This document shows, in pieces, positions 1 to 64,000 of a DNA stretch of 64,000 nucleotides (its first letter is position 1; each line of letters begins with the position of its first letter). Origin of the DNA: Streptomyces scopuliridis RB72 (GTDB lineage: Bacteria > Actinomycetota > Actinomycetes > Streptomycetales > Streptomycetaceae); NCBI RefSeq assembly GCF_000718095.1, contig NZ_JOEI01000002.1:372001-436000 (forward strand), read 5' to 3'. Made by a program: the position numbers and the translations under genes. The notes beneath the pieces are model-generated. The model was given only the letters and a program-made list of their open reading frames with translations, searched no databases and was not told where the DNA came from.

Positions 1-221
1 GTACGGCCCTGCGGTATGGCGGTGTCGAGGATCTCGCGCAGCATGAACGGCGAGGCGACCGTGACCAGCGACGACGCGCCGACGAGCAGCCCGACGATCG
101 CGAGCCGGCCGCGGTAGGGACGGAAGAGGCCGAAGATGCGCCGCAGCTGGGCGGGCGGCTCCGGCTGCCCCGGATCACCGGGGCGGGACGACGGTGTCCA
201 CGTCGAGTGTTCGGGTTTCAT
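1..221 (-). CDS. ABC exporter half-transporter, N-terminal fragment cut by the window edge
   Basis: Only the first 73 codons are present; the gene runs off the left edge. The ATG at 221 is preceded directly by AAGGAGCCC, a good ribosome site. The protein opens with a Pro-rich soluble tail of about 30 residues, then [16 protein letters not shown], a hydrophobic stretch and [14 protein letters not shown]. This is the normal entry into the first membrane helix and outer loop of type I (MDR/MsbA-like) ABC exporters, which carry a C-terminal ATPase not visible here. It is divergent from the MarR gene at 348, and MarR plus ABC exporter is a common drug-efflux pairing. Substrate unknown. Confidence 0.75.
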
Positions 222-347
222 GGGCTCCTTCGATGGCTGAGGGGCTCGGGCGGAGGTACGCGGGTACGGGCGTACCCACGAGGCTCGTCGAGCCTAGCTC
301 ACTGTTACCTATGTTCACAATGACCATAGTCCTGATATTATTCCGCC
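222..347. promoter_or_regulatory. Divergent promoter region with MarR-type operator
   Basis: The 126 bp between the ABC exporter and MarR genes are AT-richer than their surroundings. They hold an inverted repeat at 309-329 with 10-bp arms around one central base (ctatgttcac / atgaccatag), matching at 8 of 10 arm positions. Its size and place are what a MarR dimer would need to control both directions. It ends 18 bp before the MarR start codon, so binding would block transcription of marR itself. The site assignment is inference; the palindrome is directly visible. Confidence 0.55.
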
Positions 348-791
348 ATGAGCACCCCCGACGCCGACGGCCTGCTGGCGGAGCAGCTGCTGCGGCTGAC
401 CCGCAGGCTCCACCGCATCCAGAAGCGGCAGTTGGAGCCGATCGGCATCACTCCCGCGCAGGCCCGGCTGCTGCGTACCGTCGCGTATTACGACAAGCCG
501 CCGCGGATGGCCGATCTGGCCCAGCGTCTCGAAGTGGTGCCCCGGGCCGTGACCTCCCTGGTCGACGGGTTGGAGGCGAGCGGCTCGGTGCGCCGCGCCC
601 CCGATCCGACCAACCGTCGCGTGGTCCGTATCGAGCTGACCGACACCGGCCGGGCCACGCTGCGGGCCCTGCGCGAGGCCCGCCGGTCGGCCGCCGAGGA
701 GGTCCTGGCCCCGCTCGCCGCCGAGCAGCGCGAGGTTCTCGGGGGGCTGCTCTCGACGCTGGTCGACGGCGGCCCCGAGCGCCGCTGCTGA
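348..791 (+). CDS. MarR family transcriptional regulator
   Basis: 147 residues, the usual MarR length. The winged-helix core is visible: an N-terminal helix ([18 protein letters not shown]), the HTH around [20 protein letters not shown] (residues about 53-72) and the wing with the family motif [18 protein letters not shown] at about 86-103. It ends with a long dimerisation helix. MarR proteins are cytoplasmic dimers that usually repress an adjacent transporter or detoxification gene and release DNA on binding a small phenolic or drug ligand. The divergent ABC exporter and the palindrome between them suggest that role here. Ligand unknown. Confidence 0.88.
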
Positions 792-940
792 CTCCGGCGC
801 GGAAGAAGTCCAACAGCCCGTTCCCAAGAGTCCAATCGGACCCTTGCGCATCACCTTGCGCATCGCCCGCGTCGGCGGCCAAGGTCCTTTCCGAGGTTCA
901 CGCACCAGCCGCGCACGTCAACTCCCCCCTTGGAGGGTCG

Positions 941-2431
941 ATGCACGACGCAGCACAGGAGAACCCCGGTACGGAAGACACATCCCCCAGTGAGGACAGC
1001 GCCCAGGGAAGCGCCCAAGGAGAGGTGAGCCGCCGCTCGGTCCTGCGGACCACGGCGGGTGTGGCGGGCGCCGGGCTCGGCCTCTCCGCGCTCGGCGGCG
1101 GCACCGCGGCCGCGGCCGGCCCCGCCGCGGCTGCCGGAGCCGCGGAATCCGCCGCGTCCACCGACTCCTCGGCGCCCCCGCGCAAGGGCCGCACGATGGC
1201 CGGGGTCCCGTTCGAACGCCGCACGACGGTACGGGTCGGCATCATCGGCCTGGGCAACCGCGGCGGCAGCATGATCGACCTCTTCCTCGCCGTCCCGGGC
1301 GTCCGGGTCGTCGCGCTCTGCGACCCGGTGAAGGCGAAGACCGAGAGCGCCGCCGCGAAGGTGGTGCGCGCGGGCCAGCCCGCGCCCGCCGTCTACACCA
1401 ACGGCGAGGCCGACTACGAGAACCTCTGCGCCCGCGGAGATCTCGACTTCGTCTATGTGGCCACGCCCTGGGACTTCCACTTCGAGATGGCCAAGTCGGC
1501 CATGCTGAACGGCAAGCACGTCGGGGTGGAGTGTCCCATCGCCATGCGCCTCGACGAGCTGTGGCAGCTCGTCGATCTCTCCGAACGCACCCGGCGGCAC
1601 TGCATGCAGCTGGAGAACTGCTGTTACGGGAAGAACGAGATGCGGGTCCTGCGGATGGCCCACGCGGGCAAGTTCGGGGAACTGCTGCACGGCGCGGGCG
1701 CCTACAACCACGATCTGCGCGGCCTGATGTTCGACCCCGACTACTACGAGGGGCCCTGGCGCCGGCTCTGGCACACCCGGCTGCGCGGCGATCTCTACCC
1801 CAACCACGGCTTCGGCCCGGTCGCCAACTATATGGACATCAACCGGGGCGACCGCGCGGTCTCGATCACCAGCGTCGGCACGCCCGCGCTGGGGCTCGCC
1901 GAGTACCGCGCCGCCCATATGCCGCCCGGCGACCCGAGCTGGAAGGAGACATACATCGAGAGCGACCGGACCATCAGTCTGGTCAGGACGGCGAAGGGCC
2001 GGGTCATCCGGCTGGAGCACGATGTGTCGACGCCACACCCGTACAGCAGGATCAACAGTCTCGGCGGTACCAAAGGTGTGTTCGAGGACTATCCCGAGCG
2101 CATCTACATCGAGCCGGACCACACGGATGACTCCTGGGGCGACTTCGGGAAGTATGCGGACTGGGACCACTGGCTCTGGAAGGAGCATGCCAATCCGCCC
2201 GGTGGCCATGGCGGGATGGACTACATCATGGTCTTCCGGCTGATGCAGTGTGTCCGGCTCGGCCTCGTGCCCGACTTCGATGTGTACGACGCGGCGACCT
2301 GGACCGCGCCGGTGCCGCTCAGCCACGCGTCGCTCAAGGCGAACGGGGCCCCGCAGCAGATCCCCGACTTCACACGCGGCGAGTGGCGCAACGCCCGTGC
2401 GGGGGTGGACTCCGGCAGACCCGAGGAGTGA
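941..2431 (+). CDS. Secreted Gfo/Idh/MocA family protein, GH109-like
   Basis: 496 residues from the ATG at 941, which follows TTGGAGGG. Residues about 28-60 form a Tat signal ([20 protein letters not shown] followed by an Ala-rich stretch). A Rossmann NAD-binding motif follows ([17 protein letters not shown], about 106-122), then [33 protein letters not shown] and [14 protein letters not shown]. These match the NAD-dependent glycosidases of family GH109 (alpha-N-acetylgalactosaminidase-type), which keep the oxidoreductase fold and a tightly bound NAD. Tat export fits a folded cofactor-bearing enzyme. A sugar-modifying oxidoreductase of the same superfamily is the alternative. It stands alone, with a strong terminator behind it. 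Confidence 0.8.
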
Positions 2432-2447
2432 TCCGGAACCCGTGAGT

Positions 2448-2483
2448 GCGGGGGCCGTACGGCGCGTACCGTACGGCCCCCGC
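2448..2483. terminator. Strong hairpin terminator after the GH109-like gene
   Basis: A perfect 15-bp stem (2448-2462 with 2469-2483) around a 6-base loop lies 16 bp after the stop codon. There is no T-run, as is usual in Streptomyces. It separates the GH109-like gene from the ABC exporter pair downstream. Confidence 0.75.
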
Positions 2484-2642
2484 ACCCGTCCGGCGCACCC
2501 TCTTCCGGCCCCTCCCGGCGCCCCTCCCCGCACCCCTCCCGCTGGCTCGTTCTGGCTCTTTCCGCGGAAAACCCATTGCCCCGGGCACTCCAATAAGGCG
2601 AACCTTGCACGGTTTGGGCCACTCCACGAGTCATGGGACATC

Positions 2643-4475
2643 ATGCAGATTCGCGACCTTCCGTATCCCGATCCAGGGATTCCCGATGCCAGGTCAGGCC
2701 CCCGCTTCCTGCTGTGGCTCGGACGTAGTCAGCTGGGCGGACAGATCAAGGCCGTGTGCTGGGGCCTGCTGCACTTCGCGGGCATCGCCGGGCTCTCGGT
2801 GGGCGCCGGGCTCGCCGTCCAGGCGGTGATCGACCGCTCCGGCGGCCGGCTCGCGTTCGCCGGCGGCTTCATCGCGCTGTGCGGCGCCGCCATCTCCATC
2901 GGCGACACCATGCTGCACCGCACCGCCGTCACCAACTGGATCACCGCCGCCGCGCGCGTCCAGCAGCTGCTGGCGCGCAAGACCGCCCAGCTCGGTGCCG
3001 CGCTGACCCGCCGGGTCGCCGCCGGTGAGGTCGTCGCCGTCTCGACCGGCGACGTCGAGAAGATCGGCTGGTTCGTGGAGGCGCTCTCGCGCTTCCTGGC
3101 CGCCGTCATCGCGATCGTGCTGATCTGTATCGGGCTGGTGCTGTATCTGCCGGAGCTGGGGACGCTGGTCGCGGTCGGCGTGCCGGTCCTCGCCGTCGCC
3201 GTACTGCCTCTGCTCCCCCGCGCCGCCCAACGGGCCGACGTCCAGCGCGAGAAGGCCGGCAAGGCCACCGAACTGGCCTCGGACACCGTCGCCGGACTGC
3301 GGGTACTGCGCGGCATCGGCGGCGAGGAGCTGTTCCTCGGCCGCTACCGCGCCGCCTCGCAGGAGGTGCGCAAGGCCGCCGTGCGCAGCGCCCGTATGTG
3401 GTCGCTGATCTCGGCGATCCAGGTCCTGCTGCCGGGCATCATGCTGATCTCGGTCATCTGGTACGGGGCCCGGCTCGTCCTGGACGGCAGGATCGAGGTC
3501 GGCGGGCTGGTGACCGTCTACAGCGCGGTGACGCTGCTGCTCTTCCCGCTGCGGCACTTCGAGGAGATCGCCATGGCGTACTCCTTCTCCCGGCCCTCCG
3601 CGAAGCGCGCGGCCCGGGTGCTCTCACTGGAGCGGACCGCGTTCGAGGACGAGCGCGGCGGGCTGGACGACGCCCGGCCGACCGGGGAGCTGTACGACCC
3701 CGCCACCGGTCTTCGCGCCCCGTCCGGGCTGCTGACCGCCGTGGTGTGCGGGGATCCGGACGCGGCGGGGCGGCTCGCCGAGCGCCTCGGCGGCCATGCC
3801 GCCGACGAGGAGAAGAGCGCGTCCGTGCTGCTCGGCGGGGTGGCGCTGGACGATCTCCCGCTGGACGCGGCGCGGGCCAGCGTCCTCGTACAGGACAAGG
3901 ACCCGGTGCTGCTGTCGGGGACGCTCACGGAGCTGCTGGACATCCCGGCCTCCGGCGCGGTCGATCCCGAGAAGGCGCTCGCCGCGGCGCAGTGCGGCGA
4001 TGTCCTCGACGCGCTCATTCAGGCGTCGGTGGACGGCAGCGGCGACCCGATGCGGTCCAGGATCACCGAGCGCGGCCGGTCGCTCTCCGGCGGCCAGCGC
4101 CAGCGGCTGGCGCTGGCCCGTTCGCTGGTGACCGACCCGGAGGTGCTGGTGCTCGACGAGCCGACCTCCGCCGTGGACTCGCATACGGAGGCGCGGATCG
4201 CGCAGAGCGTGAAGGAGCTGCGGGCCGGCCGTACGACGGTGGTGTTCGCGTCCTCGCCGCTGCTGCTGGACCACGCGGACCGCGTGGTGTTCATCCATGA
4301 GGGCCAGGTCTCCGCGGTCGGTCTCCATCGCGAGCTGGTACGGGACGACCCCGGCTACCGGGCCGTCGTCACCCGCGAGACCGAGGACGAACAGAGCGAG
4401 ACCGCGGCCGAACAGAGACAGATCATGACGCCGGCGTCAGCGCGGGCACGGGAAGAGATCGAGGAATCAGCATGA
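2643..4475 (+). CDS. ABC exporter subunit A: permease-ATPase with degenerate Walker A
   Basis: 610 residues from the ATG at 2643; an upstream in-frame extension reads through the terminator and is unlikely. The N-terminal two thirds hold six membrane helices of a type I exporter (first near LHFAGIAGLSVGAGLAVQAV). The ATPase domain keeps the signature SLSGGQRQRLALARSL and Walker B VLVLDEPTSAVDS. Where Walker A should be it reads TAVVCGDPDAAGRLAERLGG: no Lys and no GKS/T, so this nucleotide site cannot bind ATP in the normal way. The stop overlaps the start of the next gene by ATGA. The two proteins are therefore expected to form a heterodimer in the cell membrane. Substrate unknown. Confidence 0.88.
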   Translation: MQIRDLPYPDPGIPDARSGPRFLLWLGRSQLGGQIKAVCWGLLHFAGIAGLSVGAGLAVQAVIDRSGGRLAFAGGFIALCGAAISIGDTMLHRTAVTNWITAAARVQQLLARKTAQLGAALTRRVAAGEVVAVSTGDVEKIGWFVEALSRFLAAVIAIVLICIGLVLYLPELGTLVAVGVPVLAVAVLPLLPRAAQRADVQREKAGKATELASDTVAGLRVLRGIGGEELFLGRYRAASQEVRKAAVRSARMWSLISAIQVLLPGIMLISVIWYGARLVLDGRIEVGGLVTVYSAVTLLLFPLRHFEEIAMAYSFSRPSAKRAARVLSLERTAFEDERGGLDDARPTGELYDPATGLRAPSGLLTAVVCGDPDAAGRLAERLGGHAADEEKSASVLLGGVALDDLPLDAARASVLVQDKDPVLLSGTLTELLDIPASGAVDPEKALAAAQCGDVLDALIQASVDGSGDPMRSRITERGRSLSGGQRQRLALARSLVTDPEVLVLDEPTSAVDSHTEARIAQSVKELRAGRTTVVFASSPLLLDHADRVVFIHEGQVSAVGLHRELVRDDPGYRAVVTRETEDEQSETAAEQRQIMTPASARAREEIEESA

Positions 4476-6253
4476 TCGGCGTGGCCCCTCCGGCGTACGA
4501 CCCGGCGGCGCCGGAGTCGGCGACGACCCTGCCCGTCGGGACGCCCGCGACCGTACGCGCCTATGTGGGCGAGCTGCTGCACCGGCACCGCACACCGTTC
4601 ATCCTGCTGATCTCGGTCAACACGGTCTCCGTGATCGCCTCGATGGTCGGCCCGTATCTGCTCGGCGACATCGTCGAGAAGCTCTCCGAGGGCGCGCGCG
4701 AGCTGCATCTTGAGCGCACGGCCGCGCTGTTCGCGATCGCGCTGGTCGTCCAGACCGTCTTCGTACGGATGATGCGGCTGCGCGCGGCGATGCTCGGCGA
4801 GGAGATGCTCGCGGATCTGCGGGAGGACTTCCTCGTGAGATCCGTCGGGCTGCCGCCCGGAGTGCTGGAACGGGCGGGCACCGGCGATCTGCTGTCCCGG
4901 ATCACCACCGACATCGACCGGCTGGCGAACGCGATGCGCGAGGCCGTGCCCCAGCTCGCGATCGGCCTCGTCTGGGCGGCGCTGCTGCTCGGCGCGCTGA
5001 CGGTGACCGCGCCGCCGCTGGCTCTCGCGGTGCTGCTCGCGGTGCCGCTGCTGGTCATCGGCTGCCGCTGGTACTTCAAGCGCGCGCCCTCCGCGTACCG
5101 CTCGGAGGCCGCCGGATACGCGGCCGTCGCCGCCATGCTCGCCGAGACGGTGGACGCGGGACGGACCGTGGAGGCGCACCGCCTGGGCGGGCGCCGGGTG
5201 GAGCTGTCGGAACGGCGGATCAAGGAGTGGACCGCCTGGGAGAGGTACACGCTCTGGCTGCGGTCGGTGCTGTTCCCCGTCATCAACCTCACGCATACGA
5301 CGATCTTCCTGGCCGTGCTGGTGATCGGCGGGGTCTTCGTCCTCCAGGGCTGGATCACCGTCGGACAGCTGACGACGGGCGCGCTGCTCGCCCAGATGCT
5401 GGTGGAACCGGTCGGGATCATCCTGCGCTGGTACGACGAGCTCCAGGTCGCGCAGGTCTCCATCGCCCGGCTGGTGGGGGTACGGGACATCGAGCCGGAC
5501 GCGGGCGACGCGTCGGTGGTCCCCGACGGCCGGGATGTCAGCGCCGACGACGTGAACTTCGGCTACCGCGAGGGCGTCGACGTATTGCACCGGGTGACGC
5601 TGAATGTCAGCCCGGGCACCCGGCTCGCGCTGGTCGGTCCGTCCGGCGCCGGGAAGTCGACGCTGGGCCGGCTGCTCGCCGGGATCTACGGACCGCGCAC
5701 GGGCCGGATCACGCTGGGCAGCGCCGAACTCTCCAAGATGCCCGCCGAGCGGGTACGGGAGCATGTCGCCCTGGTCAACCAGGAGCACCATGTGTTCGTC
5801 GGCGCGCTGCGCGACAATCTGCTGCTGGCGCGCACGGGCGCGGAGGACGCCGAGCTGTGGGCGGCGCTGGCGGCGGTCGACGCGGACGGCTGGGCGCGGG
5901 CGCTGGACGAGGGCCTGGACACCGAGGTCGGTTCCGGTGGTACGGCGCTCACCCCGGCCCAGGCCCAGCAGATCGCGCTGGCCCGGCTGGTCCTCGCGGA
6001 CCCGCACACGCTGGTGCTGGACGAGGCGACCTCGCTGCTGGACCCACGCGCGGCCCGGCATCTGGAACGTTCGCTGGCCCGCGTCCTGGACGGCCGTACG
6101 GTCGTGGCGATCGCCCACCGGCTGCACACCGCGCATGACGCGGATGTGATCGTGGTGGTCGAGGAGGGCCGGATCAGCGAGCTGGGCAGCCATGACGAGC
6201 TGGTGGCCGCGGACGGCGCGTACGCCGCGCTGTGGCGCTCCTGGCACGGCTGA
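4472..6253 (+). CDS. ABC exporter subunit B: permease-ATPase with degenerate signature motif
   Basis: 593 residues, translationally coupled to the preceding gene. It has six membrane helices and an ATPase domain with an intact Walker A (LVGPSGAGKSTLGRLLAG, near residues 386-403) and Walker B (HTLVLDEATSLLD). The ABC signature, normally LSGGQ, reads LTPAQAQQIALARL. The partner lacks Walker A but keeps LSGGQ. In the dimer one composite site (this Walker A with the partner's LSGGQ) would be canonical and the other doubly degenerate, as in asymmetric exporters such as TAP, TM287/288 and BmrCD. Transcription ends at the hairpin at 6260. Confidence 0.88.
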   Translation: MIGVAPPAYDPAAPESATTLPVGTPATVRAYVGELLHRHRTPFILLISVNTVSVIASMVGPYLLGDIVEKLSEGARELHLERTAALFAIALVVQTVFVRMMRLRAAMLGEEMLADLREDFLVRSVGLPPGVLERAGTGDLLSRITTDIDRLANAMREAVPQLAIGLVWAALLLGALTVTAPPLALAVLLAVPLLVIGCRWYFKRAPSAYRSEAAGYAAVAAMLAETVDAGRTVEAHRLGGRRVELSERRIKEWTAWERYTLWLRSVLFPVINLTHTTIFLAVLVIGGVFVLQGWITVGQLTTGALLAQMLVEPVGIILRWYDELQVAQVSIARLVGVRDIEPDAGDASVVPDGRDVSADDVNFGYREGVDVLHRVTLNVSPGTRLALVGPSGAGKSTLGRLLAGIYGPRTGRITLGSAELSKMPAERVREHVALVNQEHHVFVGALRDNLLLARTGAEDAELWAALAAVDADGWARALDEGLDTEVGSGGTALTPAQAQQIALARLVLADPHTLVLDEATSLLDPRAARHLERSLARVLDGRTVVAIAHRLHTAHDADVIVVVEEGRISELGSHDELVAADGAYAALWRSWHG

Positions 6254-6259
6254 CGGAGC

Positions 6260-6309
6260 GCGGGGGCGTCCCGTACGGGCTTGTACGAAGCCGTACGGGA
6301 CGCCCCCGC
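6260..6309. terminator. Bidirectional hairpin between convergent genes
   Basis: A 19-bp perfect stem (6260-6278 with 6291-6309) sits between the stop of the rightward exporter gene at 6253 and the stop of the leftward membrane gene at 6314. Its position serves both transcripts. Confidence 0.75.
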
Positions 6310-6313
6310 CGCG

Positions 6314-7105
6314 TCAGATCAGATTGAGGGCGGACGCGCCGCCGACCCCGCCCAGCAGCATGAACACCGGCATCAGCACCTTCAGCTCCACCCAGCTGCC
6401 GGCCCGGAACCGCATCGCCTTCGGCGGGCCTATCGGGTACCACCGCTTGCGGCCCAGCGGTATGGGCCAGAGGATCGGGCAGCCCGACACCGTCAGCGCG
6501 TCCCCGATGTCGTGCACCAGCGCGCCGAGGACGATCGGCAGCCCCAGCCAGAGGTACTCCTGCCCCGGCGCGGTGAAGAGCCAGTCCGCGCCGTTGCCCG
6601 GCTGGTCCAGGATGCCCGCCAGCATCCAGGCGCTGGTCGCGCCGAGCAGCCAGACCAGGACATCGCTGGAGACCCGGGCGGCCCGCCACAGCAGGCCCTC
6701 CACCGCGAGCACCAGATGGACGAAGAGGATCGCGAGCACCCCCCAGCGCCCGGCGGTGATCGCCAGCAGTGAGGCACCGCCGCCGATCAGGACCGCCCAC
6801 AGCCAGGTATGGGTCAGGGTGCGGTGGCCGCCGGTCCTGCGGGGGTCTCCGGGCTTCCTGGTCGCCTTGTAGACGGCGAACGACAGCTTGTCGACGATCT
6901 CGCAGAGGGCCTTGGACACCGGTCCGAACGCCCGGGAGATCGTCGCGGCCTTGTGGTCGAGGTCGGGGGCGAGCGCGGCGCCCGCGGTGATCAGCGCGCC
7001 GACCACCAGGACGGGCCACGGCATGGTGTGGCCGGCGGCGGCCGCGGCGGCACCCACCCCCAGCCAGGCCGCTGCCCCTGACAGAGAGTGTGCCGGTCCC
7101 ATCAT
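6314..7105 (-). CDS. YdjM/DUF457-type inner-membrane metal-dependent hydrolase
   Basis: 263 residues starting at tandem ATGs (MMGPAHSLSG). The family motifs appear in order: an early His-containing segment GPAHSLSGAA, APDLDHKAATIS near residue 50, HRTLTHTWLW near 90 and LVHDIGDALTVSGCPILWPI near 200, separated by hydrophobic helices. These His and Asp residues form the presumed metal site of YdjM (LexA-regulated in E. coli). The substrate is unknown for the whole family. The ribosome site before the tandem ATGs is weak, so either ATG may be used. It diverges from the helicase gene at 7241. Confidence 0.8.
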   Translation of the reverse strand: MMGPAHSLSGAAAWLGVGAAAAAAGHTMPWPVLVVGALITAGAALAPDLDHKAATISRAFGPVSKALCEIVDKLSFAVYKATRKPGDPRRTGGHRTLTHTWLWAVLIGGGASLLAITAGRWGVLAILFVHLVLAVEGLLWRAARVSSDVLVWLLGATSAWMLAGILDQPGNGADWLFTAPGQEYLWLGLPIVLGALVHDIGDALTVSGCPILWPIPLGRKRWYPIGPPKAMRFRAGSWVELKVLMPVFMLLGGVGGASALNLI

Positions 7106-7240
7106 GGTCGTACCCGTCCCAGTGCAGTTGTGGTGAAGGCCAGTGTGGCGAAGCCCAGTTGACGGGCCAGCGTATCGTCCGTGATCTTCGACCTGCCGTC
7201 CGGTTCCCTGATCGGGACGGAAGGCAGGCAAGATGGGGGC

Positions 7241-9754
7241 GTGACCCTTATCGATCAGCTGCCGCCGGATGCCGACCCCGATGCCCTCTTCGAGGCTTTC
7301 TCCTCCTGGGCCGAGGGCCAGGGCATCACGCTCTATCCGGCGCAGGAGGAGGCGCTGATCGAGGTGGTGTCCGGGGCCAATGTGATTCTGTCCACCCCCA
7401 CCGGCTCCGGAAAGAGCCTGGTCGCGGCGGGTGCGCACTTCACGGCGCTGGCGCAGGACAAGGTCACCTTCTACACCGCGCCGATCAAGGCGCTGGTCTC
7501 GGAGAAGTTCTTCGACCTGTGCAAGCTCTTCGGCACGGAGAACGTCGGCATGCTGACCGGCGACGCCTCCGTGAACGCCGACGCCCCGGTGATCTGCTGT
7601 ACGGCCGAGGTGCTGGCCTCCATCGCGCTGCGTGACGGCAAGCACGCCGATATCGGCCAGGTCGTGATGGACGAGTTCCACTTCTACGCCGAGCCGGACC
7701 GCGGCTGGGCCTGGCAGATCCCCATCCTGGAGCTGCCGCAGGCGCAGTTCATCCTGATGTCGGCGACGCTCGGTGATGTCTCCCGCTTCGAGGAGGACCT
7801 GACCCGTCGCACGGGCCGGCCGACCTCCGTCGTACGGTCCGCGACCCGGCCGGTGCCGCTCTCGTACGAGTACCGCCTCACCCCGATCACCGAGACGCTG
7901 ACCGAACTGCTGGAGACCAGGCAGGCACCGGTCTATATCGTGCACTTCACGCAGGCCGCCGCCGTCGAGCGGGCGCAGTCGCTGATGAGCATCAATATGT
8001 GCACGCGCGAGGAGAAGGACCGGATCGCCGATCTCATCGGCAACTTCCGCTTCACCACCAAGTTCGGCCGCAATCTCTCCCGCTATGTGCGCCACGGCAT
8101 CGGGGTGCACCACGCGGGCATGCTGCCCAAGTACCGGCGGCTGGTGGAGAAGCTCGCCCAGGCCGGTCTGCTGAAGGTCATCTGCGGTACGGACACGCTC
8201 GGGGTCGGCGTCAACGTCCCCATCCGTACAGTGCTGTTCACCGCGCTCACCAAATACGACGGCAATCGCGTACGCACCCTGCGCGCCCGGGAGTTCCACC
8301 AGATCGCGGGCCGGGCGGGGCGGGCCGGGTTCGACACGGCGGGGCTGGTCGTCGCGCAGGCGCCGGAGCATGTCGTGGAGAACGAGAAGGCGCTCGCGAA
8401 GGCGGGCGACGATCCGAAGAAGCGCCGCAAGGTGGTGCGGAAGAAGGCCCCCGAGGGCTTTGTGGCCTGGTCGGACACCACGTTCGAGAAGCTCATCGGC
8501 TCCGATCCCGAGCCGCTGACCTCCCGCTTCCGGGTCACCCACACCATGCTGCTGTCGGTCATCGCGCGGCCGGGCAACGCCTTCGAGGCGATGCGTCATC
8601 TGCTGGAGGACAACCACGAGCCGCGCAAGCAGCAGCTGCGGCACATCCGGCGGGCCATCGCCATCTACCGCTCGCTGCTGGACGGCGGGGTGGTGGAGCA
8701 GCTGGCGACCCCCGACTCCGAGGGCCGTATCGTCCGGCTCACCGTCGATCTCCAGCAGGACTTCGCGCTCAACCAGCCGCTGTCCACCTTCGCGCTGGCC
8801 TCGTTCGAGCTGCTGGACCCCGAATCACCGTCGTACGCCCTGGACATGGTCTCCGTCGTCGAGTCCACACTCGACGATCCGCGGCAGATCCTCGCCGCCC
8901 AGCAGAACAAGGCGCGCGGCGAGGCGATCGGCGCCATGAAGGCGGACGGGATCGAGTACGAGGAGCGGATGGAGCGGCTCCAGGAGGTCACGTACCCCAA
9001 GCCGCTCGAAGAGCTGCTCGTGCACGCGTACAACACGTACCGCACGAGCCATCCGTGGGTCGGCGACCACCCGGTCTCGCCGAAGTCCGTGATCCGCGAC
9101 ATGTACGAACGGGCGCTGTCCTTCACCGAGTTCACGTCCCACTACGAGCTGGCCCGCACCGAGGGGATTGTGCTGCGCTATCTCGCGGGCGCGTACAAGG
9201 CCCTGGAACACACCATTCCGGACGATCTCAAGTCGGAGGACCTGGAGGATCTCACGGCCTGGCTCGGCGAGATGGTCCGGCAGGTCGACTCCAGTCTGCT
9301 CGACGAGTGGGAGCAGCTGGCCAACCCCGAGGTGGAGACCGCCGAGCAGGCGCAGGAGAAGGCCGACCAGGTCAGGCCGGTCACGGCCAACGCCCGCGCC
9401 TTCCGGGTCCTCGTACGCAACGCGATGTTCCGCCGGGTCGAGCTGGCCGCGCTGGACCATGTCCGCGAACTGGGCGAGCTGGACGCCGAGTCGGGCTGGG
9501 ACGAGGACGCCTGGGGCGAGGCGATGGACGCGTACTGGGACGAGTACGAGGACCTGGGCACCGGCCCCGACGCCCGCGGGCCGAAGCTGCTCTCCATCGA
9601 GGAGGACCCGGCGCACGGCCTGTGGCGGGTCCGGCAGACCTTCGCCGACCCGAAGGGCGATCATGACTGGGGCATCAGCGCGGAGGTCGATCTCGCGGCC
9701 TCCGACGAGGAGGGTCTCGCGGTGGTGCGTGTCACGTCCGTGGGTCAGCTCTGA
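7241..9754 (+). CDS. DEAD/DEAH-box helicase with C-terminal DUF3516
   Basis: 837 residues from the GTG at 7241 (MTLIDQLPPD...), preferred over an in-frame GTG 60 bp upstream because the conserved protein begins at TLIDQLPP. The superfamily 2 motifs are all present: STPTGSGKS (I), YTAPIKALVSEK (Ia), VVMDEFHFYAE (II, DEFH), LMSATLGD (III), CGTDTLGVGVNVP (V) and QIAGRAGRAGFD (VI). The long C-terminal half is the actinobacterial DUF3516 region. The layout resembles Ski2/Mtr4-like RNA helicases, so a role in RNA handling is plausible; the real substrate is unproven. A triplicate repeat begins over its stop codon. Confidence 0.9.
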   Translation: MTLIDQLPPDADPDALFEAFSSWAEGQGITLYPAQEEALIEVVSGANVILSTPTGSGKSLVAAGAHFTALAQDKVTFYTAPIKALVSEKFFDLCKLFGTENVGMLTGDASVNADAPVICCTAEVLASIALRDGKHADIGQVVMDEFHFYAEPDRGWAWQIPILELPQAQFILMSATLGDVSRFEEDLTRRTGRPTSVVRSATRPVPLSYEYRLTPITETLTELLETRQAPVYIVHFTQAAAVERAQSLMSINMCTREEKDRIADLIGNFRFTTKFGRNLSRYVRHGIGVHHAGMLPKYRRLVEKLAQAGLLKVICGTDTLGVGVNVPIRTVLFTALTKYDGNRVRTLRAREFHQIAGRAGRAGFDTAGLVVAQAPEHVVENEKALAKAGDDPKKRRKVVRKKAPEGFVAWSDTTFEKLIGSDPEPLTSRFRVTHTMLLSVIARPGNAFEAMRHLLEDNHEPRKQQLRHIRRAIAIYRSLLDGGVVEQLATPDSEGRIVRLTVDLQQDFALNQPLSTFALASFELLDPESPSYALDMVSVVESTLDDPRQILAAQQNKARGEAIGAMKADGIEYEERMERLQEVTYPKPLEELLVHAYNTYRTSHPWVGDHPVSPKSVIRDMYERALSFTEFTSHYELARTEGIVLRYLAGAYKALEHTIPDDLKSEDLEDLTAWLGEMVRQVDSSLLDEWEQLANPEVETAEQAQEKADQVRPVTANARAFRVLVRNAMFRRVELAALDHVRELGELDAESGWDEDAWGEAMDAYWDEYEDLGTGPDARGPKLLSIEEDPAHGLWRVRQTFADPKGDHDWGISAEVDLAASDEEGLAVVRVTSVGQL

Positions 9755-9795
9755 GAGCCGTGGATCTGCTCTGAGGCCCCTGGGTCAGCTCTGAG
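9741..9795 (+). repeat. Three 15-bp units at a 20-bp period across the helicase stop codon
   Basis: Units at 9741-9755, 9761-9775 and 9781-9795 read tgggtcagctctgag, tggatctgctctgag and tgggtcagctctgag. The first contains the helicase stop codon, and the others repeat that tail in the spacer before tesB. It looks like local slippage duplication of the gene end rather than a regulatory array. Confidence 0.7.
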
Positions 9796-9834
9796 ATTCG
9801 TACCATCGCACCGAGAACGGGAGAACACCGCGCC

Positions 9835-10713
9835 ATGACAAACCCCGCCGAGAGACTGGTCGATCTGCTCGACCTGGAGCGGATCGAGGTCGACATCTTC
9901 CGCGGGCGCAGCCCCCAGGAGTCCCTGCAACGCGTCTTCGGCGGGCAGGTGGCGGGCCAGGCGCTGGTCGCGGCCGGCCGCACCACGGACGGTGACCGCC
10001 CGGTCAACTCGCTGCACGCGTACTTCCTGCGGCCCGGCCGCCCGGGTGTCCCGATCGTCTATCAGGTCGAACGGGTCAGGGACGGCCGGTCGTTCACCAC
10101 ACGCCGGGTCACCGCCGTCCAGCAGGGCCGCACGATCTTCAATCTGACGGCCTCGTTCCACCACCCCGAGGAGGGCGGCTTCGAGCACCAGCTGCCGCCC
10201 CGGCTGGACTTCCCGGACCCCGAGTCGCTCCCCACGGTCTCGGAGGAGGTACGCGAGCATCTGGGCCAACTCCCGGAACCGCTGGAGAGGATGGCCCGGC
10301 GCCAGCCTTTCGATATCCGGTATGTGGAGCGGCTGCGCTGGACGCGCGAGGAAATCAAGGACGCGGACGCGCGCAGCGCGGTCTGGATGCGCGCGGTGGG
10401 CCCGCTGGGCGACGATCCGCTGGTGCACACCTGCGCGCTGACGTACGCGAGCGATATGACGCTGCTGGACGCGGTACGCATCCCGGTGGAGCCGCTGTGG
10501 GGCCCGCGCGGCTTTGACATGGCGTCACTGGACCACGCGATGTGGTTCCACCGTCCGTTCCGCGCGGACGAGTGGTTCCTGTACGACCAGGAGTCGCCGA
10601 TCGCGACGGGCGGCCGGGGGCTGGCCCGCGGCCGTATCTACGACCGTGAGGGCCGGCTGCTGGTGTCGGTGGTGCAGGAGGGGCTGTTCCGCCGCCACGA
10701 CGGGCAGGGATAG
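9835..10713 (+). CDS. tesB: Acyl-CoA thioesterase II (TesB family)
   Basis: 292 residues, the usual TesB length, with two tandem hotdog folds. The N-terminal half carries FRGRSPQESLQRVFGGQVAG and LHAYFLRPGRPGVPIVYQV. The C-terminal half carries CALTYASDMTLLDAVR, LDHAMWFHRPFRADEWFLYD and VVQEGLFR. The Asp in SDMTLLD, a Ser/Thr in the second hotdog and the Gln of VQEG correspond to the E. coli TesB catalytic triad. The enzyme hydrolyses medium- and long-chain acyl-CoA to free acid and CoA in the cytoplasm. The ATG at 9835 follows a purine-rich run (CGAGAACGGGAGAAC). Confidence 0.92.
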   Translation: MTNPAERLVDLLDLERIEVDIFRGRSPQESLQRVFGGQVAGQALVAAGRTTDGDRPVNSLHAYFLRPGRPGVPIVYQVERVRDGRSFTTRRVTAVQQGRTIFNLTASFHHPEEGGFEHQLPPRLDFPDPESLPTVSEEVREHLGQLPEPLERMARRQPFDIRYVERLRWTREEIKDADARSAVWMRAVGPLGDDPLVHTCALTYASDMTLLDAVRIPVEPLWGPRGFDMASLDHAMWFHRPFRADEWFLYDQESPIATGGRGLARGRIYDREGRLLVSVVQEGLFRRHDGQG

Positions 10714-10728
10714 CGGGCGCCACCCGGC

Positions 10729-10962
10729 TCAGATCCCCGGGAGCGGGTCCTGATCGGCCTCGCGTCGCCGGGTCCTGATGTCCAGTGCGGGCGGATGGAG
10801 TTTGGCGTCACAGGCGGGGCCGAGGCCGGTACGGCGCGAGGCCGTACCGGTGAGCGGCCTGCCGCACATCCCGCACCTGACCAGCCGCCGCGTGGGGTCG
10901 TCCGGTTCCGTGCCGGGCAGCCGGCCGTCGGGGAGTTCTGAGGGGCGCTGTGATTCCTGCAC
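10729..10962 (-). CDS. Small DUF6011-type zinc-ribbon-like protein
   Basis: 77 residues from a GTG at 10962; an upstream extension would run antisense through the peroxidase gene. The core reads RCGMCGRPLTGTASR then GLGPACDAKL: a CxxC pair and a third Cys, with the GLGP-x-C spacing of small DUF6011 proteins that are frequent in actinobacteria and their phages. It probably binds a metal; no function is known. The rest is a charged, disordered tail. The start is uncertain because no clear ribosome site precedes it. Confidence 0.6.
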   Translation of the reverse strand: MQESQRPSELPDGRLPGTEPDDPTRRLVRCGMCGRPLTGTASRRTGLGPACDAKLHPPALDIRTRRREADQDPLPGI

Positions 10963-11049
10963 GGTCCCAGCTGTACCAGCCCTGCCCGCTGGGATGGTCA
11001 TCCGCGGGTCCACAATGAGCTGAGAACGCCGGATACCGAGGAGATCTTG

Positions 11050-11538
11050 ATGACTCTGTACGACATTCCGCTGAACACCCTGACCGGTGAGCCCACCTCC
11101 CTGGCCGCGTACGAGGGCAAGGCCGTGCTGCTGGTGAACGTCGCCTCCAAGTGCGGTCTCACCCCGCAGTACGCGGGCCTGGAGCGGCTCCAGCAGCAGT
11201 ACGGCGACCGGGGCTTCACGGTCCTCGGCGTCCCCTGCAACCAGTTCGCGGGCCAGGAGCCCGGCACCGCGGAGGAGATCGGTACGTTCTGCTCGGCGAC
11301 GTACGGGGTCACGTTCCCGCTGCTGGAGAAGACGGATGTGAACGGGGAGACCCGGCACCCGCTGTACACGGAGCTGACGAAGACGACCGACTCCGAGGGC
11401 GAGGCCGGCGATGTGCAGTGGAACTTCGAGAAGTTCCTGATCTCCCCGAAGGGCGAGGTCGTCAGCCGTATCCGGCCGCGTACGGAGCCGGAGGCGCCGG
11501 AGGTCGTCGCGGCGATCGAGGCGCAGCTGCCGGCCTGA
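11050..11538 (+). CDS. Glutathione peroxidase family thiol peroxidase
   Basis: 162 residues. The ATG at 11050 sits 6 bp after GAGGAG; an in-frame TTG directly before it is ignored. The Gpx signature is clear: NVASKCGLTPQY with the peroxidatic Cys, CNQFAGQEPGT with the catalytic Gln, and VQWNFEKFLI with the catalytic Trp and Asn. Cys replaces selenocysteine. Such bacterial enzymes reduce hydrogen and lipid peroxides, usually with thioredoxin or mycothiol-type donors since Streptomyces lacks glutathione. It is a single-gene unit, closed by a hairpin at 11549. Confidence 0.93.
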   Translation: MTLYDIPLNTLTGEPTSLAAYEGKAVLLVNVASKCGLTPQYAGLERLQQQYGDRGFTVLGVPCNQFAGQEPGTAEEIGTFCSATYGVTFPLLEKTDVNGETRHPLYTELTKTTDSEGEAGDVQWNFEKFLISPKGEVVSRIRPRTEPEAPEVVAAIEAQLPA

Positions 11539-11548
11539 GCCGTCGCGG

Positions 11549-11586
11549 CCGGGCGGGCCCGCCCGACGAAGGGCGGGCCCGCCCGG
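11549..11586. terminator. Bidirectional hairpin between convergent genes
   Basis: A perfect 16-bp G+C stem (11549-11564 with 11571-11586) with a gacgaa loop lies between the peroxidase stop (11538) and the stop of the leftward acyl-CoA dehydrogenase (11599). Confidence 0.78.
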
Positions 11587-11598
11587 CGGTGCGTGGAA

Positions 11599-12828
11599 TC
11601 AGCGGATCGGCACCCCCGACAGCGTGCGGGCGATCACCAGGCGCTGGATCTCGCTCGTCCCTTCGAAGATCGTGTAGATCGCGGCGTCCCGGTGCATCCG
11701 CTCCACCGGGTACTCGCGGGTGAAGCCGTTGCCGCCGAGGATCTGTACGGCCTGCGCGGTGACCTGCTTCGCCGTCTCGCTCGCGTACAGCTTGGACATG
11801 GAGCCCTCGGCCGAGGTGAACGGCTTGCCCGTGGTCGCCATCCAGGAGGCCCGCCACACCAGCAGCCGGGAGGCGTCGATCCGGGTGCGCATATCGGCCA
11901 ACTGGAAGGCTATGCCCTGGTTGTCGATGATCGGGCGGCCGAACTGGCTGCGGGTCTTCGCGTAGTCGAGGGCCACCTCGTACGCCGCGCGCGCGGTGCC
12001 CACCGCCATCGCGCCGACCGCCGGGCGGGAGGCCTCGAAGGTGGCCATGGCCGCGTTCTTCACCCGCTCGCCGCCCGGTGCCTCGGCCCGCTCCCGGGCC
12101 CGCGCCAGCCGTTCGTCGAGCTTCTCCTTGCCGCCGAGCAGGCAGTGGCCCGGGATCCTGACGTCCTCCAGGACCACCTCTGCGGTGTGGGAGGCGCGGA
12201 TGCCGTGCTTCTTGAACTTCTGGCCCTGGGAGAGGCCGGGGGTGCCCGGCGGGACGATGAAGGAGGCGTGGCCCTTGGAGCCCAGCTCGCCGTCGACGAC
12301 GGCGACCACCACATGGACGTTGGCGATCCCGCCGTTGGTCGCCCAGGTCTTGGTGCCGTTGAGCACCCACTCGTCCTTCGCCCCGTCGTACACCGCGCGG
12401 GTGCGCATCGCGCCCACGTCGGAGCCCGCGTCGGGTTCGGAGGAGCAGAAGGCGGCGACCTTCACCTCGTCCGCGTCGCCGTACATCTGCGGAATCCAGG
12501 TGCCGATCTGCTCCTCGGTACCGTTCGCGAGGACGCCGACGGCCGCCAGGCCCGTACCGACGATCGACAGGGCGATGCCCGCGTCACCCCAGAACAGCTC
12601 CTCCATCGCCATCGGGATACCGAGGCCCGTGGGGTCGAAGAACTGCTGGGCGTAGAAGTCCAGGGAGTAGATGCCGACCTTGGCGGCCTCCTGGATGACC
12701 GGCCAAGGTGTCTCCTCACGCTCGTCCCACTCCGCGGCGGCCGGGCGGATGACATCCGCGGCGAAGCCGTGGAGCCAGTCGCGTATCTGCTTCTGGTCGT
12801 CATTGAGATCGAGCGTGAACTCGGCCAT
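11599..12828 (-). CDS. Acyl-CoA dehydrogenase
   Basis: 409 residues. The ATG at 12828 is chosen over one 39 bp upstream because GGAGGGGAC lies directly before it. The three ACAD domains are present: N-terminal helices (FTLDLNDDQKQIRDWLHGF), a beta domain with AAFCSSEPDAGSDVGAM and WVLNGTKTWATNGG (FAD and substrate loop), and C-terminal helices with RSQFGRPIIDNQGIAFQLAD. The catalytic base is the Glu in IYTIFEGTSEIQRLVIAR. It oxidises acyl-CoA to trans-2-enoyl-CoA, passing electrons to ETF. It is divergent from a TetR gene across a two-site operator, so it is probably repressed by that TetR. Chain-length preference cannot be read. Confidence 0.92.
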   Translation of the reverse strand: MAEFTLDLNDDQKQIRDWLHGFAADVIRPAAAEWDEREETPWPVIQEAAKVGIYSLDFYAQQFFDPTGLGIPMAMEELFWGDAGIALSIVGTGLAAVGVLANGTEEQIGTWIPQMYGDADEVKVAAFCSSEPDAGSDVGAMRTRAVYDGAKDEWVLNGTKTWATNGGIANVHVVVAVVDGELGSKGHASFIVPPGTPGLSQGQKFKKHGIRASHTAEVVLEDVRIPGHCLLGGKEKLDERLARARERAEAPGGERVKNAAMATFEASRPAVGAMAVGTARAAYEVALDYAKTRSQFGRPIIDNQGIAFQLADMRTRIDASRLLVWRASWMATTGKPFTSAEGSMSKLYASETAKQVTAQAVQILGGNGFTREYPVERMHRDAAIYTIFEGTSEIQRLVIARTLSGVPIR

Positions 12829-12864
12829 GTCCCCTCCAGCACTGCGCGACTGTTGAACCGTCGC

Positions 12865-12905
12865 CATTGTTACCTACGGTAACCCTAGACTGTTACCCGT
12901 AAGTA
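12865..12905. promoter_or_regulatory. TetR-type double operator between divergent genes
   Basis: A perfect inverted repeat gttacc-tac-ggtaac lies at 12869-12883. A second, weaker copy (gttac-cc-gtaag) lies at 12892-12903, its first base 23 bp after that of the first copy. Both fall between the acyl-CoA dehydrogenase start (12828) and the TetR start (13004). Two adjacent half-overlapping palindromes suggest two TetR dimers. The regulator assignment is inferred from position. Confidence 0.6.
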
Positions 12906-13003
12906 GGAAATGTCAACGGGCCATGGCCTGATCAGCGTCGATGGCGGGCAGGGTGTTACGTTGCCGGGGCGTCAGGCAATCGCAGGGGCGGGGAGACAGA
13001 CCT

Positions 13004-13648
13004 ATGGAGACCACACAGCAGGCCGAGCAGCAGCGGTCGGCGCGGGCGCGGCGGCGCCAGCTCCTGGAGGCCGCGGACCGCGTGGTGCTCAGGGACGGAC
13101 CCCAAGCATCCATGAACGCCATCGCCGCCGAGGCGGGCATCACCAAACCCATTCTCTACCGTCACTTCGGCGACAAGGGCGGGCTCTACCGCGCGCTCGC
13201 CAAGCGCCACACCGACGCGCTGCTGGACGCGCTGCGGACCGCGCTGGACGCCCCCGCCGAGCGGCGCCGGCGCGTCGAGACCACGCTCGACACGTACCTC
13301 GCCGCGATCGAGGCGCGCCCCCAGGTCTACCGGTTCCTGATGCATCCGGCCGAGGACGCGCAACTGCCCGAGCAGGGCTTCGACGTCGGCCGCCACTCCG
13401 CGCCGCTGCTGCGCCGACTCGGCGAGGAACTCGCCAAGGTCATAGAGGAGCGGGTCGACCTCGGCCCCGACAGCGAGCAGCTCTCCCGGGTCTGGGGCCA
13501 TGGCATCGTCGGCATGATGCACGGCGCGGGTGACTGGTGGCTCGGGGAACGGCCCTGTTCGCGGGAGCAGTTGGTGCGCAGCCTGGCGGATCTGCTGTGG
13601 GGGCGGCTGGCCGATGTGAGCGACCGTGCGGGCGGCCCCGGCTTCTGA
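13004..13648 (+). CDS. TetR family regulator, probably of the divergent acyl-CoA dehydrogenase
   Basis: 214 residues from the ATG at 13004. An HTH of the TetR type covers residues about 17-62: RRRQLLEAADRVVLRDG, then ASMNAIAAEAGITKPILYRH and FGDKGGLYRALAKRH. The C-terminal ligand and dimer domain (about 70-200) is not assignable to a ligand class. The divergent position next to an acyl-CoA dehydrogenase, with a palindrome between, suggests a repressor released by acyl-CoA like other actinobacterial fatty-acid TetRs. No GGAGG is evident, only weak purine runs (GGGGCGGGGAGA). Confidence 0.85.
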   Translation: METTQQAEQQRSARARRRQLLEAADRVVLRDGPQASMNAIAAEAGITKPILYRHFGDKGGLYRALAKRHTDALLDALRTALDAPAERRRRVETTLDTYLAAIEARPQVYRFLMHPAEDAQLPEQGFDVGRHSAPLLRRLGEELAKVIEERVDLGPDSEQLSRVWGHGIVGMMHGAGDWWLGERPCSREQLVRSLADLLWGRLADVSDRAGGPGF

Positions 13649-13701
13649 GGGGCCGCGGGAGCGCGCCGCGAGCCACGTAAGCGCCACGCGTGCGCCGGGC
13701 G

Positions 13702-14247
13702 CTACGAGCCGGTGGCCCAGGGCGCCTTGCGCGCGGCCCGCAGCGCCCTGGCACGCCGCCATCCGGAGAGCCGGTCGGGATAGACCAGCCCCTCCAGATG
13801 GTCGCTCTCGTGCTGGAGACAGCGCGCGAAGAACCCCGACCCCTCGATCCGCGCCGGCGCGCCGTCCTGTGTGACGCCCTCCGCCACGGCGTGGTCGTAC
13901 CGCTCCATGCCGGCCTCAAGGCCGGGCAGCGAGAGACAGCCCTCGGGGCCGCGCAGCACGATCCCGTCCGCCTCGGTCAGCCGCGGATTGACGAGGTGTC
14001 CGAGATGGCGGATGTCCTCGTCGTCCGGGCAGTCGAAGACGAACACCCGGAGCGGTACGCCGATCTGGTTGGCGGCGAGCCCGACCCCCCGGGCGGCGTA
14101 CATCGTCGCGAAGAGATCCTCGATCAGTTCCGCGAGCGCGGGACCGAAGTCGGTGACGGGTTCGCAGGGGGTGTGCAGCACGGGATCACCGAGCATTCGC
14201 ATGGCTCGTACTCGCCCGGTGCTGCCGGGGATCGGACGGTTTCGCAT
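13702..14247 (-). CDS. def: Peptide deformylase
   Basis: 181 residues with all three PDF motifs: GVGLAANQIGV (motif 1), GPEGCLSLPGLE (motif 2, with the metal-binding Cys) and QHESDHLEGLVYPDR (motif 3, HExDH with two metal His and the catalytic Glu). It removes the N-formyl group from new proteins at the ribosome using Fe2+ or Zn2+. No clear ribosome site is seen; ATGs at 14247, 14202 and 14196 are possible. The first is used because the N-terminal stretch before MRMLGDPVLHTPC is common in family members. It is divergent from murT. Confidence 0.93.
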   Translation of the reverse strand: MRNRPIPGSTGRVRAMRMLGDPVLHTPCEPVTDFGPALAELIEDLFATMYAARGVGLAANQIGVPLRVFVFDCPDDEDIRHLGHLVNPRLTEADGIVLRGPEGCLSLPGLEAGMERYDHAVAEGVTQDGAPARIEGSGFFARCLQHESDHLEGLVYPDRLSGWRRARALRAARKAPWATGS

Positions 14248-14362
14248 GACGGTCAGGGTACGGTCCGTGGTAACCCCCGCCTTCTGCCCGGTGCCGCGGT
14301 TCGGGCCCCTGGCCGGATCTCGATAGGCTGACCCACGGACCGACGCAAGGAGGATCAAGGCG

Positions 14363-15601
14363 ATGTCAGGCAACACGGACCCGCTGACGCCGCGGGCCAA
14401 GCTGGCCGTGACGGCGGGCAAGGCCGCGGCGGCGGTGTCGCGCGCCGCCGGCCGCGGCAGCGGATCGGTGATCGGCGGGAAGGTCGCGCTCAGACTCGAC
14501 CCCGATCTGCTGGGACGGCTGGCGCAGCATCTCGACGTCATCCTCGTGTCGGCGACCAACGGCAAGACCACCACGACGCGGCTGATCGCCGAGGCGCTGC
14601 GGGCCGCGGGGCCCGTCGTCTCCAACGCGCTCGGCGCCAATATGCCGGCCGGTATCACCTCGGCCCTCGCGGGTGGTTCGGACGCCAAGTACGGCGTGAT
14701 CGAGGTCGACGAGAAGTATCTCGCCGGGGTGGCACGGGACACGACGCCCAAGGCGATCGCCCTGCTCAATCTCTCCCGCGACCAGCTCGACCGCGCCGCG
14801 GAGACCCGGATGCTCGCCGAGAAGTGGCGCGAGGGCCTGGCCGGTACGAAGGCCGTCGTCATCGCCAACGCCGACGACCCGCTGATCGTCTGGGCCGCCT
14901 CTTCCTCACCCAATGTGGTCTGGGTCGCGGCGGGACAGGAGTGGAAGGACGACGCCTGGTCCTGCCCCGCCTGCGGCGGTGTGATGCAGCGCCCCGGCGA
15001 CGACTGGTACTGCGGTGAGTGCGGATTCCGCAGACCGCCGCCGAGCTGGGCGCTGCACGGCGACCATGTCCTCGACCCGCACGGCTCGGCCTGGCCGATC
15101 CACCTCCAGCTGCCCGGCCGCGCGAACAAGGCGAACGCAGCCACCTCCGCCGCCGTCGCGGCGACCTTCGGGGTGCCGCCGCAGGTGGCGCTGGAGCGGA
15201 TGTACCAGGTGCAGGCCGTGGCAGGCCGGTACGACGTGGTGTCGTTCCTCGGCCGCGATCTGCGGCTGCTGCTCGCGAAGAACCCGGCGGGCTGGCTGGA
15301 GACCTTCTCCCTCATCGATCCGCCGCCGACCCCGGTCATCCTCGCCGTCAACGCCCGTGGCGCGGACGGCACGGACACCTCCTGGCTCTGGGACGTCGAC
15401 TACACCCGGCTGAGGGGCCACCCGATCTTCGTCCTCGGGGACCGGAAGCTGGACCTCGCGGTACGCCTCGAAGTCGCCGGTCTCGACTTCCGGGTCTGTG
15501 AGACCCCGGACGAGGCCGTGCAGATGGCGCCGCCCGGACGGATCGAGGCGATCGCCAACTACACCTCGTTCCAGGACCTGCGCCGCCGCGTGGGCAACTG
15601 A
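14363..15601 (+). CDS. murT: Lipid II isoglutaminyl synthase, glutaminase-coupled ligase subunit MurT
   Basis: 412 residues; the ATG at 14363 follows AAGGAGGATC. A Mur ligase central domain has the P-loop VSATNGKTTTTRLIAEAL (near residue 56) and NLSRDQLDR. A zinc ribbon is inserted in it (CPACGGVMQRPGDDWYCGEC, about 203-222), the hallmark of MurT. A DUF1727 C-terminal domain follows. With GatD it amidates the alpha-carboxyl of D-glutamate in lipid II, using glutamine-derived ammonia and ATP at the inner face of the membrane. This is needed for normal 3-3/4-3 cross-linking. gatD follows after 49 bp, giving a two-gene operon. Confidence 0.94.
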   Translation: MSGNTDPLTPRAKLAVTAGKAAAAVSRAAGRGSGSVIGGKVALRLDPDLLGRLAQHLDVILVSATNGKTTTTRLIAEALRAAGPVVSNALGANMPAGITSALAGGSDAKYGVIEVDEKYLAGVARDTTPKAIALLNLSRDQLDRAAETRMLAEKWREGLAGTKAVVIANADDPLIVWAASSSPNVVWVAAGQEWKDDAWSCPACGGVMQRPGDDWYCGECGFRRPPPSWALHGDHVLDPHGSAWPIHLQLPGRANKANAATSAAVAATFGVPPQVALERMYQVQAVAGRYDVVSFLGRDLRLLLAKNPAGWLETFSLIDPPPTPVILAVNARGADGTDTSWLWDVDYTRLRGHPIFVLGDRKLDLAVRLEVAGLDFRVCETPDEAVQMAPPGRIEAIANYTSFQDLRRRVGN

Positions 15602-15650
15602 CCCGGTGCCGGCAAACCTGACCCCTCGGAACCCTGAAGGACGAGCGAGA

Positions 15651-16379
15651 ATGAGCGACAACAGCCTGCGCCTGGTGTGGATCTACCCCGACCTGCTGAG
15701 CACCTACGGGGACCAGGGCAACGCCCTGGTGGTGGAGCGCCGGGCCCACCAGCGCCGTCTGAACGTCACCCGCGTCGATGTACGCAGCGACCAGCCGGTG
15801 CCGACCTCGGGCGACATCTATCTGATCGGCGGCGGTGAGGACCGGCCGCAGCGGCTGGCCGCGGAGCGGCTGCGCCGCGACGGCGGGCTCAGCCGGGCCG
15901 TCTCGAACGGCGCGATCGTGTTCTCGGTCTGCGCCGGCTACCAGATCCTCGGGCACGAGTTCGTCAACGATCTGGGCGAGCGCGAGGCCGGCCTCGGGCT
16001 GCTCGATGTGGTCTCCACCCGTGGTGAGGGCGAGCGGTGTGTCGGTGACGTACTGGCCGACATCGATCCGCAGCTGAACCTGCCGCAGCTGACGGGGTTC
16101 GAGAACCACCAGGGCATCACGCACCTGGGTCCGACGGCCCGGCCGTTCGCGCGGGTACGGCTCGGCGGCGGCAACGGCACGGGCGACGGCACGGAGGGCG
16201 CGTACAACGGGACCGTCTTCGGTACGTACATGCACGGTCCGGTGATGGCCCGCAATCCGCAGATCGCGGACCTGCTGCTGAAGCTGGCCCTCGATGTGAA
16301 CGCGCTGCCGCCGACCGACGACCGCTGGTACGAGGCGCTGCGCGCCGAGCGGGTCGCCGCGGCGACCCAGCCCGCCTGA
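15651..16379 (+). CDS. gatD: Lipid II isoglutaminyl synthase, glutamine amidotransferase subunit GatD
   Basis: 242 residues. A class I (CobB/CobQ-like) glutamine amidotransferase with the catalytic Cys in IVFSVCAGYQILGHEF (about 88-103) and the His in TYMHGPVMARNPQIAD (about 195-210). The N-terminus LVWIYPDLLSTYGDQGNALV is typical of GatD. It supplies ammonia to MurT for amidation of the peptidoglycan stem peptide. It is transcribed with murT and followed by a perfect 23-bp stem terminator. Confidence 0.94.
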   Translation: MSDNSLRLVWIYPDLLSTYGDQGNALVVERRAHQRRLNVTRVDVRSDQPVPTSGDIYLIGGGEDRPQRLAAERLRRDGGLSRAVSNGAIVFSVCAGYQILGHEFVNDLGEREAGLGLLDVVSTRGEGERCVGDVLADIDPQLNLPQLTGFENHQGITHLGPTARPFARVRLGGGNGTGDGTEGAYNGTVFGTYMHGPVMARNPQIADLLLKLALDVNALPPTDDRWYEALRAERVAAATQPA

Positions 16380-16420
16380 CGGACGCCGCTCCGAGGACTG
16401 AGGCCCCCCGCCCCCGGCCC

Positions 16421-16472
16421 AGGGCCTGTCCGGCGGATCTTCGGGCCCGCGAAGATCCGCCGGACAGGCCCT
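16421..16472. terminator. Long perfect hairpin after murT-gatD; member of a repeated palindrome family
   Basis: A 23-bp perfect stem (16421-16443 with 16450-16472) and 6-base loop, about 40 bp after the gatD stop. One arm (agggcctgtccggcggatct and three more bases) recurs in altered form at 19811-19835, so it may be a dispersed palindromic element recruited as terminator. A shorter ggggcctgtcc occurs at about 16496. Confidence 0.7.
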
Positions 16473-16617
16473 AGCCACCGACGAGGCCGCCGGCGGGGCC
16501 TGTCCAGCAGGCGGACGCCGGGTTTCGGTCCCGCCACCGCCCGCCGGTAGGGTGGCGGCGACCTGGCCGGACGATGGGGTCCGGCCGTCGGCCCACGAAG
16601 CGAAGGTATTGCGGGCA

Positions 16618-17643
16618 ATGCGAATTGGTGTGCTCACCTCAGGCGGCGACTGCCCCGGCCTCAACGCCGTGATCAGGTCCGTCGTACACCGCGCCGTCGT
16701 CGACCACGGCGACGAGGTGATCGGGTTCCATGACGGCTGGAAGGGCCTCCTGGAGTGCGACTACCGCAAGCTCGACCTGGACGCCGTCGCCGGCATCCTC
16801 GCCCGCGGCGGCACGATCCTGGGCTCGTCCCGGGTGCAGCCCGCGCATCTGCGGGACGGGGTGGAGCGCGCCCGGGGGCATGTGGCCGACCTGGGTATCG
16901 ACGCGATCATCCCGATCGGCGGCGAGGGCACCCTCAAGGCCGCCCATCTGCTCTCCGAGGCCGGGCTGCCGATCGTCGGCGTACCGAAGACCATCGACAA
17001 CGACATCGCCTCGACCGATGTGACCTTCGGCTTCGACACGGCCGTCGGGGTCGCCACCGAGGCGCTGGACCGGCTGAAGACCACCGCCGAGTCCCACCAG
17101 CGCGTGCTGATCGTCGAGGTCATGGGCCGGCACACCGGCTGGATCGCCCTGCACTCCGGGATGGCCGCGGGCGCCCACGCCATCGTCGTACCCGAGCGGC
17201 CCTTCGACATCGGCGAGTTGACCGAGCTGGTCGGCAAGCGCTTCTCGGCGGGCAAGCGGTTCGCGATCGTGGTGGTCGCGGAGGGCGCGAAGCCGCGCGA
17301 GGGCTCGATGGAGTTCGATGTGGGCGGCAAGGACATCTACGGCCACGAGCGCTTCGCGGGCGTGGCCCGGCAGCTCTCGATCGAACTGGAGGAGCGGCTC
17401 GGCAAGGAGGCCAGGCCGGTGATACTCGGCCATGTCCAGCGCGGTGGCACCCCCACGGCGTACGACCGGGTCCTGGCCACCCGCTTCGGCTGGCACGCCG
17501 TCGAGGCCGCGCACCGCGGCGAGTTCGGGATGCTGACGGCGCTGCGCGGCACGGACATCGTGATGGTGCCGCTGGGCGAGGCCGTCGAGACGCTCAAGAC
17601 GGTGCCCGCCGAGCGGTACGCCGAGGCGGAGTGCGTGCTCTGA
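16618..17643 (+). CDS. pfkA: 6-phosphofructokinase
   Basis: 341 residues from the ATG at 16618, after GCGAAGG. It starts MRIGVLTSGGDCPGLNAVIR (nucleotide-binding loop), then IPIGGEGTLKAAHLL, VPKTIDNDIASTDVTFGF with the catalytic Asp of TIDND, EVMGRHTGWIALHSG and ILGHVQRGGTPTAYDR. It phosphorylates fructose 6-phosphate to fructose 1,6-bisphosphate. GGEGT rather than GGDGS is usual for the actinobacterial ATP-dependent class, although PPi-dependent relatives share much of the motif set. It is monocistronic: a strong hairpin follows. Confidence 0.94.
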   Translation: MRIGVLTSGGDCPGLNAVIRSVVHRAVVDHGDEVIGFHDGWKGLLECDYRKLDLDAVAGILARGGTILGSSRVQPAHLRDGVERARGHVADLGIDAIIPIGGEGTLKAAHLLSEAGLPIVGVPKTIDNDIASTDVTFGFDTAVGVATEALDRLKTTAESHQRVLIVEVMGRHTGWIALHSGMAAGAHAIVVPERPFDIGELTELVGKRFSAGKRFAIVVVAEGAKPREGSMEFDVGGKDIYGHERFAGVARQLSIELEERLGKEARPVILGHVQRGGTPTAYDRVLATRFGWHAVEAAHRGEFGMLTALRGTDIVMVPLGEAVETLKTVPAERYAEAECVL

Positions 17644-17671
17644 ACCGCGAGGAACCGCGGTGATCCACGAG

Positions 17672-17709
17672 GAACCGCCCCCGGTCGCGGCCGCGACCGG
17701 GGGCGGTTC
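17672..17709. terminator. Hairpin terminator after pfkA
   Basis: A perfect 38-bp palindrome (arms 17672-17690 and 17691-17709); the central GCGGCCGC would form the loop. It begins 28 bp after the pfkA stop. Confidence 0.78.
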
Positions 17710-17751
17710 TAGTCTGGTGCGGACAATCGATACGAATCCGGGAGCGGACGG

Positions 17752-18702
17752 ATGGATCACAGCGGGCACGGCATGACCATGGATCTGCCGCCGTTCACGC
17801 TGAGCCGGGCGCTGGAGTTCTCCCCGGACCTCTTCTTCCTCATCGGCTGTGTGCTGGCACTGGTCCTGTACGGCGGGGGCGTCCTGCGGCTGCGGCGGCG
17901 GGGCGACAGCTGGCCGGTGGGCCGCACCGTCGCGTTCGTCCTCGGTGTGCTGACCGTCGCGCTGGTGATGTGCACCAAGCTGAACGACTACGGCATGGTC
18001 ATGTTCAGCGTGCATATGGTCCAGCACATGATCATCAGCATGGTCTCGCCGATCCTGCTGCTGCTCGGCGCGCCGGTCACGCTGGCGCTGCGCGCGCTGC
18101 CGGTCGCTGGGCGGGGCCGCAAGGGCCCGCGCGAGCTGCTGCTGGCCCTGCTGCACAGCCGCTACGTACGGATCGTCACGCACCCCGCCTTCACCATCCC
18201 GCTCTTCATCGCGAGCCTGTACGGGCTGTACTTCACGCCCCTCTTCGACTTCCTGATGGAGTCCAAGACCGGGCACATCGCGATGATGGTGCACTTCCTC
18301 GCGGTCGGCCTGGTGTTCTTCTGGCCGATCATGGGCGTCGACCCGGGCCCGCACCGGCCCGGTTATGTGATGCGGATGCTGGAGCTCTTCGCCGGCATGC
18401 CGTTCCACGCGTTCTTCGGGATCGCGCTGATGATGGCGAGCGAGCCGATGGTCGACGCGTACCGCACCCCCCCGGCCTCGCTCGGGATCGACGCGCTGAG
18501 CGATCAGAACGCGGCGGGCGGTATCGCCTGGGCGTTCAGCGAGATCCCGTCCGTGCTGGTCCTGATCGCGCTGGTCTTCCAGTGGTACCGCTCGGAGCAG
18601 CGGCAGGCGAAGCGCTCGGACCGGGCCGCCGACCGGGACGGTGACAAGGAACTCGCCGCGTACAACGCCTATCTGGCCTCACTCCAGGCCCGGGGGCAGT
18701 AG
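17752..18702 (+). CDS. CtaG/Caa3-type cytochrome c oxidase assembly membrane protein
   Basis: 316 residues, about seven membrane helices. The N-terminus MDHSGHGMTMDL is rich in His and Met, fitting copper binding on the outer face. Conserved segments include MFSVHMVQHMIISMVSPILL, MMVHFLAVGLVFFWPIMGVD, LFAGMPFHAFFGIALMM and a charged cytoplasmic tail. The family (caa3_CtaG) is tied to copper delivery to, or assembly of, haem-copper oxidases. Downstream, a 52-residue membrane protein follows in the same direction. Confidence 0.85.
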   Translation: MDHSGHGMTMDLPPFTLSRALEFSPDLFFLIGCVLALVLYGGGVLRLRRRGDSWPVGRTVAFVLGVLTVALVMCTKLNDYGMVMFSVHMVQHMIISMVSPILLLLGAPVTLALRALPVAGRGRKGPRELLLALLHSRYVRIVTHPAFTIPLFIASLYGLYFTPLFDFLMESKTGHIAMMVHFLAVGLVFFWPIMGVDPGPHRPGYVMRMLELFAGMPFHAFFGIALMMASEPMVDAYRTPPASLGIDALSDQNAAGGIAWAFSEIPSVLVLIALVFQWYRSEQRQAKRSDRAADRDGDKELAAYNAYLASLQARGQ

Positions 18703-18762
18703 CGCGAACCCCTGGTCCCGGGCGACGATGGGCGTCATGGCCCGGCCAGGAGGAGGACGCAC

Positions 18763-18921
18763 ATGTCCGGATCCACCAAGACCATGGGTGTGGTGACCGT
18801 CGGCGCGCTGGTCGTCGTGACGGGCTACACCGCGGCGCTCGGCAGTAACGGCTGGCTGTGGTTCGGCTGGGTGGTGCTGGCGCTGATCACGATCGGTATG
18901 GCCGCCTCGCGGGGGCACTGA
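18763..18921 (+). CDS. 52-residue membrane protein
   Basis: A short open frame with AGGAGGAC 6 bp before the ATG. It encodes MSGSTKTMGVVTVGALVVVT... through a second hydrophobic segment (GWLWFGWVVLALITIGMAA) to a basic RGH end. Two membrane helices joined by a short turn (GYTAALGSNG) are predicted. The coding bias fits its neighbours. It lies 60 bp after the CtaG-like gene and may be co-transcribed. No family recognised; function unknown. Confidence 0.65.
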   Translation: MSGSTKTMGVVTVGALVVVTGYTAALGSNGWLWFGWVVLALITIGMAASRGH

Positions 18922-18931
18922 GGCACGTCGC

Positions 18932-18982
18932 GCAACCCTTGGGTTGCACTATCGAGGGAGCAGTGCAACCATCGAGTTGCAC
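18932..18982. promoter_or_regulatory. Multi-copy GTTGCA operator before the SRPBCC/ArsR genes
   Basis: Four copies of the half-site ggTTGCA/TGCAAcc lie in 51 bp. gcaaccc-tt-gggttgc is at 18932-18947. ggttgcact (18942-18950) pairs with agtgcaacc (18962-18970) across 11 bases, and gtgcaac-catcga-gttgcac is at 18963-18982. It lies just before the SRPBCC gene, whose partner is an ArsR-type repressor, so autoregulation at these sites is the natural reading. Confidence 0.6.
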
Positions 18983-19012
18983 GTTGGTTCCGATCTGCGG
19001 AAGGTTCCCCTC

Positions 19013-19474
19013 ATGTCCACATCAGATGACCGCATCGAACGGGAGATCACCATCGCGGCGCCCAGGGAACGCGTCTGGGCGGTGCTGACAGAACCGGAGC
19101 ATGTCGGGAAGTGGTTCGGCCAGGGGCAGCCCGCCCCGATCGACCTGCGGCCGGGCGGCATCATGCACCTGGACCACGGCCAGTACGGCCAGTTCCCGAC
19201 GACGATCGTGAAGGTCGATCCGCCGCACTACTTCTCGTACCGCTGGGCCAGCGCGTACCCCGGCCAGGTGGCCGAGGAGGGCAACTCGACCCTCGTGGAG
19301 TTCACGCTCACCCCGGAGGGCGACGGAACCAGGCTGCGTGTGGTCGAGACCGGCTTCGCCGATATCGTGATCCCGGAGGACAGGAAGGACGTCGCATCGA
19401 AGGAGAGCCACACGGGTGGCTGGACGGACATGGTCGTCAACATCCGGGATTACGTGGAGCGACTCGACGCATGA
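19013..19474 (+). CDS. SRPBCC (AHSA1/START-like) domain protein
   Basis: 153 residues from the ATG at 19013, which follows GCGGAAGG at a slightly long spacing. The AHSA1 pattern is clear: IEREITIAAPRERVWAVLTE at the N-terminus, WFGQGQPAPIDLRPGG in the middle and the C-terminal helix HTGGWTDMVVNIRDYVERL. The helix-grip fold makes a deep hydrophobic ligand cavity; ligands vary and none can be assigned. It overlaps the ArsR gene by ATGA, a common gene pairing in actinobacteria in which the two are co-regulated. Confidence 0.88.
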   Translation: MSTSDDRIEREITIAAPRERVWAVLTEPEHVGKWFGQGQPAPIDLRPGGIMHLDHGQYGQFPTTIVKVDPPHYFSYRWASAYPGQVAEEGNSTLVEFTLTPEGDGTRLRVVETGFADIVIPEDRKDVASKESHTGGWTDMVVNIRDYVERLDA

Positions 19475-19812
19475 CGGCAGAAGCCGACCGGGACACCGTG
19501 GCGGAGGTCCTGTCCGCGCTGGCGGATCCGACCCGGCGCCGGATACTCGACGCCCTCGCCGCGCACGGCGAGGCGACCGCCACGGTACTGGCCGGGGAAC
19601 TGCCGGTCAGCCGCCAGGCGATCGTCAAACACCTCGCGGTCCTCGACCGGGCCGGTCTGGTCGCCGCGCACCGGGCGGGCCGCGAGGCGCGGTACGTGGT
19701 GCGCCCGGCGCGGCTCAGTGTCACCGCCCGGTGGATGGACCGGGTCGCCGCGGACTGGGACTCCCGGCTCTCGGCGATCAAGCGCCTCGCCGAGGACGCG
19801 TCCGACGCCTAG
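19471..19812 (+). CDS. ArsR family transcriptional regulator
   Basis: 113 residues, a winged helix of the ArsR/SmtB class: ADPTRRRILDALAAHGEATA, then LAGELPVSRQAIVKHLAVLD (recognition helix) and the wing AGREARYVVRP. The metal-binding Cys box ELCVC of true ArsR proteins is absent, so metal sensing is unlikely. It starts inside the stop of the SRPBCC gene and probably represses the pair through the GTTGCA repeats upstream. Confidence 0.88.
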   Translation: MTAEADRDTVAEVLSALADPTRRRILDALAAHGEATATVLAGELPVSRQAIVKHLAVLDRAGLVAAHRAGREARYVVRPARLSVTARWMDRVAADWDSRLSAIKRLAEDASDA

Positions 19813-19947
19813 GTCCTGTCCGGTCGATCTTCGCGGATCAGGCCGCGGCGTCTGGCGCACTACGTTCGCTGCGCTCTCTTCGTCTCGGCGCCTTGATTCC
19901 TCCTTCGGATGCCGAGCGGCGATCGCAAGGCGGAGGGTCTCCCCAGT
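19811..19947. repeat. Dispersed intergenic repeat overlapping the flotillin gene end
   Basis: The segment starts aggtcctgtccggtcgatct and resembles the arm of the hairpin at 16421. It continues through several short imperfect inverted repeats (ggcgc...ggcgcc around 19853-19893; cctcc...ggagg around 19900-19939). It contains the stop codon of the leftward flotillin-like gene (TAG at 19860-19862), so about 28 codons of that gene lie in repeat sequence. From its shape it looks like a Streptomyces intergenic palindromic element; copy number elsewhere cannot be judged here. Confidence 0.55.
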
Positions 19948-21164
19948 ACTGGACGGGATTCGGTGACTCGGAGCGCGGGCTTCCGGTTCACGCTGGGGGT
20001 CGCGCCCGCCGCCTCCTTGGCTCCGTCCGTGGAGCCCTTGAGCGAGTTCAGGATGGCCATGCCCTGGCCCACCAGACCCGCCGCCATGTCGTTGACGCCG
20101 TCGGTGCCGTTCAGGACGGTGAGGTTCGCTCCCGACATGCCCCGGGAAGCCGCGTCGGCCAGCGCCGGCAGGTTCTCCACGATGCGGTTGGCCGCGATGA
20201 GTTCCTGGTTGCCGTCCTTCAGGGAGGCCGCGCGGGCGGTGTTCGCGTCGGCCTGGGCCTGGGCGAGCGCGCGCTCGCTGTACGCGTTGCCGTCCGCCTC
20301 GAACTTCGCCCGGTCACGCGCCGCTTCCGCGAGCGTCCGCTGCCGGTACGCCTCGGCGTCCGCCGGACGCCGGACCTCGGCCTCCAGCCGCTGCGCGGCC
20401 AGTCGCGCCTGACGCTCCGCCAGGGCCGTCTGCTGCTCGATGGTGTCCTGCGAGGACCTGGCCTCGGCCAGCGGTCCCGCCTGCGCGGCGCGCGCCTTGA
20501 CCTGCTCCGTCTCGGCGAGGAAGCCGGCCCGCTTGATCGCGGTGTCCCGTTCGTACTCGGCCTTGAGCGCGGCGGCCTGCTGCTCGCGTTCGGAGGCTTC
20601 CTGGTCCGCCTTGGCCTGGGCGATACGCGCCTGGCTCGCGACGGCGGCGGCGTGCGGGGCCGCCAGGTTGTTGATGTAGCCGGTCGTGTCCTCGATCTCC
20701 TGGATCTGGAGGGCGTCCACGACGATGCCGAGCTTCTCCATCTCGCTGTGGCTGCCCTGCTTGACCTCCTGGGCCACCCGGTCGCGCTCGCGGATGATCT
20801 GCTCCACGGTCAGTCCGCCGACGATGGAGCGCAGGTGGCCTGCGAAGATCCGGCCGACCAGCTCTTCCATGTGTTCCTGTTCCGTCAGGAAGCGCCGGGC
20901 CGCGTTGGCGATCGACACGGCGTCGTCGCCGACCTTGAACACGGATACCGCGCGGACCCTGAGCCGGATGCCCTGCTGGGTCACACAGTCCTCGACGATC
21001 TCCGCCTCCCGCAGCGCGAGTGACAGCATGCGGGCCTTCTGTTTGATGGGCATGACGAAACTGCCGTGCCCGGTGACGATCCGGAACTGTGTGTCCTGTG
21101 CCTGGCGTTTGGAACCGGATATGAGCATCGCCTCGTTGGGCGCGGGAACATGCCAGAACAGCAT
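19860..21164 (-). CDS. Flotillin-like SPFH domain protein
   Basis: 434 residues; the ATG at 21164 follows AGGAG. The SPFH/band-7 domain covers about residues 10-160 (RIVTGHGSFVMPIKQKARML, IANAARRFLTEQEHMEELVG, AGHLRSIVGGLTVEQIIRER). A long Ala/Glu/Arg-rich coiled coil follows (about 180-330), including the flotillin-type EAEVRRPADAEAYRQRTLAEA. Flotillins scaffold membrane microdomains. This one lacks the N-terminal membrane hairpin of B. subtilis YuaG. Its C-terminal tail (about RPVLGRPSALRSPLGIRR to the end) is encoded by a repeat element. It follows an NfeD-like gene, the usual partner. Confidence 0.85.
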   Translation of the reverse strand: MLFWHVPAPNEAMLISGSKRQAQDTQFRIVTGHGSFVMPIKQKARMLSLALREAEIVEDCVTQQGIRLRVRAVSVFKVGDDAVSIANAARRFLTEQEHMEELVGRIFAGHLRSIVGGLTVEQIIRERDRVAQEVKQGSHSEMEKLGIVVDALQIQEIEDTTGYINNLAAPHAAAVASQARIAQAKADQEASEREQQAAALKAEYERDTAIKRAGFLAETEQVKARAAQAGPLAEARSSQDTIEQQTALAERQARLAAQRLEAEVRRPADAEAYRQRTLAEAARDRAKFEADGNAYSERALAQAQADANTARAASLKDGNQELIAANRIVENLPALADAASRGMSGANLTVLNGTDGVNDMAAGLVGQGMAILNSLKGSTDGAKEAAGATPSVNRKPALRVTESRPVLGRPSALRSPLGIRRRNQGAETKRAQRT

Positions 21165-21211
21165 GGGGAACTCCTGTCGAACTGCCTGCTTCTCTGTGTT
21201 CAGGAAGGGGT

Positions 21212-21448
21212 TCAGGACGGAAAGGGCTCCACGATCACCGAACGCGCCGAGATCGACTCGACGACGATCACCCGGAGGTTTCTGCCGATCGGGTGGTCCG
21301 CCCAGGCCGCGTAGGCCTCGGATCCGCCCCGTACGGACACCAGCACCTCGCCGGGACCATCGGCCGGGATCGGTACGGTAACCCTGCCGATCGCGCCGAC
21401 AGGGCTCTGCGCGGAGTCATCTGCCACGGACATACGTCGTTGCTCCAC
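21212..21448 (-). CDS. Small NfeD-like OB-fold protein, flotillin partner
   Basis: 78 residues from a GTG at 21448 after GAGGGAGA; an ATG 15 bp downstream is possible. The core SPVGAIGRVTVPIPADGPGE then GEVLVSVRGGSEAYAAWAD and LRVIVVESISARSVIVEPF matches the C-terminal beta-barrel of NfeD-family proteins. The membrane part is missing. NfeD domains are nearly always encoded with flotillin/stomatin genes, and this gene lies 47 bp upstream of one. It probably binds the SPFH protein. Confidence 0.75.
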   Translation of the reverse strand: MEQRRMSVADDSAQSPVGAIGRVTVPIPADGPGEVLVSVRGGSEAYAAWADHPIGRNLRVIVVESISARSVIVEPFPS

Positions 21449-21647
21449 CCGTCTCCCTCGTGGCGGCGCGCCGGGCCCCCGGCGGACGGGATCGTCGCTC
21501 CACGGTCTCCGTGGGCCCGCGTCCGTACGGTCACCGGATCAGTCGCGATCATGGCGATCACGCTCCTGGAGGGCCGCGCCTCCGACCTCGTCCATCATCG
21601 AGGACGCCCCCGGCAGAGCGGCCGACGGCGACATACCCTCGATCTCT

Positions 21648-22391
21648 TCACAGTACTCCGGAGGGGGTCCCGGGAGCATGGCCGGCACGGAGGGCGGCCA
21701 GCACCAGCGCGCGGTTGTCGGGGGCCGTGGTGCCGTCGGGGAGGGCCGTACCGTCCTCGAATCCGATCCGGATCTGGTGGCCGTCGGCCAGGGCGGCGCG
21801 GAGCACCGGCCAGACCGTGGCGTCCTCGCCGTGGTAGAGCAGCGGGCAGCCGACACCCGCGGCCCGGACGGCGGCGGCCATGGCCCTGGCGTGGGCCACC
21901 GCCGTGTCCGGGTCCGGGTCCATCGGCTCGATCAGGATCCGTTCGTTCCGGTGGAGCGTCGGGGAGGCCAGCAGCGCCGGGACATCGGCCATGCTCCATA
22001 CCGCGCTCTCCAGGCGCATACCCCGCGCCACCACCAGAGCGGCCGTTTCGGCGGCGCCCTCCTCGCTGAAGGCGACCGAGGCGAAGTCCGGCAGCACCTC
22101 CCACGCCTTGACCAGGGCGAACCGCTCGTCGGGCGAGGAGCAGGTCCACAGCCCGGTGGTCGTGCCGAGCACCGCGCCCGGGGCCGCCGCGCGCACCTCG
22201 CGCAGGACCTCGGCGAGGGCGTCGGGGCGGATGGTCTGGCCGCCCCGCTCGTCCCTGACGTGGAGATGGACCACATCGGCTCCGGCGGCGACGACCGCCG
22301 CGGTGTCGGCGGCTATCTCCGCGGCCGTGATCGGGACGCCGGGGTGCTCGGACGTGCTGCGTCCACCGTTGACGGCGGCTTTCAGGAACAC
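21648..22391 (-). CDS. Beta-keto acid cleavage enzyme (BKACE, DUF849)
   Basis: 247 residues from a GTG at 22391, after GAAAGGACC. The TIM-barrel BKACE motif for zinc is AGADVVHLHVRDERGGQ (HxH near residue 50). A LKAAVNGGR N-terminus, SVAFSEEGAAETAALV, ILIEPMDPDPDTAV and the end IRIGFEDGTALPDG also fit. Members cleave a beta-keto acid with acetyl-CoA to give acetoacetate and a new acyl-CoA; Kce of lysine fermentation is the founder. It is shorter than the roughly 270-310 residues of most members. Last gene of the leftward importer operon. Confidence 0.85.
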   Translation of the reverse strand: MFLKAAVNGGRSTSEHPGVPITAAEIAADTAAVVAAGADVVHLHVRDERGGQTIRPDALAEVLREVRAAAPGAVLGTTTGLWTCSSPDERFALVKAWEVLPDFASVAFSEEGAAETAALVVARGMRLESAVWSMADVPALLASPTLHRNERILIEPMDPDPDTAVAHARAMAAAVRAAGVGCPLLYHGEDATVWPVLRAALADGHQIRIGFEDGTALPDGTTAPDNRALVLAALRAGHAPGTPSGVL

Positions 22392-22453
22392 GGTGGTCCT
22401 TTCGAAGGGGGGTGCGGTGCTCGATGGGTGGTGTGTGGGGGGCGCGGGGTGCG

Positions 22454-23125
22454 TCAGTGGGCCGACAGCCTCTCGACCACCTCCGTCGCGCCGGTCAGCG
22501 CACCGAGCGGTCTGCCCCTCCACAGGTCCGCGATCAGCTCCGGCTCCTCCGCGTCGTCGGCGAGCGCCTCGTCCAGTACGGCGGCCAGCCGCCCGGCGGG
22601 GGCGACGAGCAGTCCGTTGCCGTCCCCGAGGACGAGATCACCGGCGCGCACGGAGACTCCGCCGCAGGTGACGGGGGTGTTCAGCGCGCCGTCGGCGATG
22701 CCGTGCAGCTTGGTGGTGAGCATCGACAGGCCGTACGCGTAAACGGGCAGGCCGACCGCCCGCAGCGCGTCGATGTCCGTACAGACCCCGTCCACCACCG
22801 CGCCCACCGCGCCGCGCGCGGCCAGCGCGTTGGCGACCACCTCGCCGAGCGGCGCGTGTCTGCGGTCGCCACCGCAGTCGATCACCACCACATCGCCGGG
22901 CCCCACGAGCCCGGCGGCGTGGTGCAGCAGTGTGGAGTCGGTGGCGGTGATCCGTACGGTGACCGCGCGGCCGATCAGCTTGCGCTCGCCGGCGACGCGG
23001 TGCAGTCGCGGATCGCAGAAGCCCTCCTCCAAGTAGTGGCCCAGGGTGGGGAAGTCGAGCCGCGCCAGCCGTTCGAGGAGTGCGGGGTCCACGGGGGCGG
23101 GGAAGTCGTGCAGGGTGACGGGCAC
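22454..23125 (-). CDS. RraA-like family protein (HMG/CHA aldolase fold)
   Basis: 223 residues. RraA-fold features: FPTLGHYLEEGFCDPRL near the start, VVVIDCGGDRRHAPLGEVVA, NALAARGAVGAVVDGVCTDI and AGDLVLGDGNGLLVAP. Catalytic aldolases of this fold (4-hydroxy-4-methyl-2-oxoglutarate/CHA aldolase) carry a pyruvate- and metal-binding DGxxRD motif. Here it reads DGVCTD, the Arg replaced by Thr, so substrate or chemistry probably differs. It starts 7 bp after the nitrilase-family gene and is presumably part of the same degradation route. A decarboxylase/aldolase role is inferred only from fold. Confidence 0.8.
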   Translation of the reverse strand: MPVTLHDFPAPVDPALLERLARLDFPTLGHYLEEGFCDPRLHRVAGERKLIGRAVTVRITATDSTLLHHAAGLVGPGDVVVIDCGGDRRHAPLGEVVANALAARGAVGAVVDGVCTDIDALRAVGLPVYAYGLSMLTTKLHGIADGALNTPVTCGGVSVRAGDLVLGDGNGLLVAPAGRLAAVLDEALADDAEEPELIADLWRGRPLGALTGATEVVERLSAH

Positions 23126-23132
23126 GGCGGAT

Positions 23133-23921
23133 TCACCTCGGTCCGATGATGATGCGGCGGTTGCGCAGGACGGGGAGCACGGTGCGGGCGGTGTCGATCC
23201 GGTCCTTGTCGATGTCGACCACGAACAGCGCCCTGCGCTCCTCGCCGAGCGCGGCCCTGACCACGCCGAGCGGGTCGACGGCCATGCTCATCCCGATGCA
23301 GTCGGGGGTGGTGAGCGAGGAGGCCACGACCCAGCAGGTGTTCTCGATGGCCCGGCCGCGCAGCAGTGTCGTCCAGTGGTCCTCCTTCAGCGGGCCCCGG
23401 ACCCAGGCCGCCGAGACCGACAGCAGATCGGCCCCCATCTCCACCAGGGACCTGGTGAATTCGGGGAAGCGCAGGTCGTAGCAGTTGACCAGACCGACAT
23501 TGAACGCGCCGATGCGGATGACGCAGGGCCCGGCATCGCCGCGCTGGACCTCCCGGGACTCCTTGTAGTCGAAGGCGTCGTAGAGGTGCATCTTCCGGTA
23601 GCTGCCCAGCGGTTGGCCGCCGGAGTCCAGGGCGACAAGGGTGTTGTACGGCAGAGACTCACCGCTGTCCTCGTAGCCGCCGGCGATGATGGCGACCCCG
23701 TGGGCGGCGGCGAGGCCGGCCAGTGTGTCCAGGAAACGCGGCCAGTGCGCGGCGGCGGCTTCCCGCAGGGACGCCACGGCCTCCGAGGGAATCATGGACT
23801 CCTCGGGGAATACGGCGAGTTCGGCACCCGCCGCCGCGGCCTCGCGGACCATCTCCTCGATGACCGCGAGATTGCCGACGGCGTCGGCGGTCGGGGCGAA
23901 CTGGGCTACGGCGACCTTCAC
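23133..23921 (-). CDS. Carbon-nitrogen hydrolase (nitrilase superfamily amidase)
   Basis: 262 residues from a GTG at 23921 after AAGGAGATA. The nitrilase triad is visible: Glu in LAVFPEESMIPSE (about residue 43), Lys in GSYRKMHLYDAFDYKES (about 109) and Cys in VGLVNCYDLRFPEFTRSL (about 144), plus the second Glu region WVRGPLKEDHW. Members hydrolyse linear amides, omega-amides, carbamoyl groups or ureido acids; nitrile cleavage is rarer. Within this operon it would hydrolyse an imported amide-containing substrate before the BKACE and RraA-like steps. Substrate not readable. Confidence 0.88.
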   Translation of the reverse strand: MKVAVAQFAPTADAVGNLAVIEEMVREAAAAGAELAVFPEESMIPSEAVASLREAAAAHWPRFLDTLAGLAAAHGVAIIAGGYEDSGESLPYNTLVALDSGGQPLGSYRKMHLYDAFDYKESREVQRGDAGPCVIRIGAFNVGLVNCYDLRFPEFTRSLVEMGADLLSVSAAWVRGPLKEDHWTTLLRGRAIENTCWVVASSLTTPDCIGMSMAVDPLGVVRAALGEERRALFVVDIDKDRIDTARTVLPVLRNRRIIIGPR

Positions 23922-24018
23922 GGCCGTATCTCCTTGCTGTGCTGGTACGTGGGGGTGGACTTCCGCGCGCGGAGCGGGCCGTTCGACGGGCTGCTCGACG
24001 GGCCGCTCAAGGAGGTGT

Positions 24019-25131
24019 TCATTCGGCCAGCACCCGCGAGCGCTCCGGGTCCCAGCCGGCCCACACCTGCTCACCGACGGGCAGTTCGGCGCGGCCGGCG
24101 CCGCCCGCCTCGGCCAGCAGCTCGCTGCCGTCGGCCAGGGTGAGGTGGTAGCGGGTGGCGTTGCCCAGATACACGGTCTGCTGGAGGGTCGCGGGAAGGG
24201 CCACCCCGCCGGGCGGCAGTGTGTCCGCGGTGCGGGCGACCGTCACGTTCTCGGGCCGTACGGCGAGATGGGCCTGTGCCCCGTCGGGCAGCGCGTGCCC
24301 GGGGACCGGGACGGTGCCCAGGCCGGCCACGGCCAGCCCGTCCGTACCGAGCCGGCCGGTGAGGAAGGTGGACGTGCCGATGAAGTCGGCGACGAAGCGG
24401 GTGGCGGGACGCTCGTAGATCGCCTCGGGGGTGTCCACCTGGAGCACCCGTCCGCCGTCCATCACCGCGATGCGGTCGGACATCGTCAGGGCCTCCTCCT
24501 GATCGTGAGTGACCGTCACGAATGTGACCCCGACCTCGCGTTGCAGCTTCTTCAGCTCCAACTGCATCTCGGCGCGCAGCTTCTGGTCGAGCGCGCCGAG
24601 CGGTTCGTCGAGCAGCAGCAGCGAGGGTCGTCCGATCAGCGCCCTGGCGATCGCCACGCGCTGCTTCTGGCCGCCCGACAGCCCGGCGACGGCGCGGTCG
24701 CCGTAACCGTCGAGACGTACCAGCGCCAGGGCATCACGCACGGCGCCGGGGATGGCGGACCGGGGGTGTTTGCGGACCTTCAGTTCGAAGGCGACGTTGT
24801 CGTACACGCTCAGATGCGGGAAGAGGGCGTAGCTCTGGAAGAGCATATTGAGGTCCCGCTTGTGCGGCGGGACGCCGGTGGCGTGGACGCCGCCCAGCTC
24901 GACGGTGCCCTCGCTGGGCGTCTCGAAGCCGGTGATCATCCGCATCAGGGTGGTCTTGCCGCAGCCGGAGGGGCCGAGGATCGAGAAGAACTCGTTCTGC
25001 CGGATGTCCAGGGTGACGTCCTTGACGGCGTACGCCGGGCCGAACGCCTTGCCGATCCCGGTCAGCCGGACGGCGGGGGCGGGGGCCGCGGCGGAAGCGG
25101 GCACGGAGGCGGGGGCGGGAGCTGATGTCAT
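24019..25131 (-). CDS. Polyamine-type ABC importer ATPase (PotA-like)
   Basis: 370 residues. After a 20-residue Ala/Pro tail comes a full importer ATPase: Walker A LGPSGCGKTTLMRMITGFE (about 51-69), Q-loop FQSYALFPHL, signature GLSGGQKQRVAIARALI, Walker B LLLLDEPLGALD and switch His TVTHDQEEALTM. A C-terminal TOBE domain follows (about 270-370). PotA/PotD-class systems import spermidine, putrescine and related cations. It starts one base after the stop of the binding-protein gene, so the two are coupled. Confidence 0.92.
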   Translation of the reverse strand: MTSAPAPASVPASAAAPAPAVRLTGIGKAFGPAYAVKDVTLDIRQNEFFSILGPSGCGKTTLMRMITGFETPSEGTVELGGVHATGVPPHKRDLNMLFQSYALFPHLSVYDNVAFELKVRKHPRSAIPGAVRDALALVRLDGYGDRAVAGLSGGQKQRVAIARALIGRPSLLLLDEPLGALDQKLRAEMQLELKKLQREVGVTFVTVTHDQEEALTMSDRIAVMDGGRVLQVDTPEAIYERPATRFVADFIGTSTFLTGRLGTDGLAVAGLGTVPVPGHALPDGAQAHLAVRPENVTVARTADTLPPGGVALPATLQQTVYLGNATRYHLTLADGSELLAEAGGAGRAELPVGEQVWAGWDPERSRVLAE

Positions 25132-25132
25132 G

Positions 25133-26218
25133 TCAGGACGCCTTGATCTTCGTCCAGCCCTGCTGGAAGTACTGCATGGCGGTGCCGGGGTCGAGCAGGA
25201 AGTCCGACTTCGCTATGGCCGAGTCCGGGGCGTAGATGGCCGGGTTCTCCAGGGCCGCGGTGTCCTTGATGTGCTTGCGGGCCGCCTGGTTGGTGCTGGC
25301 CGAGGAGCCGTCGTCGGTCGCCAGTGCCGCCACCTCCGGGCGCAGCAGGTAGTTGATGAACGCGTACGCGGAGGTGGTGTTCTTGGCGTTCTTGGTGACG
25401 GCCAGACCGTCGGTCCAGATGGAGCCGCCCTCGGACGGGATCACGTAGTGCACATGCGGGTTGGACTGCACGACCTTCGCCATGGCGGTACCGCTCCACG
25501 CCTCGGCCGCGCACGCCTGGCCGGTGGAGAGCAACTGAGCGTAGTTGGTGGAGTTGTAGCCCGCGAGGATCTTCTTCTGCTTCTGGAGGGCGGCGGTGGC
25601 GGTGGCGATCTCGTCCTTGTCGGTGCTGGTCGCCCGGTAGCCGCTGACCTGGAGTCCGGCGATGTAGGAGGCCAGCATGTTGTCGAGCATGTACAGCTTG
25701 CCCTTGTACTTCGGGTCGAAGAGGGTCTTCCAGCTCGTCGCGGACGGGATACACGTGTCGTTGTACGCGAAGCCGGTGGTGCCCCAGATCCACGGGACGC
25801 TGTACTGGTTGCCCTTGTCGTAGCCGGGGTCGCGGAACTTGGGTGCGAGGTTGGACAGGCCCTTGATCTTCGAGTGGTCGAGCTTCTGGATCAGCTGCTG
25901 GCCGATGAGCTGCTGGACGGTGTACTGGCTGGGCTCGACGAGGTCGTACGCGGAGGCGCCGGAGCTGAGCTTGGCGGTCATCGTCTCGTTGCTGTCGAAG
26001 GTGTCGACGGTGACCTTGATGCCCGTCTCCTTCTCGAAGCCCTTGACCACGGTGTCCGGGATCTCACCGGCCCATGCGTAGATGTTGAGGGTCTTGCCGC
26101 CGCCCGAGGAGGAACCGGCGGCGGTGCCGGCCGAGCCGCCGCAGGCGGTGGCGAGCAGCGCGGTGGCGGTGAGGACGGCGGTCGTCAGGAGGGCTCTGGA
26201 GGCGGTGCTTCTGCGCAT
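25133..26218 (-). CDS. Polyamine-type ABC importer substrate-binding lipoprotein (PotD-like)
   Basis: 361 residues. A lipoprotein signal (MRRSTASRALLTTAVLTATA, then LLATACGG with the lipid-modified Cys) is followed by a Gly/Ser linker. The mature fold begins TLNIYAWAGEIPDTVVKGFE, with DLVEPSQYTVQQLI, WIWGTTGFAYNDT and ALAAEAWSG-like (ACAAEAWSGTAM) segments typical of PotD/PotF. It captures the substrate outside the membrane and hands it to the two permeases. The neighbouring amidase and BKACE genes suggest a nitrogen-containing amide or amino acid derivative rather than a housekeeping polyamine. Confidence 0.9.
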   Translation of the reverse strand: MRRSTASRALLTTAVLTATALLATACGGSAGTAAGSSSGGGKTLNIYAWAGEIPDTVVKGFEKETGIKVTVDTFDSNETMTAKLSSGASAYDLVEPSQYTVQQLIGQQLIQKLDHSKIKGLSNLAPKFRDPGYDKGNQYSVPWIWGTTGFAYNDTCIPSATSWKTLFDPKYKGKLYMLDNMLASYIAGLQVSGYRATSTDKDEIATATAALQKQKKILAGYNSTNYAQLLSTGQACAAEAWSGTAMAKVVQSNPHVHYVIPSEGGSIWTDGLAVTKNAKNTTSAYAFINYLLRPEVAALATDDGSSASTNQAARKHIKDTAALENPAIYAPDSAIAKSDFLLDPGTAMQYFQQGWTKIKAS

Positions 26219-26277
26219 GACGGGCCTTTCGGAGAACGGGCCTGCGGGGTACGGGACTTCGGCGTACGAGGGAGTCC

Positions 26278-26310
26278 GAGGGGTGTGAGAGAGGTGTGAG
26301 AGGGGTGTGA
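26278..26310. repeat. Three tandem 11-bp units in the importer operon
   Basis: gaggggtgtga at 26278-26288, gagaggtgtga at 26289-26299 and gaggggtgtga at 26300-26310, in the spacer between the second permease and the binding-protein gene. The spacer is otherwise empty. It could tune translation or mRNA processing of the highly needed binding protein, or be neutral. Confidence 0.7.
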
Positions 26311-26323
26311 GGGCTACGGGCGG

Positions 26324-27127
26324 TCACTGCGGCGTACGGTCGCCGCCGAGGAGCACACGGCGCATCTGGCGGAGTCCGACGCCCAGGATGATCAGGAAGG
26401 TGAACAGGACGAGCAGGGTGCCCAGCGCGTTGATCTCGGGTGTGAGACCGACCTTGAGCAGGGAGTAGACGCGCAGCGGCAGTGTGGTGGTGCCGACACC
26501 GTTGGTGAAGGTCGACATCACGATGTTGCCGAAGGAGATGGTGAAGCAGAGCAGCCAGGCGGCCAGCAGGGCCTGCCGCAGCAGTGGCAGTGTCACCCTG
26601 CGGAATGCCTGCCAGGTGTTGCAGCCGAGATCGGTCGCGGCCTCCTCCAGTGCGGGGTCGAGGGCGCCGTGCGCGCCGAGGATGATCAGCGCCGCGTACG
26701 GGAGGGTCACCACGAGATGGCCCAGCACCAGCGTGGTCAGGCCCAGGCCGGCGTGCAGGCTGCCGAAGACCGACAGCAGCGCGACCCCCAGCACGATCTC
26801 GGGGATGACCAGCGGCAGGAAGAGCCCGCCGGAGAACACCGCCCGCCACCGGGGACGCAGCCGGGCCATCCCCATGGCGGCCAGCAGTCCGCAGCCGGTG
26901 GCCAGCGTCGCCGACAGCAGGGCCACCTCGGCGCTGACCCGGAGGGCGTCCAGCAGTTCGGTGTCCCGCGCCAGCTCCCCGTACCAACGCGTGGTGAAGC
27001 CGGCCCACTTGTAGGTGATGTCGGAGTCGTTGAAGGACAGGACGACGACGACCACGATCGGCACGTACAGGAAGGCGATGACGCCCCGCGCCAGCCAGGC
27101 GGTGACGGTGTCGAGAGCGGACTTCAT
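26324..27127 (-). CDS. Polyamine-type ABC importer permease (PotC-like)
   Basis: 267 residues, six membrane helices, first near GVIAFLYVPIVVVVVLSFND. The EAA loop contacting the ATPase is visible as LEEAATDLGCNTWQAFRRVT then LPLLRQALLAA. It starts in an ATGA overlap with the PotB-like permease. The pair forms the membrane channel of the importer. Confidence 0.9.
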   Translation of the reverse strand: MKSALDTVTAWLARGVIAFLYVPIVVVVVLSFNDSDITYKWAGFTTRWYGELARDTELLDALRVSAEVALLSATLATGCGLLAAMGMARLRPRWRAVFSGGLFLPLVIPEIVLGVALLSVFGSLHAGLGLTTLVLGHLVVTLPYAALIILGAHGALDPALEEAATDLGCNTWQAFRRVTLPLLRQALLAAWLLCFTISFGNIVMSTFTNGVGTTTLPLRVYSLLKVGLTPEINALGTLLVLFTFLIILGVGLRQMRRVLLGGDRTPQ

Positions 27128-28002
27128 GCCGTCTTCCTCCTCAGGCGCCTGGCGGCCGTACCGAACACCGCGAGGGAGACCAGCATCAGGACCAGCAGGA
27201 CGACGGAGGCGGCGGCGCCCATCGGCTGGTTACGGAACTCGGTGTAGAGCGTCACGATCAAATTGCCGACCAGCTGGTTCTTGCCACCGCCGAGCAGCAC
27301 CGGAATGACGAAGACACCGAGCGTCGGGATGAACGTCAGCAGCGCGGCGGCCAGCAGCCCCGGCCTGGCGATGGGCAGCAGCACCTTGGTGTGCACCCGC
27401 CACCAGCCGCAGCCGAGATCCCTGGCGGCCTCGCCGAGCGCCGGATCGACCCCGCGCAGCGACGCGTAGACCGGGAAGACCGCCGTCGGCAGGAAGGCGT
27501 AGACGAGGCCCACGAACGAGGCTCCCTGGCTGGGGATCCACTGGGCGGGCCCGTGGGTGAGCCCGACCGCGTCCGTGAGGCTGTTCACCGGGCCGCCGGG
27601 GCTCAGCAGATTGATCCAGGCGAAGGTGCGTACCAGGAAATCGGTCCAGAACGGCACGATGATCAGCAGAAGCAGCAGCATCTGGCGCTGAGGCGCTCTG
27701 CTGACCAGGTAGTACGCGACCACATAGCCGAGCAGCAGACAGACCGCCGCGTTGAGGGCCGCCATGCCGAGGCTGTAGCCGAAGACCTTCAGATAGACCG
27801 GGTCGAACAGGCTCCGGTAGTTCGCGAGGGTGAAGCCGCCCTTGGTCCCGCCGTAGAGGTCCGGCGTCGCGAAGCTGTCCCGGACCACCAGGAGCAGCGG
27901 TACGAGTACCAGGCCGGCCACGGTCAGTCCGGCGGGTGCCAGCAGGGCCGCGGTGAGGAATCCTCGGCGGGCCCCCGCGCCGGCGGGGGGTGGTGCGGTC
28001 AT
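27124..28002 (-). CDS. Polyamine-type ABC importer permease (PotB-like), first gene of the operon
   Basis: 292 residues from the ATG at 28002, which follows CGGGAGGCC. Six membrane helices begin near FLTAALLAPAGLTVAGLVLV. The EAA loop reads LGEAARDLGCGWWRVHTKVL, and FWTDFLVRTFAWINLLSPGG is typical of PotB. Downstream genes follow without terminators: PotC-, PotD-, PotA-like, amidase, RraA-like and BKACE. It is divergent from an Lrp/AsnC regulator, which probably controls the operon. Confidence 0.9.
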   Translation of the reverse strand: MTAPPPAGAGARRGFLTAALLAPAGLTVAGLVLVPLLLVVRDSFATPDLYGGTKGGFTLANYRSLFDPVYLKVFGYSLGMAALNAAVCLLLGYVVAYYLVSRAPQRQMLLLLLIIVPFWTDFLVRTFAWINLLSPGGPVNSLTDAVGLTHGPAQWIPSQGASFVGLVYAFLPTAVFPVYASLRGVDPALGEAARDLGCGWWRVHTKVLLPIARPGLLAAALLTFIPTLGVFVIPVLLGGGKNQLVGNLIVTLYTEFRNQPMGAAASVVLLVLMLVSLAVFGTAARRLRRKTA

Positions 28003-28266
28003 GCGCTGGCCTCCCGGACGTACTCGGCTTGTCCGGGTGTCAGGTGCCCGGGTGGGGAACAGCCTCGGGCCGGGGGCACCGCTCTGAACAGGTGGGACGA
28101 CATCGGATCGAGTGGAAACCGGTGGTTGATTCCGCGAATATCGCAGCCGGCCGGCCGTGGTGATCCGTGGTGACGGAACGGACATCCCCGCGCAACGTGA
28201 GCGGGGAGATGATGGGGGAACGGGGCGCGCCCCCGTACCCGCCCGGAGGACAGGAGCCGAGTTCTG
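28003..28266. promoter_or_regulatory. Divergent control region of the importer operon and first Lrp/AsnC gene
   Basis: 264 bp with no gene. It contains an AT-richer core (about 28125-28145, ggttgattccgcgaatatcg) and a small hairpin ccccgc-gcaacgtga-gcgggg at 28186-28206. An Lrp-type octamer could bind here and act on both promoters. No sharply defined operator could be picked by eye. Confidence 0.45.
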
Positions 28267-28752
28267 ATGATCGACGACTTGGACCGGCAGATCATCGACC
28301 AGCTACGGGTCGACGGGCGCCGGTCCTTCGGTGAGATCGGCCGTTCGATCGGCCTGTCCGAGGCGTCCGTACGGGCCCGTTTCGGGCGGTTGCAGCGCCA
28401 GGGAGTGGTGCAGGTCGTCGGGATGACGGACTCGGTGAAGCTCGGCGAGATGGAGGTGCACCTCGCCGTCCGGGTGCACCACATGCCCGTCGCGCTGGTC
28501 GCCCGTGAGCTGTCCCGGATGCCGGAGGTGCGCTATGTCGCCTCCTGCGTCGGCCCGTACGACCTGATCGCGGACGTACGCTGCCGGGACCTCGGGCATC
28601 TCGCCGAGCTCCTCACCGAGCGGGTACGGCGCGTCAACGGCGTCGCCCACGCCGAGGCGCTGACCGTGCTGGAGGTCATCAAGGACAGCTATCTGTGGGC
28701 GGGTTTCCGTGAGCTGCCCGCGGCGCCGGGAGAGCGGATCATTCCGCCGTGA
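28267..28752 (+). CDS. Lrp/AsnC family regulator, divergent from importer operon
   Basis: 161 residues. N-terminal HTH: IDDLDRQIIDQLRVDGRRSF, then GEIGRSIGLSEASVRARFGR. The C-terminal RAM ligand domain runs from about residue 65 (VHLAVRVHHMPVALVARELS, VRYVASCVGPYDLIADVRC). Lrp/AsnC proteins form dimers to octamers and respond to amino acids or their derivatives. Its divergent position suggests it controls the importer-amidase-BKACE operon. Its last 14 bp overlap the last 14 bp of the second, convergent Lrp/AsnC gene. Confidence 0.9.
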   Translation: MIDDLDRQIIDQLRVDGRRSFGEIGRSIGLSEASVRARFGRLQRQGVVQVVGMTDSVKLGEMEVHLAVRVHHMPVALVARELSRMPEVRYVASCVGPYDLIADVRCRDLGHLAELLTERVRRVNGVAHAEALTVLEVIKDSYLWAGFRELPAAPGERIIPP

Positions 28753-29209
28753 CGCCCTGCCCCACCGCGCTGGCGAGTCCGCTCCACGAGTAGTCCTTGA
28801 AGAGTTCGAGCAGCAGCAGGACCTGCACCTCGGAGACGCCGGGCAGCATACGGATGTCGTCCAGCAGCTGCACGAGCTGCGCCTGGTCCCGGCAGGTCCC
28901 CTCCAGGAAGATGTCCTGGCTGCCCGCGCACAGCGCGACATGGTTGATCATCGGCAGATCCGCCAGGCTCTTCGCCACGGCGCGGGGCGTCAGATCGCGC
29001 ACCCTGATCATCAGCCGTACGGACTGATGGCCGAGGGTCAGCGGATTGCACAGCGCCACGATCCGCAGCGCCCCGCTCTCCTGGAGCCGGGTGACGCGCT
29101 GGCGCACCGTGGCCTCCGAGGTGCCCAGCTCCCGGGCGACCGCGGTGTAGGGCGTACGGCCGTTCCGCGTGAGGATCCGCATGATCCCGCGGTCGAGGTC
29201 ATCGATCAC
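28739..29209 (-). CDS. Second Lrp/AsnC family regulator, convergent with the first
   Basis: 156 residues from a GTG at 29209 after GGGAGGT. HTH: IDDLDRGIMRILTRNGRTPY and VARELGTSEATVRQRVTRLQ. The RAM domain includes VRLMIRVRDLTPRAVAKSLA and MINHVALCAGSQDIFLEGTC. It is a paralogue of the gene at 28267 with similar layout but clearly different sequence. The stop codons overlap tail to tail. It is divergent from the rhamnogalacturonan lyase gene, but a regulatory link to pectin use is unproven. Confidence 0.9.
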   Translation of the reverse strand: MIDDLDRGIMRILTRNGRTPYTAVARELGTSEATVRQRVTRLQESGALRIVALCNPLTLGHQSVRLMIRVRDLTPRAVAKSLADLPMINHVALCAGSQDIFLEGTCRDQAQLVQLLDDIRMLPGVSEVQVLLLLELFKDYSWSGLASAVGQGVTAE

Positions 29210-29378
29210 CTCGGCACCTCCCGGCCGCCTATACCCACCCGTAACCCTTATTTCAGGGTACCGGCGCGGGTACGCGGATCTCCCGGCGGGGAGCCGGAGC
29301 CGGGGGCGGCAACCTTTTGTGCGCGGGCGGCGACCAGGGGACACAGGGACAGACACCCCCCACCCCTCTGGAGGACTC

Positions 29379-31298
29379 GTGCGGTTCAGAGCCGGCACGT
29401 ACGCAGCACGTTCGGGATCCCCGCCACGGCCATTACGCCCCCGGGGCCCCTTCCGCGGAGGGATGCCGCTGAGCGTGCTCGCGGTGTCCGGCGCGGTCCT
29501 CGCCGGGCTGATGACGGCGCCGACGCCGAGCGTGGCACAGCCCGGTGAGCGGGCGGTGGCGGCCGCGGCGCGGCTGGAGCGGCTCGACCGCGGCCTGGTC
29601 AGTGTGCACACGGGCAATGACAACCTGGTCAGCTGGCGCTGGCTGGCGACCGACGCGGACAACGTGTCCTTCAACCTCTACCGGGGTTCCGTCAAGGTCA
29701 ACACCGAGCCGATCACCACCACGAACTATCTGCACAAGGACGCCCCCAACTCCGCGGACTACACGGTGCGCGCGCTCGTGAACGGCGCGGAGCAGCCCGC
29801 CTCGCCCAGCGCGGTCCAGTTCCGCTCCGGCTATCTCGACGTACCGATCTCCGTCCCGGCGGCGGGAGCGGACTACACGTACGAGGCCAACGACGCCTCG
29901 GTCGGCGATCTCGACGGGGACGGCGACCTCGATCTCGTCCTGAAGTGGCAGCCCACCAACGCCAAGGACAACTCCCAGTCCGGGGTCACCGGCAATACGA
30001 TCCTGGACGGCTACACGCTCCAGGGCCAGCGGCTGTGGCGGATCGATCTGGGCCGCAACATCCGCTCCGGCGCGCACTACACGCAGTTCCAGGTCTTCGA
30101 CTACGACGGCGACGGCCGGGCCGAGGTCGCCATGAAGACCGCCGACGGCACCGTCGACGGCACGGGAAAGGCGATCGGCGACGCCTCCGCCGACTACCGT
30201 AATTCCAGCGGGTATGTGCTCGAAGGGCCCGAGTTCCTGACGGTGTTCGACGGGCGGACGGGCGCCGCGCGGAGCACGGTCGACTACGTCCCGCCACGCG
30301 GCTCCGTCGCCTCCTGGGGCGATTCGTACGGCAACCGCGTGGACCGCTTCCTGGCCGGGACCGCCTATCTGGACGGAACCAATCCGTCCCTGATCATGGC
30401 GCGGGGCTACTACACCCGTACGGTGATCTCCGCCTGGGACTTCAACGGCGGTCAGCTCACCCGCCGATGGACGTTCGACACCAACAGCTCCACCAACAGC
30501 GGCAAGGGCTACGACGGTCAGGGCAACCACGCCCTCACGGTCGGCGATGTGGACGGCGACGGCAGGGACGAGATCGTGTACGGCTCGATGGCCGTGGACG
30601 ACAACGGCTCCGGTCTGTGGACGACGCGCAACGGCCACGGCGACGCGGCCCACCTCGGCGATCTCGACCCGTCCCGCCCGGGCCTTGAGTACTTCAAGGT
30701 GGACGAGGACGCGTCGAAGCCCTCGTCGTACTTCGCCGACGCCAGGACCGGCCAGGTGCTGTGGCAGACCGCGCCGGGCGGTGACAACGGCCGCGGGGTG
30801 GCCGGGGACATCTGGGCGGGCAACGACGGCGCGGAGATGTGGTCGGCGGCCGACGGTTCGATCCGTGACGAGGCCGGCGCCACCAAGGGCCGTAAGCCGT
30901 CCTCGGCCAACTTCCTGTCGTGGTGGGACGGCGATCCGGTGCGCGAACTGCTCGACGGCACCCACATCGACAAGTACGGCCCGTCGTCCGACACCCGGCT
31001 GCTGACCGGTTCGGGGGTGCACTCCAACAACGGCACCAAGGCCACCCCGTCGCTCTCCGGCGACATCCTCGGCGACTGGCGCGAGGAGGTCATCTGGCCC
31101 ACCACCGACAACACGGCGCTGCGCATCTACTCCACACCGCATCCGACCGACCGGAAGATCACCACACTGCTGCACGACCGGATGTACCGGACGGCGCTGG
31201 CCTGGCAGAACACCGCCTACAACCAGCCGCCACACCCCAGTTTCTTCATCGGCGACAAGATGCCCACGCCTCCCAGACCGGCCATCAGCACGCCGTGA
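29379..31298 (+). CDS. Secreted rhamnogalacturonan lyase, family PL11
   Basis: 639 residues from a GTG at 29379 with GGAGG 4 bp before it. A long basic N-terminus is followed by a signal-type hydrophobic segment (LSVLAVSGAVLAGLMTAPTP). The mature protein starts around ARLERLDRGLVSVHTGNDNL. A fibronectin-like N-domain and an eight-bladed propeller with repeated calcium sites follow (VGDLDGDGDLDLVLKWQPTN, FDYDGDGRAEVAMKTADGT, VGDVDGDGRDEIVYGSMAVD, GDILGDWREEVIWPT). These are hallmarks of YesW-type endo-lyases that cut rhamnogalacturonan I. No carbohydrate-binding module is attached. The PL3 pectate lyase gene follows, so the two jointly attack pectin. Confidence 0.9.
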   Translation: MRFRAGTYAARSGSPPRPLRPRGPFRGGMPLSVLAVSGAVLAGLMTAPTPSVAQPGERAVAAAARLERLDRGLVSVHTGNDNLVSWRWLATDADNVSFNLYRGSVKVNTEPITTTNYLHKDAPNSADYTVRALVNGAEQPASPSAVQFRSGYLDVPISVPAAGADYTYEANDASVGDLDGDGDLDLVLKWQPTNAKDNSQSGVTGNTILDGYTLQGQRLWRIDLGRNIRSGAHYTQFQVFDYDGDGRAEVAMKTADGTVDGTGKAIGDASADYRNSSGYVLEGPEFLTVFDGRTGAARSTVDYVPPRGSVASWGDSYGNRVDRFLAGTAYLDGTNPSLIMARGYYTRTVISAWDFNGGQLTRRWTFDTNSSTNSGKGYDGQGNHALTVGDVDGDGRDEIVYGSMAVDDNGSGLWTTRNGHGDAAHLGDLDPSRPGLEYFKVDEDASKPSSYFADARTGQVLWQTAPGGDNGRGVAGDIWAGNDGAEMWSAADGSIRDEAGATKGRKPSSANFLSWWDGDPVRELLDGTHIDKYGPSSDTRLLTGSGVHSNNGTKATPSLSGDILGDWREEVIWPTTDNTALRIYSTPHPTDRKITTLLHDRMYRTALAWQNTAYNQPPHPSFFIGDKMPTPPRPAISTP

Positions 31299-31357
31299 AT
31301 CGACAACCCGTGAATCCGCGGTCCACACCGTTCACTCGACCAAAGGAGCGCCCCACC

Positions 31358-32167
31358 ATGACACAACAGCACGGCACGCGACTGAGCACCGGGAAACGGC
31401 GGGTGATCGCCGGCGGCCTCGGCGCCGCCGCCCTCATGCTCACCACACTCACCTCCGGACTCACCCTGCCCACCGCCGCGGCCGCCACCTGGCCGTCGGC
31501 CAACGGCAGCGAGGCGGTCGGCGCTACGAAGCCCATCAGTGGTTCCGTGGACGGCGGTATGAAGCGCTACTACGGCACCGGTGACCTGGGCAGCGGCGGC
31601 CAGAACGAGGACCAGGACCCGATCTTCAAGCTCGCCGACGGTGCGACGCTGAAGAACGTCATCATCGGCGCCCCCGCCGCCGACGGTATCCACTGCTCCG
31701 GCAGCTGCACACTTCAGAACGTGTGGTGGGAGGATGTCGGCGAGGACGCGGCCACCTTCCGCGGCACCGGCAAGACGTTCACGGTCAACGGCGGCGGCGC
31801 CCGCAAGGCCGCGGACAAGATCTTCCAGTTCAACGGCGGCGGCACGCTGAACATCTCCAACTTCGCCGGCCAGGACTTCAAGACCTTCGTCCGCTCCTGC
31901 GGCAACTGCTCAAGTCAGTACAAGCGCACGATCAATGTGACCAACACCGAGATCACCGCCCCCGGTGGTGTCATCGGCGGCATCAACACCAACTACGGCG
32001 ACTCACTGACCCTGCGCGGCATCACCATCGTCGGGGACAGCAGCAAGAAGATCGTGCCGTGCCAGAAGTACATCGGGAACAACACCGGCGCCGAGCCGAC
32101 CAAGAACGGCTCCGACGCGGACGGCACGTACTGCAAGTACAGCGCCTCCGACCTCACCTACAGGTGA
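31358..32167 (+). CDS. Secreted pectate lyase, family PL3
   Basis: 269 residues; the ATG at 31358 follows AAAGGAG. The signal peptide has a basic start (LSTGKRRVIAGG), a hydrophobic core and an Ala-rich cut region (PTAAAATWPS). The short parallel beta-helix typical of PL3 follows: GIHCSGSCTLQNVWWEDVGE, DAATFRGTGKTFTVNGGGAR, FAGQDFKTFVRSCGNC, paired Cys and a catalytic basic region (QYKRTINVT). It cleaves de-esterified polygalacturonate by calcium-dependent beta-elimination. It probably forms an operon with the PL11 gene 59 bp upstream. Confidence 0.88.
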   Translation: MTQQHGTRLSTGKRRVIAGGLGAAALMLTTLTSGLTLPTAAAATWPSANGSEAVGATKPISGSVDGGMKRYYGTGDLGSGGQNEDQDPIFKLADGATLKNVIIGAPAADGIHCSGSCTLQNVWWEDVGEDAATFRGTGKTFTVNGGGARKAADKIFQFNGGGTLNISNFAGQDFKTFVRSCGNCSSQYKRTINVTNTEITAPGGVIGGINTNYGDSLTLRGITIVGDSSKKIVPCQKYIGNNTGAEPTKNGSDADGTYCKYSASDLTYR

Positions 32168-32172
32168 GCCGA

Positions 32173-32229
32173 GCGCGCGCCGTGCCCTCCTCCGCCGGTC
32201 ATCGGCGGTACGACGGGCGCGGCGCGCGC
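32173..32229. terminator. Two-tier hairpin after the pectate lyase gene
   Basis: An outer 15-bp stem with one mismatch (32173-32187 with 32215-32229) encloses an inner perfect ccgccg/cggcgg stem. It begins 5 bp after the pectate lyase stop. Confidence 0.65.
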
Positions 32230-32277
32230 CTCTTCCGGCCGTGGCGCGGTCCGGGCGGGCGACCCATGGCACCGTAT

Positions 32278-32292
32278 TGGCAATGATTGTCA
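32278..32292. promoter_or_regulatory. Zur-like 7-1-7 palindrome before the Opp/Dpp-type importer
   Basis: The 15 bases tggcaatgattgtca form a 7-1-7 inverted repeat with one mismatch pair. The spacing and AATGATT core match the actinobacterial Zur box (TGaaAATgATTttCA). It lies 49 bp before the GTG of the binding-protein gene, in the expected promoter zone. A tagctt element follows at about 32298, so a bound repressor would cover the promoter. This implies, but does not prove, zinc control of the importer. Confidence 0.5.
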
Positions 32293-32340
32293 TGTGCTAG
32301 CTTCTCACTCCCAGCTACCGCTCCGCCCGGAAGAGAACCC

Positions 32341-33843
32341 GTGCACCTCCGCATACCCCTGCCCGCCGCAGGTCTCGTCACCGTCTCCGCACTGCTCCTG
32401 ACCGGCTGCTTCGCCCCCTCCGAGGACTCCGCGAAGCCGGGATCCGGCGACGACCGCCGTATCCGGCTCGCGATGATGCAGCCGCCGCGCTCCGGGCTCT
32501 CCCCGCTCAGCGACGACGCGTTCAAGCTCTCGCGCTGGAGCACCGCGGAGACCCTCGTCACCCTCGACCCGCTGGGCGACGCGCGTCCGGGGCTCGCCAC
32601 CCGGTGGACGCGGACCTCCGACCGGACCTGGGAGTTCACCGTCCGGGAGGGCGTGACCTTCCACGACGGCAGCGAGCTCACCGCGGAGGTCGCCGCACAC
32701 TCCCTGAGCCGGGCCGCCACGGCCTCGCCCAAGCCGAGGATCCTCGACGGTGTCGAGCTGACGGCCGAGGCCAGGGGCGGCAAGGTCGTCGTCACCACGG
32801 ACGAGACCGATCCGCTGGTCCCCCAGCGGCTCTCCTCCCCGCAGTTGTCGATCCTCGCGAAGAGCGCGTACGGGAAGGACGGCCGGATCGATCCGGTCGG
32901 CGCCGGCAGCGGCCCGTACGCACTGGTGAAGGTGAACGGCACCACGACCGCCGCCCTCGACCGCTACGACGGCTACTGGGGGAAGAAGGCGCGCGCGGCC
33001 GGAATCGATGTCTCCTTCGTACCGGACGGCGCGGCGCGCGCCGCCGCGATCCGGAGCGGCGAGGCGGACATCGCCGAGTCCGTGCCCGTCTCGCAGGCGT
33101 CGCTGCTCGCCCCGGAGACGGTCACGGAAGTACCGATGCCGCGCACCAACACGCTGTATCTCAACACCGCTTCGGGGCCCTTCGAGGACGCGGGACTGCG
33201 GGCCGCCGCACGCGCGGCGATCAAGCCCGCGGAACTGGTCAAGGGTGTGTACGAGGGACGTGCCGACCGCGCGGGAGGGCTGCTGGGGCCCGCGCTGCCC
33301 TGGGCCGCCGAGGGGCGCCGGGAACTGACCGGCCGCACGAAGGCCGCGGACCCCGGCGGGACCACGATCACCCTCGCCACCTTCTCCGACCGGGCCGAAC
33401 TGCCCGAGGTCGCCTCCGTGCTGCAACAGCAGCTCCAGCAGGCCGGGTTCAAGGTGAAGCAGGTGGTGCGCGAGTACGCGCACATCGAGGAGGACGCGCT
33501 CGCGGGGAAGTTCGACGCGTTCATCCTGTCCCGCGCCACCGTGCTCGACTCCGGTGACCCGGTGGCGTATCTGCGCAGCGACTTCACCTGCGACGGCTCC
33601 TTCAACCTCGCGCGGCTCTGCGACAAGAGCGTCGACGAGGCCGTGCGGAAGGCGTCCGCCACGCCCGCCGGGGACGCGCGGCGCGCGGCGGTGCTGGCCG
33701 CCGAGGCCGCCGTACTCCGCACCGACGCGGCGATCCCGATGCTGCACGAACGCGTCATCCAGGGCGACGCGACCTCGCTGACCGGCTCGGCGAAGGACCC
33801 GCGCGAGCGGCTCCTCGTCACCTCGGACACCCGCTTCAAGTGA
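32341..33843 (+). CDS. Opp/Dpp/Nik-type substrate-binding lipoprotein (SBP family 5)
   Basis: 500 residues from a GTG at 32341 after CCGGAAGAG. A lipoprotein signal ends in SALLLTGCFAPS with the modified Cys at about 22. The SBP_bac_5 fold follows: LSRWSTAETLVTLDPLGDAR, TWEFTVREGVTFHDGSELTA, GSGPYALVKVNGTTTAALDR, YDGYWGKKARAAGIDVSFVP and RTNTLYLNTASGPFEDAGLR. The family binds peptides, nickel or metal-chelate complexes. The Zur-like site upstream makes a metallophore or zinc-linked ligand worth considering. Its stop overlaps the fused permease gene by GTGA. Confidence 0.88.
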   Translation: MHLRIPLPAAGLVTVSALLLTGCFAPSEDSAKPGSGDDRRIRLAMMQPPRSGLSPLSDDAFKLSRWSTAETLVTLDPLGDARPGLATRWTRTSDRTWEFTVREGVTFHDGSELTAEVAAHSLSRAATASPKPRILDGVELTAEARGGKVVVTTDETDPLVPQRLSSPQLSILAKSAYGKDGRIDPVGAGSGPYALVKVNGTTTAALDRYDGYWGKKARAAGIDVSFVPDGAARAAAIRSGEADIAESVPVSQASLLAPETVTEVPMPRTNTLYLNTASGPFEDAGLRAAARAAIKPAELVKGVYEGRADRAGGLLGPALPWAAEGRRELTGRTKAADPGGTTITLATFSDRAELPEVASVLQQQLQQAGFKVKQVVREYAHIEEDALAGKFDAFILSRATVLDSGDPVAYLRSDFTCDGSFNLARLCDKSVDEAVRKASATPAGDARRAAVLAAEAAVLRTDAAIPMLHERVIQGDATSLTGSAKDPRERLLVTSDTRFK

Positions 33844-35654
33844 CCACTCCCCGCAAGGAACGCACCGGCGTGCTGCTCGCGCGCGCCGCCGCGCTCCTCG
33901 CCGTCGTCACCGTGGTCGGACTGCTGCCCTGGCTCTCCGGCCGGGATCCGGCGCTGTCCGTTCTGCGGGCCCGGTCCGCCGAACAGGAGCCGACCGAGGA
34001 GGCGTTGCGCGCGGTACGGGAGCAACTCGGCCTGGAATCCGGCCCGGTGGCCCTGCTCGGCGACTGGTTCGGCGCGGCGGTGCGCGGCGACCTCGGACGC
34101 TCCTGGGTGAGCGGGAGCGAGGTGCTGCCGTCCGTGCTGTCGGGGCTCGGTGTCTCGCTGGCGCTGATGGGCGCGGCGCTGTTCCTCGCCCTCGTACTGG
34201 CCTGCGCGTTGTGCGCGCGGACGCTGATCCGCGGAGCGCGCGGGACGCTCGACACGCGTGAGGGTGGTGGTGGCGGTACGGGAGCACCCGCGGCGGCGCT
34301 CGCCGCACTGCCCGAGTTCCTGATCGCCACCCTGCTGATGGTGGCGCTGTCGGTGTGGCTGGGCTGGTTCCCGCCGTACGGCTGGCAGGAGCCACGCCAT
34401 CTGGTGCTGCCCGCCCTGGCGTTGGGCATTCCGGCGGGCGGGCTGCTCGGGCGGCTGGCCGAGGACGCGCTGCCCGCGGTGTTCACGGAGCGCTGGGTGG
34501 AGCTGTGGCGGTCCTCGGGCTGTACGGCGGGCCGTATCGGGCGGGCCGCCCTGCGCCGGGCCCTGCCCGCCGTACTGCCCCAGCTCGGTCTGGTGGCCGT
34601 CGGTCTGACGGGCGGCGCGGTGGCCGTCGAGACGGTGTTCGCGGTGCCCGGCATCGGGCGTACCGCGCTGGGCGCCGCCGAGTCGCAGGATCTGCCGCTG
34701 CTCCAGGGCTCGGTGCTGGCCCTCGTACTCCTCGGCCTGCTGGCCGGGCTGATCGCGCAGACGGCGCGGCGGTGGATGCTCGGGCCTGGGCTGCGGGACG
34801 CGAGCCTGTCGCTGGCCGCGCGACGTCCGGCGCGGGCGTCGCGGCTGCGTGTCGCCGTGCCCGTGGGGTGCGCGGTGCTGCTTCTGGTCGTCATCGGGTG
34901 GGGTCTGCTGCTCGACCCCCTGTACGTGGACACCGCCGCGCGGCTCGGGGCGCCGAGCGGGGCACATCCGCTCGGTACGGACGCGCTGGGCCGCGATGTG
35001 CTGGCCCGGGTGGGGCACGGAGCGGCGACGACCGTGGGCATCGCTGTGCTGGTGTGCCTCGGCTCGTATCTGCTCGCGATGATCGTCGGCTTTCTGCCGG
35101 CCCTGGCGTCCGGCGCCTCGGAGACCGCGAACGCCGTGCCGCCGGTGATCGCCGGCATTCTCGTGGCGGCGGTGCTCGGCCCCGGTTCGCTGGGGGCGTC
35201 GATCGCGGTGGCCCTGGTGTCCTGGCCCGCGCTCGCGGCCCACGCCGCCGCCCTGGTGCAGGAGACGCGCGCCGCCGGCCACCTCACGGCCCAGCGCGCG
35301 ATCGGCTCACCGCCCCGCTGGATCCTGCTCCACCATCTGCTGCCCGCCGTCGCCGGGCCGGTCGCCCGGCACGCGGTCCTGCGTCTGCCCGGTATCGCCC
35401 TGGCCCTCGCCTCACTCGGCTTCCTCGGCCTCGGCGCCCAGCCGCCCGCCCCGGAGTGGGGTCTGACCCTGTCCGAGTCCCTCCCCTATGTCGAACGCGC
35501 GCCCTGGGCCGTACTGACGCCCGCGGCCATGCTGTTGCTGCTGGCCATGCTGGCGGTCTCCTTGTCGACACTGCCGGCTCCGGCGGCGGGGCGCGGACCG
35601 ATCGCCCGCGCACGAGCCCGTGCGCTCCGGCCGGAAAGGAGCACCGCGCGATGA
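33840..35654 (+). CDS. Fused DppB-DppC-type ABC importer permease
   Basis: 604 residues, twice the usual permease size. The N-terminal half (about 1-310) is DppB-like, with VFTERWVELWRSSGCTAGRI as its EAA loop and ETVFAVPGIGRTALGAAESQ. The C-terminal half (about 325-590) is DppC-like, starting at a second N-terminal helix (VAVPVGCAVLLLVVIGWGLL), with HPLGTDALGRDVLARVGHGA, RAAGHLTAQRAIGSPPRWIL (EAA loop) and LGFLGLGAQPPAPEWGLTLS. Both motifs are intact, so it should form the whole channel from one chain. It is coupled to the genes on both sides by 4-bp overlaps. No frameshift signs are seen, so the fusion looks genuine. Confidence 0.88.
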   Translation: MTTPRKERTGVLLARAAALLAVVTVVGLLPWLSGRDPALSVLRARSAEQEPTEEALRAVREQLGLESGPVALLGDWFGAAVRGDLGRSWVSGSEVLPSVLSGLGVSLALMGAALFLALVLACALCARTLIRGARGTLDTREGGGGGTGAPAAALAALPEFLIATLLMVALSVWLGWFPPYGWQEPRHLVLPALALGIPAGGLLGRLAEDALPAVFTERWVELWRSSGCTAGRIGRAALRRALPAVLPQLGLVAVGLTGGAVAVETVFAVPGIGRTALGAAESQDLPLLQGSVLALVLLGLLAGLIAQTARRWMLGPGLRDASLSLAARRPARASRLRVAVPVGCAVLLLVVIGWGLLLDPLYVDTAARLGAPSGAHPLGTDALGRDVLARVGHGAATTVGIAVLVCLGSYLLAMIVGFLPALASGASETANAVPPVIAGILVAAVLGPGSLGASIAVALVSWPALAAHAAALVQETRAAGHLTAQRAIGSPPRWILLHHLLPAVAGPVARHAVLRLPGIALALASLGFLGLGAQPPAPEWGLTLSESLPYVERAPWAVLTPAAMLLLLAMLAVSLSTLPAPAAGRGPIARARARALRPERSTAR

Positions 35655-36727
35655 GTGCGGACACCGAAGAGTGCGCGGACGCGCCGCGCGACGGACGCGA
35701 GCCGCTGCCCGACCCGGCGGGCGCGCTGCTGGACGTACGCGAACCGCTGCTCGACGTACGCGATCTGCGGGTCACCGTGAACGGGCTGCACGCCGTACGC
35801 GGGATCTCGTTCGAGGTGCGGGCCGGGGAGGCGCTGGCCGTCGTCGGGGAGTCCGGGGCGGGGAAGTCCCTGACCGCGCGGGCCGTCCTGGGGCTGCTGC
35901 CCGCCGGGGCCGAGGTCCGGGGCGGTGTGCGGTTCGCGGGACGGGAGTTGCTGGGGGCGGGGACGGCGGGGTACCGGGGGCTGCGCGGCAGCCGGCTGGC
36001 CTTCGTACCGCAGGATGCCCTGTCCGTGCTGAGCCCCGTGCACACCGTCGGCGAGCAACTGGCCCTGGCCGTACGGTCGGTGCGCGGCGTGGGCCGCCGG
36101 GCCTCGGCGGAGCTGGCGGTCGCCGCACTCGACCGGGTCGGCATCCCCGACGCCGCGCGCCGGGTCCGCGCCTATCCGCATGAGTTCTCCGGCGGGATGC
36201 GGCAGCGCGCCGTGATCGCGATGGCGGTGATCAATGAGCCCGAGCTGGTGCTCGCCGATGAGCCGACCACCGCGCTGGACCCCACCACGCAGGCACGGAT
36301 CCTGGAGCTGCTGACCGGCATCCGGCGGGAGACCGGCGCCGCGCTCGTCCTGGTCACCCACGATCTGGACGTCGTCGCGGGCCACGCGGACCGGGTGCTG
36401 GTGATGTACGCGGGGCGGGTGGCCGAATCGGGCCCGGTCGCCGAGGTGTTCGCGGCCCCGCGCGCCCCGTACACCGCGGGGCTGATCGCCTCGCTGCCGC
36501 GACTGCGCCGGCCGGGCGGAAGGCTGCCCTCGATCGGCGGCTCCCCGCCCTCGCTCTTCGCGCTGCCGCCCGGCTGCGGCTTCGCCCCGCGCTGCCCGGC
36601 CGCCACGGACATGTGCGGCCGGAGCCTGCCCGAGCCGGTCACCGAGGACGGCCGGACAGTGTCCTGCCATCGGTGGCGGGAACTGCCCTCGCCCGTGACC
36701 GGGCTGTTCGAGGAGTGTGCCGGATGA
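35651..36727 (+). CDS. Opp/Dpp-type importer ATPase (DppD-like)
   Basis: 358 residues; ATGA overlap with the permease. Walker A VVGESGAGKSLTARAVLGLL (about 74-93), Q-loop VPQDALSVLSPV, signature EFSGGMRQRAVIAMAVI, Walker B LVLADEPTTALDPTTQARIL and His switch LVTHDLDVVA. The C-terminal oligopeptide-transporter region has the usual Cys cluster (GCGFAPRCPAATDMC). A charged N-terminal extension of about 25 residues precedes the domain. It pairs with the next gene as the second ATPase. Confidence 0.92.
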   Translation: MSADTEECADAPRDGREPLPDPAGALLDVREPLLDVRDLRVTVNGLHAVRGISFEVRAGEALAVVGESGAGKSLTARAVLGLLPAGAEVRGGVRFAGRELLGAGTAGYRGLRGSRLAFVPQDALSVLSPVHTVGEQLALAVRSVRGVGRRASAELAVAALDRVGIPDAARRVRAYPHEFSGGMRQRAVIAMAVINEPELVLADEPTTALDPTTQARILELLTGIRRETGAALVLVTHDLDVVAGHADRVLVMYAGRVAESGPVAEVFAAPRAPYTAGLIASLPRLRRPGGRLPSIGGSPPSLFALPPGCGFAPRCPAATDMCGRSLPEPVTEDGRTVSCHRWRELPSPVTGLFEECAG

Positions 36728-37587
36728 GCGCCCCGCACCCGCGCGACAAGCGGACCCCGGACGGCCGGGGGGTCCCGGACGGTACGCGGGCCCCCGACGG
36801 CACGCCGGCACTGCTCGACGTACGCGAACTGACGGTACGTCACACAGGTCACGGGCGGCGGGCGTTGCCCGTACTCGCCGTGGACCGGGTGTCCTTCGCC
36901 GTACAGCCCGGGGAGACCCTCGCACTGGTCGGCGAGTCCGGGTCGGGCAAGACCAGTTCCGCCATGGCCGTACTGATGCTGCGCCGCCCGGAATCCGGTT
37001 CGGTGCGCTTCCTCGGACGGGAGCTGACGACGCTGGACGAGCCGGAGTTGCGTACGCTGCGCCCCGCGCTGCAACCGGTCTTCCAGGACCCGTACGGATC
37101 CCTCAGCCCCCGGCTCCGGGTGCGCGACGCGATCGCCGAACCGCTGAGGGTCCAGGGCCGCTGGGACCCGCTGACCGGACCCGCCCGCGTCGCCGAACTG
37201 CTCGAACTCGTAGGGCTGGACGCGCCGTTGGCCTCCCGGCTGCCGCACGAGCTGTCCGGCGGCCAGTGCCAGCGCGTCGGTATCGCCCGCGCGCTCGCCT
37301 GCGAACCGAAGCTGCTGGTGCTCGACGAACCGGTCTCCGCGCTGGACCCGTCCGTCCGTGCGGGTGTGATGAATCTGCTGACGGAGCTTCAGAAGGACCT
37401 TGGAATCGGACAGTTGCTCATCTCCCACGATCTCGCGCTGGTCCGGCATGTGGCACACCGGGTCGCGGTGATGCGCCGGGGCAGGATCGTCGAGTCGGGC
37501 ACGGTCGAGGAGGTGTACGCGGCGCCCGCCCACCCGTACACGCGCGAACTGCTGTCCGCCGTATCTCACGCTCCCCCGAATTCATGA
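36724..37587 (+). CDS. Opp/Dpp-type importer ATPase (DppF-like)
   Basis: 287 residues; ATGA overlap with the previous gene. Walker A LVGESGSGKTSSAMAVLMLR, VFQDPYGSLSPRLRVRDAI (the DppF/OppF Q-loop), signature ELSGGQCQRVGIARALAC, Walker B LLVLDEPVSALDPSVRAGVM and LISHDLALVRHVAHRVAVM. It lacks the long C-terminal Cys domain of its partner and ends after YTRELLSAVSHA. Last gene of the four-gene importer; an AT-rich palindrome (37584-37598) sits on its stop codon. Confidence 0.92.
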   Translation: MSAPHPRDKRTPDGRGVPDGTRAPDGTPALLDVRELTVRHTGHGRRALPVLAVDRVSFAVQPGETLALVGESGSGKTSSAMAVLMLRRPESGSVRFLGRELTTLDEPELRTLRPALQPVFQDPYGSLSPRLRVRDAIAEPLRVQGRWDPLTGPARVAELLELVGLDAPLASRLPHELSGGQCQRVGIARALACEPKLLVLDEPVSALDPSVRAGVMNLLTELQKDLGIGQLLISHDLALVRHVAHRVAVMRRGRIVESGTVEEVYAAPAHPYTRELLSAVSHAPPNS

Positions 37588-37598
37588 GAAATTCTCAT
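37584..37598. terminator. AT-rich palindrome over the end of the importer operon
   Basis: atgagaa-a-ttctcat, a perfect 7-1-7 inverted repeat that includes the stop codon of the DppF-like gene. Too short and AT-rich for a typical Streptomyces terminator; it may instead be a regulator site for downstream genes. Confidence 0.35.
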
Positions 37599-37839
37599 CC
37601 GGCCTTCCGCCCGGAATGCGGAATTGCACGCAGCCGAATCACACGTAATCGACGCCGCCCGGCCTGCGCACGGTCGTCATTCTTCGGTCTCATCGGCCGT
37701 GGTACCGCGGTACCGTCCACGGCCGAGAATCATCCGCTGGTAGCTGCTGTTCAGCGGTTTCGCATTCCTACTGTGGAGACATGGCCGCCGGCGGGACAGT
37801 CCGCGGGCCGGATCCGCCACGGATATCAGGGGATGCGAA
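37599..37839. promoter_or_regulatory. Gene-free promoter region of the ABC exporter pair
   Basis: About 240 bp, noticeably less GC-rich than its surroundings. No coding frame with acceptable bias was found. It must hold the promoter for the exporter genes at 37840-39608; no certain -35/-10 pair could be picked. Confidence 0.4.
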
Positions 37840-38775
37840 ATGATCGAGATCAATCGGCTGGTCAAGAGATACGGCGAGAAGACCGCCGTCGACGGCCTCG
37901 ACTTCACCGTCCGGCCCGGAGTGGTCACGGGCTTTCTCGGCCCCAACGGCGCGGGCAAGTCCACCACGATGCGCATGATCGTCGGACTGGACGAGCCGAG
38001 CGCCGGGTCGGTCACGGTCAACGGCCGCCGCTACGCCACGCACCGCGCGCCACTCCAAGAGGTGGGGGCGCTGCTGGAGGCCAAATCGATCCACCCCGGA
38101 CGGTCCGCCTTCCACCATCTCAACGCCCTCGCGCTCACCCACGGCATTCCGCGCCGCCGGGTGGATGAGGTCATCGAGCAGGCCGGTCTCAGTCAGGTGG
38201 CCCGTAAGCGGGCGGGCGCGTTCTCGCTGGGGATGGGACAGCGTCTGGGCATCGCCGCCGCGCTGCTCGGGGATCCGCAGACGGTGATTCTGGACGAGCC
38301 GGTGAACGGTCTCGATCCGGAGGGCGTGCTGTGGATACGTAACCTGCTCACCGGACTCGCCGCCGACGGCCGCACCGTCTTCGTCTCGTCCCATCTGATG
38401 AGCGAGATGGCGCTGACAGCGACCAATCTGGTGGTCGTGGGGCGGGGCAAGCTGCTCGCCGACACCACGGTCGAGCGGTTCATCCAGGACGCCGGGGGTC
38501 ACAGCGTGAAGGTCGTCACCGCCGACCCGGCCCGGCTGCGGGATCTGCTGCGCGGCCCCGATGTGGAGATCACCGCGGGCGAGAGCGCGGAGGAGCTCCA
38601 GGTCGTCGGGCTGGACGCGCGGCAGATCGGTGCGACGGCGTTCGACCACGGGGTTCCGCTCTATGAACTCACCCCGCAGACCGTCTCGTTGGAGGAGGCG
38701 TTCATGGGAATGACAGGCGACGCCGTCGAGTACCACGGCAGCCTCGCCGCAACCCCTCTCGGGAGCGCCGCATGA
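37840..38775 (+). CDS. Drug-type ABC exporter ATPase (BcrA/DrrA-like)
   Basis: 311 residues. ATP-binding motifs: LGPNGAGKSTTMRMIVGLDE (Walker A), signature AFSLGMGQRLGIAAALLG, Walker B TVILDEPVNGLDPEGVLWIR and His switch FVSSHLMSEMALTATNLVVV. The C-terminal 80 residues are the extension found in BcrA-like ATPases (SVKVVTADPARLRDLL...). SLGM replaces SGGQ in the signature, which is common in this subfamily. It overlaps the permease gene by ATGA. A two-component system follows, a layout typical for antibiotic-stress exporters. Substrate unknown. Confidence 0.9.
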   Translation: MIEINRLVKRYGEKTAVDGLDFTVRPGVVTGFLGPNGAGKSTTMRMIVGLDEPSAGSVTVNGRRYATHRAPLQEVGALLEAKSIHPGRSAFHHLNALALTHGIPRRRVDEVIEQAGLSQVARKRAGAFSLGMGQRLGIAAALLGDPQTVILDEPVNGLDPEGVLWIRNLLTGLAADGRTVFVSSHLMSEMALTATNLVVVGRGKLLADTTVERFIQDAGGHSVKVVTADPARLRDLLRGPDVEITAGESAEELQVVGLDARQIGATAFDHGVPLYELTPQTVSLEEAFMGMTGDAVEYHGSLAATPLGSAA

Positions 38776-39608
38776 CCACCCTGACCCCTGCCCCTGCCCC
38801 CGCCGCTGCCGACACCCGGGGCCGGCCCGCCTACAAGGTGACCGGCCCACGCGTCCTGCGCGCCGAATGGGCCAAGCTCTGGTCGCTGCGCTCCACCTGG
38901 ATCACCCTGAGCCTGTCCTTGGCGCTGCTGATCGCGCTCGGCATGATCTTCGCCTCGACCTACGCGCCCGGTGCCGACGCACGCGGCCCCGGCGCGGAGG
39001 CCGCGGACGCGGTCGCCGTCGCTCTCGGCGGCCTCAACTTCGCCCAGCTGGCCATCGGAGTGCTGGGCGTGCTGGTCATGGCCGGGGAGTACTCCACCGG
39101 CACGATCCGCTCCACACTCGCCGCGGTCCCGACCCGGCTGCCCGTGCTGTGGTCCAAGGTCATCAGCTATGGCGGGACGGCGTTCCTCACCGCCGGTGTC
39201 ACGGTGTTCGTGTCCTTCTTCGCGAGCGGGAGGATGCTGGACGGTACGGACATCGCGCTCGGCATCTCCTCCCCCGGCGTGGTGCGCGCTCTCCTGGGGG
39301 CCGGGGCCTATCTCGCACTGGTCGGCGTCCTGGGGGTCGCGCTGGGCGCGCTGATCCGTTCGGTCGCCGGTGGCATCGGACTGCTGGTCACCACACTGAT
39401 GCTGCTGCCGCTCCTCACCAGCCTGCTGCCCACCACGCTGAGGGACAACATCACCCCGTATCTGCCCAGCAGCGCGGGAGGCTCGATGTTCGCGCTGCAC
39501 CCGGCGAGCGATGCCCTCAGCCCGGGGGCGGGGCTCGCGGTCTTCGCCGGCTGGGTCGTGCTGGCCCTCGCCGGCGCCGCCTGGCGGCTCGCGCGCTCGG
39601 ACGCGTGA
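38772..39608 (+). CDS. ABC-2 type exporter permease
   Basis: 278 residues with six membrane helices; a short Pro/Ala start precedes VTGPRVLRAEWAKLWSLRST. The conserved AGEYSTGTIRSTLAAVPTRL and LPVLWSKVISYGGTAFL segments identify the ABC-2 permeases that partner BcrA-like ATPases. Its stop codon lies inside the first unit of a tandem repeat array. Confidence 0.88.
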   Translation: MTTLTPAPAPAAADTRGRPAYKVTGPRVLRAEWAKLWSLRSTWITLSLSLALLIALGMIFASTYAPGADARGPGAEAADAVAVALGGLNFAQLAIGVLGVLVMAGEYSTGTIRSTLAAVPTRLPVLWSKVISYGGTAFLTAGVTVFVSFFASGRMLDGTDIALGISSPGVVRALLGAGAYLALVGVLGVALGALIRSVAGGIGLLVTTLMLLPLLTSLLPTTLRDNITPYLPSSAGGSMFALHPASDALSPGAGLAVFAGWVVLALAGAAWRLARSDA

Positions 39609-39728
39609 CCTGCTCGGACGCGTGACCCGGGTCTGGTGTGTGACCCGGGTCTGGTGCGTGACCCGGGTCAGGCGCGTGACCCGGGTCAGGCGCGTGACCT
39701 GCTCGGGTGCGTGATCTCGCGCCCGGAC
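39603..39728 (+). repeat. Tandem array of about seven 17-20-bp units with gacccgggtc palindromes
   Basis: Units start at 39603, 39620, 39638, 39656, 39674, 39692 and 39709. The four central 18-bp units read gcgtgacccgggtcaggc or close variants, each with the perfect palindrome gacccgggtc. The outer units (gcgtgacctgctcgg) are diverged. The array begins over the permease stop codon and ends about 90 bp before the histidine kinase start. Confidence 0.8.
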
Positions 39729-39817
39729 GTGTGACCTGTGCCGGTCCGCCGCCTCCGGTCGCTCTACAGTGATCGCAGTGCGGTACGGACCGGCCCGAAG
39801 GAGAAGGGGGCGAGGCC

Positions 39818-41290
39818 GTGCGAAGCAGCGGCACCCCGCGGGGCGGGCCGAGCAGCGCACCGCGGCGCGTGCTCAAGGGCACTCCGCACGGCGAGCCCTT
39901 CCCGCCCGAACTCGACGCGTTGTGGAGCAGTCCACTGGTGCGCCGGGCCGCCGGTACGGCCCGCCGACTGCGAAGGGTGAGCCGCGAACATCCCGTACTG
40001 CTCGACTCCCTGCTCGCCCTCGCCGTCCTGGCGATCGGGCTGGGCAATCTGTTCCTGCCGGCGGGAGGGGACCGGGAGGGCGGGCGGCACGGCACCTTCG
40101 CCAGCTCCCTGACGCTCGCCGAGCAGCACGTACCCCTCGCACTGATCCTGGTGTCGCTGGCCGGGCAGGCCCTGCCGCTGGTCTGGCGGCGCCGGGCACC
40201 GTCGGCCGTGCTGGCGGCGGTGCTCCTCTGCTGCGTACTCCAGTGGTCACTGGGCGTGCCGCTGCGCAGCGCGGTCGGTCTGATGGTCGCGCTCTACTCC
40301 CTGGCGCGGTACGACTCGGTCAAGAGGCTGCCGTGGGCGGCGCTGTGCACTGCGGCGGCGCTCAGTGTGGCGGCGTTCCGGGTGCCGCCGCTCACCGCGC
40401 AGTCCCTGTCGAGTCTGTTCCTGCTGTGCGCCGCCGCCACCGCCGCCGTGGCGCTCGCGCTGGTGGTGCGGGTACGCCAGGCCCAGCTCAGCGCGCTGGC
40501 CGACCGGGCGGCGCAGGTGGAGATCGAACGTGAGCAACGCGTCCAGCTGGCCACCTTCGCCGAGCGGTCCAGAGTCTCCCGCGAGATGCACGACATCGTC
40601 GGCCACAACCTCGCCGTCATCATCGGCCTCGCGGACGGCGCCGCCGCCGCCCCGGACGCGGCCCGCGGCGCCGAGGTGCTGCGTCTTATCGCGGGCACCG
40701 GCCGACAGGCGCTGAGCGAACTGCGCCGCACGCTGGGCGCGCTGCGCGAACGCCCCGACGGGATCAACGACGCCGTCGAGCTGAACCCCCAGCCGGGCAT
40801 CACCGACCTCGCCGGGCTGCTGGACCGTATCCGGGCCGCCGGGCCACAGGTCACGTATCGCGGCGCCGGCGACCCGGACACCCTGGCCCCGGGCGTACAG
40901 CTCGCCGTGTACCGCATCGTCCAGGAGGCGCTGACCAACAGCCTGAAGCACGCCGGGCCGGCGACGACCGTACGTGTGGTACTGAGCGTCACCGACCGGG
41001 AGGCCGACATACGCGTCCGGGACAGCGGGCGTCCCGACGGCTCACCGGCGTCCGGACCCGGCGGCGACACGGGGCAGGGTCTGGTCGGGATCGCGGAGCG
41101 CGCGGCTCTCGCGGGCGGCAGCGCCGAGGCGGGGCCCACCGAGGACGGCGGTTGGATGGTGCACGCAGTCCTGCCGCTGCTCCCGCCGCCTCCCCGGTCT
41201 CAGCCCCTTCCCTCTCCCTCTCCCCATCCCTCTCCTCCTCCCCCTCCACCGCCCGTTCCGCCCCGCTCCGCAGAGGAACCGCCCCCATGA
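39818..41290 (+). CDS. Two-component sensor histidine kinase (NarL/HisKA_3 type)
   Basis: 490 residues from a GTG at 39818, preceded by GAAGGAGAAGGGGG. Four to six membrane helices lie in residues about 60-220, with little extracellular loop, so it probably senses in or at the membrane. The phosphorylated His is in SREMHDIVGHNLAVIIGL (about 262-279), and the ATP domain ends GQGLVGIAERAALAGG. The tail is a long Pro/Ser-rich stretch (about 30 residues) unusual for the family. It overlaps its response regulator by ATGA. The ABC exporter upstream is the likely target or stress signal source. Confidence 0.9.
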   Translation: MRSSGTPRGGPSSAPRRVLKGTPHGEPFPPELDALWSSPLVRRAAGTARRLRRVSREHPVLLDSLLALAVLAIGLGNLFLPAGGDREGGRHGTFASSLTLAEQHVPLALILVSLAGQALPLVWRRRAPSAVLAAVLLCCVLQWSLGVPLRSAVGLMVALYSLARYDSVKRLPWAALCTAAALSVAAFRVPPLTAQSLSSLFLLCAAATAAVALALVVRVRQAQLSALADRAAQVEIEREQRVQLATFAERSRVSREMHDIVGHNLAVIIGLADGAAAAPDAARGAEVLRLIAGTGRQALSELRRTLGALRERPDGINDAVELNPQPGITDLAGLLDRIRAAGPQVTYRGAGDPDTLAPGVQLAVYRIVQEALTNSLKHAGPATTVRVVLSVTDREADIRVRDSGRPDGSPASGPGGDTGQGLVGIAERAALAGGSAEAGPTEDGGWMVHAVLPLLPPPPRSQPLPSPSPHPSPPPPPPPVPPRSAEEPPP

Positions 41291-41988
41291 CCACCGTGCT
41301 CATCGTCGACGACCAGCCGCTGCAACGCCTCGGCTTCCGCCTGCTGCTCGAAGCCGACCCCGGCACCACGGTCGTCGGCGAGGCCGGGCACGGCGCCGAG
41401 GCCGTCGAGCGTACGGCGGCGCTGCGGCCGGACGTGGTCCTGATGGACATCCGGATGCCGGGGATGGACGGCGTCGAGGCCACCCGTCGCATCGTGGCCT
41501 CCGGGAGCCGCTCGCGCGTACTCGTCCTCACCACCTTCGACCTGGACGAATACGCCTACGGCGCGCTGCGCGCCGGAGCCAGTGGGTTTCTGCTCAAGGA
41601 CGCGCTGCCCGACGAGCTGCTCGCCGGAATCCGCGCGGTCGCCGCGGGTGACGCGGTGGTCGCCCCGGCGCTGACCCGCCGGCTGCTGGACACCTTCATC
41701 CAGCGCGTCCCGGCCCCCTCCGAACACGCGCTCTCCGACCGCGCGGGCCGGGCGGAGACCGATGCCCGGCTGGCGGCCCTGACCGGGCGTGAGCGGGAGG
41801 TGCTGTCGGCCATGGCCCGCGGGTTGACCAACGGTGAGATCGCCGAGCTGCTGGTGCTGTCGGAATCGACCATTAAGACCTATGTCAGCCGGGTGCTGAC
41901 GAGGATCGGCGCCCGTGACCGTGTACACGCTGTCATCATCGCCTATGAGACCGGTATCGCCCGGACGGACCGGCCCCCGTCCCGGTGA
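41287..41988 (+). CDS. LuxR/NarL family response regulator
   Basis: 233 residues. Receiver domain: TTVLIVDDQPLQRLGFRLLL (acidic pocket), phospho-Asp in DVVLMDIRMPGMDGVEATRR, Thr in VLVLTTFDLDEYAYGALRAG and Lys in GFLLKDALPDELL. C-terminal LuxR HTH: LTGREREVLSAMARGLTNGE, then IAELLVLSESTIKTYVSRVL. Translationally coupled to the kinase. Probably activates the exporter genes upstream. Confidence 0.93.
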   Translation: MTTVLIVDDQPLQRLGFRLLLEADPGTTVVGEAGHGAEAVERTAALRPDVVLMDIRMPGMDGVEATRRIVASGSRSRVLVLTTFDLDEYAYGALRAGASGFLLKDALPDELLAGIRAVAAGDAVVAPALTRRLLDTFIQRVPAPSEHALSDRAGRAETDARLAALTGREREVLSAMARGLTNGEIAELLVLSESTIKTYVSRVLTRIGARDRVHAVIIAYETGIARTDRPPSR

Positions 41989-42004
41989 TGAGGACCCGGG
42001 CGTC

Positions 42005-42046
42005 GGCATCAGCATCGGCATCGGCATCGGCATCGGCATCGGTGGA
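42005..42046 (+). repeat. Hexanucleotide microsatellite (ggcatc)7
   Basis: Seven units of ggcatc, one with a single change (agcatc at 42011-42016), fill most of the 75-bp spacer between the response regulator and the DedA gene. It ends just before the DedA ribosome site. Confidence 0.85.
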
Positions 42047-42063
42047 ACGGAGGGACGCGCCGG

Positions 42064-42681
42064 ATGAATACGATCACCAACTGGCTCGGCGGTCTCTCCG
42101 GCCCCGTGATCTACGCCGTGGTCGGCGCGCTCGTCTTCTGCGAGGACGCCTTCTTCTTCGGCCTTGTGCTGCCCGGCGAGACCGCCGCCGTACTGGGCGG
42201 GCTGCTGGCCGTCCACGGCGAGGTGTCGGTGTGGTGGCTGACGGTGGTCGTGGTGGTCGCCGCGATCCTGGGCGACAGCACCGGCTATGCGGTGAGCCAC
42301 CACTTCGGCGACCGGATCCTGGCGACCCGGAGCCTGCGCAAGCGCGAGGACCAGGTCGAGCGGGCGCGCGAGATGATTCGCGTGCGGGGCGCCTCGGCGG
42401 TGTTCGTGGCCCGCTTCATCGCGTTCCTCCGCGCGCTGATGCCGGCGCTGGCGGGGCTCTCGGACGTGCCGTACCGACGGTTCCTGTTCTTCAACGCGAT
42501 GGGCGGGCTGTGCTGGGGCGTGAGCTGTACGGCCGTGGGCTACTTCGCCGGGGCCGCGTTCACCAGGATCGAGTCACAGGTGGGGCAGATCGCCGGGGCC
42601 GTGATCGCCGGGGTGGTCGTGCTCGCGCTGGCCGTGTGGGCGTACCGGCGGCACCGCCGGACACACCCACCGCACCACTGA
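42064..42681 (+). CDS. DedA family membrane protein
   Basis: 205 residues; GGAACGGAGGG precedes the ATG. DedA/VTT pattern: VFCEDAFFFGLVLPGETAAV (acidic re-entrant segment), the Gly/Asp motif ILGDSTGYAVSHHFGDRIL, then VFVARFIAFLRALMPALAGL with the conserved Arg residues and RFLFFNAMGGLCWGVSCTAV. Members act in membrane lipid (undecaprenyl- or phosphatidyl-) flipping or homeostasis. Probably read through from the two-component genes, with the microsatellite between. Confidence 0.9.
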   Translation: MNTITNWLGGLSGPVIYAVVGALVFCEDAFFFGLVLPGETAAVLGGLLAVHGEVSVWWLTVVVVVAAILGDSTGYAVSHHFGDRILATRSLRKREDQVERAREMIRVRGASAVFVARFIAFLRALMPALAGLSDVPYRRFLFFNAMGGLCWGVSCTAVGYFAGAAFTRIESQVGQIAGAVIAGVVVLALAVWAYRRHRRTHPPHH

Positions 42682-42708
42682 CCAAGTCCCGCCCCGGGCC
42701 GTCCGGCC

Positions 42709-43767
42709 TCAACGGCCCTGCAGCGCCTTGACGTTGTTGCCGAACGTCCAGCCCTTCGACCCGTCCCAGTTGAGCGACCAGGTCATCAGACCCTTCAGCC
42801 CGTTGCCGTAGGTGTGCCAGGCCTGCGACACCAGATTCGGCGCCATATACCCGCCCCCGGCGCCCGGTTGGGCGGGCAGTCCCGGCACCTGCTTGTCATA
42901 GGGGACCTTGATCGTGGTGCCCTGGACGACCAGCCCCCTGTTGAGACAGTCCGTCTGCGCGGTGAACCCCTGGACCGTACCGGCGGAGTACGAGTCGCCG
43001 GAGCAGCCGTACATGCTGCCGTTGTAGTACTGCATGTTGAGCCACCAGAGCCGGCCGTTGTCGGCGTACTTCTTCACGATGGGCAGATACGCGCCCCAGA
43101 TCGAGCCGTACGCCACACTGCCCCCGGTGACATAGGCCGTCTCGGGCGCCATCGTCAGACCGAAGTTCGAGGGCATCTGGGCCAGTACGCCGTCGATGAT
43201 GCGGATGAGGTTGGCCTGCGAGGCGGACAGTGTGTTGATGTTGCCGCTGCCCACGAGCCCGGTCTCGATGTCGATGTCGATGCCGTCGAAGTTGTACTTC
43301 TTCAGGATCGGCACCACCGTCGCGATGAACCGGTCGGCGACGGCGCTGGAGCTGAGGTCGATCCCGGCCGCCGCGCCGCCGATGGACATCAGGGTCGTGA
43401 GACCGGACGCCTTCGCCTGGCACATCTCGGCCGGGGTCGCGACCTTCACTGTCGCGTCCATCCCCTCCTCCCACAGGACGGTGCCGTCCGAGCGGATGAC
43501 CGGGAACGCCGCGTTGATCACGTTGTAACCGTGGTCGCGGATACGGGCATCCGTGATCGGAATCCATCCGAGCGGCGGATGTACGCCGTTCGCCGCGCCG
43601 TCCCAGTTCTCCCAGTAGCCCTGGAGCACCTTGCCGGTGGGCTTCGACTTGACCGCGCAGGTGTCGGCGGCCGGAGCGGCGCCGGGCGCCGCCGCGGCGA
43701 CCAGCGTCTGCATGACGAAGGCCATGGCGAGGCCGACCCCCAGCACGCGCGATATTCGGCGGATCAT
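42709..43767 (-). CDS. Secreted chitinase, family GH18
   Basis: 352 residues; the ATG at 43767 has GGGAG 6 bp before it. Signal peptide MIRRISRVLGVGLAMAFVMQ to an APAADT-type cut. The GH18 barrel has LQGYWENWDGAAN, the SxGG motif LMSIGGAAAG, and the catalytic DxxDxDxE as FDGIDIDIETG with Glu as proton donor. Later strands include MQYYNGSMYGCSGD and LMTWSLNWDGSKGW. It hydrolyses chitin. There is no chitin-binding or FnIII module, so it probably works on soluble or accessible chains. Three DasR-like sites lie upstream. Confidence 0.92.
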   Translation of the reverse strand: MIRRISRVLGVGLAMAFVMQTLVAAAAPGAAPAADTCAVKSKPTGKVLQGYWENWDGAANGVHPPLGWIPITDARIRDHGYNVINAAFPVIRSDGTVLWEEGMDATVKVATPAEMCQAKASGLTTLMSIGGAAAGIDLSSSAVADRFIATVVPILKKYNFDGIDIDIETGLVGSGNINTLSASQANLIRIIDGVLAQMPSNFGLTMAPETAYVTGGSVAYGSIWGAYLPIVKKYADNGRLWWLNMQYYNGSMYGCSGDSYSAGTVQGFTAQTDCLNRGLVVQGTTIKVPYDKQVPGLPAQPGAGGGYMAPNLVSQAWHTYGNGLKGLMTWSLNWDGSKGWTFGNNVKALQGR

Positions 43768-43856
43768 GCTGTGCTCCCTTCCGACCATGCCCGCCCGCGA
43801 CCGCGTCGGTGCGGCGGACTGGGAACGTACGCCGGGTAGTTGGGGGAACCGTAGAG

Positions 43857-43904
43857 TGGTCCAGACCTGCCGTCAATAGGTCTGGACCAACCAGGTCTGG
43901 ACCA
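43857..43904. promoter_or_regulatory. Three DasR-like operator copies before the chitinase gene
   Basis: tggtccagacct at 43857-43868 and two direct copies of aggtctggacca at 43878-43889 and 43893-43904 (the same 12-mer in opposite orientation). They resemble the dre core TGGTCTAGACCA bound by DasR, the GlcNAc-responsive repressor of chitin genes, and the 12-bp direct repeats known from Streptomyces chitinase promoters. They lie 90-137 bp before the chitinase start. Confidence 0.65.
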
Positions 43905-44134
43905 ATTGACCGCATGCCCCATCCGTCACATGCCTATCGGCCACGGCGTTTCGGCCATCACCGTATCCGTACCCGGTCCGCACGCCCCAAGGGTGGATGC
44001 ATCACGCACGTTGCGTATATCGCGCTCCCCTGCGAAATCCGTCCCGTCTCAAACACGTGCGTTCGATATCGCGCTCCCGTCGTTGACCACGGTGAACCTG
44101 AGCAGACTCCAACGACCGTGCAGAAGGAGTGCAG
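43905..44134. promoter_or_regulatory. Intergenic region with a 13-bp direct repeat before the truncated exporter gene
   Basis: No gene is supported here. The 13-mer atatcgcgctccc occurs at 44017-44029 and 44066-44078, 49 bp apart, each preceded by a tgcgt-like stretch. A ribosome site AAGGAG (44124-44129) precedes the TTG start at 44135. The paired motif suggests an activator or repressor binding twice, about five helix turns apart. Confidence 0.45.
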
Positions 44135-45649
44135 TTGACCTCAGTCGACACCAAGAACACGCGAGCCGCGCAAGCCGTCACACCGCCGCCGCCACCGCCC
44201 GCCGAGATCACCTACACGGGGGAATACTCCGTGAACCCACTCGGTGAAGTCTCCTTCCGCAAGCTGTGTGCCCAGCTTCCGTCGGTCCTGCGCCGCATCA
44301 CCCGGATGTCCTGGGACATCGATCGCCGGGCCGTACTGCTGCTCGTGGCCTGCCAGTTGGTCACCGGCGTGGCCGCGGCGGTGCTGCTGACCGCCACCGC
44401 CGGGGCGATGCGTCCCATCCTGGCCGGCGGCGCCATCACGGACCGGCTGCACCAGGCCCTGCCGGCCCTGCTCCTCGTGGCCGGGGCGGCCGCCCTCACC
44501 CGCGCCGCCGGCGCCCTCGCCACGTACGCGTCGCGGCGGATCACACCCAAGCTCACGACCGCGACGGACACCGCCCTCGTGGAGGCGGTCTGCCGGGTCG
44601 AAGCGGCGGCCTACGCGGTGGACGGGTTCGCCGACCGGCAGGAGGCCGCGGAGATGGGCGTGCTCCGCACCCATGTGATGGTCACCGACGCACAACGCTT
44701 CATGTCGGCGCTGATCAGGATGGTCACGGCGGGCGGTGTGCTGTCGGTCCTGAACGTACTGATGCTGCCGCTGCTTCTCCTCGCGGTGCTCCCGGCCGGC
44801 ATCGGAGCGGTGCTCACCGCCCGCGTCGACTACGAGATCCACTACGCGAACATCGCCGACCGCAACGTACGGGGCATGATGCGGTGGTGGTCGACAACGC
44901 CCAAGTACGGCGACGAGGTCCGTGCCAACGGCATGACCGACTACCTGCTGTACTGGTACCGGTCCCTGTCGCAACGCGTCGACCGGCGCACACTCGCCGC
45001 GGCTCCACGGACGCTGCGCATCGCGTTGGTGTCGTCGTTCACCGGCGGAGTGTTCCTCGTCGCCACCTGGGCGGCCCTCGCCTGGCTGGCCGTGACGGGC
45101 CGGGTCGCGCTCGCCATCGCCGCCACCGCGGTCGTCGCCGTGCAGACCACGCTGGCCGCGCTGTCGCAGGTCATTGTGAACGGGGCCGCGGTGTTCCATA
45201 CGAGCCTCTACCTGAGCGACATGCAGGCGTTCCTCGACGACGCCGGCGAACGGGCGCCCCAGCGCGGCGAACTGGCCGTGAGCGCACCGGTGGAGGAGAT
45301 CCGGCTGACAGAGGTCACCTACCAGTACCCGGGGAAGGACAGGCCGGCCGTCGACGGTGTCTCCCTCACCCTGCGACGTGGGGAGATCGTCGCGATCGTC
45401 GGGGTGAACGGCTCGGGCAAGTCCACTCTCACCCGTCTCATCACCGGCATCTACCTCGCCGACAACGGCCGGGTGACCTGGAACGGCGCGGATACCGCAA
45501 GCGGCATCGCTCCTGGGCAACACCAGCCCCAAGAGCAACCGCCGGGCACTGGACGTGGCCGTGGCATCCTCAGGGACCGAGACCCTGCTCACGGTCCTGC
45601 CCGCGTTGGCGCAGGCCCTGGACCGCCACCCCGTCCCGATCGACTATGA
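44135..45649 (+). pseudogene. ABC exporter truncated after Walker A
   Basis: Starts at TTG 44135, 5 bp after AAGGAG; a GTG overlapping the ribosome site is less likely. Residues about 1-350 are a normal exporter membrane domain (six helices, e.g. RRAVLLLVACQLVTGVAAAV). The ATPase domain begins at about 388 (IRLTEVTYQYPGKDRPAVDG) and keeps Walker A VGVNGSGKSTLTRLITGIY. After GRVTWNGADTA (near 45,490) recognisable homology stops: the Q-loop, LSGGQ and Walker B are missing, and the frame runs to a stop at 45649 through Pro/Gly/Arg-rich shadow sequence. The product could not hydrolyse ATP. The next gene begins inside the same stretch, so a deletion or insertion joined two genes. Confidence 0.8.
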
Positions 45650-46790
45650 CCGCCGCCGCAGACTCTTCAGCCCCGACAGCGTCCACTTCGATCACATCGC
45701 CTACCAGGCGCTCTGCCGACGCCACGGCTGGCGGATGCAGGCTCCCGTCCAGATCAAGCGCCTGCACTGGCACCTGGCACGACTCCTGCTGGGCGCAGAT
45801 CCCGGAGCCGCCTCACGCACACCCGCCGGACACCTGGCTTTCCACTATCGGCTCCACCCCGACCTGCATGAGCTCCTGCGCGATCAGGCAGCCGCGAATC
45901 TGAGAGCCCACGGCATCGACGAGCCCGTGACCTGGGATCCACCGCCAGACTGGATCACGGATCCCGTCCTTCCACCTGGTCCCGAGACGATCAAACGCAG
46001 CCAGCTCGCGCAGCATGCCGCGGACGGACCAGAGCCGGCCGAGCTCGGCCGCCTGCTCGGCCTGGACGACGCTCGTCTCCTCCTCGCGATCGAGACGTTC
46101 GGCACCACCGCACCGCAACCCCGCCAGCAGCGGCCGCCTGCCCCGGGTCGGCGCACCCCGCGGCAGGGAGCCCTGGCCCCGCAAAGCCTTCAACGGCTCT
46201 ACCAGGAGCAGAAGTTGTTGCAGCACCAAATTGCCGAGCTGGCAGGATGCAGCATCAACACCGTCCGGCAGGCACTCGACGAAGCGGGCATCCAGATCCG
46301 CACACGCCGCCCAGTCGGCCACCTTGAGAAAACCATCTCCCGCGCCTGGCTGGAGAAGGAGTACCCCCACAAGGGACGCTCGTCGCCCGACATCGCGCGC
46401 GAACTGGGCGTCGGCAAGAACGATGTGATGCGGCTGGTGAACAAGTGGGGCATCCCCCGACACCCCACCAGTCAGTTCACCAATCCTTTTGCATCACTCG
46501 ACACCGAGCTGTCGCCCGCGATGCACGCCGTCAGCCGGACGAAGAACTGCGTCCAGCGCCTACGGCACCTCACCGTGACCTCCAGACACAGCACTCTCCA
46601 GGACGCCGCTGACGAACTCAGCGTCACCTGGAGCACTCTCAAATACCAACTGAAGCGGATCGAGGAAACGGCGGGCTTCACCATCATCGACATCCGACGG
46701 TCCCGGCCCCTCACCATCACGGAAGACGGACGTCGCTTCCTCGACGAAGCCATGCATCTCCTCTCCCTGCTCGATAACCGCGCAGCGTGA
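45555..46790 (+). CDS. 5'-truncated multi-HTH protein, mobile-element type
   Basis: 411 residues from the GTG at 45555. The same frame is open back to 45477 and reads a plausible continuation (ASLLGNTSPKSNRRALDVAV), so the true N-terminus was probably lost at the junction near 45,490. Three helix-turn-helix segments are visible: QHQIAELAGCSINTVRQALD (about 224-243), PDIARELGVGKNDVMRLVNK (about 275-294) and a LysR-like winged helix SRHSTLQDAADELSVTWSTL with ITEDGRRFLDEA near the end. The arrangement recalls C-terminal parts of TniQ/TnsD-type targeting proteins, but this is only a resemblance. GC content is lower than in the flanks. Confidence 0.55.
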   Translation: MAVASSGTETLLTVLPALAQALDRHPVPIDYDRRRRLFSPDSVHFDHIAYQALCRRHGWRMQAPVQIKRLHWHLARLLLGADPGAASRTPAGHLAFHYRLHPDLHELLRDQAAANLRAHGIDEPVTWDPPPDWITDPVLPPGPETIKRSQLAQHAADGPEPAELGRLLGLDDARLLLAIETFGTTAPQPRQQRPPAPGRRTPRQGALAPQSLQRLYQEQKLLQHQIAELAGCSINTVRQALDEAGIQIRTRRPVGHLEKTISRAWLEKEYPHKGRSSPDIARELGVGKNDVMRLVNKWGIPRHPTSQFTNPFASLDTELSPAMHAVSRTKNCVQRLRHLTVTSRHSTLQDAADELSVTWSTLKYQLKRIEETAGFTIIDIRRSRPLTITEDGRRFLDEAMHLLSLLDNRAA

Positions 46791-46906
46791 CCGCTGCACA
46801 CCGCCAGGAGCAGGAGGATGCCCAATTCCAGACGATGCGATCAGTGCGCACTGCTCTCGGACCACGAGAGTCTGGACTGGGTCTCCCGTCTGATGCGGAC
46901 AGCAGG

Positions 46907-47560
46907 TCAGTTCGTCACAGCCGATGAGGGGACGCGAGGGACTGCGGAGTTGGGGTCGAAGCCTTCGAACGCCAGTCCAATGACGAAGCCCGCCACCTCC
47001 TCCAGCTGGAGGACGCGATCCAGCGCCCCAAGAATCGCTGGCGTCCCGCCGACATCGCGCACCAACTCGCCGACGACATGCAGTGCCGCAGAATCGTCGC
47101 CGCACATCGCCACAGTCACGCCGGACCGGCCACTCTCGGGAGAGCTCGTCCACTGGTCAGCGGGAAAGAGATGGAATGCCTTGACAACATGAGCTCCCGG
47201 AGCAAGTCCGGCGATCCGCCTCGCCATCGACTCGCCGTGCTCGGTGAGCAGAACGCCGACACCATGCGCGACAGCGTTCGTGGGATCGATCAACGGCATC
47301 CCCTCAAGCACGCCGTCGGACGCGCCCACCAAGCCCAGCATGTCCTCGACGCCGTCCCAGGACACGGCGAGGAGCACCGCATCACGCCCGATGACCGCCT
47401 CACGCGGCGCGACGGCGAGCACTCCGTGCCCCAACCGCTCAGCAAGCTTCTCCGCCTTGACCTGCGACCGCCCGCCGATCGCCACCTCGTGCCCTGCGCG
47501 TGACCAGCCCTCACCCAAGGCCGCCGCCAGCGTCCCTGTTCCCAGGATCCCGATGCGCAT
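46907..47560 (-). CDS. F420-dependent NADP reductase-like NAD(P)-binding protein
   Basis: 217 residues; GAGGAAG precedes the ATG at 47560. N-terminal Rossmann motif MRIGILGTGTLAAALGEGWS, then VAIGGRSQVKAEKLAERL with basic residues for an NADP phosphate, and VLLAVSWDGVEDML. GAHVVKAFHLFPADQW resembles the NPNG/KAFN region of the FNO-like family (F420H2:NADP oxidoreductase-related; PF03807 type). Many family members are reductases of unknown substrate. It is divergent from an HxlR regulator, a pairing typical of redox/electrophile-responsive genes. Confidence 0.8.
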   Translation of the reverse strand: MRIGILGTGTLAAALGEGWSRAGHEVAIGGRSQVKAEKLAERLGHGVLAVAPREAVIGRDAVLLAVSWDGVEDMLGLVGASDGVLEGMPLIDPTNAVAHGVGVLLTEHGESMARRIAGLAPGAHVVKAFHLFPADQWTSSPESGRSGVTVAMCGDDSAALHVVGELVRDVGGTPAILGALDRVLQLEEVAGFVIGLAFEGFDPNSAVPRVPSSAVTN

Positions 47561-47612
47561 CGTCGCTTCCTCTCAAGTGGCAGTCAGATTGGGCAGTCAC
47601 ATTAGGGAAGGT

Positions 47613-47636
47613 GTTACGCACCGAACGGTGCGCAAC
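47613..47636. promoter_or_regulatory. HxlR-type operator between divergent genes
   Basis: cgcaccg-aa-cggtgcg at 47617-47632 is a perfect 7-2-7 inverted repeat, extended by gtta/caac outside with one mismatch. It lies between the reductase-like gene and the HxlR gene and ends 9 bp before the latter's first ATG. Confidence 0.55.
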
Positions 47637-47645
47637 GACCACGCG

Positions 47646-48077
47646 ATGATGGGCGACGAGATGACTGATCACGAATGCCACTGCTACGAGTTGGTCGCTG
47701 ACTGCCGTCTGCGCGCGGCCACCGATCTCTTCGCCCACACATGGGATCCCGTTGTGCTGGCGGCTCTTCGCACGGGCCCGCGTCGACGCCGCGAGCTGCG
47801 CGCCACGATCGGCGGCATCAGCGACAAGGTCCTGACCGACACCCTGCATCGTTTGCTCTCCAGCGGCCTGGTCGACCGCCACGCACACGCCGAAGCGCCA
47901 CCTCGCGTCGAATACAGCCTCACAAGCCTGGGGCAGAGCCTCGTCGAGGGTCCCATGATGGCGCTCGGACGCTGGGCAATCGAGCACGGTGACGAGCTTC
48001 TCGAAGCCCAGGAGAACGCGGCACGGAGACCATCCGACTCGGCGGCGCCCCCGTCAGAGACGCAACGAGCCGGATGA
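47646..48077 (+). CDS. HxlR family transcriptional regulator
   Basis: 143 residues from the first of tandem ATGs; 47649 and 47661 are also possible, and no strong ribosome site decides. HxlR winged helix: DLFAHTWDPVVLAALRTGPR, RRRELRATIGGISDKVLTDT and LHRLLSSGLVDRHAHAEAPP. The N-terminal HECHCYELVADC holds three Cys; HxlR proteins such as HypR and YodB sense disulfide stress or quinones through an N-terminal Cys. It probably represses itself and the divergent reductase through the palindrome at 47613. Confidence 0.88.
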   Translation: MMGDEMTDHECHCYELVADCRLRAATDLFAHTWDPVVLAALRTGPRRRRELRATIGGISDKVLTDTLHRLLSSGLVDRHAHAEAPPRVEYSLTSLGQSLVEGPMMALGRWAIEHGDELLEAQENAARRPSDSAAPPSETQRAG

Positions 48078-48161
48078 ATACCCTCTGGCAAGCCTTTCTG
48101 GCGTTCCCACAGGTCACGCCAACACGAGGCACTGCTTGACCTACTCCACAACGAGCACGTC

Positions 48162-49067
48162 ATGGAAACCCAGTTGCCCGATCCGAACGCCGCTGACAAT
48201 GTCCCGGCCATGCCTACCTTCTCCGCGCACGACGGGACCAAGCTCGCCTATCACGTGTTCGGAGACGGCCCTCCGGTGGTCTGCCTCCCCGGAGGCCCGA
48301 CGGATTCCGCTTACCTCGGCGACCTCGGCGGCCTCTCCGCCCACCGGCAGCTGATCAGGCTGGACCTCCGGGGCACCGGCCAGTCCGCGACACCACAGGA
48401 CACCGCCTCCTGCCGCTGCGACCGGCTCGTCGACGACGTCGAGGCCCTGCGCGATCACCTTGGCCTCGCCCAGATGGATCTGCTCGCGCACTCCGCCGGC
48501 GCCAATCTGGCCACGCTCTACGTGAGCCGCCACCCCGAAAACGTCAGCAAGCTCGCGCTGATCACGCCAAGCGTCAGGGCTGTGGGCCTCACGATCACAG
48601 GAGACCTCCGGCTGAAGACCGCACAACTCCGCCGGAACGAACCGTGGTTCCCACAGGCGTTCGCGGCCCTGGAAGCGATCGTGGCGGGCAAGGCCACCGC
48701 CGACAGCTGGAATGCCATCGCACCGTTCTCCTACGGCCGCTGGGACCAGGCGGCCCAGGCGCATCAGGCCGCCGGGGACGAGCGGATGAACCCGGAGATC
48801 GTCGCTGCCTTCGGCGCCGAAGGCGCTTTCACCCCGGACACCACCCGCACCGCACTCGCCCAGTTCACCCCGCCGGTCCTCCTCCTGGCCGGTGAAGCCG
48901 ACCTCGGAGCCCCTCCCCACACCATGGCCGAGTTCGCGGACCTCTTCCCGAACGCCGAACTCGTCGTCCAGCCCGGCGCCGGACACTACCCGTGGCTCGA
49001 CGACGCCGACCAGTTCGTGGCGACCACCGCAGCTTTCCTGGGACACATCACCGCCCCGTCGTCATAA
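48162..49067 (+). CDS. Alpha/beta hydrolase
   Basis: 301 residues from ATG 48162; an ATG at 48210 (MPTFSAHDGT) is equally possible since neither has a good ribosome site. Fold markers: VVCLPGGPTDSAYLGD (oxyanion loop), LDLRGTGQS, nucleophile elbow LLAHSAGANLATLY (Ala replaces the first Gly of GxSxG), the Asp in LAGEADLGAPPH and the His in VQPGAGHYPWLDD. It resembles proline iminopeptidase-like and haloperoxidase-like hydrolases; substrate unknown. It lies 84 bp after hxlR and may be co-transcribed. Confidence 0.85.
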   Translation: METQLPDPNAADNVPAMPTFSAHDGTKLAYHVFGDGPPVVCLPGGPTDSAYLGDLGGLSAHRQLIRLDLRGTGQSATPQDTASCRCDRLVDDVEALRDHLGLAQMDLLAHSAGANLATLYVSRHPENVSKLALITPSVRAVGLTITGDLRLKTAQLRRNEPWFPQAFAALEAIVAGKATADSWNAIAPFSYGRWDQAAQAHQAAGDERMNPEIVAAFGAEGAFTPDTTRTALAQFTPPVLLLAGEADLGAPPHTMAEFADLFPNAELVVQPGAGHYPWLDDADQFVATTAAFLGHITAPSS

Positions 49068-49600
49068 CCCCAGCCGTGGACGTTCCCCGGACGAAACCAC
49101 GTGGCACAACGGAAAGTAACCGCCCTCGCCGACCACCAGGCACCGGATTGCTCACCATGCACCGACGCGGCCAGTGCTCACGACATCCGGATTCCGGCGT
49201 TTCCGCAGGGCCCAGTGCTAACGATCAAGGGGAACCTACACCCCGCCCCCACCACAGCGGGGGCGGGGCACCGGCACGGCGCGGCGGCCGGCCGACGCCC
49301 GCGCGCCGGCCCGCGACCAGCCGCTCAGCAGCAGGGCGACGACGAGGGCGATACCGAACGCGAGGCGCGGGTCCATGAGGCCCCTGGCGCTGACGCTGCT
49401 GATACCGCTGTCGGCCTGGTGGCTGACGCTGCACACGGCCACGGCCACGGCCGCGGCGGTCGATCTGGCGGGCCTCGGCGGCCTGCGGTCGTGCCGGGCG
49501 TCGCCGGGCAGGCGGGACTTTGAAGACAGGCCCGAGGTCCGCCGTCTTCGGTCTTACGACCTACAGCGGCGGTACTTGAGTACAGGACGGGCTTCTCCCG
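49068..49600. other. 533-bp region without a supported gene
   Basis: Contains a perfect 10-bp stem hairpin (49242-49251 with 49260-49269), probably the terminator of the hydrolase genes. Also present are a short hydrophobic frame on the plus strand at 49375 (MRPLALTLLIPLSAWWLTL) and an overlapping antisense one from about 49374 (MDPRLAFGIALVVALLLSGW). Neither has a ribosome site or a credible length. A palindrome gtact-tg-agtac is at 49572-49583. It looks like a degraded boundary of the accessory stretch. Confidence 0.5.
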
Positions 49601-50272
49601 TCATTGCCTCGCCATCACCTCGTTCACCAGGTCGAGAGCGAGGTCGCGCGTGTGGTGCACCGGGAGGTGGACATCGGTGTACCACTCCTCGGTGGCCTCG
49701 GGGTGCGGTCCCACGACCCCGACGCGGCCCGCGCCGAACGGTGCGACGAGCGCGGCGACCGTGCCATTGGGGTAGGTGGCCAGGACCGTGGCGTCCGCGC
49801 CGTTGTCGAGGAGGAAGAGGGGTCCGTCCTGGAAGAAGAGGGTGCGTGGCCGGCCGCGCCATCGCACCTCGACCAGTGTGTCGTTGTCGTCGTGGACCGT
49901 TGAGCCGGCCGAGGAGTTGTACTGGTCGGTGTCGCCCGGCAGCAGAGCGAACCCCGGGGTGGCCCCGGCCAGATAGCCGCCGAGGCAGAAGCCCAGATAA
50001 CACCCCCCGCCCCGGACGTACGCACGGACGGCGCCGCGCTGTCGCTCCAGTTGCCGGTAGCCGTGCGACAACGTCCCGCCGCCCGGCTGCGCGTACACCC
50101 GCGCGCGGGCCAACGACTCTGCCGACAGGGGCAGTTCCTCGTCCGGACCGGTGTAGCGGACATCCAGGCCCCAGGGGCCGGCGGCGAGCAGCACGGCCAC
50201 GGCCTCCGGGCAGCCGGGCCTGGCGGCGGGCCCTCGGTAGACGAGGGCCCGGTCCGGTCCGGCGGGTGTCAT
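49601..50272 (-). CDS. BPL_N / class I amidotransferase-like protein coupled to the NRPS
   Basis: 223 residues; its ATG at 50272 overlaps the stop of the NRPS-like gene (ATGA). The fold matches the biotin-protein-ligase N-terminal (BPL_N) class of glutamine-amidotransferase-like proteins: ARVYAQPGGGTLSHGYRQLE, the presumed nucleophile in GGGCYLGFCLGGYLAGATPG, FFQDGPLFLLDNG and the His in GVVGPHPEATEEWY. The C-terminal helix LALDLVNEVMARQ completes it. Reaction unknown. The strict coupling to a Pls-type synthetase suggests it acts on that enzyme's product or supplies or removes an amide. Confidence 0.8.
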   Translation of the reverse strand: MTPAGPDRALVYRGPAARPGCPEAVAVLLAAGPWGLDVRYTGPDEELPLSAESLARARVYAQPGGGTLSHGYRQLERQRGAVRAYVRGGGCYLGFCLGGYLAGATPGFALLPGDTDQYNSSAGSTVHDDNDTLVEVRWRGRPRTLFFQDGPLFLLDNGADATVLATYPNGTVAALVAPFGAGRVGVVGPHPEATEEWYTDVHLPVHHTRDLALDLVNEVMARQ

Positions 50273-53200
50273 GAGCCTCGCGTCCGGGCATCGAAAGCCG
50301 GGATGTCGAAAGCCCGGACATGCGGAGCCGGGGCGTCGCGGGCCGGGGCGTCGCTTTCCGGGGCGTCGCTTTCCGGGACGGGGCGCCTCTCGACAACGCC
50401 TTCGGCGGGGATACCGCGCCAGCTCGTGCCCGGTGTGAGGTGCTCGCCCTTCATCAGCAGCGACAGCGCGCCGAGCTGGACGTCCTCGCCGACGACGGAG
50501 TCGTACAGCACGACCGCGCGGGTGCCGACGCTCGCCCCGTCCTCGACCGTGACCAGCGACATCTTCATGACGCGGTCCTCGAACAGATGCGTTTGCAGCG
50601 ATACGCGCAGACCGACCGCGGCGTTGTCCCCGATGTCCACGAGGTCGAACTCCGTGAGGAAGGTCGTGCCGATCCAGGTGCCTCGTCCGATGCGCGCCCC
50701 GAACCGCCGCAGGATCACCGGCAGATACGGCGTTCCGATCAGGAAGCCCACCCCGGCCGGCACCGCCGCCGCCTCGAAGAGGCCGGTGACGAACTCGGTG
50801 CGGCGTACGAACAGACTCCACAGCGGTTCGACCCGGGGCCGGTAGACCCCGATCACCACCCGCTTGACCGCCGCGCAGTACGAGATCACCATGAGGCTCG
50901 CGATCATCACGAGGACCGGCGCCAGCAGCACGGGCACCAGCAGGCCGGGACGGCGGGTCAGCCAGGACAGCGCCAGCAGATACAGGTACGCGCTCACGGC
51001 CAGCACCGACGCGGGCATCGTGATGCGGAAGAACTCGATGCCCAGGCGTTGGAGTACGGCCCTGCGGGTCGGCCGGAAGGTCAGTTCCTCGGGGAACGAT
51101 CCGCTGCTCTGGCGGACAGGCAGCCGGATCGCGGGCGAGCCCAGCCAGGTGGTGCCGTCGGGTACGTCACCCTGCGGCGGGACCGTACCCACTCCGACCA
51201 GGGACCCTGGTCCGGTGCGCGTTCCGGCGAGCAGGAGCGCGGAGTTGCCGATGAACGCGCGCTCCCCGACCTCGGTGGGGCCGAACGCGACCTGCCCTGC
51301 CGCGAAGGTGGCACCACCGACATTGGCCAGGTCCGCGACGAAGCTGCCGTCGCGGAGGGTGAGCAGGCCCGGGTCGATGTGCGAGACGGTGGAAACCTCG
51401 GCGCCCCGGCCGATCCGCGCGCCGAGCAGCCTGAGCCAGGGCGCGGTGCAGAGGGTGGCGTACAGCGAGTTGGTGAAGGTGAGGCTGATCTCCAGCAGCT
51501 TGTCCGACACCCACTTGCGTACGCCGAGCGAGGAGCGCACCGGATGGATACCGACCGGCACTCTCCGCAGGATCAGCCGCTTGCCCACGGCGACCACACA
51601 GCAGACCGTGACCACGAACACCGGACCGGACAGCGCCGTGGCGACGACGCCGGCCGCGAGGCCCCAGGTCAGCGTCGCCCACCAGAACAGCGCGATCCCC
51701 GGCACAGTCATCGCCACTGCGGCGGTCTCCAGCAGCACCAGTCCGGCGAGCGCGGCGGCGAGATGGCGCGGCCGCCATCCGTCCGTACGACGCTGGGCGC
51801 GCATCATGGCCTCGACGCCGGGGGCGAGCGCGTCCACCGGGCGCGGCGGCGATCCGGCCACGCGCGCGCCGGCGGGAATCGCCTCGTCCTGTCCGATGAC
51901 GGACTGTTCGCCGAGGCCGGCCCCCGCTCCCATGCGTGCGCCGGGTTCGAGGACCGCGTTGGCTCCTACGAAGGCGTGCGGCCCGATCTCGATCGGGGCG
52001 ACCGTCACCCAGCCGTCCGCCACCCGCCACGGACTCACGGAGACGCCGTAGCCGATCGAGGTGTCCCCGCCGACGCGCAGCAGGGCGGGCAGCGTGATCG
52101 TGTGGGTGGCGATGGTGGTACGCGGTCCGATACGCGCGCCGAGCAGCCGTAGATAGGCTGCCATCATGGGCGAACCGCTCAGCACCGGCAGCGGCCCGAA
52201 GCTCAGCAGCAGATGCACCACCCAGAGCCGTATGTAGACCGGGCCCCACAGCGGGTAGCGGCCCGGCCGGATGCCCGCCGACAGCGGGCGCACGAGAGCG
52301 ACCGGTACGAGCCAGCGCACGACCAGATAGCTGAGATACACACCGAGCGTCGTCTGCGCCGACGTCCGGACCGAGATCCGGCCGCCGTGCCGGCTGTACA
52401 CGTACGCCACCGGCAGGCTGAGCACGAGCAGCAGCAGGTAGATCACACCCGCCTGGGCCGCCCCCGCGCCCGCGATACGGCCGTTGGTGTGACGGATCGG
52501 CGCGGGGCGGGGTGGCGCGGACAGCTGCGTCGTGTTCTCCGTGGCGCTCAGCCGGGCCGCGAGACCGCGCACGGTCGGATACGCGTAGAGGTCGCGCAGC
52601 GCGGTGTTCGCGCCGATGTCCCGGCCGCGCAACACCGATACGACCCGGGCCGCAAGCAGCGAGTGGCCCCCGAGGTCGGTGAAGAAATCCGCCTCGGCCG
52701 ACAGCGCCTCGGGCCCGATCCCGAGGACCTCCGCCCAGGCGTCCCGTACCCGCGTCTCCAGCGCGCCTTCGGCCGCGACCAGCCGGCCGCCGCCCACCAG
52801 CCGCCGGCCGGTGGGGGCGGGCAGCCGCTTACGGTCCACCTTGCCGCTGGCCATGGCGGGAAGACCGGGGAGGATGTCCAGGAAGGACGGCACCATGTAC
52901 GCGGGGAGTCTGCGCCACAGGCTTTCGTGCACCCGGGTGATCAGGGTGTCTTCCTCTTCCTCGCGGCCTGGTGCGCGCACCACGTAGGCGCACAGTTCAC
53001 TGCTTCCCCCGCCACCGGCGCGGTCCGGAGGGGGCGTCAGGGCGGTGACCGCCTCGGCCACGCCGGGATCCTCCAGCAGGACGCTGTCGATCTCGCCGAG
53101 ATCCACCCGGTATCCCCGGATCTTCACCTCGTCGTCGGCCCGGCCCAGGAACTCGACCTCGCCGTCCCGGGTTATCCGGCCGAGGTCCCCGGTGCGGTAG

Positions 53201-54363
53201 AGCCGGCTGCCCCGGGGGGCCAGCGGGTGCTCGATGAACCGGTCGGCGGTCAGCTCCGGCCGCCCGACGTAGCCGTCGGCGACGCCGGGGCCCCCGATAC
53301 AGATCTCACCGGTCTCGCCGTCGGCCACGGGCCGGAGTTGTTCGTCGAGCAGCACCACCGAATAGGTCGGCAGCGGTCTTCCGATCGTCACCGCCCTGCC
53401 CGGCGTCAGTTCCGCCCAGGTCGCCGTGACGGTGGCCTCGGTCGGGCCGTACGTGTTGAGCATGCGCCGCCCCGGCCTGCTCCAGCGCTCGACCAGCTGT
53501 CCGGGGCAGGCCTCACCGCCGACGACGATGCTGCGGATGTACGGCAGCTCCGCCGGGATCGTCTCCAGCAGCGTCGGCACGCAGTAGAGCATCGTGATCC
53601 GCCGGCTGTGCAGGAACTCGCCGAGTTCCGCGCCGAGATGACCGGAGCCGTCCGGGCCCGCGACGACCGTGGCGCCGACCGACCAGGTCGGCCAGATCTC
53701 CTCGATGGAGAAGTCGAAGGAGATCGTCATGCCCTGGTACACCCGGTCCTCCGGCCGCACGTCGTAGACCTTGGGCACGACATCGAGGAAGTTGCAGATG
53801 CTCGACTGGGCGACCTTCACCCCCTTGGGCCTGCCGCTCGACCCGGAGGTGTACATAATGTACGCGGCGGGGCGACCGTCCTCGGGGCCGGGCTCGTGCG
53901 GGAGCGGCCGGGTGGTGGGTACGACGGCGAGTTCGCGGCCGTACGAGTCCAGCTCGACCACCCGGCAGGCGAGACCGTCCACAGCCGGCGCGAGAGCGGA
54001 CGTGGTCAGCACCAGATCCACGGCGGCGTCCTCCATGATGAAGGCGAGCCGGTCCGGAGGGGACGCCGGATCGATCGGCACGAACACCGCTCCGGCCTTC
54101 CCCACCCCGAGCAGGGACACATACACCTCCACCGACCGCGGTATCAGGATCGCGACCCGGGCCCCCCGGCCTATCCCGAGACCATGGAGGAAGTGCGCGA
54201 GCTGGTTGGCGCGCGCGTCGAGTTCGGCGTAGGTCAGTGCGTGGTCCGCCCACTCAAGTGCCGTGGCCGACGGGGTACGGTCACAGGCGGCCTCGAAGAC
54301 GGAGTGCAGGCGCCGGCCCGCCCCTCCTGACGGCAGTCCACGCGCGGAGTCGAGCAATCTCAT
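50269..54363 (-). CDS. Pls/PosA-type non-ribosomal peptide synthetase with membrane and LbH domains
   Basis: 1364 residues; GAAGGAAAG precedes the ATG. Adenylation domain, about 15-515: AYIMYTSGSSGRPKGVKV (A3), ISFDFSIEEIW (A4), LNTYGPTEATVTAT (A5), YRTGDLGR (A7), Lys508 in ASGKVDRKRLP (A10). Carrier domain, about 530-605, with Ser568 in FTDLGGHSLL. There is no condensation or thioesterase domain. Instead membrane helices (about 641-657, 674-692, 868-928, 1116-1165) alternate with three left-handed beta-helix regions (about 742-838, 981-1080, 1221-1320). This is the layout of epsilon-poly-L-lysine synthetase Pls. By eye the specificity pocket reads D-F-E-Y-V-G-T-V-T-K; the acidic third position fits a basic amino acid. 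Product unknown. Confidence 0.88.
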   Translation of the reverse strand: MRLLDSARGLPSGGAGRRLHSVFEAACDRTPSATALEWADHALTYAELDARANQLAHFLHGLGIGRGARVAILIPRSVEVYVSLLGVGKAGAVFVPIDPASPPDRLAFIMEDAAVDLVLTTSALAPAVDGLACRVVELDSYGRELAVVPTTRPLPHEPGPEDGRPAAYIMYTSGSSGRPKGVKVAQSSICNFLDVVPKVYDVRPEDRVYQGMTISFDFSIEEIWPTWSVGATVVAGPDGSGHLGAELGEFLHSRRITMLYCVPTLLETIPAELPYIRSIVVGGEACPGQLVERWSRPGRRMLNTYGPTEATVTATWAELTPGRAVTIGRPLPTYSVVLLDEQLRPVADGETGEICIGGPGVADGYVGRPELTADRFIEHPLAPRGSRLYRTGDLGRITRDGEVEFLGRADDEVKIRGYRVDLGEIDSVLLEDPGVAEAVTALTPPPDRAGGGGSSELCAYVVRAPGREEEEDTLITRVHESLWRRLPAYMVPSFLDILPGLPAMASGKVDRKRLPAPTGRRLVGGGRLVAAEGALETRVRDAWAEVLGIGPEALSAEADFFTDLGGHSLLAARVVSVLRGRDIGANTALRDLYAYPTVRGLAARLSATENTTQLSAPPRPAPIRHTNGRIAGAGAAQAGVIYLLLLVLSLPVAYVYSRHGGRISVRTSAQTTLGVYLSYLVVRWLVPVALVRPLSAGIRPGRYPLWGPVYIRLWVVHLLLSFGPLPVLSGSPMMAAYLRLLGARIGPRTTIATHTITLPALLRVGGDTSIGYGVSVSPWRVADGWVTVAPIEIGPHAFVGANAVLEPGARMGAGAGLGEQSVIGQDEAIPAGARVAGSPPRPVDALAPGVEAMMRAQRRTDGWRPRHLAAALAGLVLLETAAVAMTVPGIALFWWATLTWGLAAGVVATALSGPVFVVTVCCVVAVGKRLILRRVPVGIHPVRSSLGVRKWVSDKLLEISLTFTNSLYATLCTAPWLRLLGARIGRGAEVSTVSHIDPGLLTLRDGSFVADLANVGGATFAAGQVAFGPTEVGERAFIGNSALLLAGTRTGPGSLVGVGTVPPQGDVPDGTTWLGSPAIRLPVRQSSGSFPEELTFRPTRRAVLQRLGIEFFRITMPASVLAVSAYLYLLALSWLTRRPGLLVPVLLAPVLVMIASLMVISYCAAVKRVVIGVYRPRVEPLWSLFVRRTEFVTGLFEAAAVPAGVGFLIGTPYLPVILRRFGARIGRGTWIGTTFLTEFDLVDIGDNAAVGLRVSLQTHLFEDRVMKMSLVTVEDGASVGTRAVVLYDSVVGEDVQLGALSLLMKGEHLTPGTSWRGIPAEGVVERRPVPESDAPESDAPARDAPAPHVRAFDIPAFDARTRGS
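50346..50376 (-). repeat. Short tandem repeat in the NRPS C-terminal tail
   Basis: ggggcgtcgctttcc occurs twice in tandem inside the coding end, giving ESDAPESDAP in the protein, followed by related DAP-rich segments. It makes a disordered, acidic tail after the last beta-helix domain; probably slippage-derived. Confidence 0.6.
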
Positions 54364-54584
54364 GACGTCTTTCCTTCATCGCGGCGCACGGCGGGACTTC
54401 GGGGGTGAGGTTCCGAATCCCGGGATGTCATACGACGGGAGAGCCACCAGCCCGGACGGGGGGCACGGGGCCCACCACTGTCCGGCGAATCGTTCGATCC
54501 AGCGATCGATCAAGCCGCTTCATCAGTGAAACGGCATCCACGCGTTTCGGCATCCTGAGCGGACGGGCTCCGGGGTCGGTGCGC

Positions 54585-54980
54585 TCAGGTCGGCTGCGAC
54601 CGGCCGAAGAGGAGGTCGTACCCGGGCGGGAGCTGGAGGAGGACCCGGCGCATCAGTTCCTCGCCGGCGGAGTCGGCCACGACGCTCAGAACGGCGCCCA
54701 CGTCCCACTTCGCGGTCTCCTCGTTCGCTCCCTCGATCCACGCTGCGGTGGCCCGGACGAACCGCTCCGGGGTGAGCGGCTCGGCGGCCGGGAGCGGGTC
54801 GAGGAGCACCAGGGCGCAGGATTCCGGCAGCCGGGCGGCCAGTTCGGCCCTCTCGGCCCCGACCACATGGGCGCCCAGCAGCGCCAGCACGACACGGACC
54901 GCCCGTTCGGCTTCCTGCGGCGTGGAGTACTCACCACGCTCCTGGACCGCGGCCAGGAACGCGTCCCACCGCATCACCAT
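54585..54980 (-). CDS. DUF2267 domain protein
   Basis: 131 residues; AGGAGGAGG lies 10 bp before the ATG at 54980. The whole protein is a DUF2267 helical domain: FLAAVQERGEYSTPQEAERA, VRVVLALLGAHVVGAERAEL, AARLPESCALVLLDPLPAAE and FVRATAAWIEGANEETAKWD. The family is widespread in actinobacteria and appears in stress-related contexts; function unknown. Same direction as the NRPS gene, about 220 bp upstream of it. Confidence 0.82.
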   Translation of the reverse strand: MVMRWDAFLAAVQERGEYSTPQEAERAVRVVLALLGAHVVGAERAELAARLPESCALVLLDPLPAAEPLTPERFVRATAAWIEGANEETAKWDVGAVLSVVADSAGEELMRRVLLQLPPGYDLLFGRSQPT

Positions 54981-55043
54981 GGCGGCCGCACCTCCTCCTC
55001 AGCTCCTGCCCCGAAGCTCCTGCCCCGTCGGGAAGCCCGCGGC

Positions 55044-55286
55044 TCAGGCCGGGTGCGCCCGGACCGACACCTTGAGATCCTGGTGTCCGCCACTGGCGAC
55101 CATCCGTACCTCGTCCTGGTCGCTGATCTCCGCAAGGACGATGCCGGTCTCGTCCGCGTACAACGCGTGCCCGCCCGGCCCCAGCCGGTCCGTACGGTGC
55201 ACCACCACGACGTCCTCGTCCTCCGGAGCCCTGTCGGGCGCGTCCGGGTACGCGAAGACCAGCGTGTACGTATCCGACATTCCCAT
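55044..55286 (-). CDS. 80-residue DUF6296-like protein
   Basis: AGGAGG lies 4 bp before the ATG at 55286; a second ATG 6 bp in (MSDTYTLVF) is possible. Core: DTYTLVFAYPDAPDR, DVVVVHRTDRLGPGGHALYA and DETGIVLAEISDQDEVRMVA, ending SGGHQDLKVSVRAHPA. This matches my memory of small Streptomyces DUF6296 proteins, a compact beta-rich fold of unknown function. 63 bp upstream of the DUF2267 gene, so the two are probably co-transcribed. Confidence 0.6.
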   Translation of the reverse strand: MGMSDTYTLVFAYPDAPDRAPEDEDVVVVHRTDRLGPGGHALYADETGIVLAEISDQDEVRMVASGGHQDLKVSVRAHPA

Positions 55287-55587
55287 GCGGCCTCCTGAAA
55301 CAGCTCACCTCTCACGGAGAGCGGCGCCTCTGTGGCATCGGGGAACCCGTAGGCACGGCGAGTGGGCCCCGCCACCGGCGGGCCCCACCACCGATCAAAC
55401 CAAACGGACCCTACGGCCGCATCCCGGCCGCACGCGGCCGCCGTGGGTTCAGCATGGCCCTGCCCCGCTCTGCCCCGAGACGGTTACGGGGGACCTCACC
55501 CGCACATACACTTGCCACCGCCGGGCACCCTGTTGACCTGGGACAACGCCGTTCTGTGGCCGGCCGGGCCAGTGAGGAGCGCTCTCC
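55287..55587. promoter_or_regulatory. Divergent intergenic region, no gene seen
   Basis: About 300 bp between the DUF6296-like gene and the rightward acyltransferase. It holds a GC hairpin around 55363-55384 (cccgcc-acc-ggcggg core) and a ttgacc element at 55531-55536 that could be the -35 of the acyltransferase promoter. No further structure was recognised. Confidence 0.4.
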
Positions 55588-56304
55588 GTGTTCTATTACG
55601 TCCTCAAATATGTGCTGCTGGGGCCCCTGCTGCGGCTGCTGTTCCGGCCCCGGATCGAGGGCCTTGAGCACATACCCGCCGATGGCGCCGCGATCATCGC
55701 GGGCAACCATCTGTCGTTCTCCGATCACTTCCTGATGCCGGCCATCCTCAAGCGGCGCATCACCTTTCTCGCCAAGGCCGAGTACTTCACCGGCCCGGGG
55801 CTGAAAGGGCGGCTGACGGCGTTCTTCTTCCGCGGTGCCGGGCAGATCCCGGTGGACCGGTCGGGGAAGGAGGCCGGGCGGGCGGCGATCCGGGAAGGGC
55901 TCGGGGTGCTGGCCAAGGACGAGTTGCTGGGGATCTATCCGGAGGGCACCCGCTCGCACGACGGCCGGCTCTACAAGGGCAAGGTCGGGGTCGCCGTGAT
56001 GGCGATCAGGGCGCAGGTGCCGGTGGTGCCCTGCGCCATGGTCGGCACCTTCGAGATCCAGCCGCCGGGGCAGGTCGTCCCGAGGATCAAGCGGGTGACG
56101 ATCCGGTTCGGCGAGCCGCTGGAGTTCGCGCGCTACGCGGGTCTGGAGAACGAGAAGGCGGCGGTCCGCGCGGTCACCGACGAGATCATGTACGCGATCC
56201 TCGGGCTCTCCGGGCAGGAGTACGTCGACCGTTACGCGGCCGAGGTGAAGGCGGAGCAGGCGAAGGCCGAGCCGGCCGGGAAGTTCCCGCGGCTGCGTCG
56301 CTGA
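55588..56304 (+). CDS. 1-acyl-sn-glycerol-3-phosphate acyltransferase (PlsC family)
   Basis: 238 residues from a GTG at 55588, preceded by GTGAGGAGCG. PlsC motifs: AAIIAGNHLSFSDHFLMPAI (HX4D catalytic motif, about 39-58), FFFRGAGQIPVDRSGKEAGR, GIYPEGTRSHDGRLYKGKVG (EGTR substrate site) and VPVVPCAMVGTFEIQPPG. It transfers an acyl chain from acyl-CoA or acyl-ACP to lysophosphatidate on the inner membrane face. A hydrophobic N-terminal segment anchors it. Confidence 0.92.
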   Translation: MFYYVLKYVLLGPLLRLLFRPRIEGLEHIPADGAAIIAGNHLSFSDHFLMPAILKRRITFLAKAEYFTGPGLKGRLTAFFFRGAGQIPVDRSGKEAGRAAIREGLGVLAKDELLGIYPEGTRSHDGRLYKGKVGVAVMAIRAQVPVVPCAMVGTFEIQPPGQVVPRIKRVTIRFGEPLEFARYAGLENEKAAVRAVTDEIMYAILGLSGQEYVDRYAAEVKAEQAKAEPAGKFPRLRR

Positions 56305-56368
56305 GAGCAGATTCGCCACCGGCGAACTCCCCTGGGCGCGGGGTTCCCGTACCTCTAGCGTCCCCCGT

Positions 56369-57421
56369 ATGACCAGGGGAAACGTAGTGGTGATCGGTGC
56401 GACAGGACAGACGGGGCGGGTCGCTGTGCGGGCGCTCGCCGAGGACGGCTGGGAGGTACGCGCGGCCTCGCGCGGCGGCGGCCGGGACGAGCACTGGCCC
56501 GAGGACGTACGGACGGTACGGCTGGACCGTGAGGATGACGCGGCGCTGGCCTCGGTGATCGGCGACGGCTGCGATGTCGTCGTGGACATGGCCGCGTTCG
56601 GGCGGACACACGCCCGCCAGCTGACCGGGCTCGCCGGCCGGATCGGCTCGGCGGTCGTCATCTCCAGCGGCGCGGTGTACGAGGACGATCGGGGCCGGGG
56701 CTTCGACACCCAGAACGAACCCGACGGCGGCCCGCGCTATCCGGTGCCGATCTCCGAGACACAGCGGACGGTGGCGCCCGGCGAGACGACGTACAGCACG
56801 CGAAAGGTGCTGCTGGAGCGCGAGTTGCTGGCGGCGGGCGACGCACCGCCGGTGACGCTGTTGCGGGCGGGCGCGATCCATGGCCCGTACTGCCGCACCC
56901 CGCGTGAGCTGTACTTCGTCAAACGGCTGCTGGACGGCCGCCGGCGGCGCGTACTGGCGTACGGCGGCCGGAGCCGCTTCCATCCGGTCCATGTCGCCAA
57001 TCTCGCCGAGCTGATCAGACTGGCGGCGGCGCGCCCCGGCTCTCGCGTGCTCAACGCCGGTGATCCGCAGGCCCCGACCGTCGCGGAGATCGGCGCGGAG
57101 ATCGACAAGGTGCTGGACCGTGAGACCGAGACGGTACTGATCGACGGGGCACCGGAGGACGGCGTCGGCGACACCCCCTGGAGCCTGGAGCATCCCGTGA
57201 TCTACGACATGGCCGCAGCGGAGCGGGAGTTGGGGTACCGGCCGGTCACGGACTACGCCGAGTCCCTGCCCGGGACCGTCGCCTGGCTCACCGAGCGACT
57301 GCGCGGCCGGGACTGGGCGGACGCCTTCCCCAAGATGGTCCGGAACTACGGGCGGGACGGGCTCTTCGACTACGCGGCCGAGGACGCCTGGCTGGCGCGG
57401 CACGACCGGACAGCCGGATAG
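56369..57421 (+). CDS. NAD-dependent epimerase/dehydratase-like reductase
   Basis: 350 residues. Extended-SDR features: VVVIGATGQTGRVAVRALAE (NAD loop), VVDMAAFGRTHARQLTGLAG, AVVISSGAVYEDDRGRG and YSTRKVLLERELLA with the catalytic Tyr-Lys pair. VLNAGDPQAPTVAEIGAEID lies in the substrate domain. There is no ribosome site before the ATG (tcccccgt), and a tagcgt element ends 8 bp upstream, so the mRNA may be leaderless. Substrate unknown, probably a nucleotide sugar or similar. A terminator follows. Confidence 0.82.
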   Translation: MTRGNVVVIGATGQTGRVAVRALAEDGWEVRAASRGGGRDEHWPEDVRTVRLDREDDAALASVIGDGCDVVVDMAAFGRTHARQLTGLAGRIGSAVVISSGAVYEDDRGRGFDTQNEPDGGPRYPVPISETQRTVAPGETTYSTRKVLLERELLAAGDAPPVTLLRAGAIHGPYCRTPRELYFVKRLLDGRRRRVLAYGGRSRFHPVHVANLAELIRLAAARPGSRVLNAGDPQAPTVAEIGAEIDKVLDRETETVLIDGAPEDGVGDTPWSLEHPVIYDMAAAERELGYRPVTDYAESLPGTVAWLTERLRGRDWADAFPKMVRNYGRDGLFDYAAEDAWLARHDRTAG

Positions 57422-57441
57422 CAACCGGCCCGGAGACGAAC

Positions 57442-57477
57442 GGACGGGGGCGGCCGGCGAACCGGTCACCCCCGTCC
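57442..57477. terminator. Bidirectional hairpin between convergent genes
   Basis: A 9-bp outer stem ggacggggg/cccccgtcc (57442-57450 with 57469-57477) with an inner ccgg-cgaa-ccgg stem lies between the reductase stop (57421) and the peptidase stop (57485). Confidence 0.7.
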
Positions 57478-57484
57478 CGGAGTC

Positions 57485-59062
57485 CTACGGCTTGGGCGTG
57501 GCGTGCGGAGCGCACGTCACATCGGCGCTGTCCAGCGCCCCCGTCAGCAGGTAGGACTTCACCCGGTCGTTGATGCACGGGTTCAGCACATTGGTGATGC
57601 CGTGCGAACCGGCGTCGCGCTCGGTGATCAGACGCGATCCCTTGAACCGCTTGTGCAGCTCGACGGCGCCCGCGTACGGCGTGGCGGCGTCCCGCGTGGA
57701 CTGCGTGATCAGCACCGGCGGCAGCCCCTTACCGGTCTTGACCTCCACCGGGGTCTGCTGCTTGGCGCCCCAGGTGGCACACGGCAGGTTCATCCAGGCG
57801 TTGGACCAGGTGAGGAACGGGTGGTCGCGGTGGAGCCGGGTGTTGTCCCGGTCCCACTGCTTCCAGCTCGTCGGCCACTTGGCGTCGGCGCACTCGACGG
57901 CGGTGTAGACCGCGTTGCCGTTCTCGGACTTGGCGTTGCCCACGGTGTCGGACATGTCGGGGGCGGCCGCGTCGATCAGCGCCTGCGTGTCACCGGCGAG
58001 GTACTTGCTCCAGACCGTGGCGACAGGCACCCAGCTGGAGTCGTAGTACGGAGCGCTCTGGAACAGGCCGAGCAGCTCGGCCGGTCCCACGACGCCGCCG
58101 ATGGGGTTCTTCTTGGCGGCGGCGCGCAGGGTGTCCCACTGCTTCTCGACCTGAGCGGCGGTGGTCCCGATGTGGAAGGACGCGTCGTTCTTGGCGACCC
58201 ACTCCATCCAGTCCTGGAAGCGGGATTCGAAGGCGACGTCCTGGTCCAGGTTGGCCTGGTACCAGATCTTCTCCTTCGACGGGTTGACCACACTGTCGAC
58301 GACCATACGGCGCACATGCGTCGGGAAGAGCGTGCCGTAGACCGCGCCGAGGTACGTGCCGTAGGAGACGCCGACGTAGTTGAGCTTCTTGTCGCCGAGC
58401 GCGGCCCGGATGACATCCAGGTCGCGTGCGGTGTTGGGCGTCGTCATGTGCGGCAGCATCCAGCCGCTGCGCTCCTGGCAGCCGTCCGCGTACTCCGCGG
58501 CCAGCTTGCGCTGCGCGCGCTTGTCGGCCTCGCTGTCGGGGACCGGGTCGAGCTTCGGCGCCTTGACGAACTCCTGCGGGTCGACACAGGAGATGGGCGT
58601 GGAGCGGCCCACCCCGCGCGGGTCGAACCCGACGAAGTCGTACGCCTTCGCGGCGTCGGCCCAGATCGCGTTCTTGGTGACGACCCGGCGCGGGAACGCC
58701 ATGCCGGAGCCGCCGGGACCGCCCGGGTTGTAGACCAGGGAACCCTGGCGCTCCTGCTGGGTGCCGGTGTTGCCGATCCGGTCGACGGCGATCTTGATCT
58801 GCCGGCCGTTGGGCTTCGCGTAGTCGAGCGGGACGCTCACCCAGCCACACTGGATGGGCTTCTCCAGTGCCCAGTCGGCCGGGCAGTCCTGCCAGTCGAT
58901 GCCCTTCTGCGCGGCGCGCTCGGCGGCGACCGTGGCGCCGTACGCCGCCGGGTCACCCTGGTGGCGGCCGTCGGCGGTCGCCGCCGGGGCGGCTATCGCA
59001 CCCGCTATGAGCGTTCCCGTGAGCAGCGTGCCGGCCGAGCCGAGCACTGCGGTGCGTCTCAA
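57485..59062 (-). CDS. Secreted tripeptidyl aminopeptidase (alpha/beta hydrolase, TAP-like)
   Basis: 525 residues from a TTG at 59062, placed 6 bp after GGAGGGGAGG; an in-frame ATG 105 bp upstream lacks a ribosome site. Signal peptide LRRTAVLGSAGTLLTGTLIA to AAPAATADGR. Hydrolase features: SLVYNPGGPGGSGMAFPRRV (oxyanion hole), FDPRGVGRSTPISC, nucleophile Ser in LNYVGVSYGTYLGAVYG, Asp in ITQSTRDAATPYAGA and His in ERDAGSHGITNVLNPC. The C-terminal TAP-like domain is included. It resembles the Streptomyces Tap/Slp mycelium-associated peptidases that remove tripeptides from secreted proteins. Confidence 0.9.
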   Translation of the reverse strand: MRRTAVLGSAGTLLTGTLIAGAIAAPAATADGRHQGDPAAYGATVAAERAAQKGIDWQDCPADWALEKPIQCGWVSVPLDYAKPNGRQIKIAVDRIGNTGTQQERQGSLVYNPGGPGGSGMAFPRRVVTKNAIWADAAKAYDFVGFDPRGVGRSTPISCVDPQEFVKAPKLDPVPDSEADKRAQRKLAAEYADGCQERSGWMLPHMTTPNTARDLDVIRAALGDKKLNYVGVSYGTYLGAVYGTLFPTHVRRMVVDSVVNPSKEKIWYQANLDQDVAFESRFQDWMEWVAKNDASFHIGTTAAQVEKQWDTLRAAAKKNPIGGVVGPAELLGLFQSAPYYDSSWVPVATVWSKYLAGDTQALIDAAAPDMSDTVGNAKSENGNAVYTAVECADAKWPTSWKQWDRDNTRLHRDHPFLTWSNAWMNLPCATWGAKQQTPVEVKTGKGLPPVLITQSTRDAATPYAGAVELHKRFKGSRLITERDAGSHGITNVLNPCINDRVKSYLLTGALDSADVTCAPHATPKP

Positions 59063-59205
59063 GTGGAACCTCCCCCTCCGTGATGCGCTGCCTGCGGCAA
59101 CGCGTTCGATTGGACTCCCCGGGATCCTTTCGTCTGTGTGGTGGCTGAGAACAGGCCACGCGGCCATTTCTTTACCGAACCAATAACCGGTACGCGCTGT
59201 CCCGC

Positions 59206-59975
59206 TCAGCGGTACGCGGAGACGGATCCGTGGGTCTGATGCGCGCGCAGCACCTCGTCCAGGACCCGCCGCAGCCGCAGGGCGTCCGGGGCGACCGCCG
59301 TGACGAGCGCCCCGGGTCCGGCGAGCGGGGTGAGGACGGCGGTGTCGCCCAGCAGCCTCGGTTCCACCGGCTTCTCCTCGAACTCCTGCCCCACGAGCAG
59401 GAGTTGACCGACGGCCCGGTAGCCGCAGAGGACCGCTCCGCCGTCCCAGCCGCCGGCCGCGCCGGGTCCGTGGGCGAGTTCCTGGTCGAGCAGCGGGCGT
59501 CCGGCGCGGTGGACGGTGAGCCGGGTCAGCAGCGTGCCGGGCCCTTCGCCGTGCCGGCCGAGGATCTGCTCGTCGCGCAGCACCAGCCGGGCGGTGGCGG
59601 CGAGTTCGACGCGGGTACGCATCCGCAGATCGCTGCCGTACGCCGAGATGAGCTGCTCCGGAAGCCAGTGCAGCTCCGCGCCCTCCCCCACGGTCAGCCG
59701 CACATCGTAGTGGGCCGGTTCGGCCGGGACAGGGCCTGGGCGTCCGGGCAGGGCGACGGTCGCCGCAGCCGCGTCCACGGTGAGCCGCGCGCCGTCCCGT
59801 ACGTCGGCCTCGATCGCGAGCCGGTCGCCGCTGAGCGGTGCGCTCATCGCGCCGACGACGGTGACCCGGGCGCCTGCCCCGGTGGCACGGGTGCGGCGCA
59901 GTGCCAGCGGTCCCTCACCGGTCAGTACGGGCAGTCCGGCGGGGGTGGCGACGATACGTGCGGTGGCGTGGACGC

Positions 59976-59979
<4 letters not shown>
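59206..59979 (-). CDS. ureD: Urease accessory protein UreD (UreH)
   Basis: 257 residues, start coupled to ureG by ATGA. UreD family segments: [60 protein letters not shown] and [17 protein letters not shown]. UreD forms the scaffold through which nickel passes to the urease active site, together with UreF and UreG. It ends the urease operon. Confidence 0.9.
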
Positions 59980-60653
<674 letters not shown>

Positions 60654-60705
60654 GGTGCGGCTCCTGTCGGGGCGTACGGGAAGAGGACGCGAGGCGTTGG
60701 GGCGG

Positions 60706-61380
60706 TTACGAGGCGAACAGCCGCACCGGCCACCCCGCGTGCGCCTCCGCGGTGATGTCGAGCAGCGGCGCCGAGGCGGCGGGCAGCGCGTCCAGACCCT
60801 CCCGCGCCGCCCGCCCCGCCAGCTCCGCGGCCCGCCCGGCGACCCGGTCGAGTTCGGGCGCGAGGCGGGCGAGGACGGCGGTGGCCTCGAAGGGGTCGAG
60901 ACTGAGCAGCCGTACGGCCGCGGTCGCGGGGCCGCTGACCGTCTCGTACCCCGCGCAGTACGCGGCGTCCTCGGGGGCGAGCCCGGCGGAGCGGGCGGTG
61001 AGGCCGAGGACGACCGGCTGGTGCGCGCCGCGCGGCCGGGCGGCGGCGAGCGCGTCGAGTTCGCCGCTGGGCCAGGTGGCGCGGGCGGCGCGCATCAGCT
61101 GCCGGCCGAGCTTGCGCGCGGTCGCCCGGAGCGCGGGTGAGGGGGTACGGGCATCGGCGGCCTCGTCGAGTTCCAGCGGGTCGAGGCCCCCGGCCGCCGC
61201 GGCGGCGAGGGCCGCCGCGGTCAGTCCGGTGGTGTGCAGCCGGCCCCGGCAGAACGCGGCCAGGCTCCGGGCGTCGTGGATCCGCCCCGCCCTGACGGCC
61301 GGTTCGGCCCCGCCCGAGTGGGCGTGACCACCGGCGGGGAACCGGCCGTCGGCGAGCACGAGCAGTGCGGCGCGGTTCAT
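60706..61380 (-). CDS. ureF: Urease accessory protein UreF
   Basis: 224 residues. UreF pattern: [20 protein letters not shown] at the N-terminus, [20 protein letters not shown] in the helical body and the C-terminal [20 protein letters not shown], ending GWPVRLFAS. Its ATG overlaps the ureC stop by one base (TGATG). UreF recruits UreG to the UreD-urease complex and acts in nickel insertion fidelity. Confidence 0.92.
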
Positions 61381-63101
61381 CAGAACAGGAAGTAACGCTG
61401 GGCCAGCGGGAGTTCGGCGGCGGGCGCGGGCTCCACCGGCTCGCCGTCGATGGTCACCGTGAAGCTGTCGGCGTCGACCTCGACGCGCGGCAGTGCGTCG
61501 TTCTCCCGCATGTCCGCCTTGGTGACCCCCCGGGTGTTGCCGATCGGCGCGAACCTCTTCGCCAGGCCGAGGCGTTCGGGCAGCCCGTCCTCGATCGCCG
61601 CCTCCGCGACGAAGTTGACCGAGCCCGCCGCCGCCGCGCGGCCCAGCGCGCCGAACATCGGCCTCGGCAGCACCGGTTGAGGGGTCGGGATGGAGGCGTT
61701 GGCGTCGCCCATCTGCGCGTACGCGATCTGCCCGCCCTTGAGGACGAGTTGTGGCTTGACGCCGAAGAAGGCCGGGTCCCAGAGCACCAGATCGGCGAGT
61801 TTGCCGGTCTCGACGGAGCCGATCTCCCGGTCGAGCCCCTGGGCGACCGCCGGGTTGATGGTGTATTTGGCGACATAGCGGCGGGCGCGGTGGTTGTCGG
61901 CGCGGCCGTCGCCCGGCAGTGCGCCGCGGCGCTTCTTCATCACATGCGCGGTCTGCCAGGTGCGCATGATCACCTCACCGACGCGTCCCATGGCCTGGGA
62001 GTCGGAGGAGATGATCGAGATGGCCCCGAGGTCGTGCAGGATATCCTCGGCCGCGATGGTGGAGGGCCGGATACGGGACTCCGCGAAGGCGAGATCCTCG
62101 GGCACGGCCGGGTTGAGGTGGTGGCAGACCATCAGCATGTCGAGGTGTTCCTCGATGGTGTTGACGGTGTGCGGCCGGGTCGGGTTGGTGGAGCTCGGCA
62201 GTACGTACGGCTCGCTGACCACGGTGATGATGTCGGGGGCGTGCCCGCCGCCCGCGCCCTCCGTGTGGTACGCGTGGATGGTGCGGCCCGCGATGGCGGC
62301 GAGGGTGTCGCCGACGAAGCCCGCCTCGTTCAACGTATCGGTGTGGATGGCGAGTTGAGCGCCGGACTCCTCGCACACGCGCAGACAGGCGTCGATGACG
62401 GCGGGGGTGGCGCCCCAGTCCTCATGGATCTTGAACCCCAGTGCTCCGCCGCGCAGTTGGGCACGCATCGAGTCCTGGGACATCGTGTTGCCCTTGCCGA
62501 GCAGCCCGATATTGACGGGGAACGTCTCCAGCGCCTCGAACATCCGCGCGAGATGCCAGGCCCCGGGGGTGACGGTGGTGGCTTTGGTGCCCTCGGCCGG
62601 TCCGGTGCCGCCGCCCACGAGAGTGGTGATTCCGCTCGCCAGCGCCTGGTCGACGATCGTCGGCGAGATGAAGTGGACATGCGCGTCGATCGCGCCGGCG
62701 GTGACGATCTTCCCGTTGCCGGAGATGACTTCGGTCTCGGGCCCGATGACCAGCTCGGAGTGGACGCCGTCCATGGTGTCGGGGTTGCCGGCCTTGCCGA
62801 TTCCGGTGATCCGGCCGTCCCGTACCCCGATGTCGGCCTTGACGATGCCCCAGTGGTCGATGATCAGCGCGCCGGTGATCACGGTGTCGGGCGCGCCCTC
62901 GGCCCGGGTCGTACGGGACTGGCCCATCGACTCGCGGATCACCTTGCCACCGCCGAACACCGCCTCGTCCCCGGCGAGTCCCGGCCCGCCGGAGCGGTCC
63001 TCCTCGATCTCGACGAGCAGATCGGTGTCGGCGAGACGAATCCGGTCGCCGGTCGTGGGGCCGAACAGATCGGCGTATCCGGCGCGGGACAGCTCAGTCA
63101 T
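61380..63101 (-). CDS. ureC: Urease alpha subunit UreC
   Basis: 573 residues from the ATG at 63101, which follows CGGAGGTCCCC. All active-site elements are present: [20 protein letters not shown] (nickel His), [20 protein letters not shown] with the carbamylated Lys, [33 protein letters not shown] and the flap [19 protein letters not shown] with Cys and catalytic His. It hydrolyses urea to ammonia and carbamate in the cytoplasm. Separate A, B and C subunits give the usual (ABC)3 trimer. Confidence 0.97.
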
Positions 63102-63405
63102 CGAGGGGACCTCCGGTCTCTCCCCGCAGGCCCGGTACGACGCGCAGACCGGTGAGGGGTACGAGTACGACATCGACGGGAATGCCGGGTTCGAAGCGCA
63201 CGGCGGTACCGGCGGCGATATGCAGCCGCTTGCCGCGCGCGGCGGCCCGGTCGAACTCCAGACCCGGGTTGGCCTCGGCGAAGTGGTAGTGGGAGCCGAC
63301 CTGGACCGGCCGGTCGGCGGTGTTGAGAACGGTGAGCGCGGTGACCTCGCGGCCCTCGTTGAGGACGATCGGCCCGTCGGCGTAGAGGATCTCTCCGGGA
63401 ATCAT
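63094..63405 (-). CDS. ureB: Urease beta subunit UreB
   Basis: 103 residues; the ATG at 63405 ([18 protein letters not shown]) follows GGGGGAGCG. Typical segments: [40 protein letters not shown] and [18 protein letters not shown]. Its end overlaps the ureC start by 8 bp. It has a structural role in the urease trimer and in accessory protein docking. Confidence 0.95.
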
Positions 63406-63421
63406 CGGCGGCGCTCCCCCG

Positions 63422-63724
63422 TCAGACGATCGGGTCATGGACGGTGACAAGCTTCGTACCGTCCGGGAAGGTGGCCTCCACCTGGACGTCGTGGATCATC
63501 TCGGGGATGCCTTCCATGACATCGTCCCGGCCGAGCACCGTGCGTCCCGAGGCCATGAGCTCGGCGACGGTACGGCCGTCCCTGGCGCCTTCGAGAATGT
63601 GCGAGGTGATCAGGGCGACCGCCTCGGGATGGTTGAGCCGCAGTCCGCGTTCCCTGCGCCTGGCCGCGACATCCGCGGCCACATGGATGAGCAGACGCTC
63701 CTGCTCGTGCGGGGTCAATTGCAC
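63422..63724 (-). CDS. ureA: Urease gamma subunit UreA, first gene of ureABCFGD
   Basis: 100 residues from a GTG at 63724 with GAGGTGGAAGC before it. Sequence typical of Ure[61 protein letters not shown] and [20 protein letters not shown]. The operon order ureA-ureB-ureC-ureF-ureG-ureD is the standard actinobacterial one. ureE is absent, as is usual there. Confidence 0.96.
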
Positions 63725-64000
63725 GCTTCCACCTCATCGTCTCCGGCCCGGTGACGGCCGGGCGCAGCCGAACCCTAGCCAACTTCAACATTCCGTTGAA
63801 CTGTGATCGGGGTGGTCACAGCCAGGCATTGCACGTTAGGGCGGAAGTTTTTCCAACGCGTTAACTGATCTTTTGCCGGCCCCTGGACATCGGGGCACGC
63901 ACCCCGAGCCGCCGCGATCGCGGTCCTGGCGACATCGGCCGCGCGGACCGGCACGGGTCGCCTCACAAGTCGTATACGGAGTCGGCGGCACAGCCGGCGG
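63725..64000. promoter_or_regulatory. Promoter region of the urease operon with GlnR-like and palindromic sites
   Basis: No gene is supported to the right edge. A palindrome ttcaac-attcc-gttgaa lies at 63784-63800. On the minus strand ttaac-gcgttg-gaaaa (63849-63865) resembles a GlnR half box (gTnAc-n6-GaAAc), and urease genes are GlnR targets in Streptomyces. The second half box expected 6 bp on is not convincing. The remainder is ordinary GC-rich sequence. Confidence 0.4.

Follow-up and report, generated by a model that had tools for sequence, protein, structure and literature searches.

The window, a 64,000-nucleotide stretch of the Streptomyces scopuliridis RB72 genome analyzed as a whole, contains a synthetase of the Pls/PosA family, a kind of enzyme that links small basic amino acids into antimicrobial polymers; its gene is overlapped by that of a BPL_N-family protein, and this pairing recurs in many actinobacteria of many families. 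Our best explanation, to which we assign a probability of about 40%, is that the locus is a two-gene operon in which the synthetase would activate a single small diamino acid (in this strain most likely L-2,3-diaminopropionate, Dap) and load its own carrier domain, with the membrane-embedded terminal domain polymerizing the monomer into an isopeptide-linked cationic homopolymer. BPL_N would be a cytosolic cysteine enzyme that most likely serves the synthetase as a glutaminase-type partner, and polymerization would proceed without need for it.

The Synthetase and Its Coupled Partner

The synthetase (1364 aa, ATG start; positions 50269..54363, minus strand, as are all parts of the synthetase and BPL_N genes given here) is a single chain of an adenylation (A) domain (about residues 17-517; 52813..54315; Pfam and PDB matching), a carrier (PP-binding) domain (residues 538-605, with Ser568 in LGGHSL; 52549..52752; Pfam) and a membrane-embedded terminal domain (NRPS_term_dom, residues 641-1320; 50404..52443). 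Its Pfam matches all exceed their cut-offs (AMP-binding 267.8 bits, AMP-binding_C 30.3, PP-binding 49.9, Hexapep 36.7). The NCBIfam model TIGR02353, “Pls/PosA family NRPS,” matches residues 641-1320 with 525.1 bits (cut-off 423.1); the model has three matches in the 8.24-Mb genome, and this synthetase alone is above the cut-off. A crude hydropathy scan marked eight hydrophobic segments in residues 629-1210. The enzyme is thus a member of the Pls/PosA family with the A-T-membrane layout of cationic homopoly(amino acid) synthetases, as the earlier note had read it, and the same arrangement of A-T and membrane terminal domain is given for the PDAP synthetase EXU85975 of S. albulus PD-1 in the available passages of its description (PMC4668381). 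The top-scoring relative is a Streptomyces scopuliridis protein, 100% identical over the terminal domain and 99.0% over the full length.

The BPL_N gene (223 aa; 49601..50272; PF09825 and AF2 model) begins at an ATG (50272-50270) that has two bases in common with the synthetase TGA (50271-50269), which gives a 4-nt ATGA overlap (50269..50272) and bears out the coupling proposed from the letters; the open reading frame containing it (49601..50821) is longer than the gene, whose start was set at this ATG by sequence. The PF09825 match covers residues 62-108 only, with 38.6 bits (cut-off 24.2). The AF2 model has a mean pLDDT of 95.7 and a pTM of 0.92, and its best structural matches are glutaminase subunits (Pdx2/HisH-type) at 17-19% identity in structural alignments, with weak sequence matches to PDB amidotransferases (E 0.02 and 0.075). 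The putative nucleophile is Cys96 in GFCLGGY (49985..49987; 73/74 aligned rows), and His190-Pro191-Glu192 in GPHPEA (49697..49705) would complete the triad (His and Glu 73/74 each). Together, model and alignment support a class I amidotransferase fold with a conserved Cys-His-Glu triad. The usual kind of synthase partner of Pdx2/HisH-type class I glutaminases was not seen for this protein.

The other neighbors scanned look unrelated to the synthetase. They are a DUF2267 gene (54585-54980), genes for an acyltransferase and an epimerase on the opposite strand, and genes for alpha/beta hydrolases, for a protein resembling F420-dependent oxidoreductases and for an ABC-transporter match. No Dat/Ask or DapF-like racemase gene adjoins the synthetase. 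Coupling to a second gene has precedents in the family, although with other partners. In Pls-PldII of S. albulus the second gene likewise overlaps the synthetase by 4 nt, but according to the available parts of the papers it encodes PldII, a metallo-aminopeptidase on the outer face of the membrane (PMC9223678; PMC4361855), so that BPL_N indeed stands outside the classic poly-lysine locus, as had been proposed. In excerpts on the PldA/PddA-type Dab synthetases, which belong to the same family and share Phe at pocket position 2 with the window enzyme, pddB, encoding the racemase PddB, is coupled to pddA (PMC8225329; PMC8117764). Unlike the window pair, posA is described as a single-gene operon in the sections seen (PMC10522769), and the available passages on the PDAP synthetase do not mention a BPL_N gene (PMC4668381).

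The Substrate Pocket

In the PosA register, the pocket comprises D217, F218, E221, Y260, V280, G282, T304, V312 and T313 (53425..53715), with K508 further on. The letters D-F-E-Y-V-G-T-V-T-K given in the earlier note are therefore right, and the acidic residue that it had pointed out is present as E221, the equivalent of PosA Glu221. Residues 205-330 align with PosA (8G95/8G97) without gaps at E 9.2e-32, the top PDB match for this stretch, with Pls second (7WEW, E 2.4e-29), and the equivalents of both Asp217 and Glu221 are present in this alignment; when the whole A domain is compared with the PDB, other NRPS A domains score higher, and PosA stands 10th and Pls 17th. Position 5 is V280 by this register and V281 by PheA spacing; the letter is V in either case, and members of the clade differ at this position (V, L, M, I, N, F, Y, A).

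The contacts given in the available parts of the PosA paper correspond to D217, F218, E221, T304 and T313 of the window enzyme (PMC10522769). PosA, which makes delta-poly-L-ornithine (PDB 8G95-8G98), has the same D217, E221 and T304, whereas its S313 is replaced by T and its M218 by F, and its H260 and N280 also differ. Position 2 is Met in PosA, Ala in the Lys type and Phe in PDAP and PDAB synthetases (PMC10522769, in part). The window enzyme, with F218, lacks the Ala of the Lys type, and its pocket DFEYVGTVTK differs from the DAESIGTVVK of our Lys-type rows. The same source, as far as available, states that PDAP, PDAB and poly-beta-Lys synthetases are hard to tell apart by alignment (PMC10522769).

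We tabulated pockets for 98 rows (7 of them without a readable pocket), after 10 of 108 sequences had been excluded as too short. DFEYxGTVTK occurs in 66 of the 98, and the same 66 are recovered when position 5 is ignored. Dab-type loci have DFECLSAVTK (5), DFECLSVVTK (1) or DFECLSCVSK (2), and the Lys-type DAESIGTVVK occurs in 10 rows. Two homology searches gave 144 proteins, selected for their likeness to the window clade, in which 139 of the 140 fully readable rows have DFEYxGTVTK and one has DFEYLGTITK. No occurrence of the strings DFEYVGTVTK, DFECVGAVTK or DAESFGTVVK was found in the open PMC literature.

Linkage of BPL_N to One Synthetase Clade

The loci compared came from a scan of GTDB species genomes, in which the best 80 of 399 confirmed relatives were kept, a sample chosen by similarity and not at random; three (L054, L072, L078) were dropped for want of a usable gene call, and 78 loci including the window were counted. 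The window's pocket type is found in 64 of these 78. Within this sample, BPL_N lies near the synthetase in 51 of the 64 same-pocket loci vs. 1 of the 14 with other pockets, in 3 of which the contig ends directly after the synthetase. The 51 consist of 50 recognized from gene calls within six genes and one (L037) by tblastn, its BPL_N having been missed by the codon-based gene caller. BPL_N is the very next gene in 31 of the 64, overlapping by 4 nt in 16 of the 31 and by 1 nt in 3; since the caller guesses start codons, overlap lengths at all loci but the window are approximate. Stop-to-stop reading frames of 1412-1604 aa had suggested a synthetase-BPL_N fusion at five loci (L024, L034, L045, L053, L076), which was rejected as the gene caller resolves separate genes with a 4-nt overlap in each. 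The remaining 13 same-pocket loci have no BPL_N within six genes of the synthetase (L004, L005, L025, L026, L029, L032, L042, L043, L047, L050, L055, L070, L082), with the contigs of L026 and L032 ending within one and three genes, respectively. The linkage on which the earlier note had staked its proposal therefore holds across neighborhoods, and we found no description of the synthetase/BPL_N pairing in the open PMC literature by title or abstract start.

A quick maximum-likelihood tree of 90 rows places 66 actinobacterial rows on one branch (SH-aLRT 100), namely the 64 same-pocket loci together with L038 and L053; 51 of these rows are labeled as having BPL_N, with L037 wrongly labeled as lacking it. 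Two cyanobacterial rows with the same pocket fall outside. The eight rows of the adjoining branch (SH-aLRT 100) have Dat, Ask or a DapF-like racemase as partners, so that the Dab-type synthetases differ from the window in both partner and branch. Genomic context thus offers a rule by which the BPL_N clade (pocket DFEYxGTVTK) can be separated from Dab-type and Lys-type synthetases. The BPL_N label requires 11 changes on the tree vs. 29.5 in shuffles, and hence several losses or gains. In the nearest row, L004, the synthetase is 92% identical to the window's and BPL_N is absent, as it is from L005 and L029, the other nearest kin; the DNA of L004 matches the window until about 100 nt before the synthetase end and resumes only at window position 43891. 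This absence in close kin shows that BPL_N is accessory.

BPL_N relatives also occur on their own. Scoring of 13 first-look candidates in each of 199 Streptomyces genomes found them in at least 8, the strain's own genome among these, and nine other BPL_N-bearing genomes (seven Streptomyces and two of the same order) were searched for synthetases. In two of the nine (G577, G561) BPL_N directly follows a synthetase that shares 67-74% identity with the window's; in four (G413, G430, G586, G589) the fetched BPL_N surroundings are without a synthetase, in G552 BPL_N and the synthetase matches listed are far apart, in G537 they are on different contigs and in G572 no synthetase match was found. The existence of relatives away from such synthetases speaks against a glutaminase partner, and these orphan copies, together with the absence in nearest kin, could even suggest that the pairing is chance or synteny with no functional meaning. 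However, a protein so rare in Streptomyces that nonetheless lies near the synthetase in most same-pocket loci of many families, often with a 4-nt overlap, makes such a coincidence very improbable.

Fuller Operons in the Clade

Further genes were counted within six genes of the synthetase in the same 64 same-pocket and 14 other loci (from the best 80 of 399 relatives). An HGSNAT_cat membrane protein (HGSNAT-like acyltransferase) is present in 41/64 vs. 0/14, an arginine-dihydrolase-like protein in 15/64 vs. 0/14, and M1 peptidases form two clusters (16/64 and 8/64 vs. 0/14 and 3/14); a second BPL_N was called in 17/64 vs. 1/14. Family names rest on the scanned members above cut-off (HGSNAT_cat 5/5, DDAH_eukar 4/4, Peptidase_M1 4/4). 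HEXXH-18-E is found in all 27 M1-cluster members, and the eight M1 N-termini examined resemble signal or lipoprotein peptides. A Dat-cluster aminotransferase also lies within six genes at two of the same-pocket loci, L047 and L082. The window has BPL_N alone of these frequent extra genes. Fuller operons in Micromonosporaceae, Rhodococcus and Geodermatophilaceae are places to seek modified polymers.

A Possible Role for BPL_N

Three facts have to be accommodated, namely the glutaminase-like fold and triad of BPL_N, its coupling to a synthetase whose chain release is unexplained, and its repeated absence. In the available text of section 5 of PMC4668381, both release of the chain from Pls-type synthetases and the setting of its length are called unexplained. 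We prefer the reading in which BPL_N, probably in complex with the synthetase, would deliver ammonia there and thereby release the chain from the carrier thioester in the form of a carboxamide. This chemistry taken on its own is tentative, and while ammonia-dependent release is compatible with all three facts, a trimming hydrolase fits them too. In that case BPL_N would work inside the cell as a cysteine-based equivalent of PldII, cutting or trimming the homopolymer or hydrolyzing thioesters of misloaded aminoacyl or peptidyl groups. We consider this possible but somewhat less probable, as the best-matching structures are glutaminase subunits and as, of the 50 same-pocket loci at which BPL_N was called, 22 encode an M1 peptidase as well, which, with its uniform HEXXH-18-E motif and its presence (same cluster) at three Dab-type loci, is the likelier PldII counterpart. 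The suggestion in the earlier note that BPL_N might amidate, trim or cap the chain is compatible with these data.

A glutaminase-like fold could also serve the precursor, BPL_N supplying or recycling nitrogen for the monomer and leaving the polymer untouched. Genes coupled to synthetases of this family do supply monomers (the PddB racemase with pddA, Dat/Ask at Dab-type loci), but no ammonia-accepting synthase was seen among the scanned neighbors, and we regard such a role as improbable. With ammonia-dependent release still preferred, a conserved, accessory and coupled partner of amidotransferase fold is the gene to delete when asking how release and length are set. A bolder version, which we think unlikely as a whole, is that BPL_N is the missing release enzyme of the clade, a docked glutaminase channeling ammonia to the carrier-bound polymer thioester, such that C-terminally amidated cationic homopolymers would be secreted and, where the operon is fuller, the polymer would have another monomer and be further acylated and trimmed. 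If true, such tailored poly(amino acid)s would form a class as yet unreported.

The Likely Monomer

Dap is our best guess for the window monomer, at roughly even odds, with ornithine an unlikely choice and Dab a slightly less likely one. The PDAP/PDAB-type Phe at pocket position 2 points this way, and a S. noursei protein (P0244) of the window's clade is 66.8% identical to the window synthetase with the same ten pocket letters. NCBI files S. albulus, the PDAP producer PD-1 included, under S. noursei; P0244 has 1400 aa and EXU85975 4,338 bp, the two being linked by species only, and the location of the PDAP gene is not given in the available parts of two papers on S. albulus genomes. Both the Phe and this 67%-identical protein disfavor the idea that the window locus makes a new poly(amino acid), for which we found no support. 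Elsewhere in the window genome, on another contig, SbnA lies next to SbnB, both above cut-off, which provides for Dap biosynthesis; they come after an NRPS gene with a thioesterase, so their role may lie with another product. Three Dat-family proteins above cut-off mean that Dab may also be available in this strain.

Precursor routes were scored in the genomes of 28 of the 80 loci, whose completeness is not stated, such that some absences may be gaps. Of the 22 same-pocket genomes, 7 have SbnA above its cut-off, 12 have Dat and 8 have neither; the six Dab-type controls have Dat in 6/6 and SbnA in 3/6. Dap can therefore not be assumed for the whole clade, neither Dap nor Dab is upheld as its universal monomer, and the clade may not be uniform.

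This opens the way for a reading in which the clade, the window enzyme included, makes delta-poly-L-ornithine or another arginine-derived polymer and the likeness to PDAP synthetases misleads. The dihydrolase-like gene, confined as it is to same-pocket loci in this sample, is suggestive, as are the eight genomes without canonical Dap and Dab routes, four of which carry it (L008, L009, L010, L036), and the T304/T313 hydroxyls resemble those of PosA. The best PDB matches of the L008 protein are Sll1336 and Alr4995 (ArgZ/AgrE; 2.7e-31, vs. 2e-8 for DDAH), which their names, together with passages and titles of papers, mark as arginine dihydrolases. However, the dihydrolase-like protein falls below the NCBIfam cut-offs for both arginine dihydrolase and dimethylargininase, the window synthetase has no such gene adjoining it, SbnA/SbnB are present in the genome and position 2 is Phe rather than Met; we therefore consider an ornithine- or arginine-derived polymer unlikely. 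Dap remains the preferred monomer for the window, although the clade also includes a protein of S. celluloflavus (P0137, 74.9% identical), a species that makes poly-L-Dab.

Dap Genes and Operon Surroundings

Elsewhere in the genome of Streptomyces scopuliridis RB72 (G000:C1, stretch L174, 1-11052), the genes for the L-2,3-diaminopropionate (Dap) biosynthesis proteins SbnA and SbnB lie next to each other. They come after an NRPS gene whose product has condensation, adenylation, carrier and thioesterase domains, and together these genes are a predicted Dap-using gene cluster. In the window, a DUF2267 gene (54585-54980, minus strand) lies upstream of the synthetase operon on the same strand; at the corresponding position, the related locus L004 holds a matching gene of the same length. 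The DUF2267 gene is probably outside the operon. Hsp70-like genes were seen downstream of the operon at loci L027, L028 and L013 (Actinomycetospora and Dactylosporangium).

Relatives of BPL_N and the Synthetase

BPL_N relatives with 50-59% identity to the nearest synthetase-linked copy occur in stretches L144 (8451-9101), L145 (7875-8768), L146 (8893-9651) and L147 (7960-8775), and no synthetase was found in their fetched surroundings. Those of L146 and L147 adjoin a gene with 27% identity to one from Microbispora synthetase loci. At the Rhodococcus loci L030, L031, L033 and L079, BPL_N is present in three or four copies, some of which lie upstream of the synthetase. In Streptomyces pinistramenti (L006, around 10001-20564), the genes for the synthetase and BPL_N are followed on the same strand by another synthetase-like gene (1274 aa) and then by one for an M1 peptidase.

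In many Streptomyces genomes there are open frames, about 810-1030 aa long, with matches to the NRPS terminal domain over its full length at about 700-890 bits (e.g., G434:C1:1185238-1187340; G556:C28; G533:C9). Since they are too short for a full synthetase, they perhaps have no A domain and may be separate polymerase-like proteins. Outside Actinomycetota, the pockets DFEYIGTVTK or DFEFIGTVTK are carried by cyanobacterial (Nostocales; L054, L078) and planctomycete (Singulisphaera; L063) synthetases.
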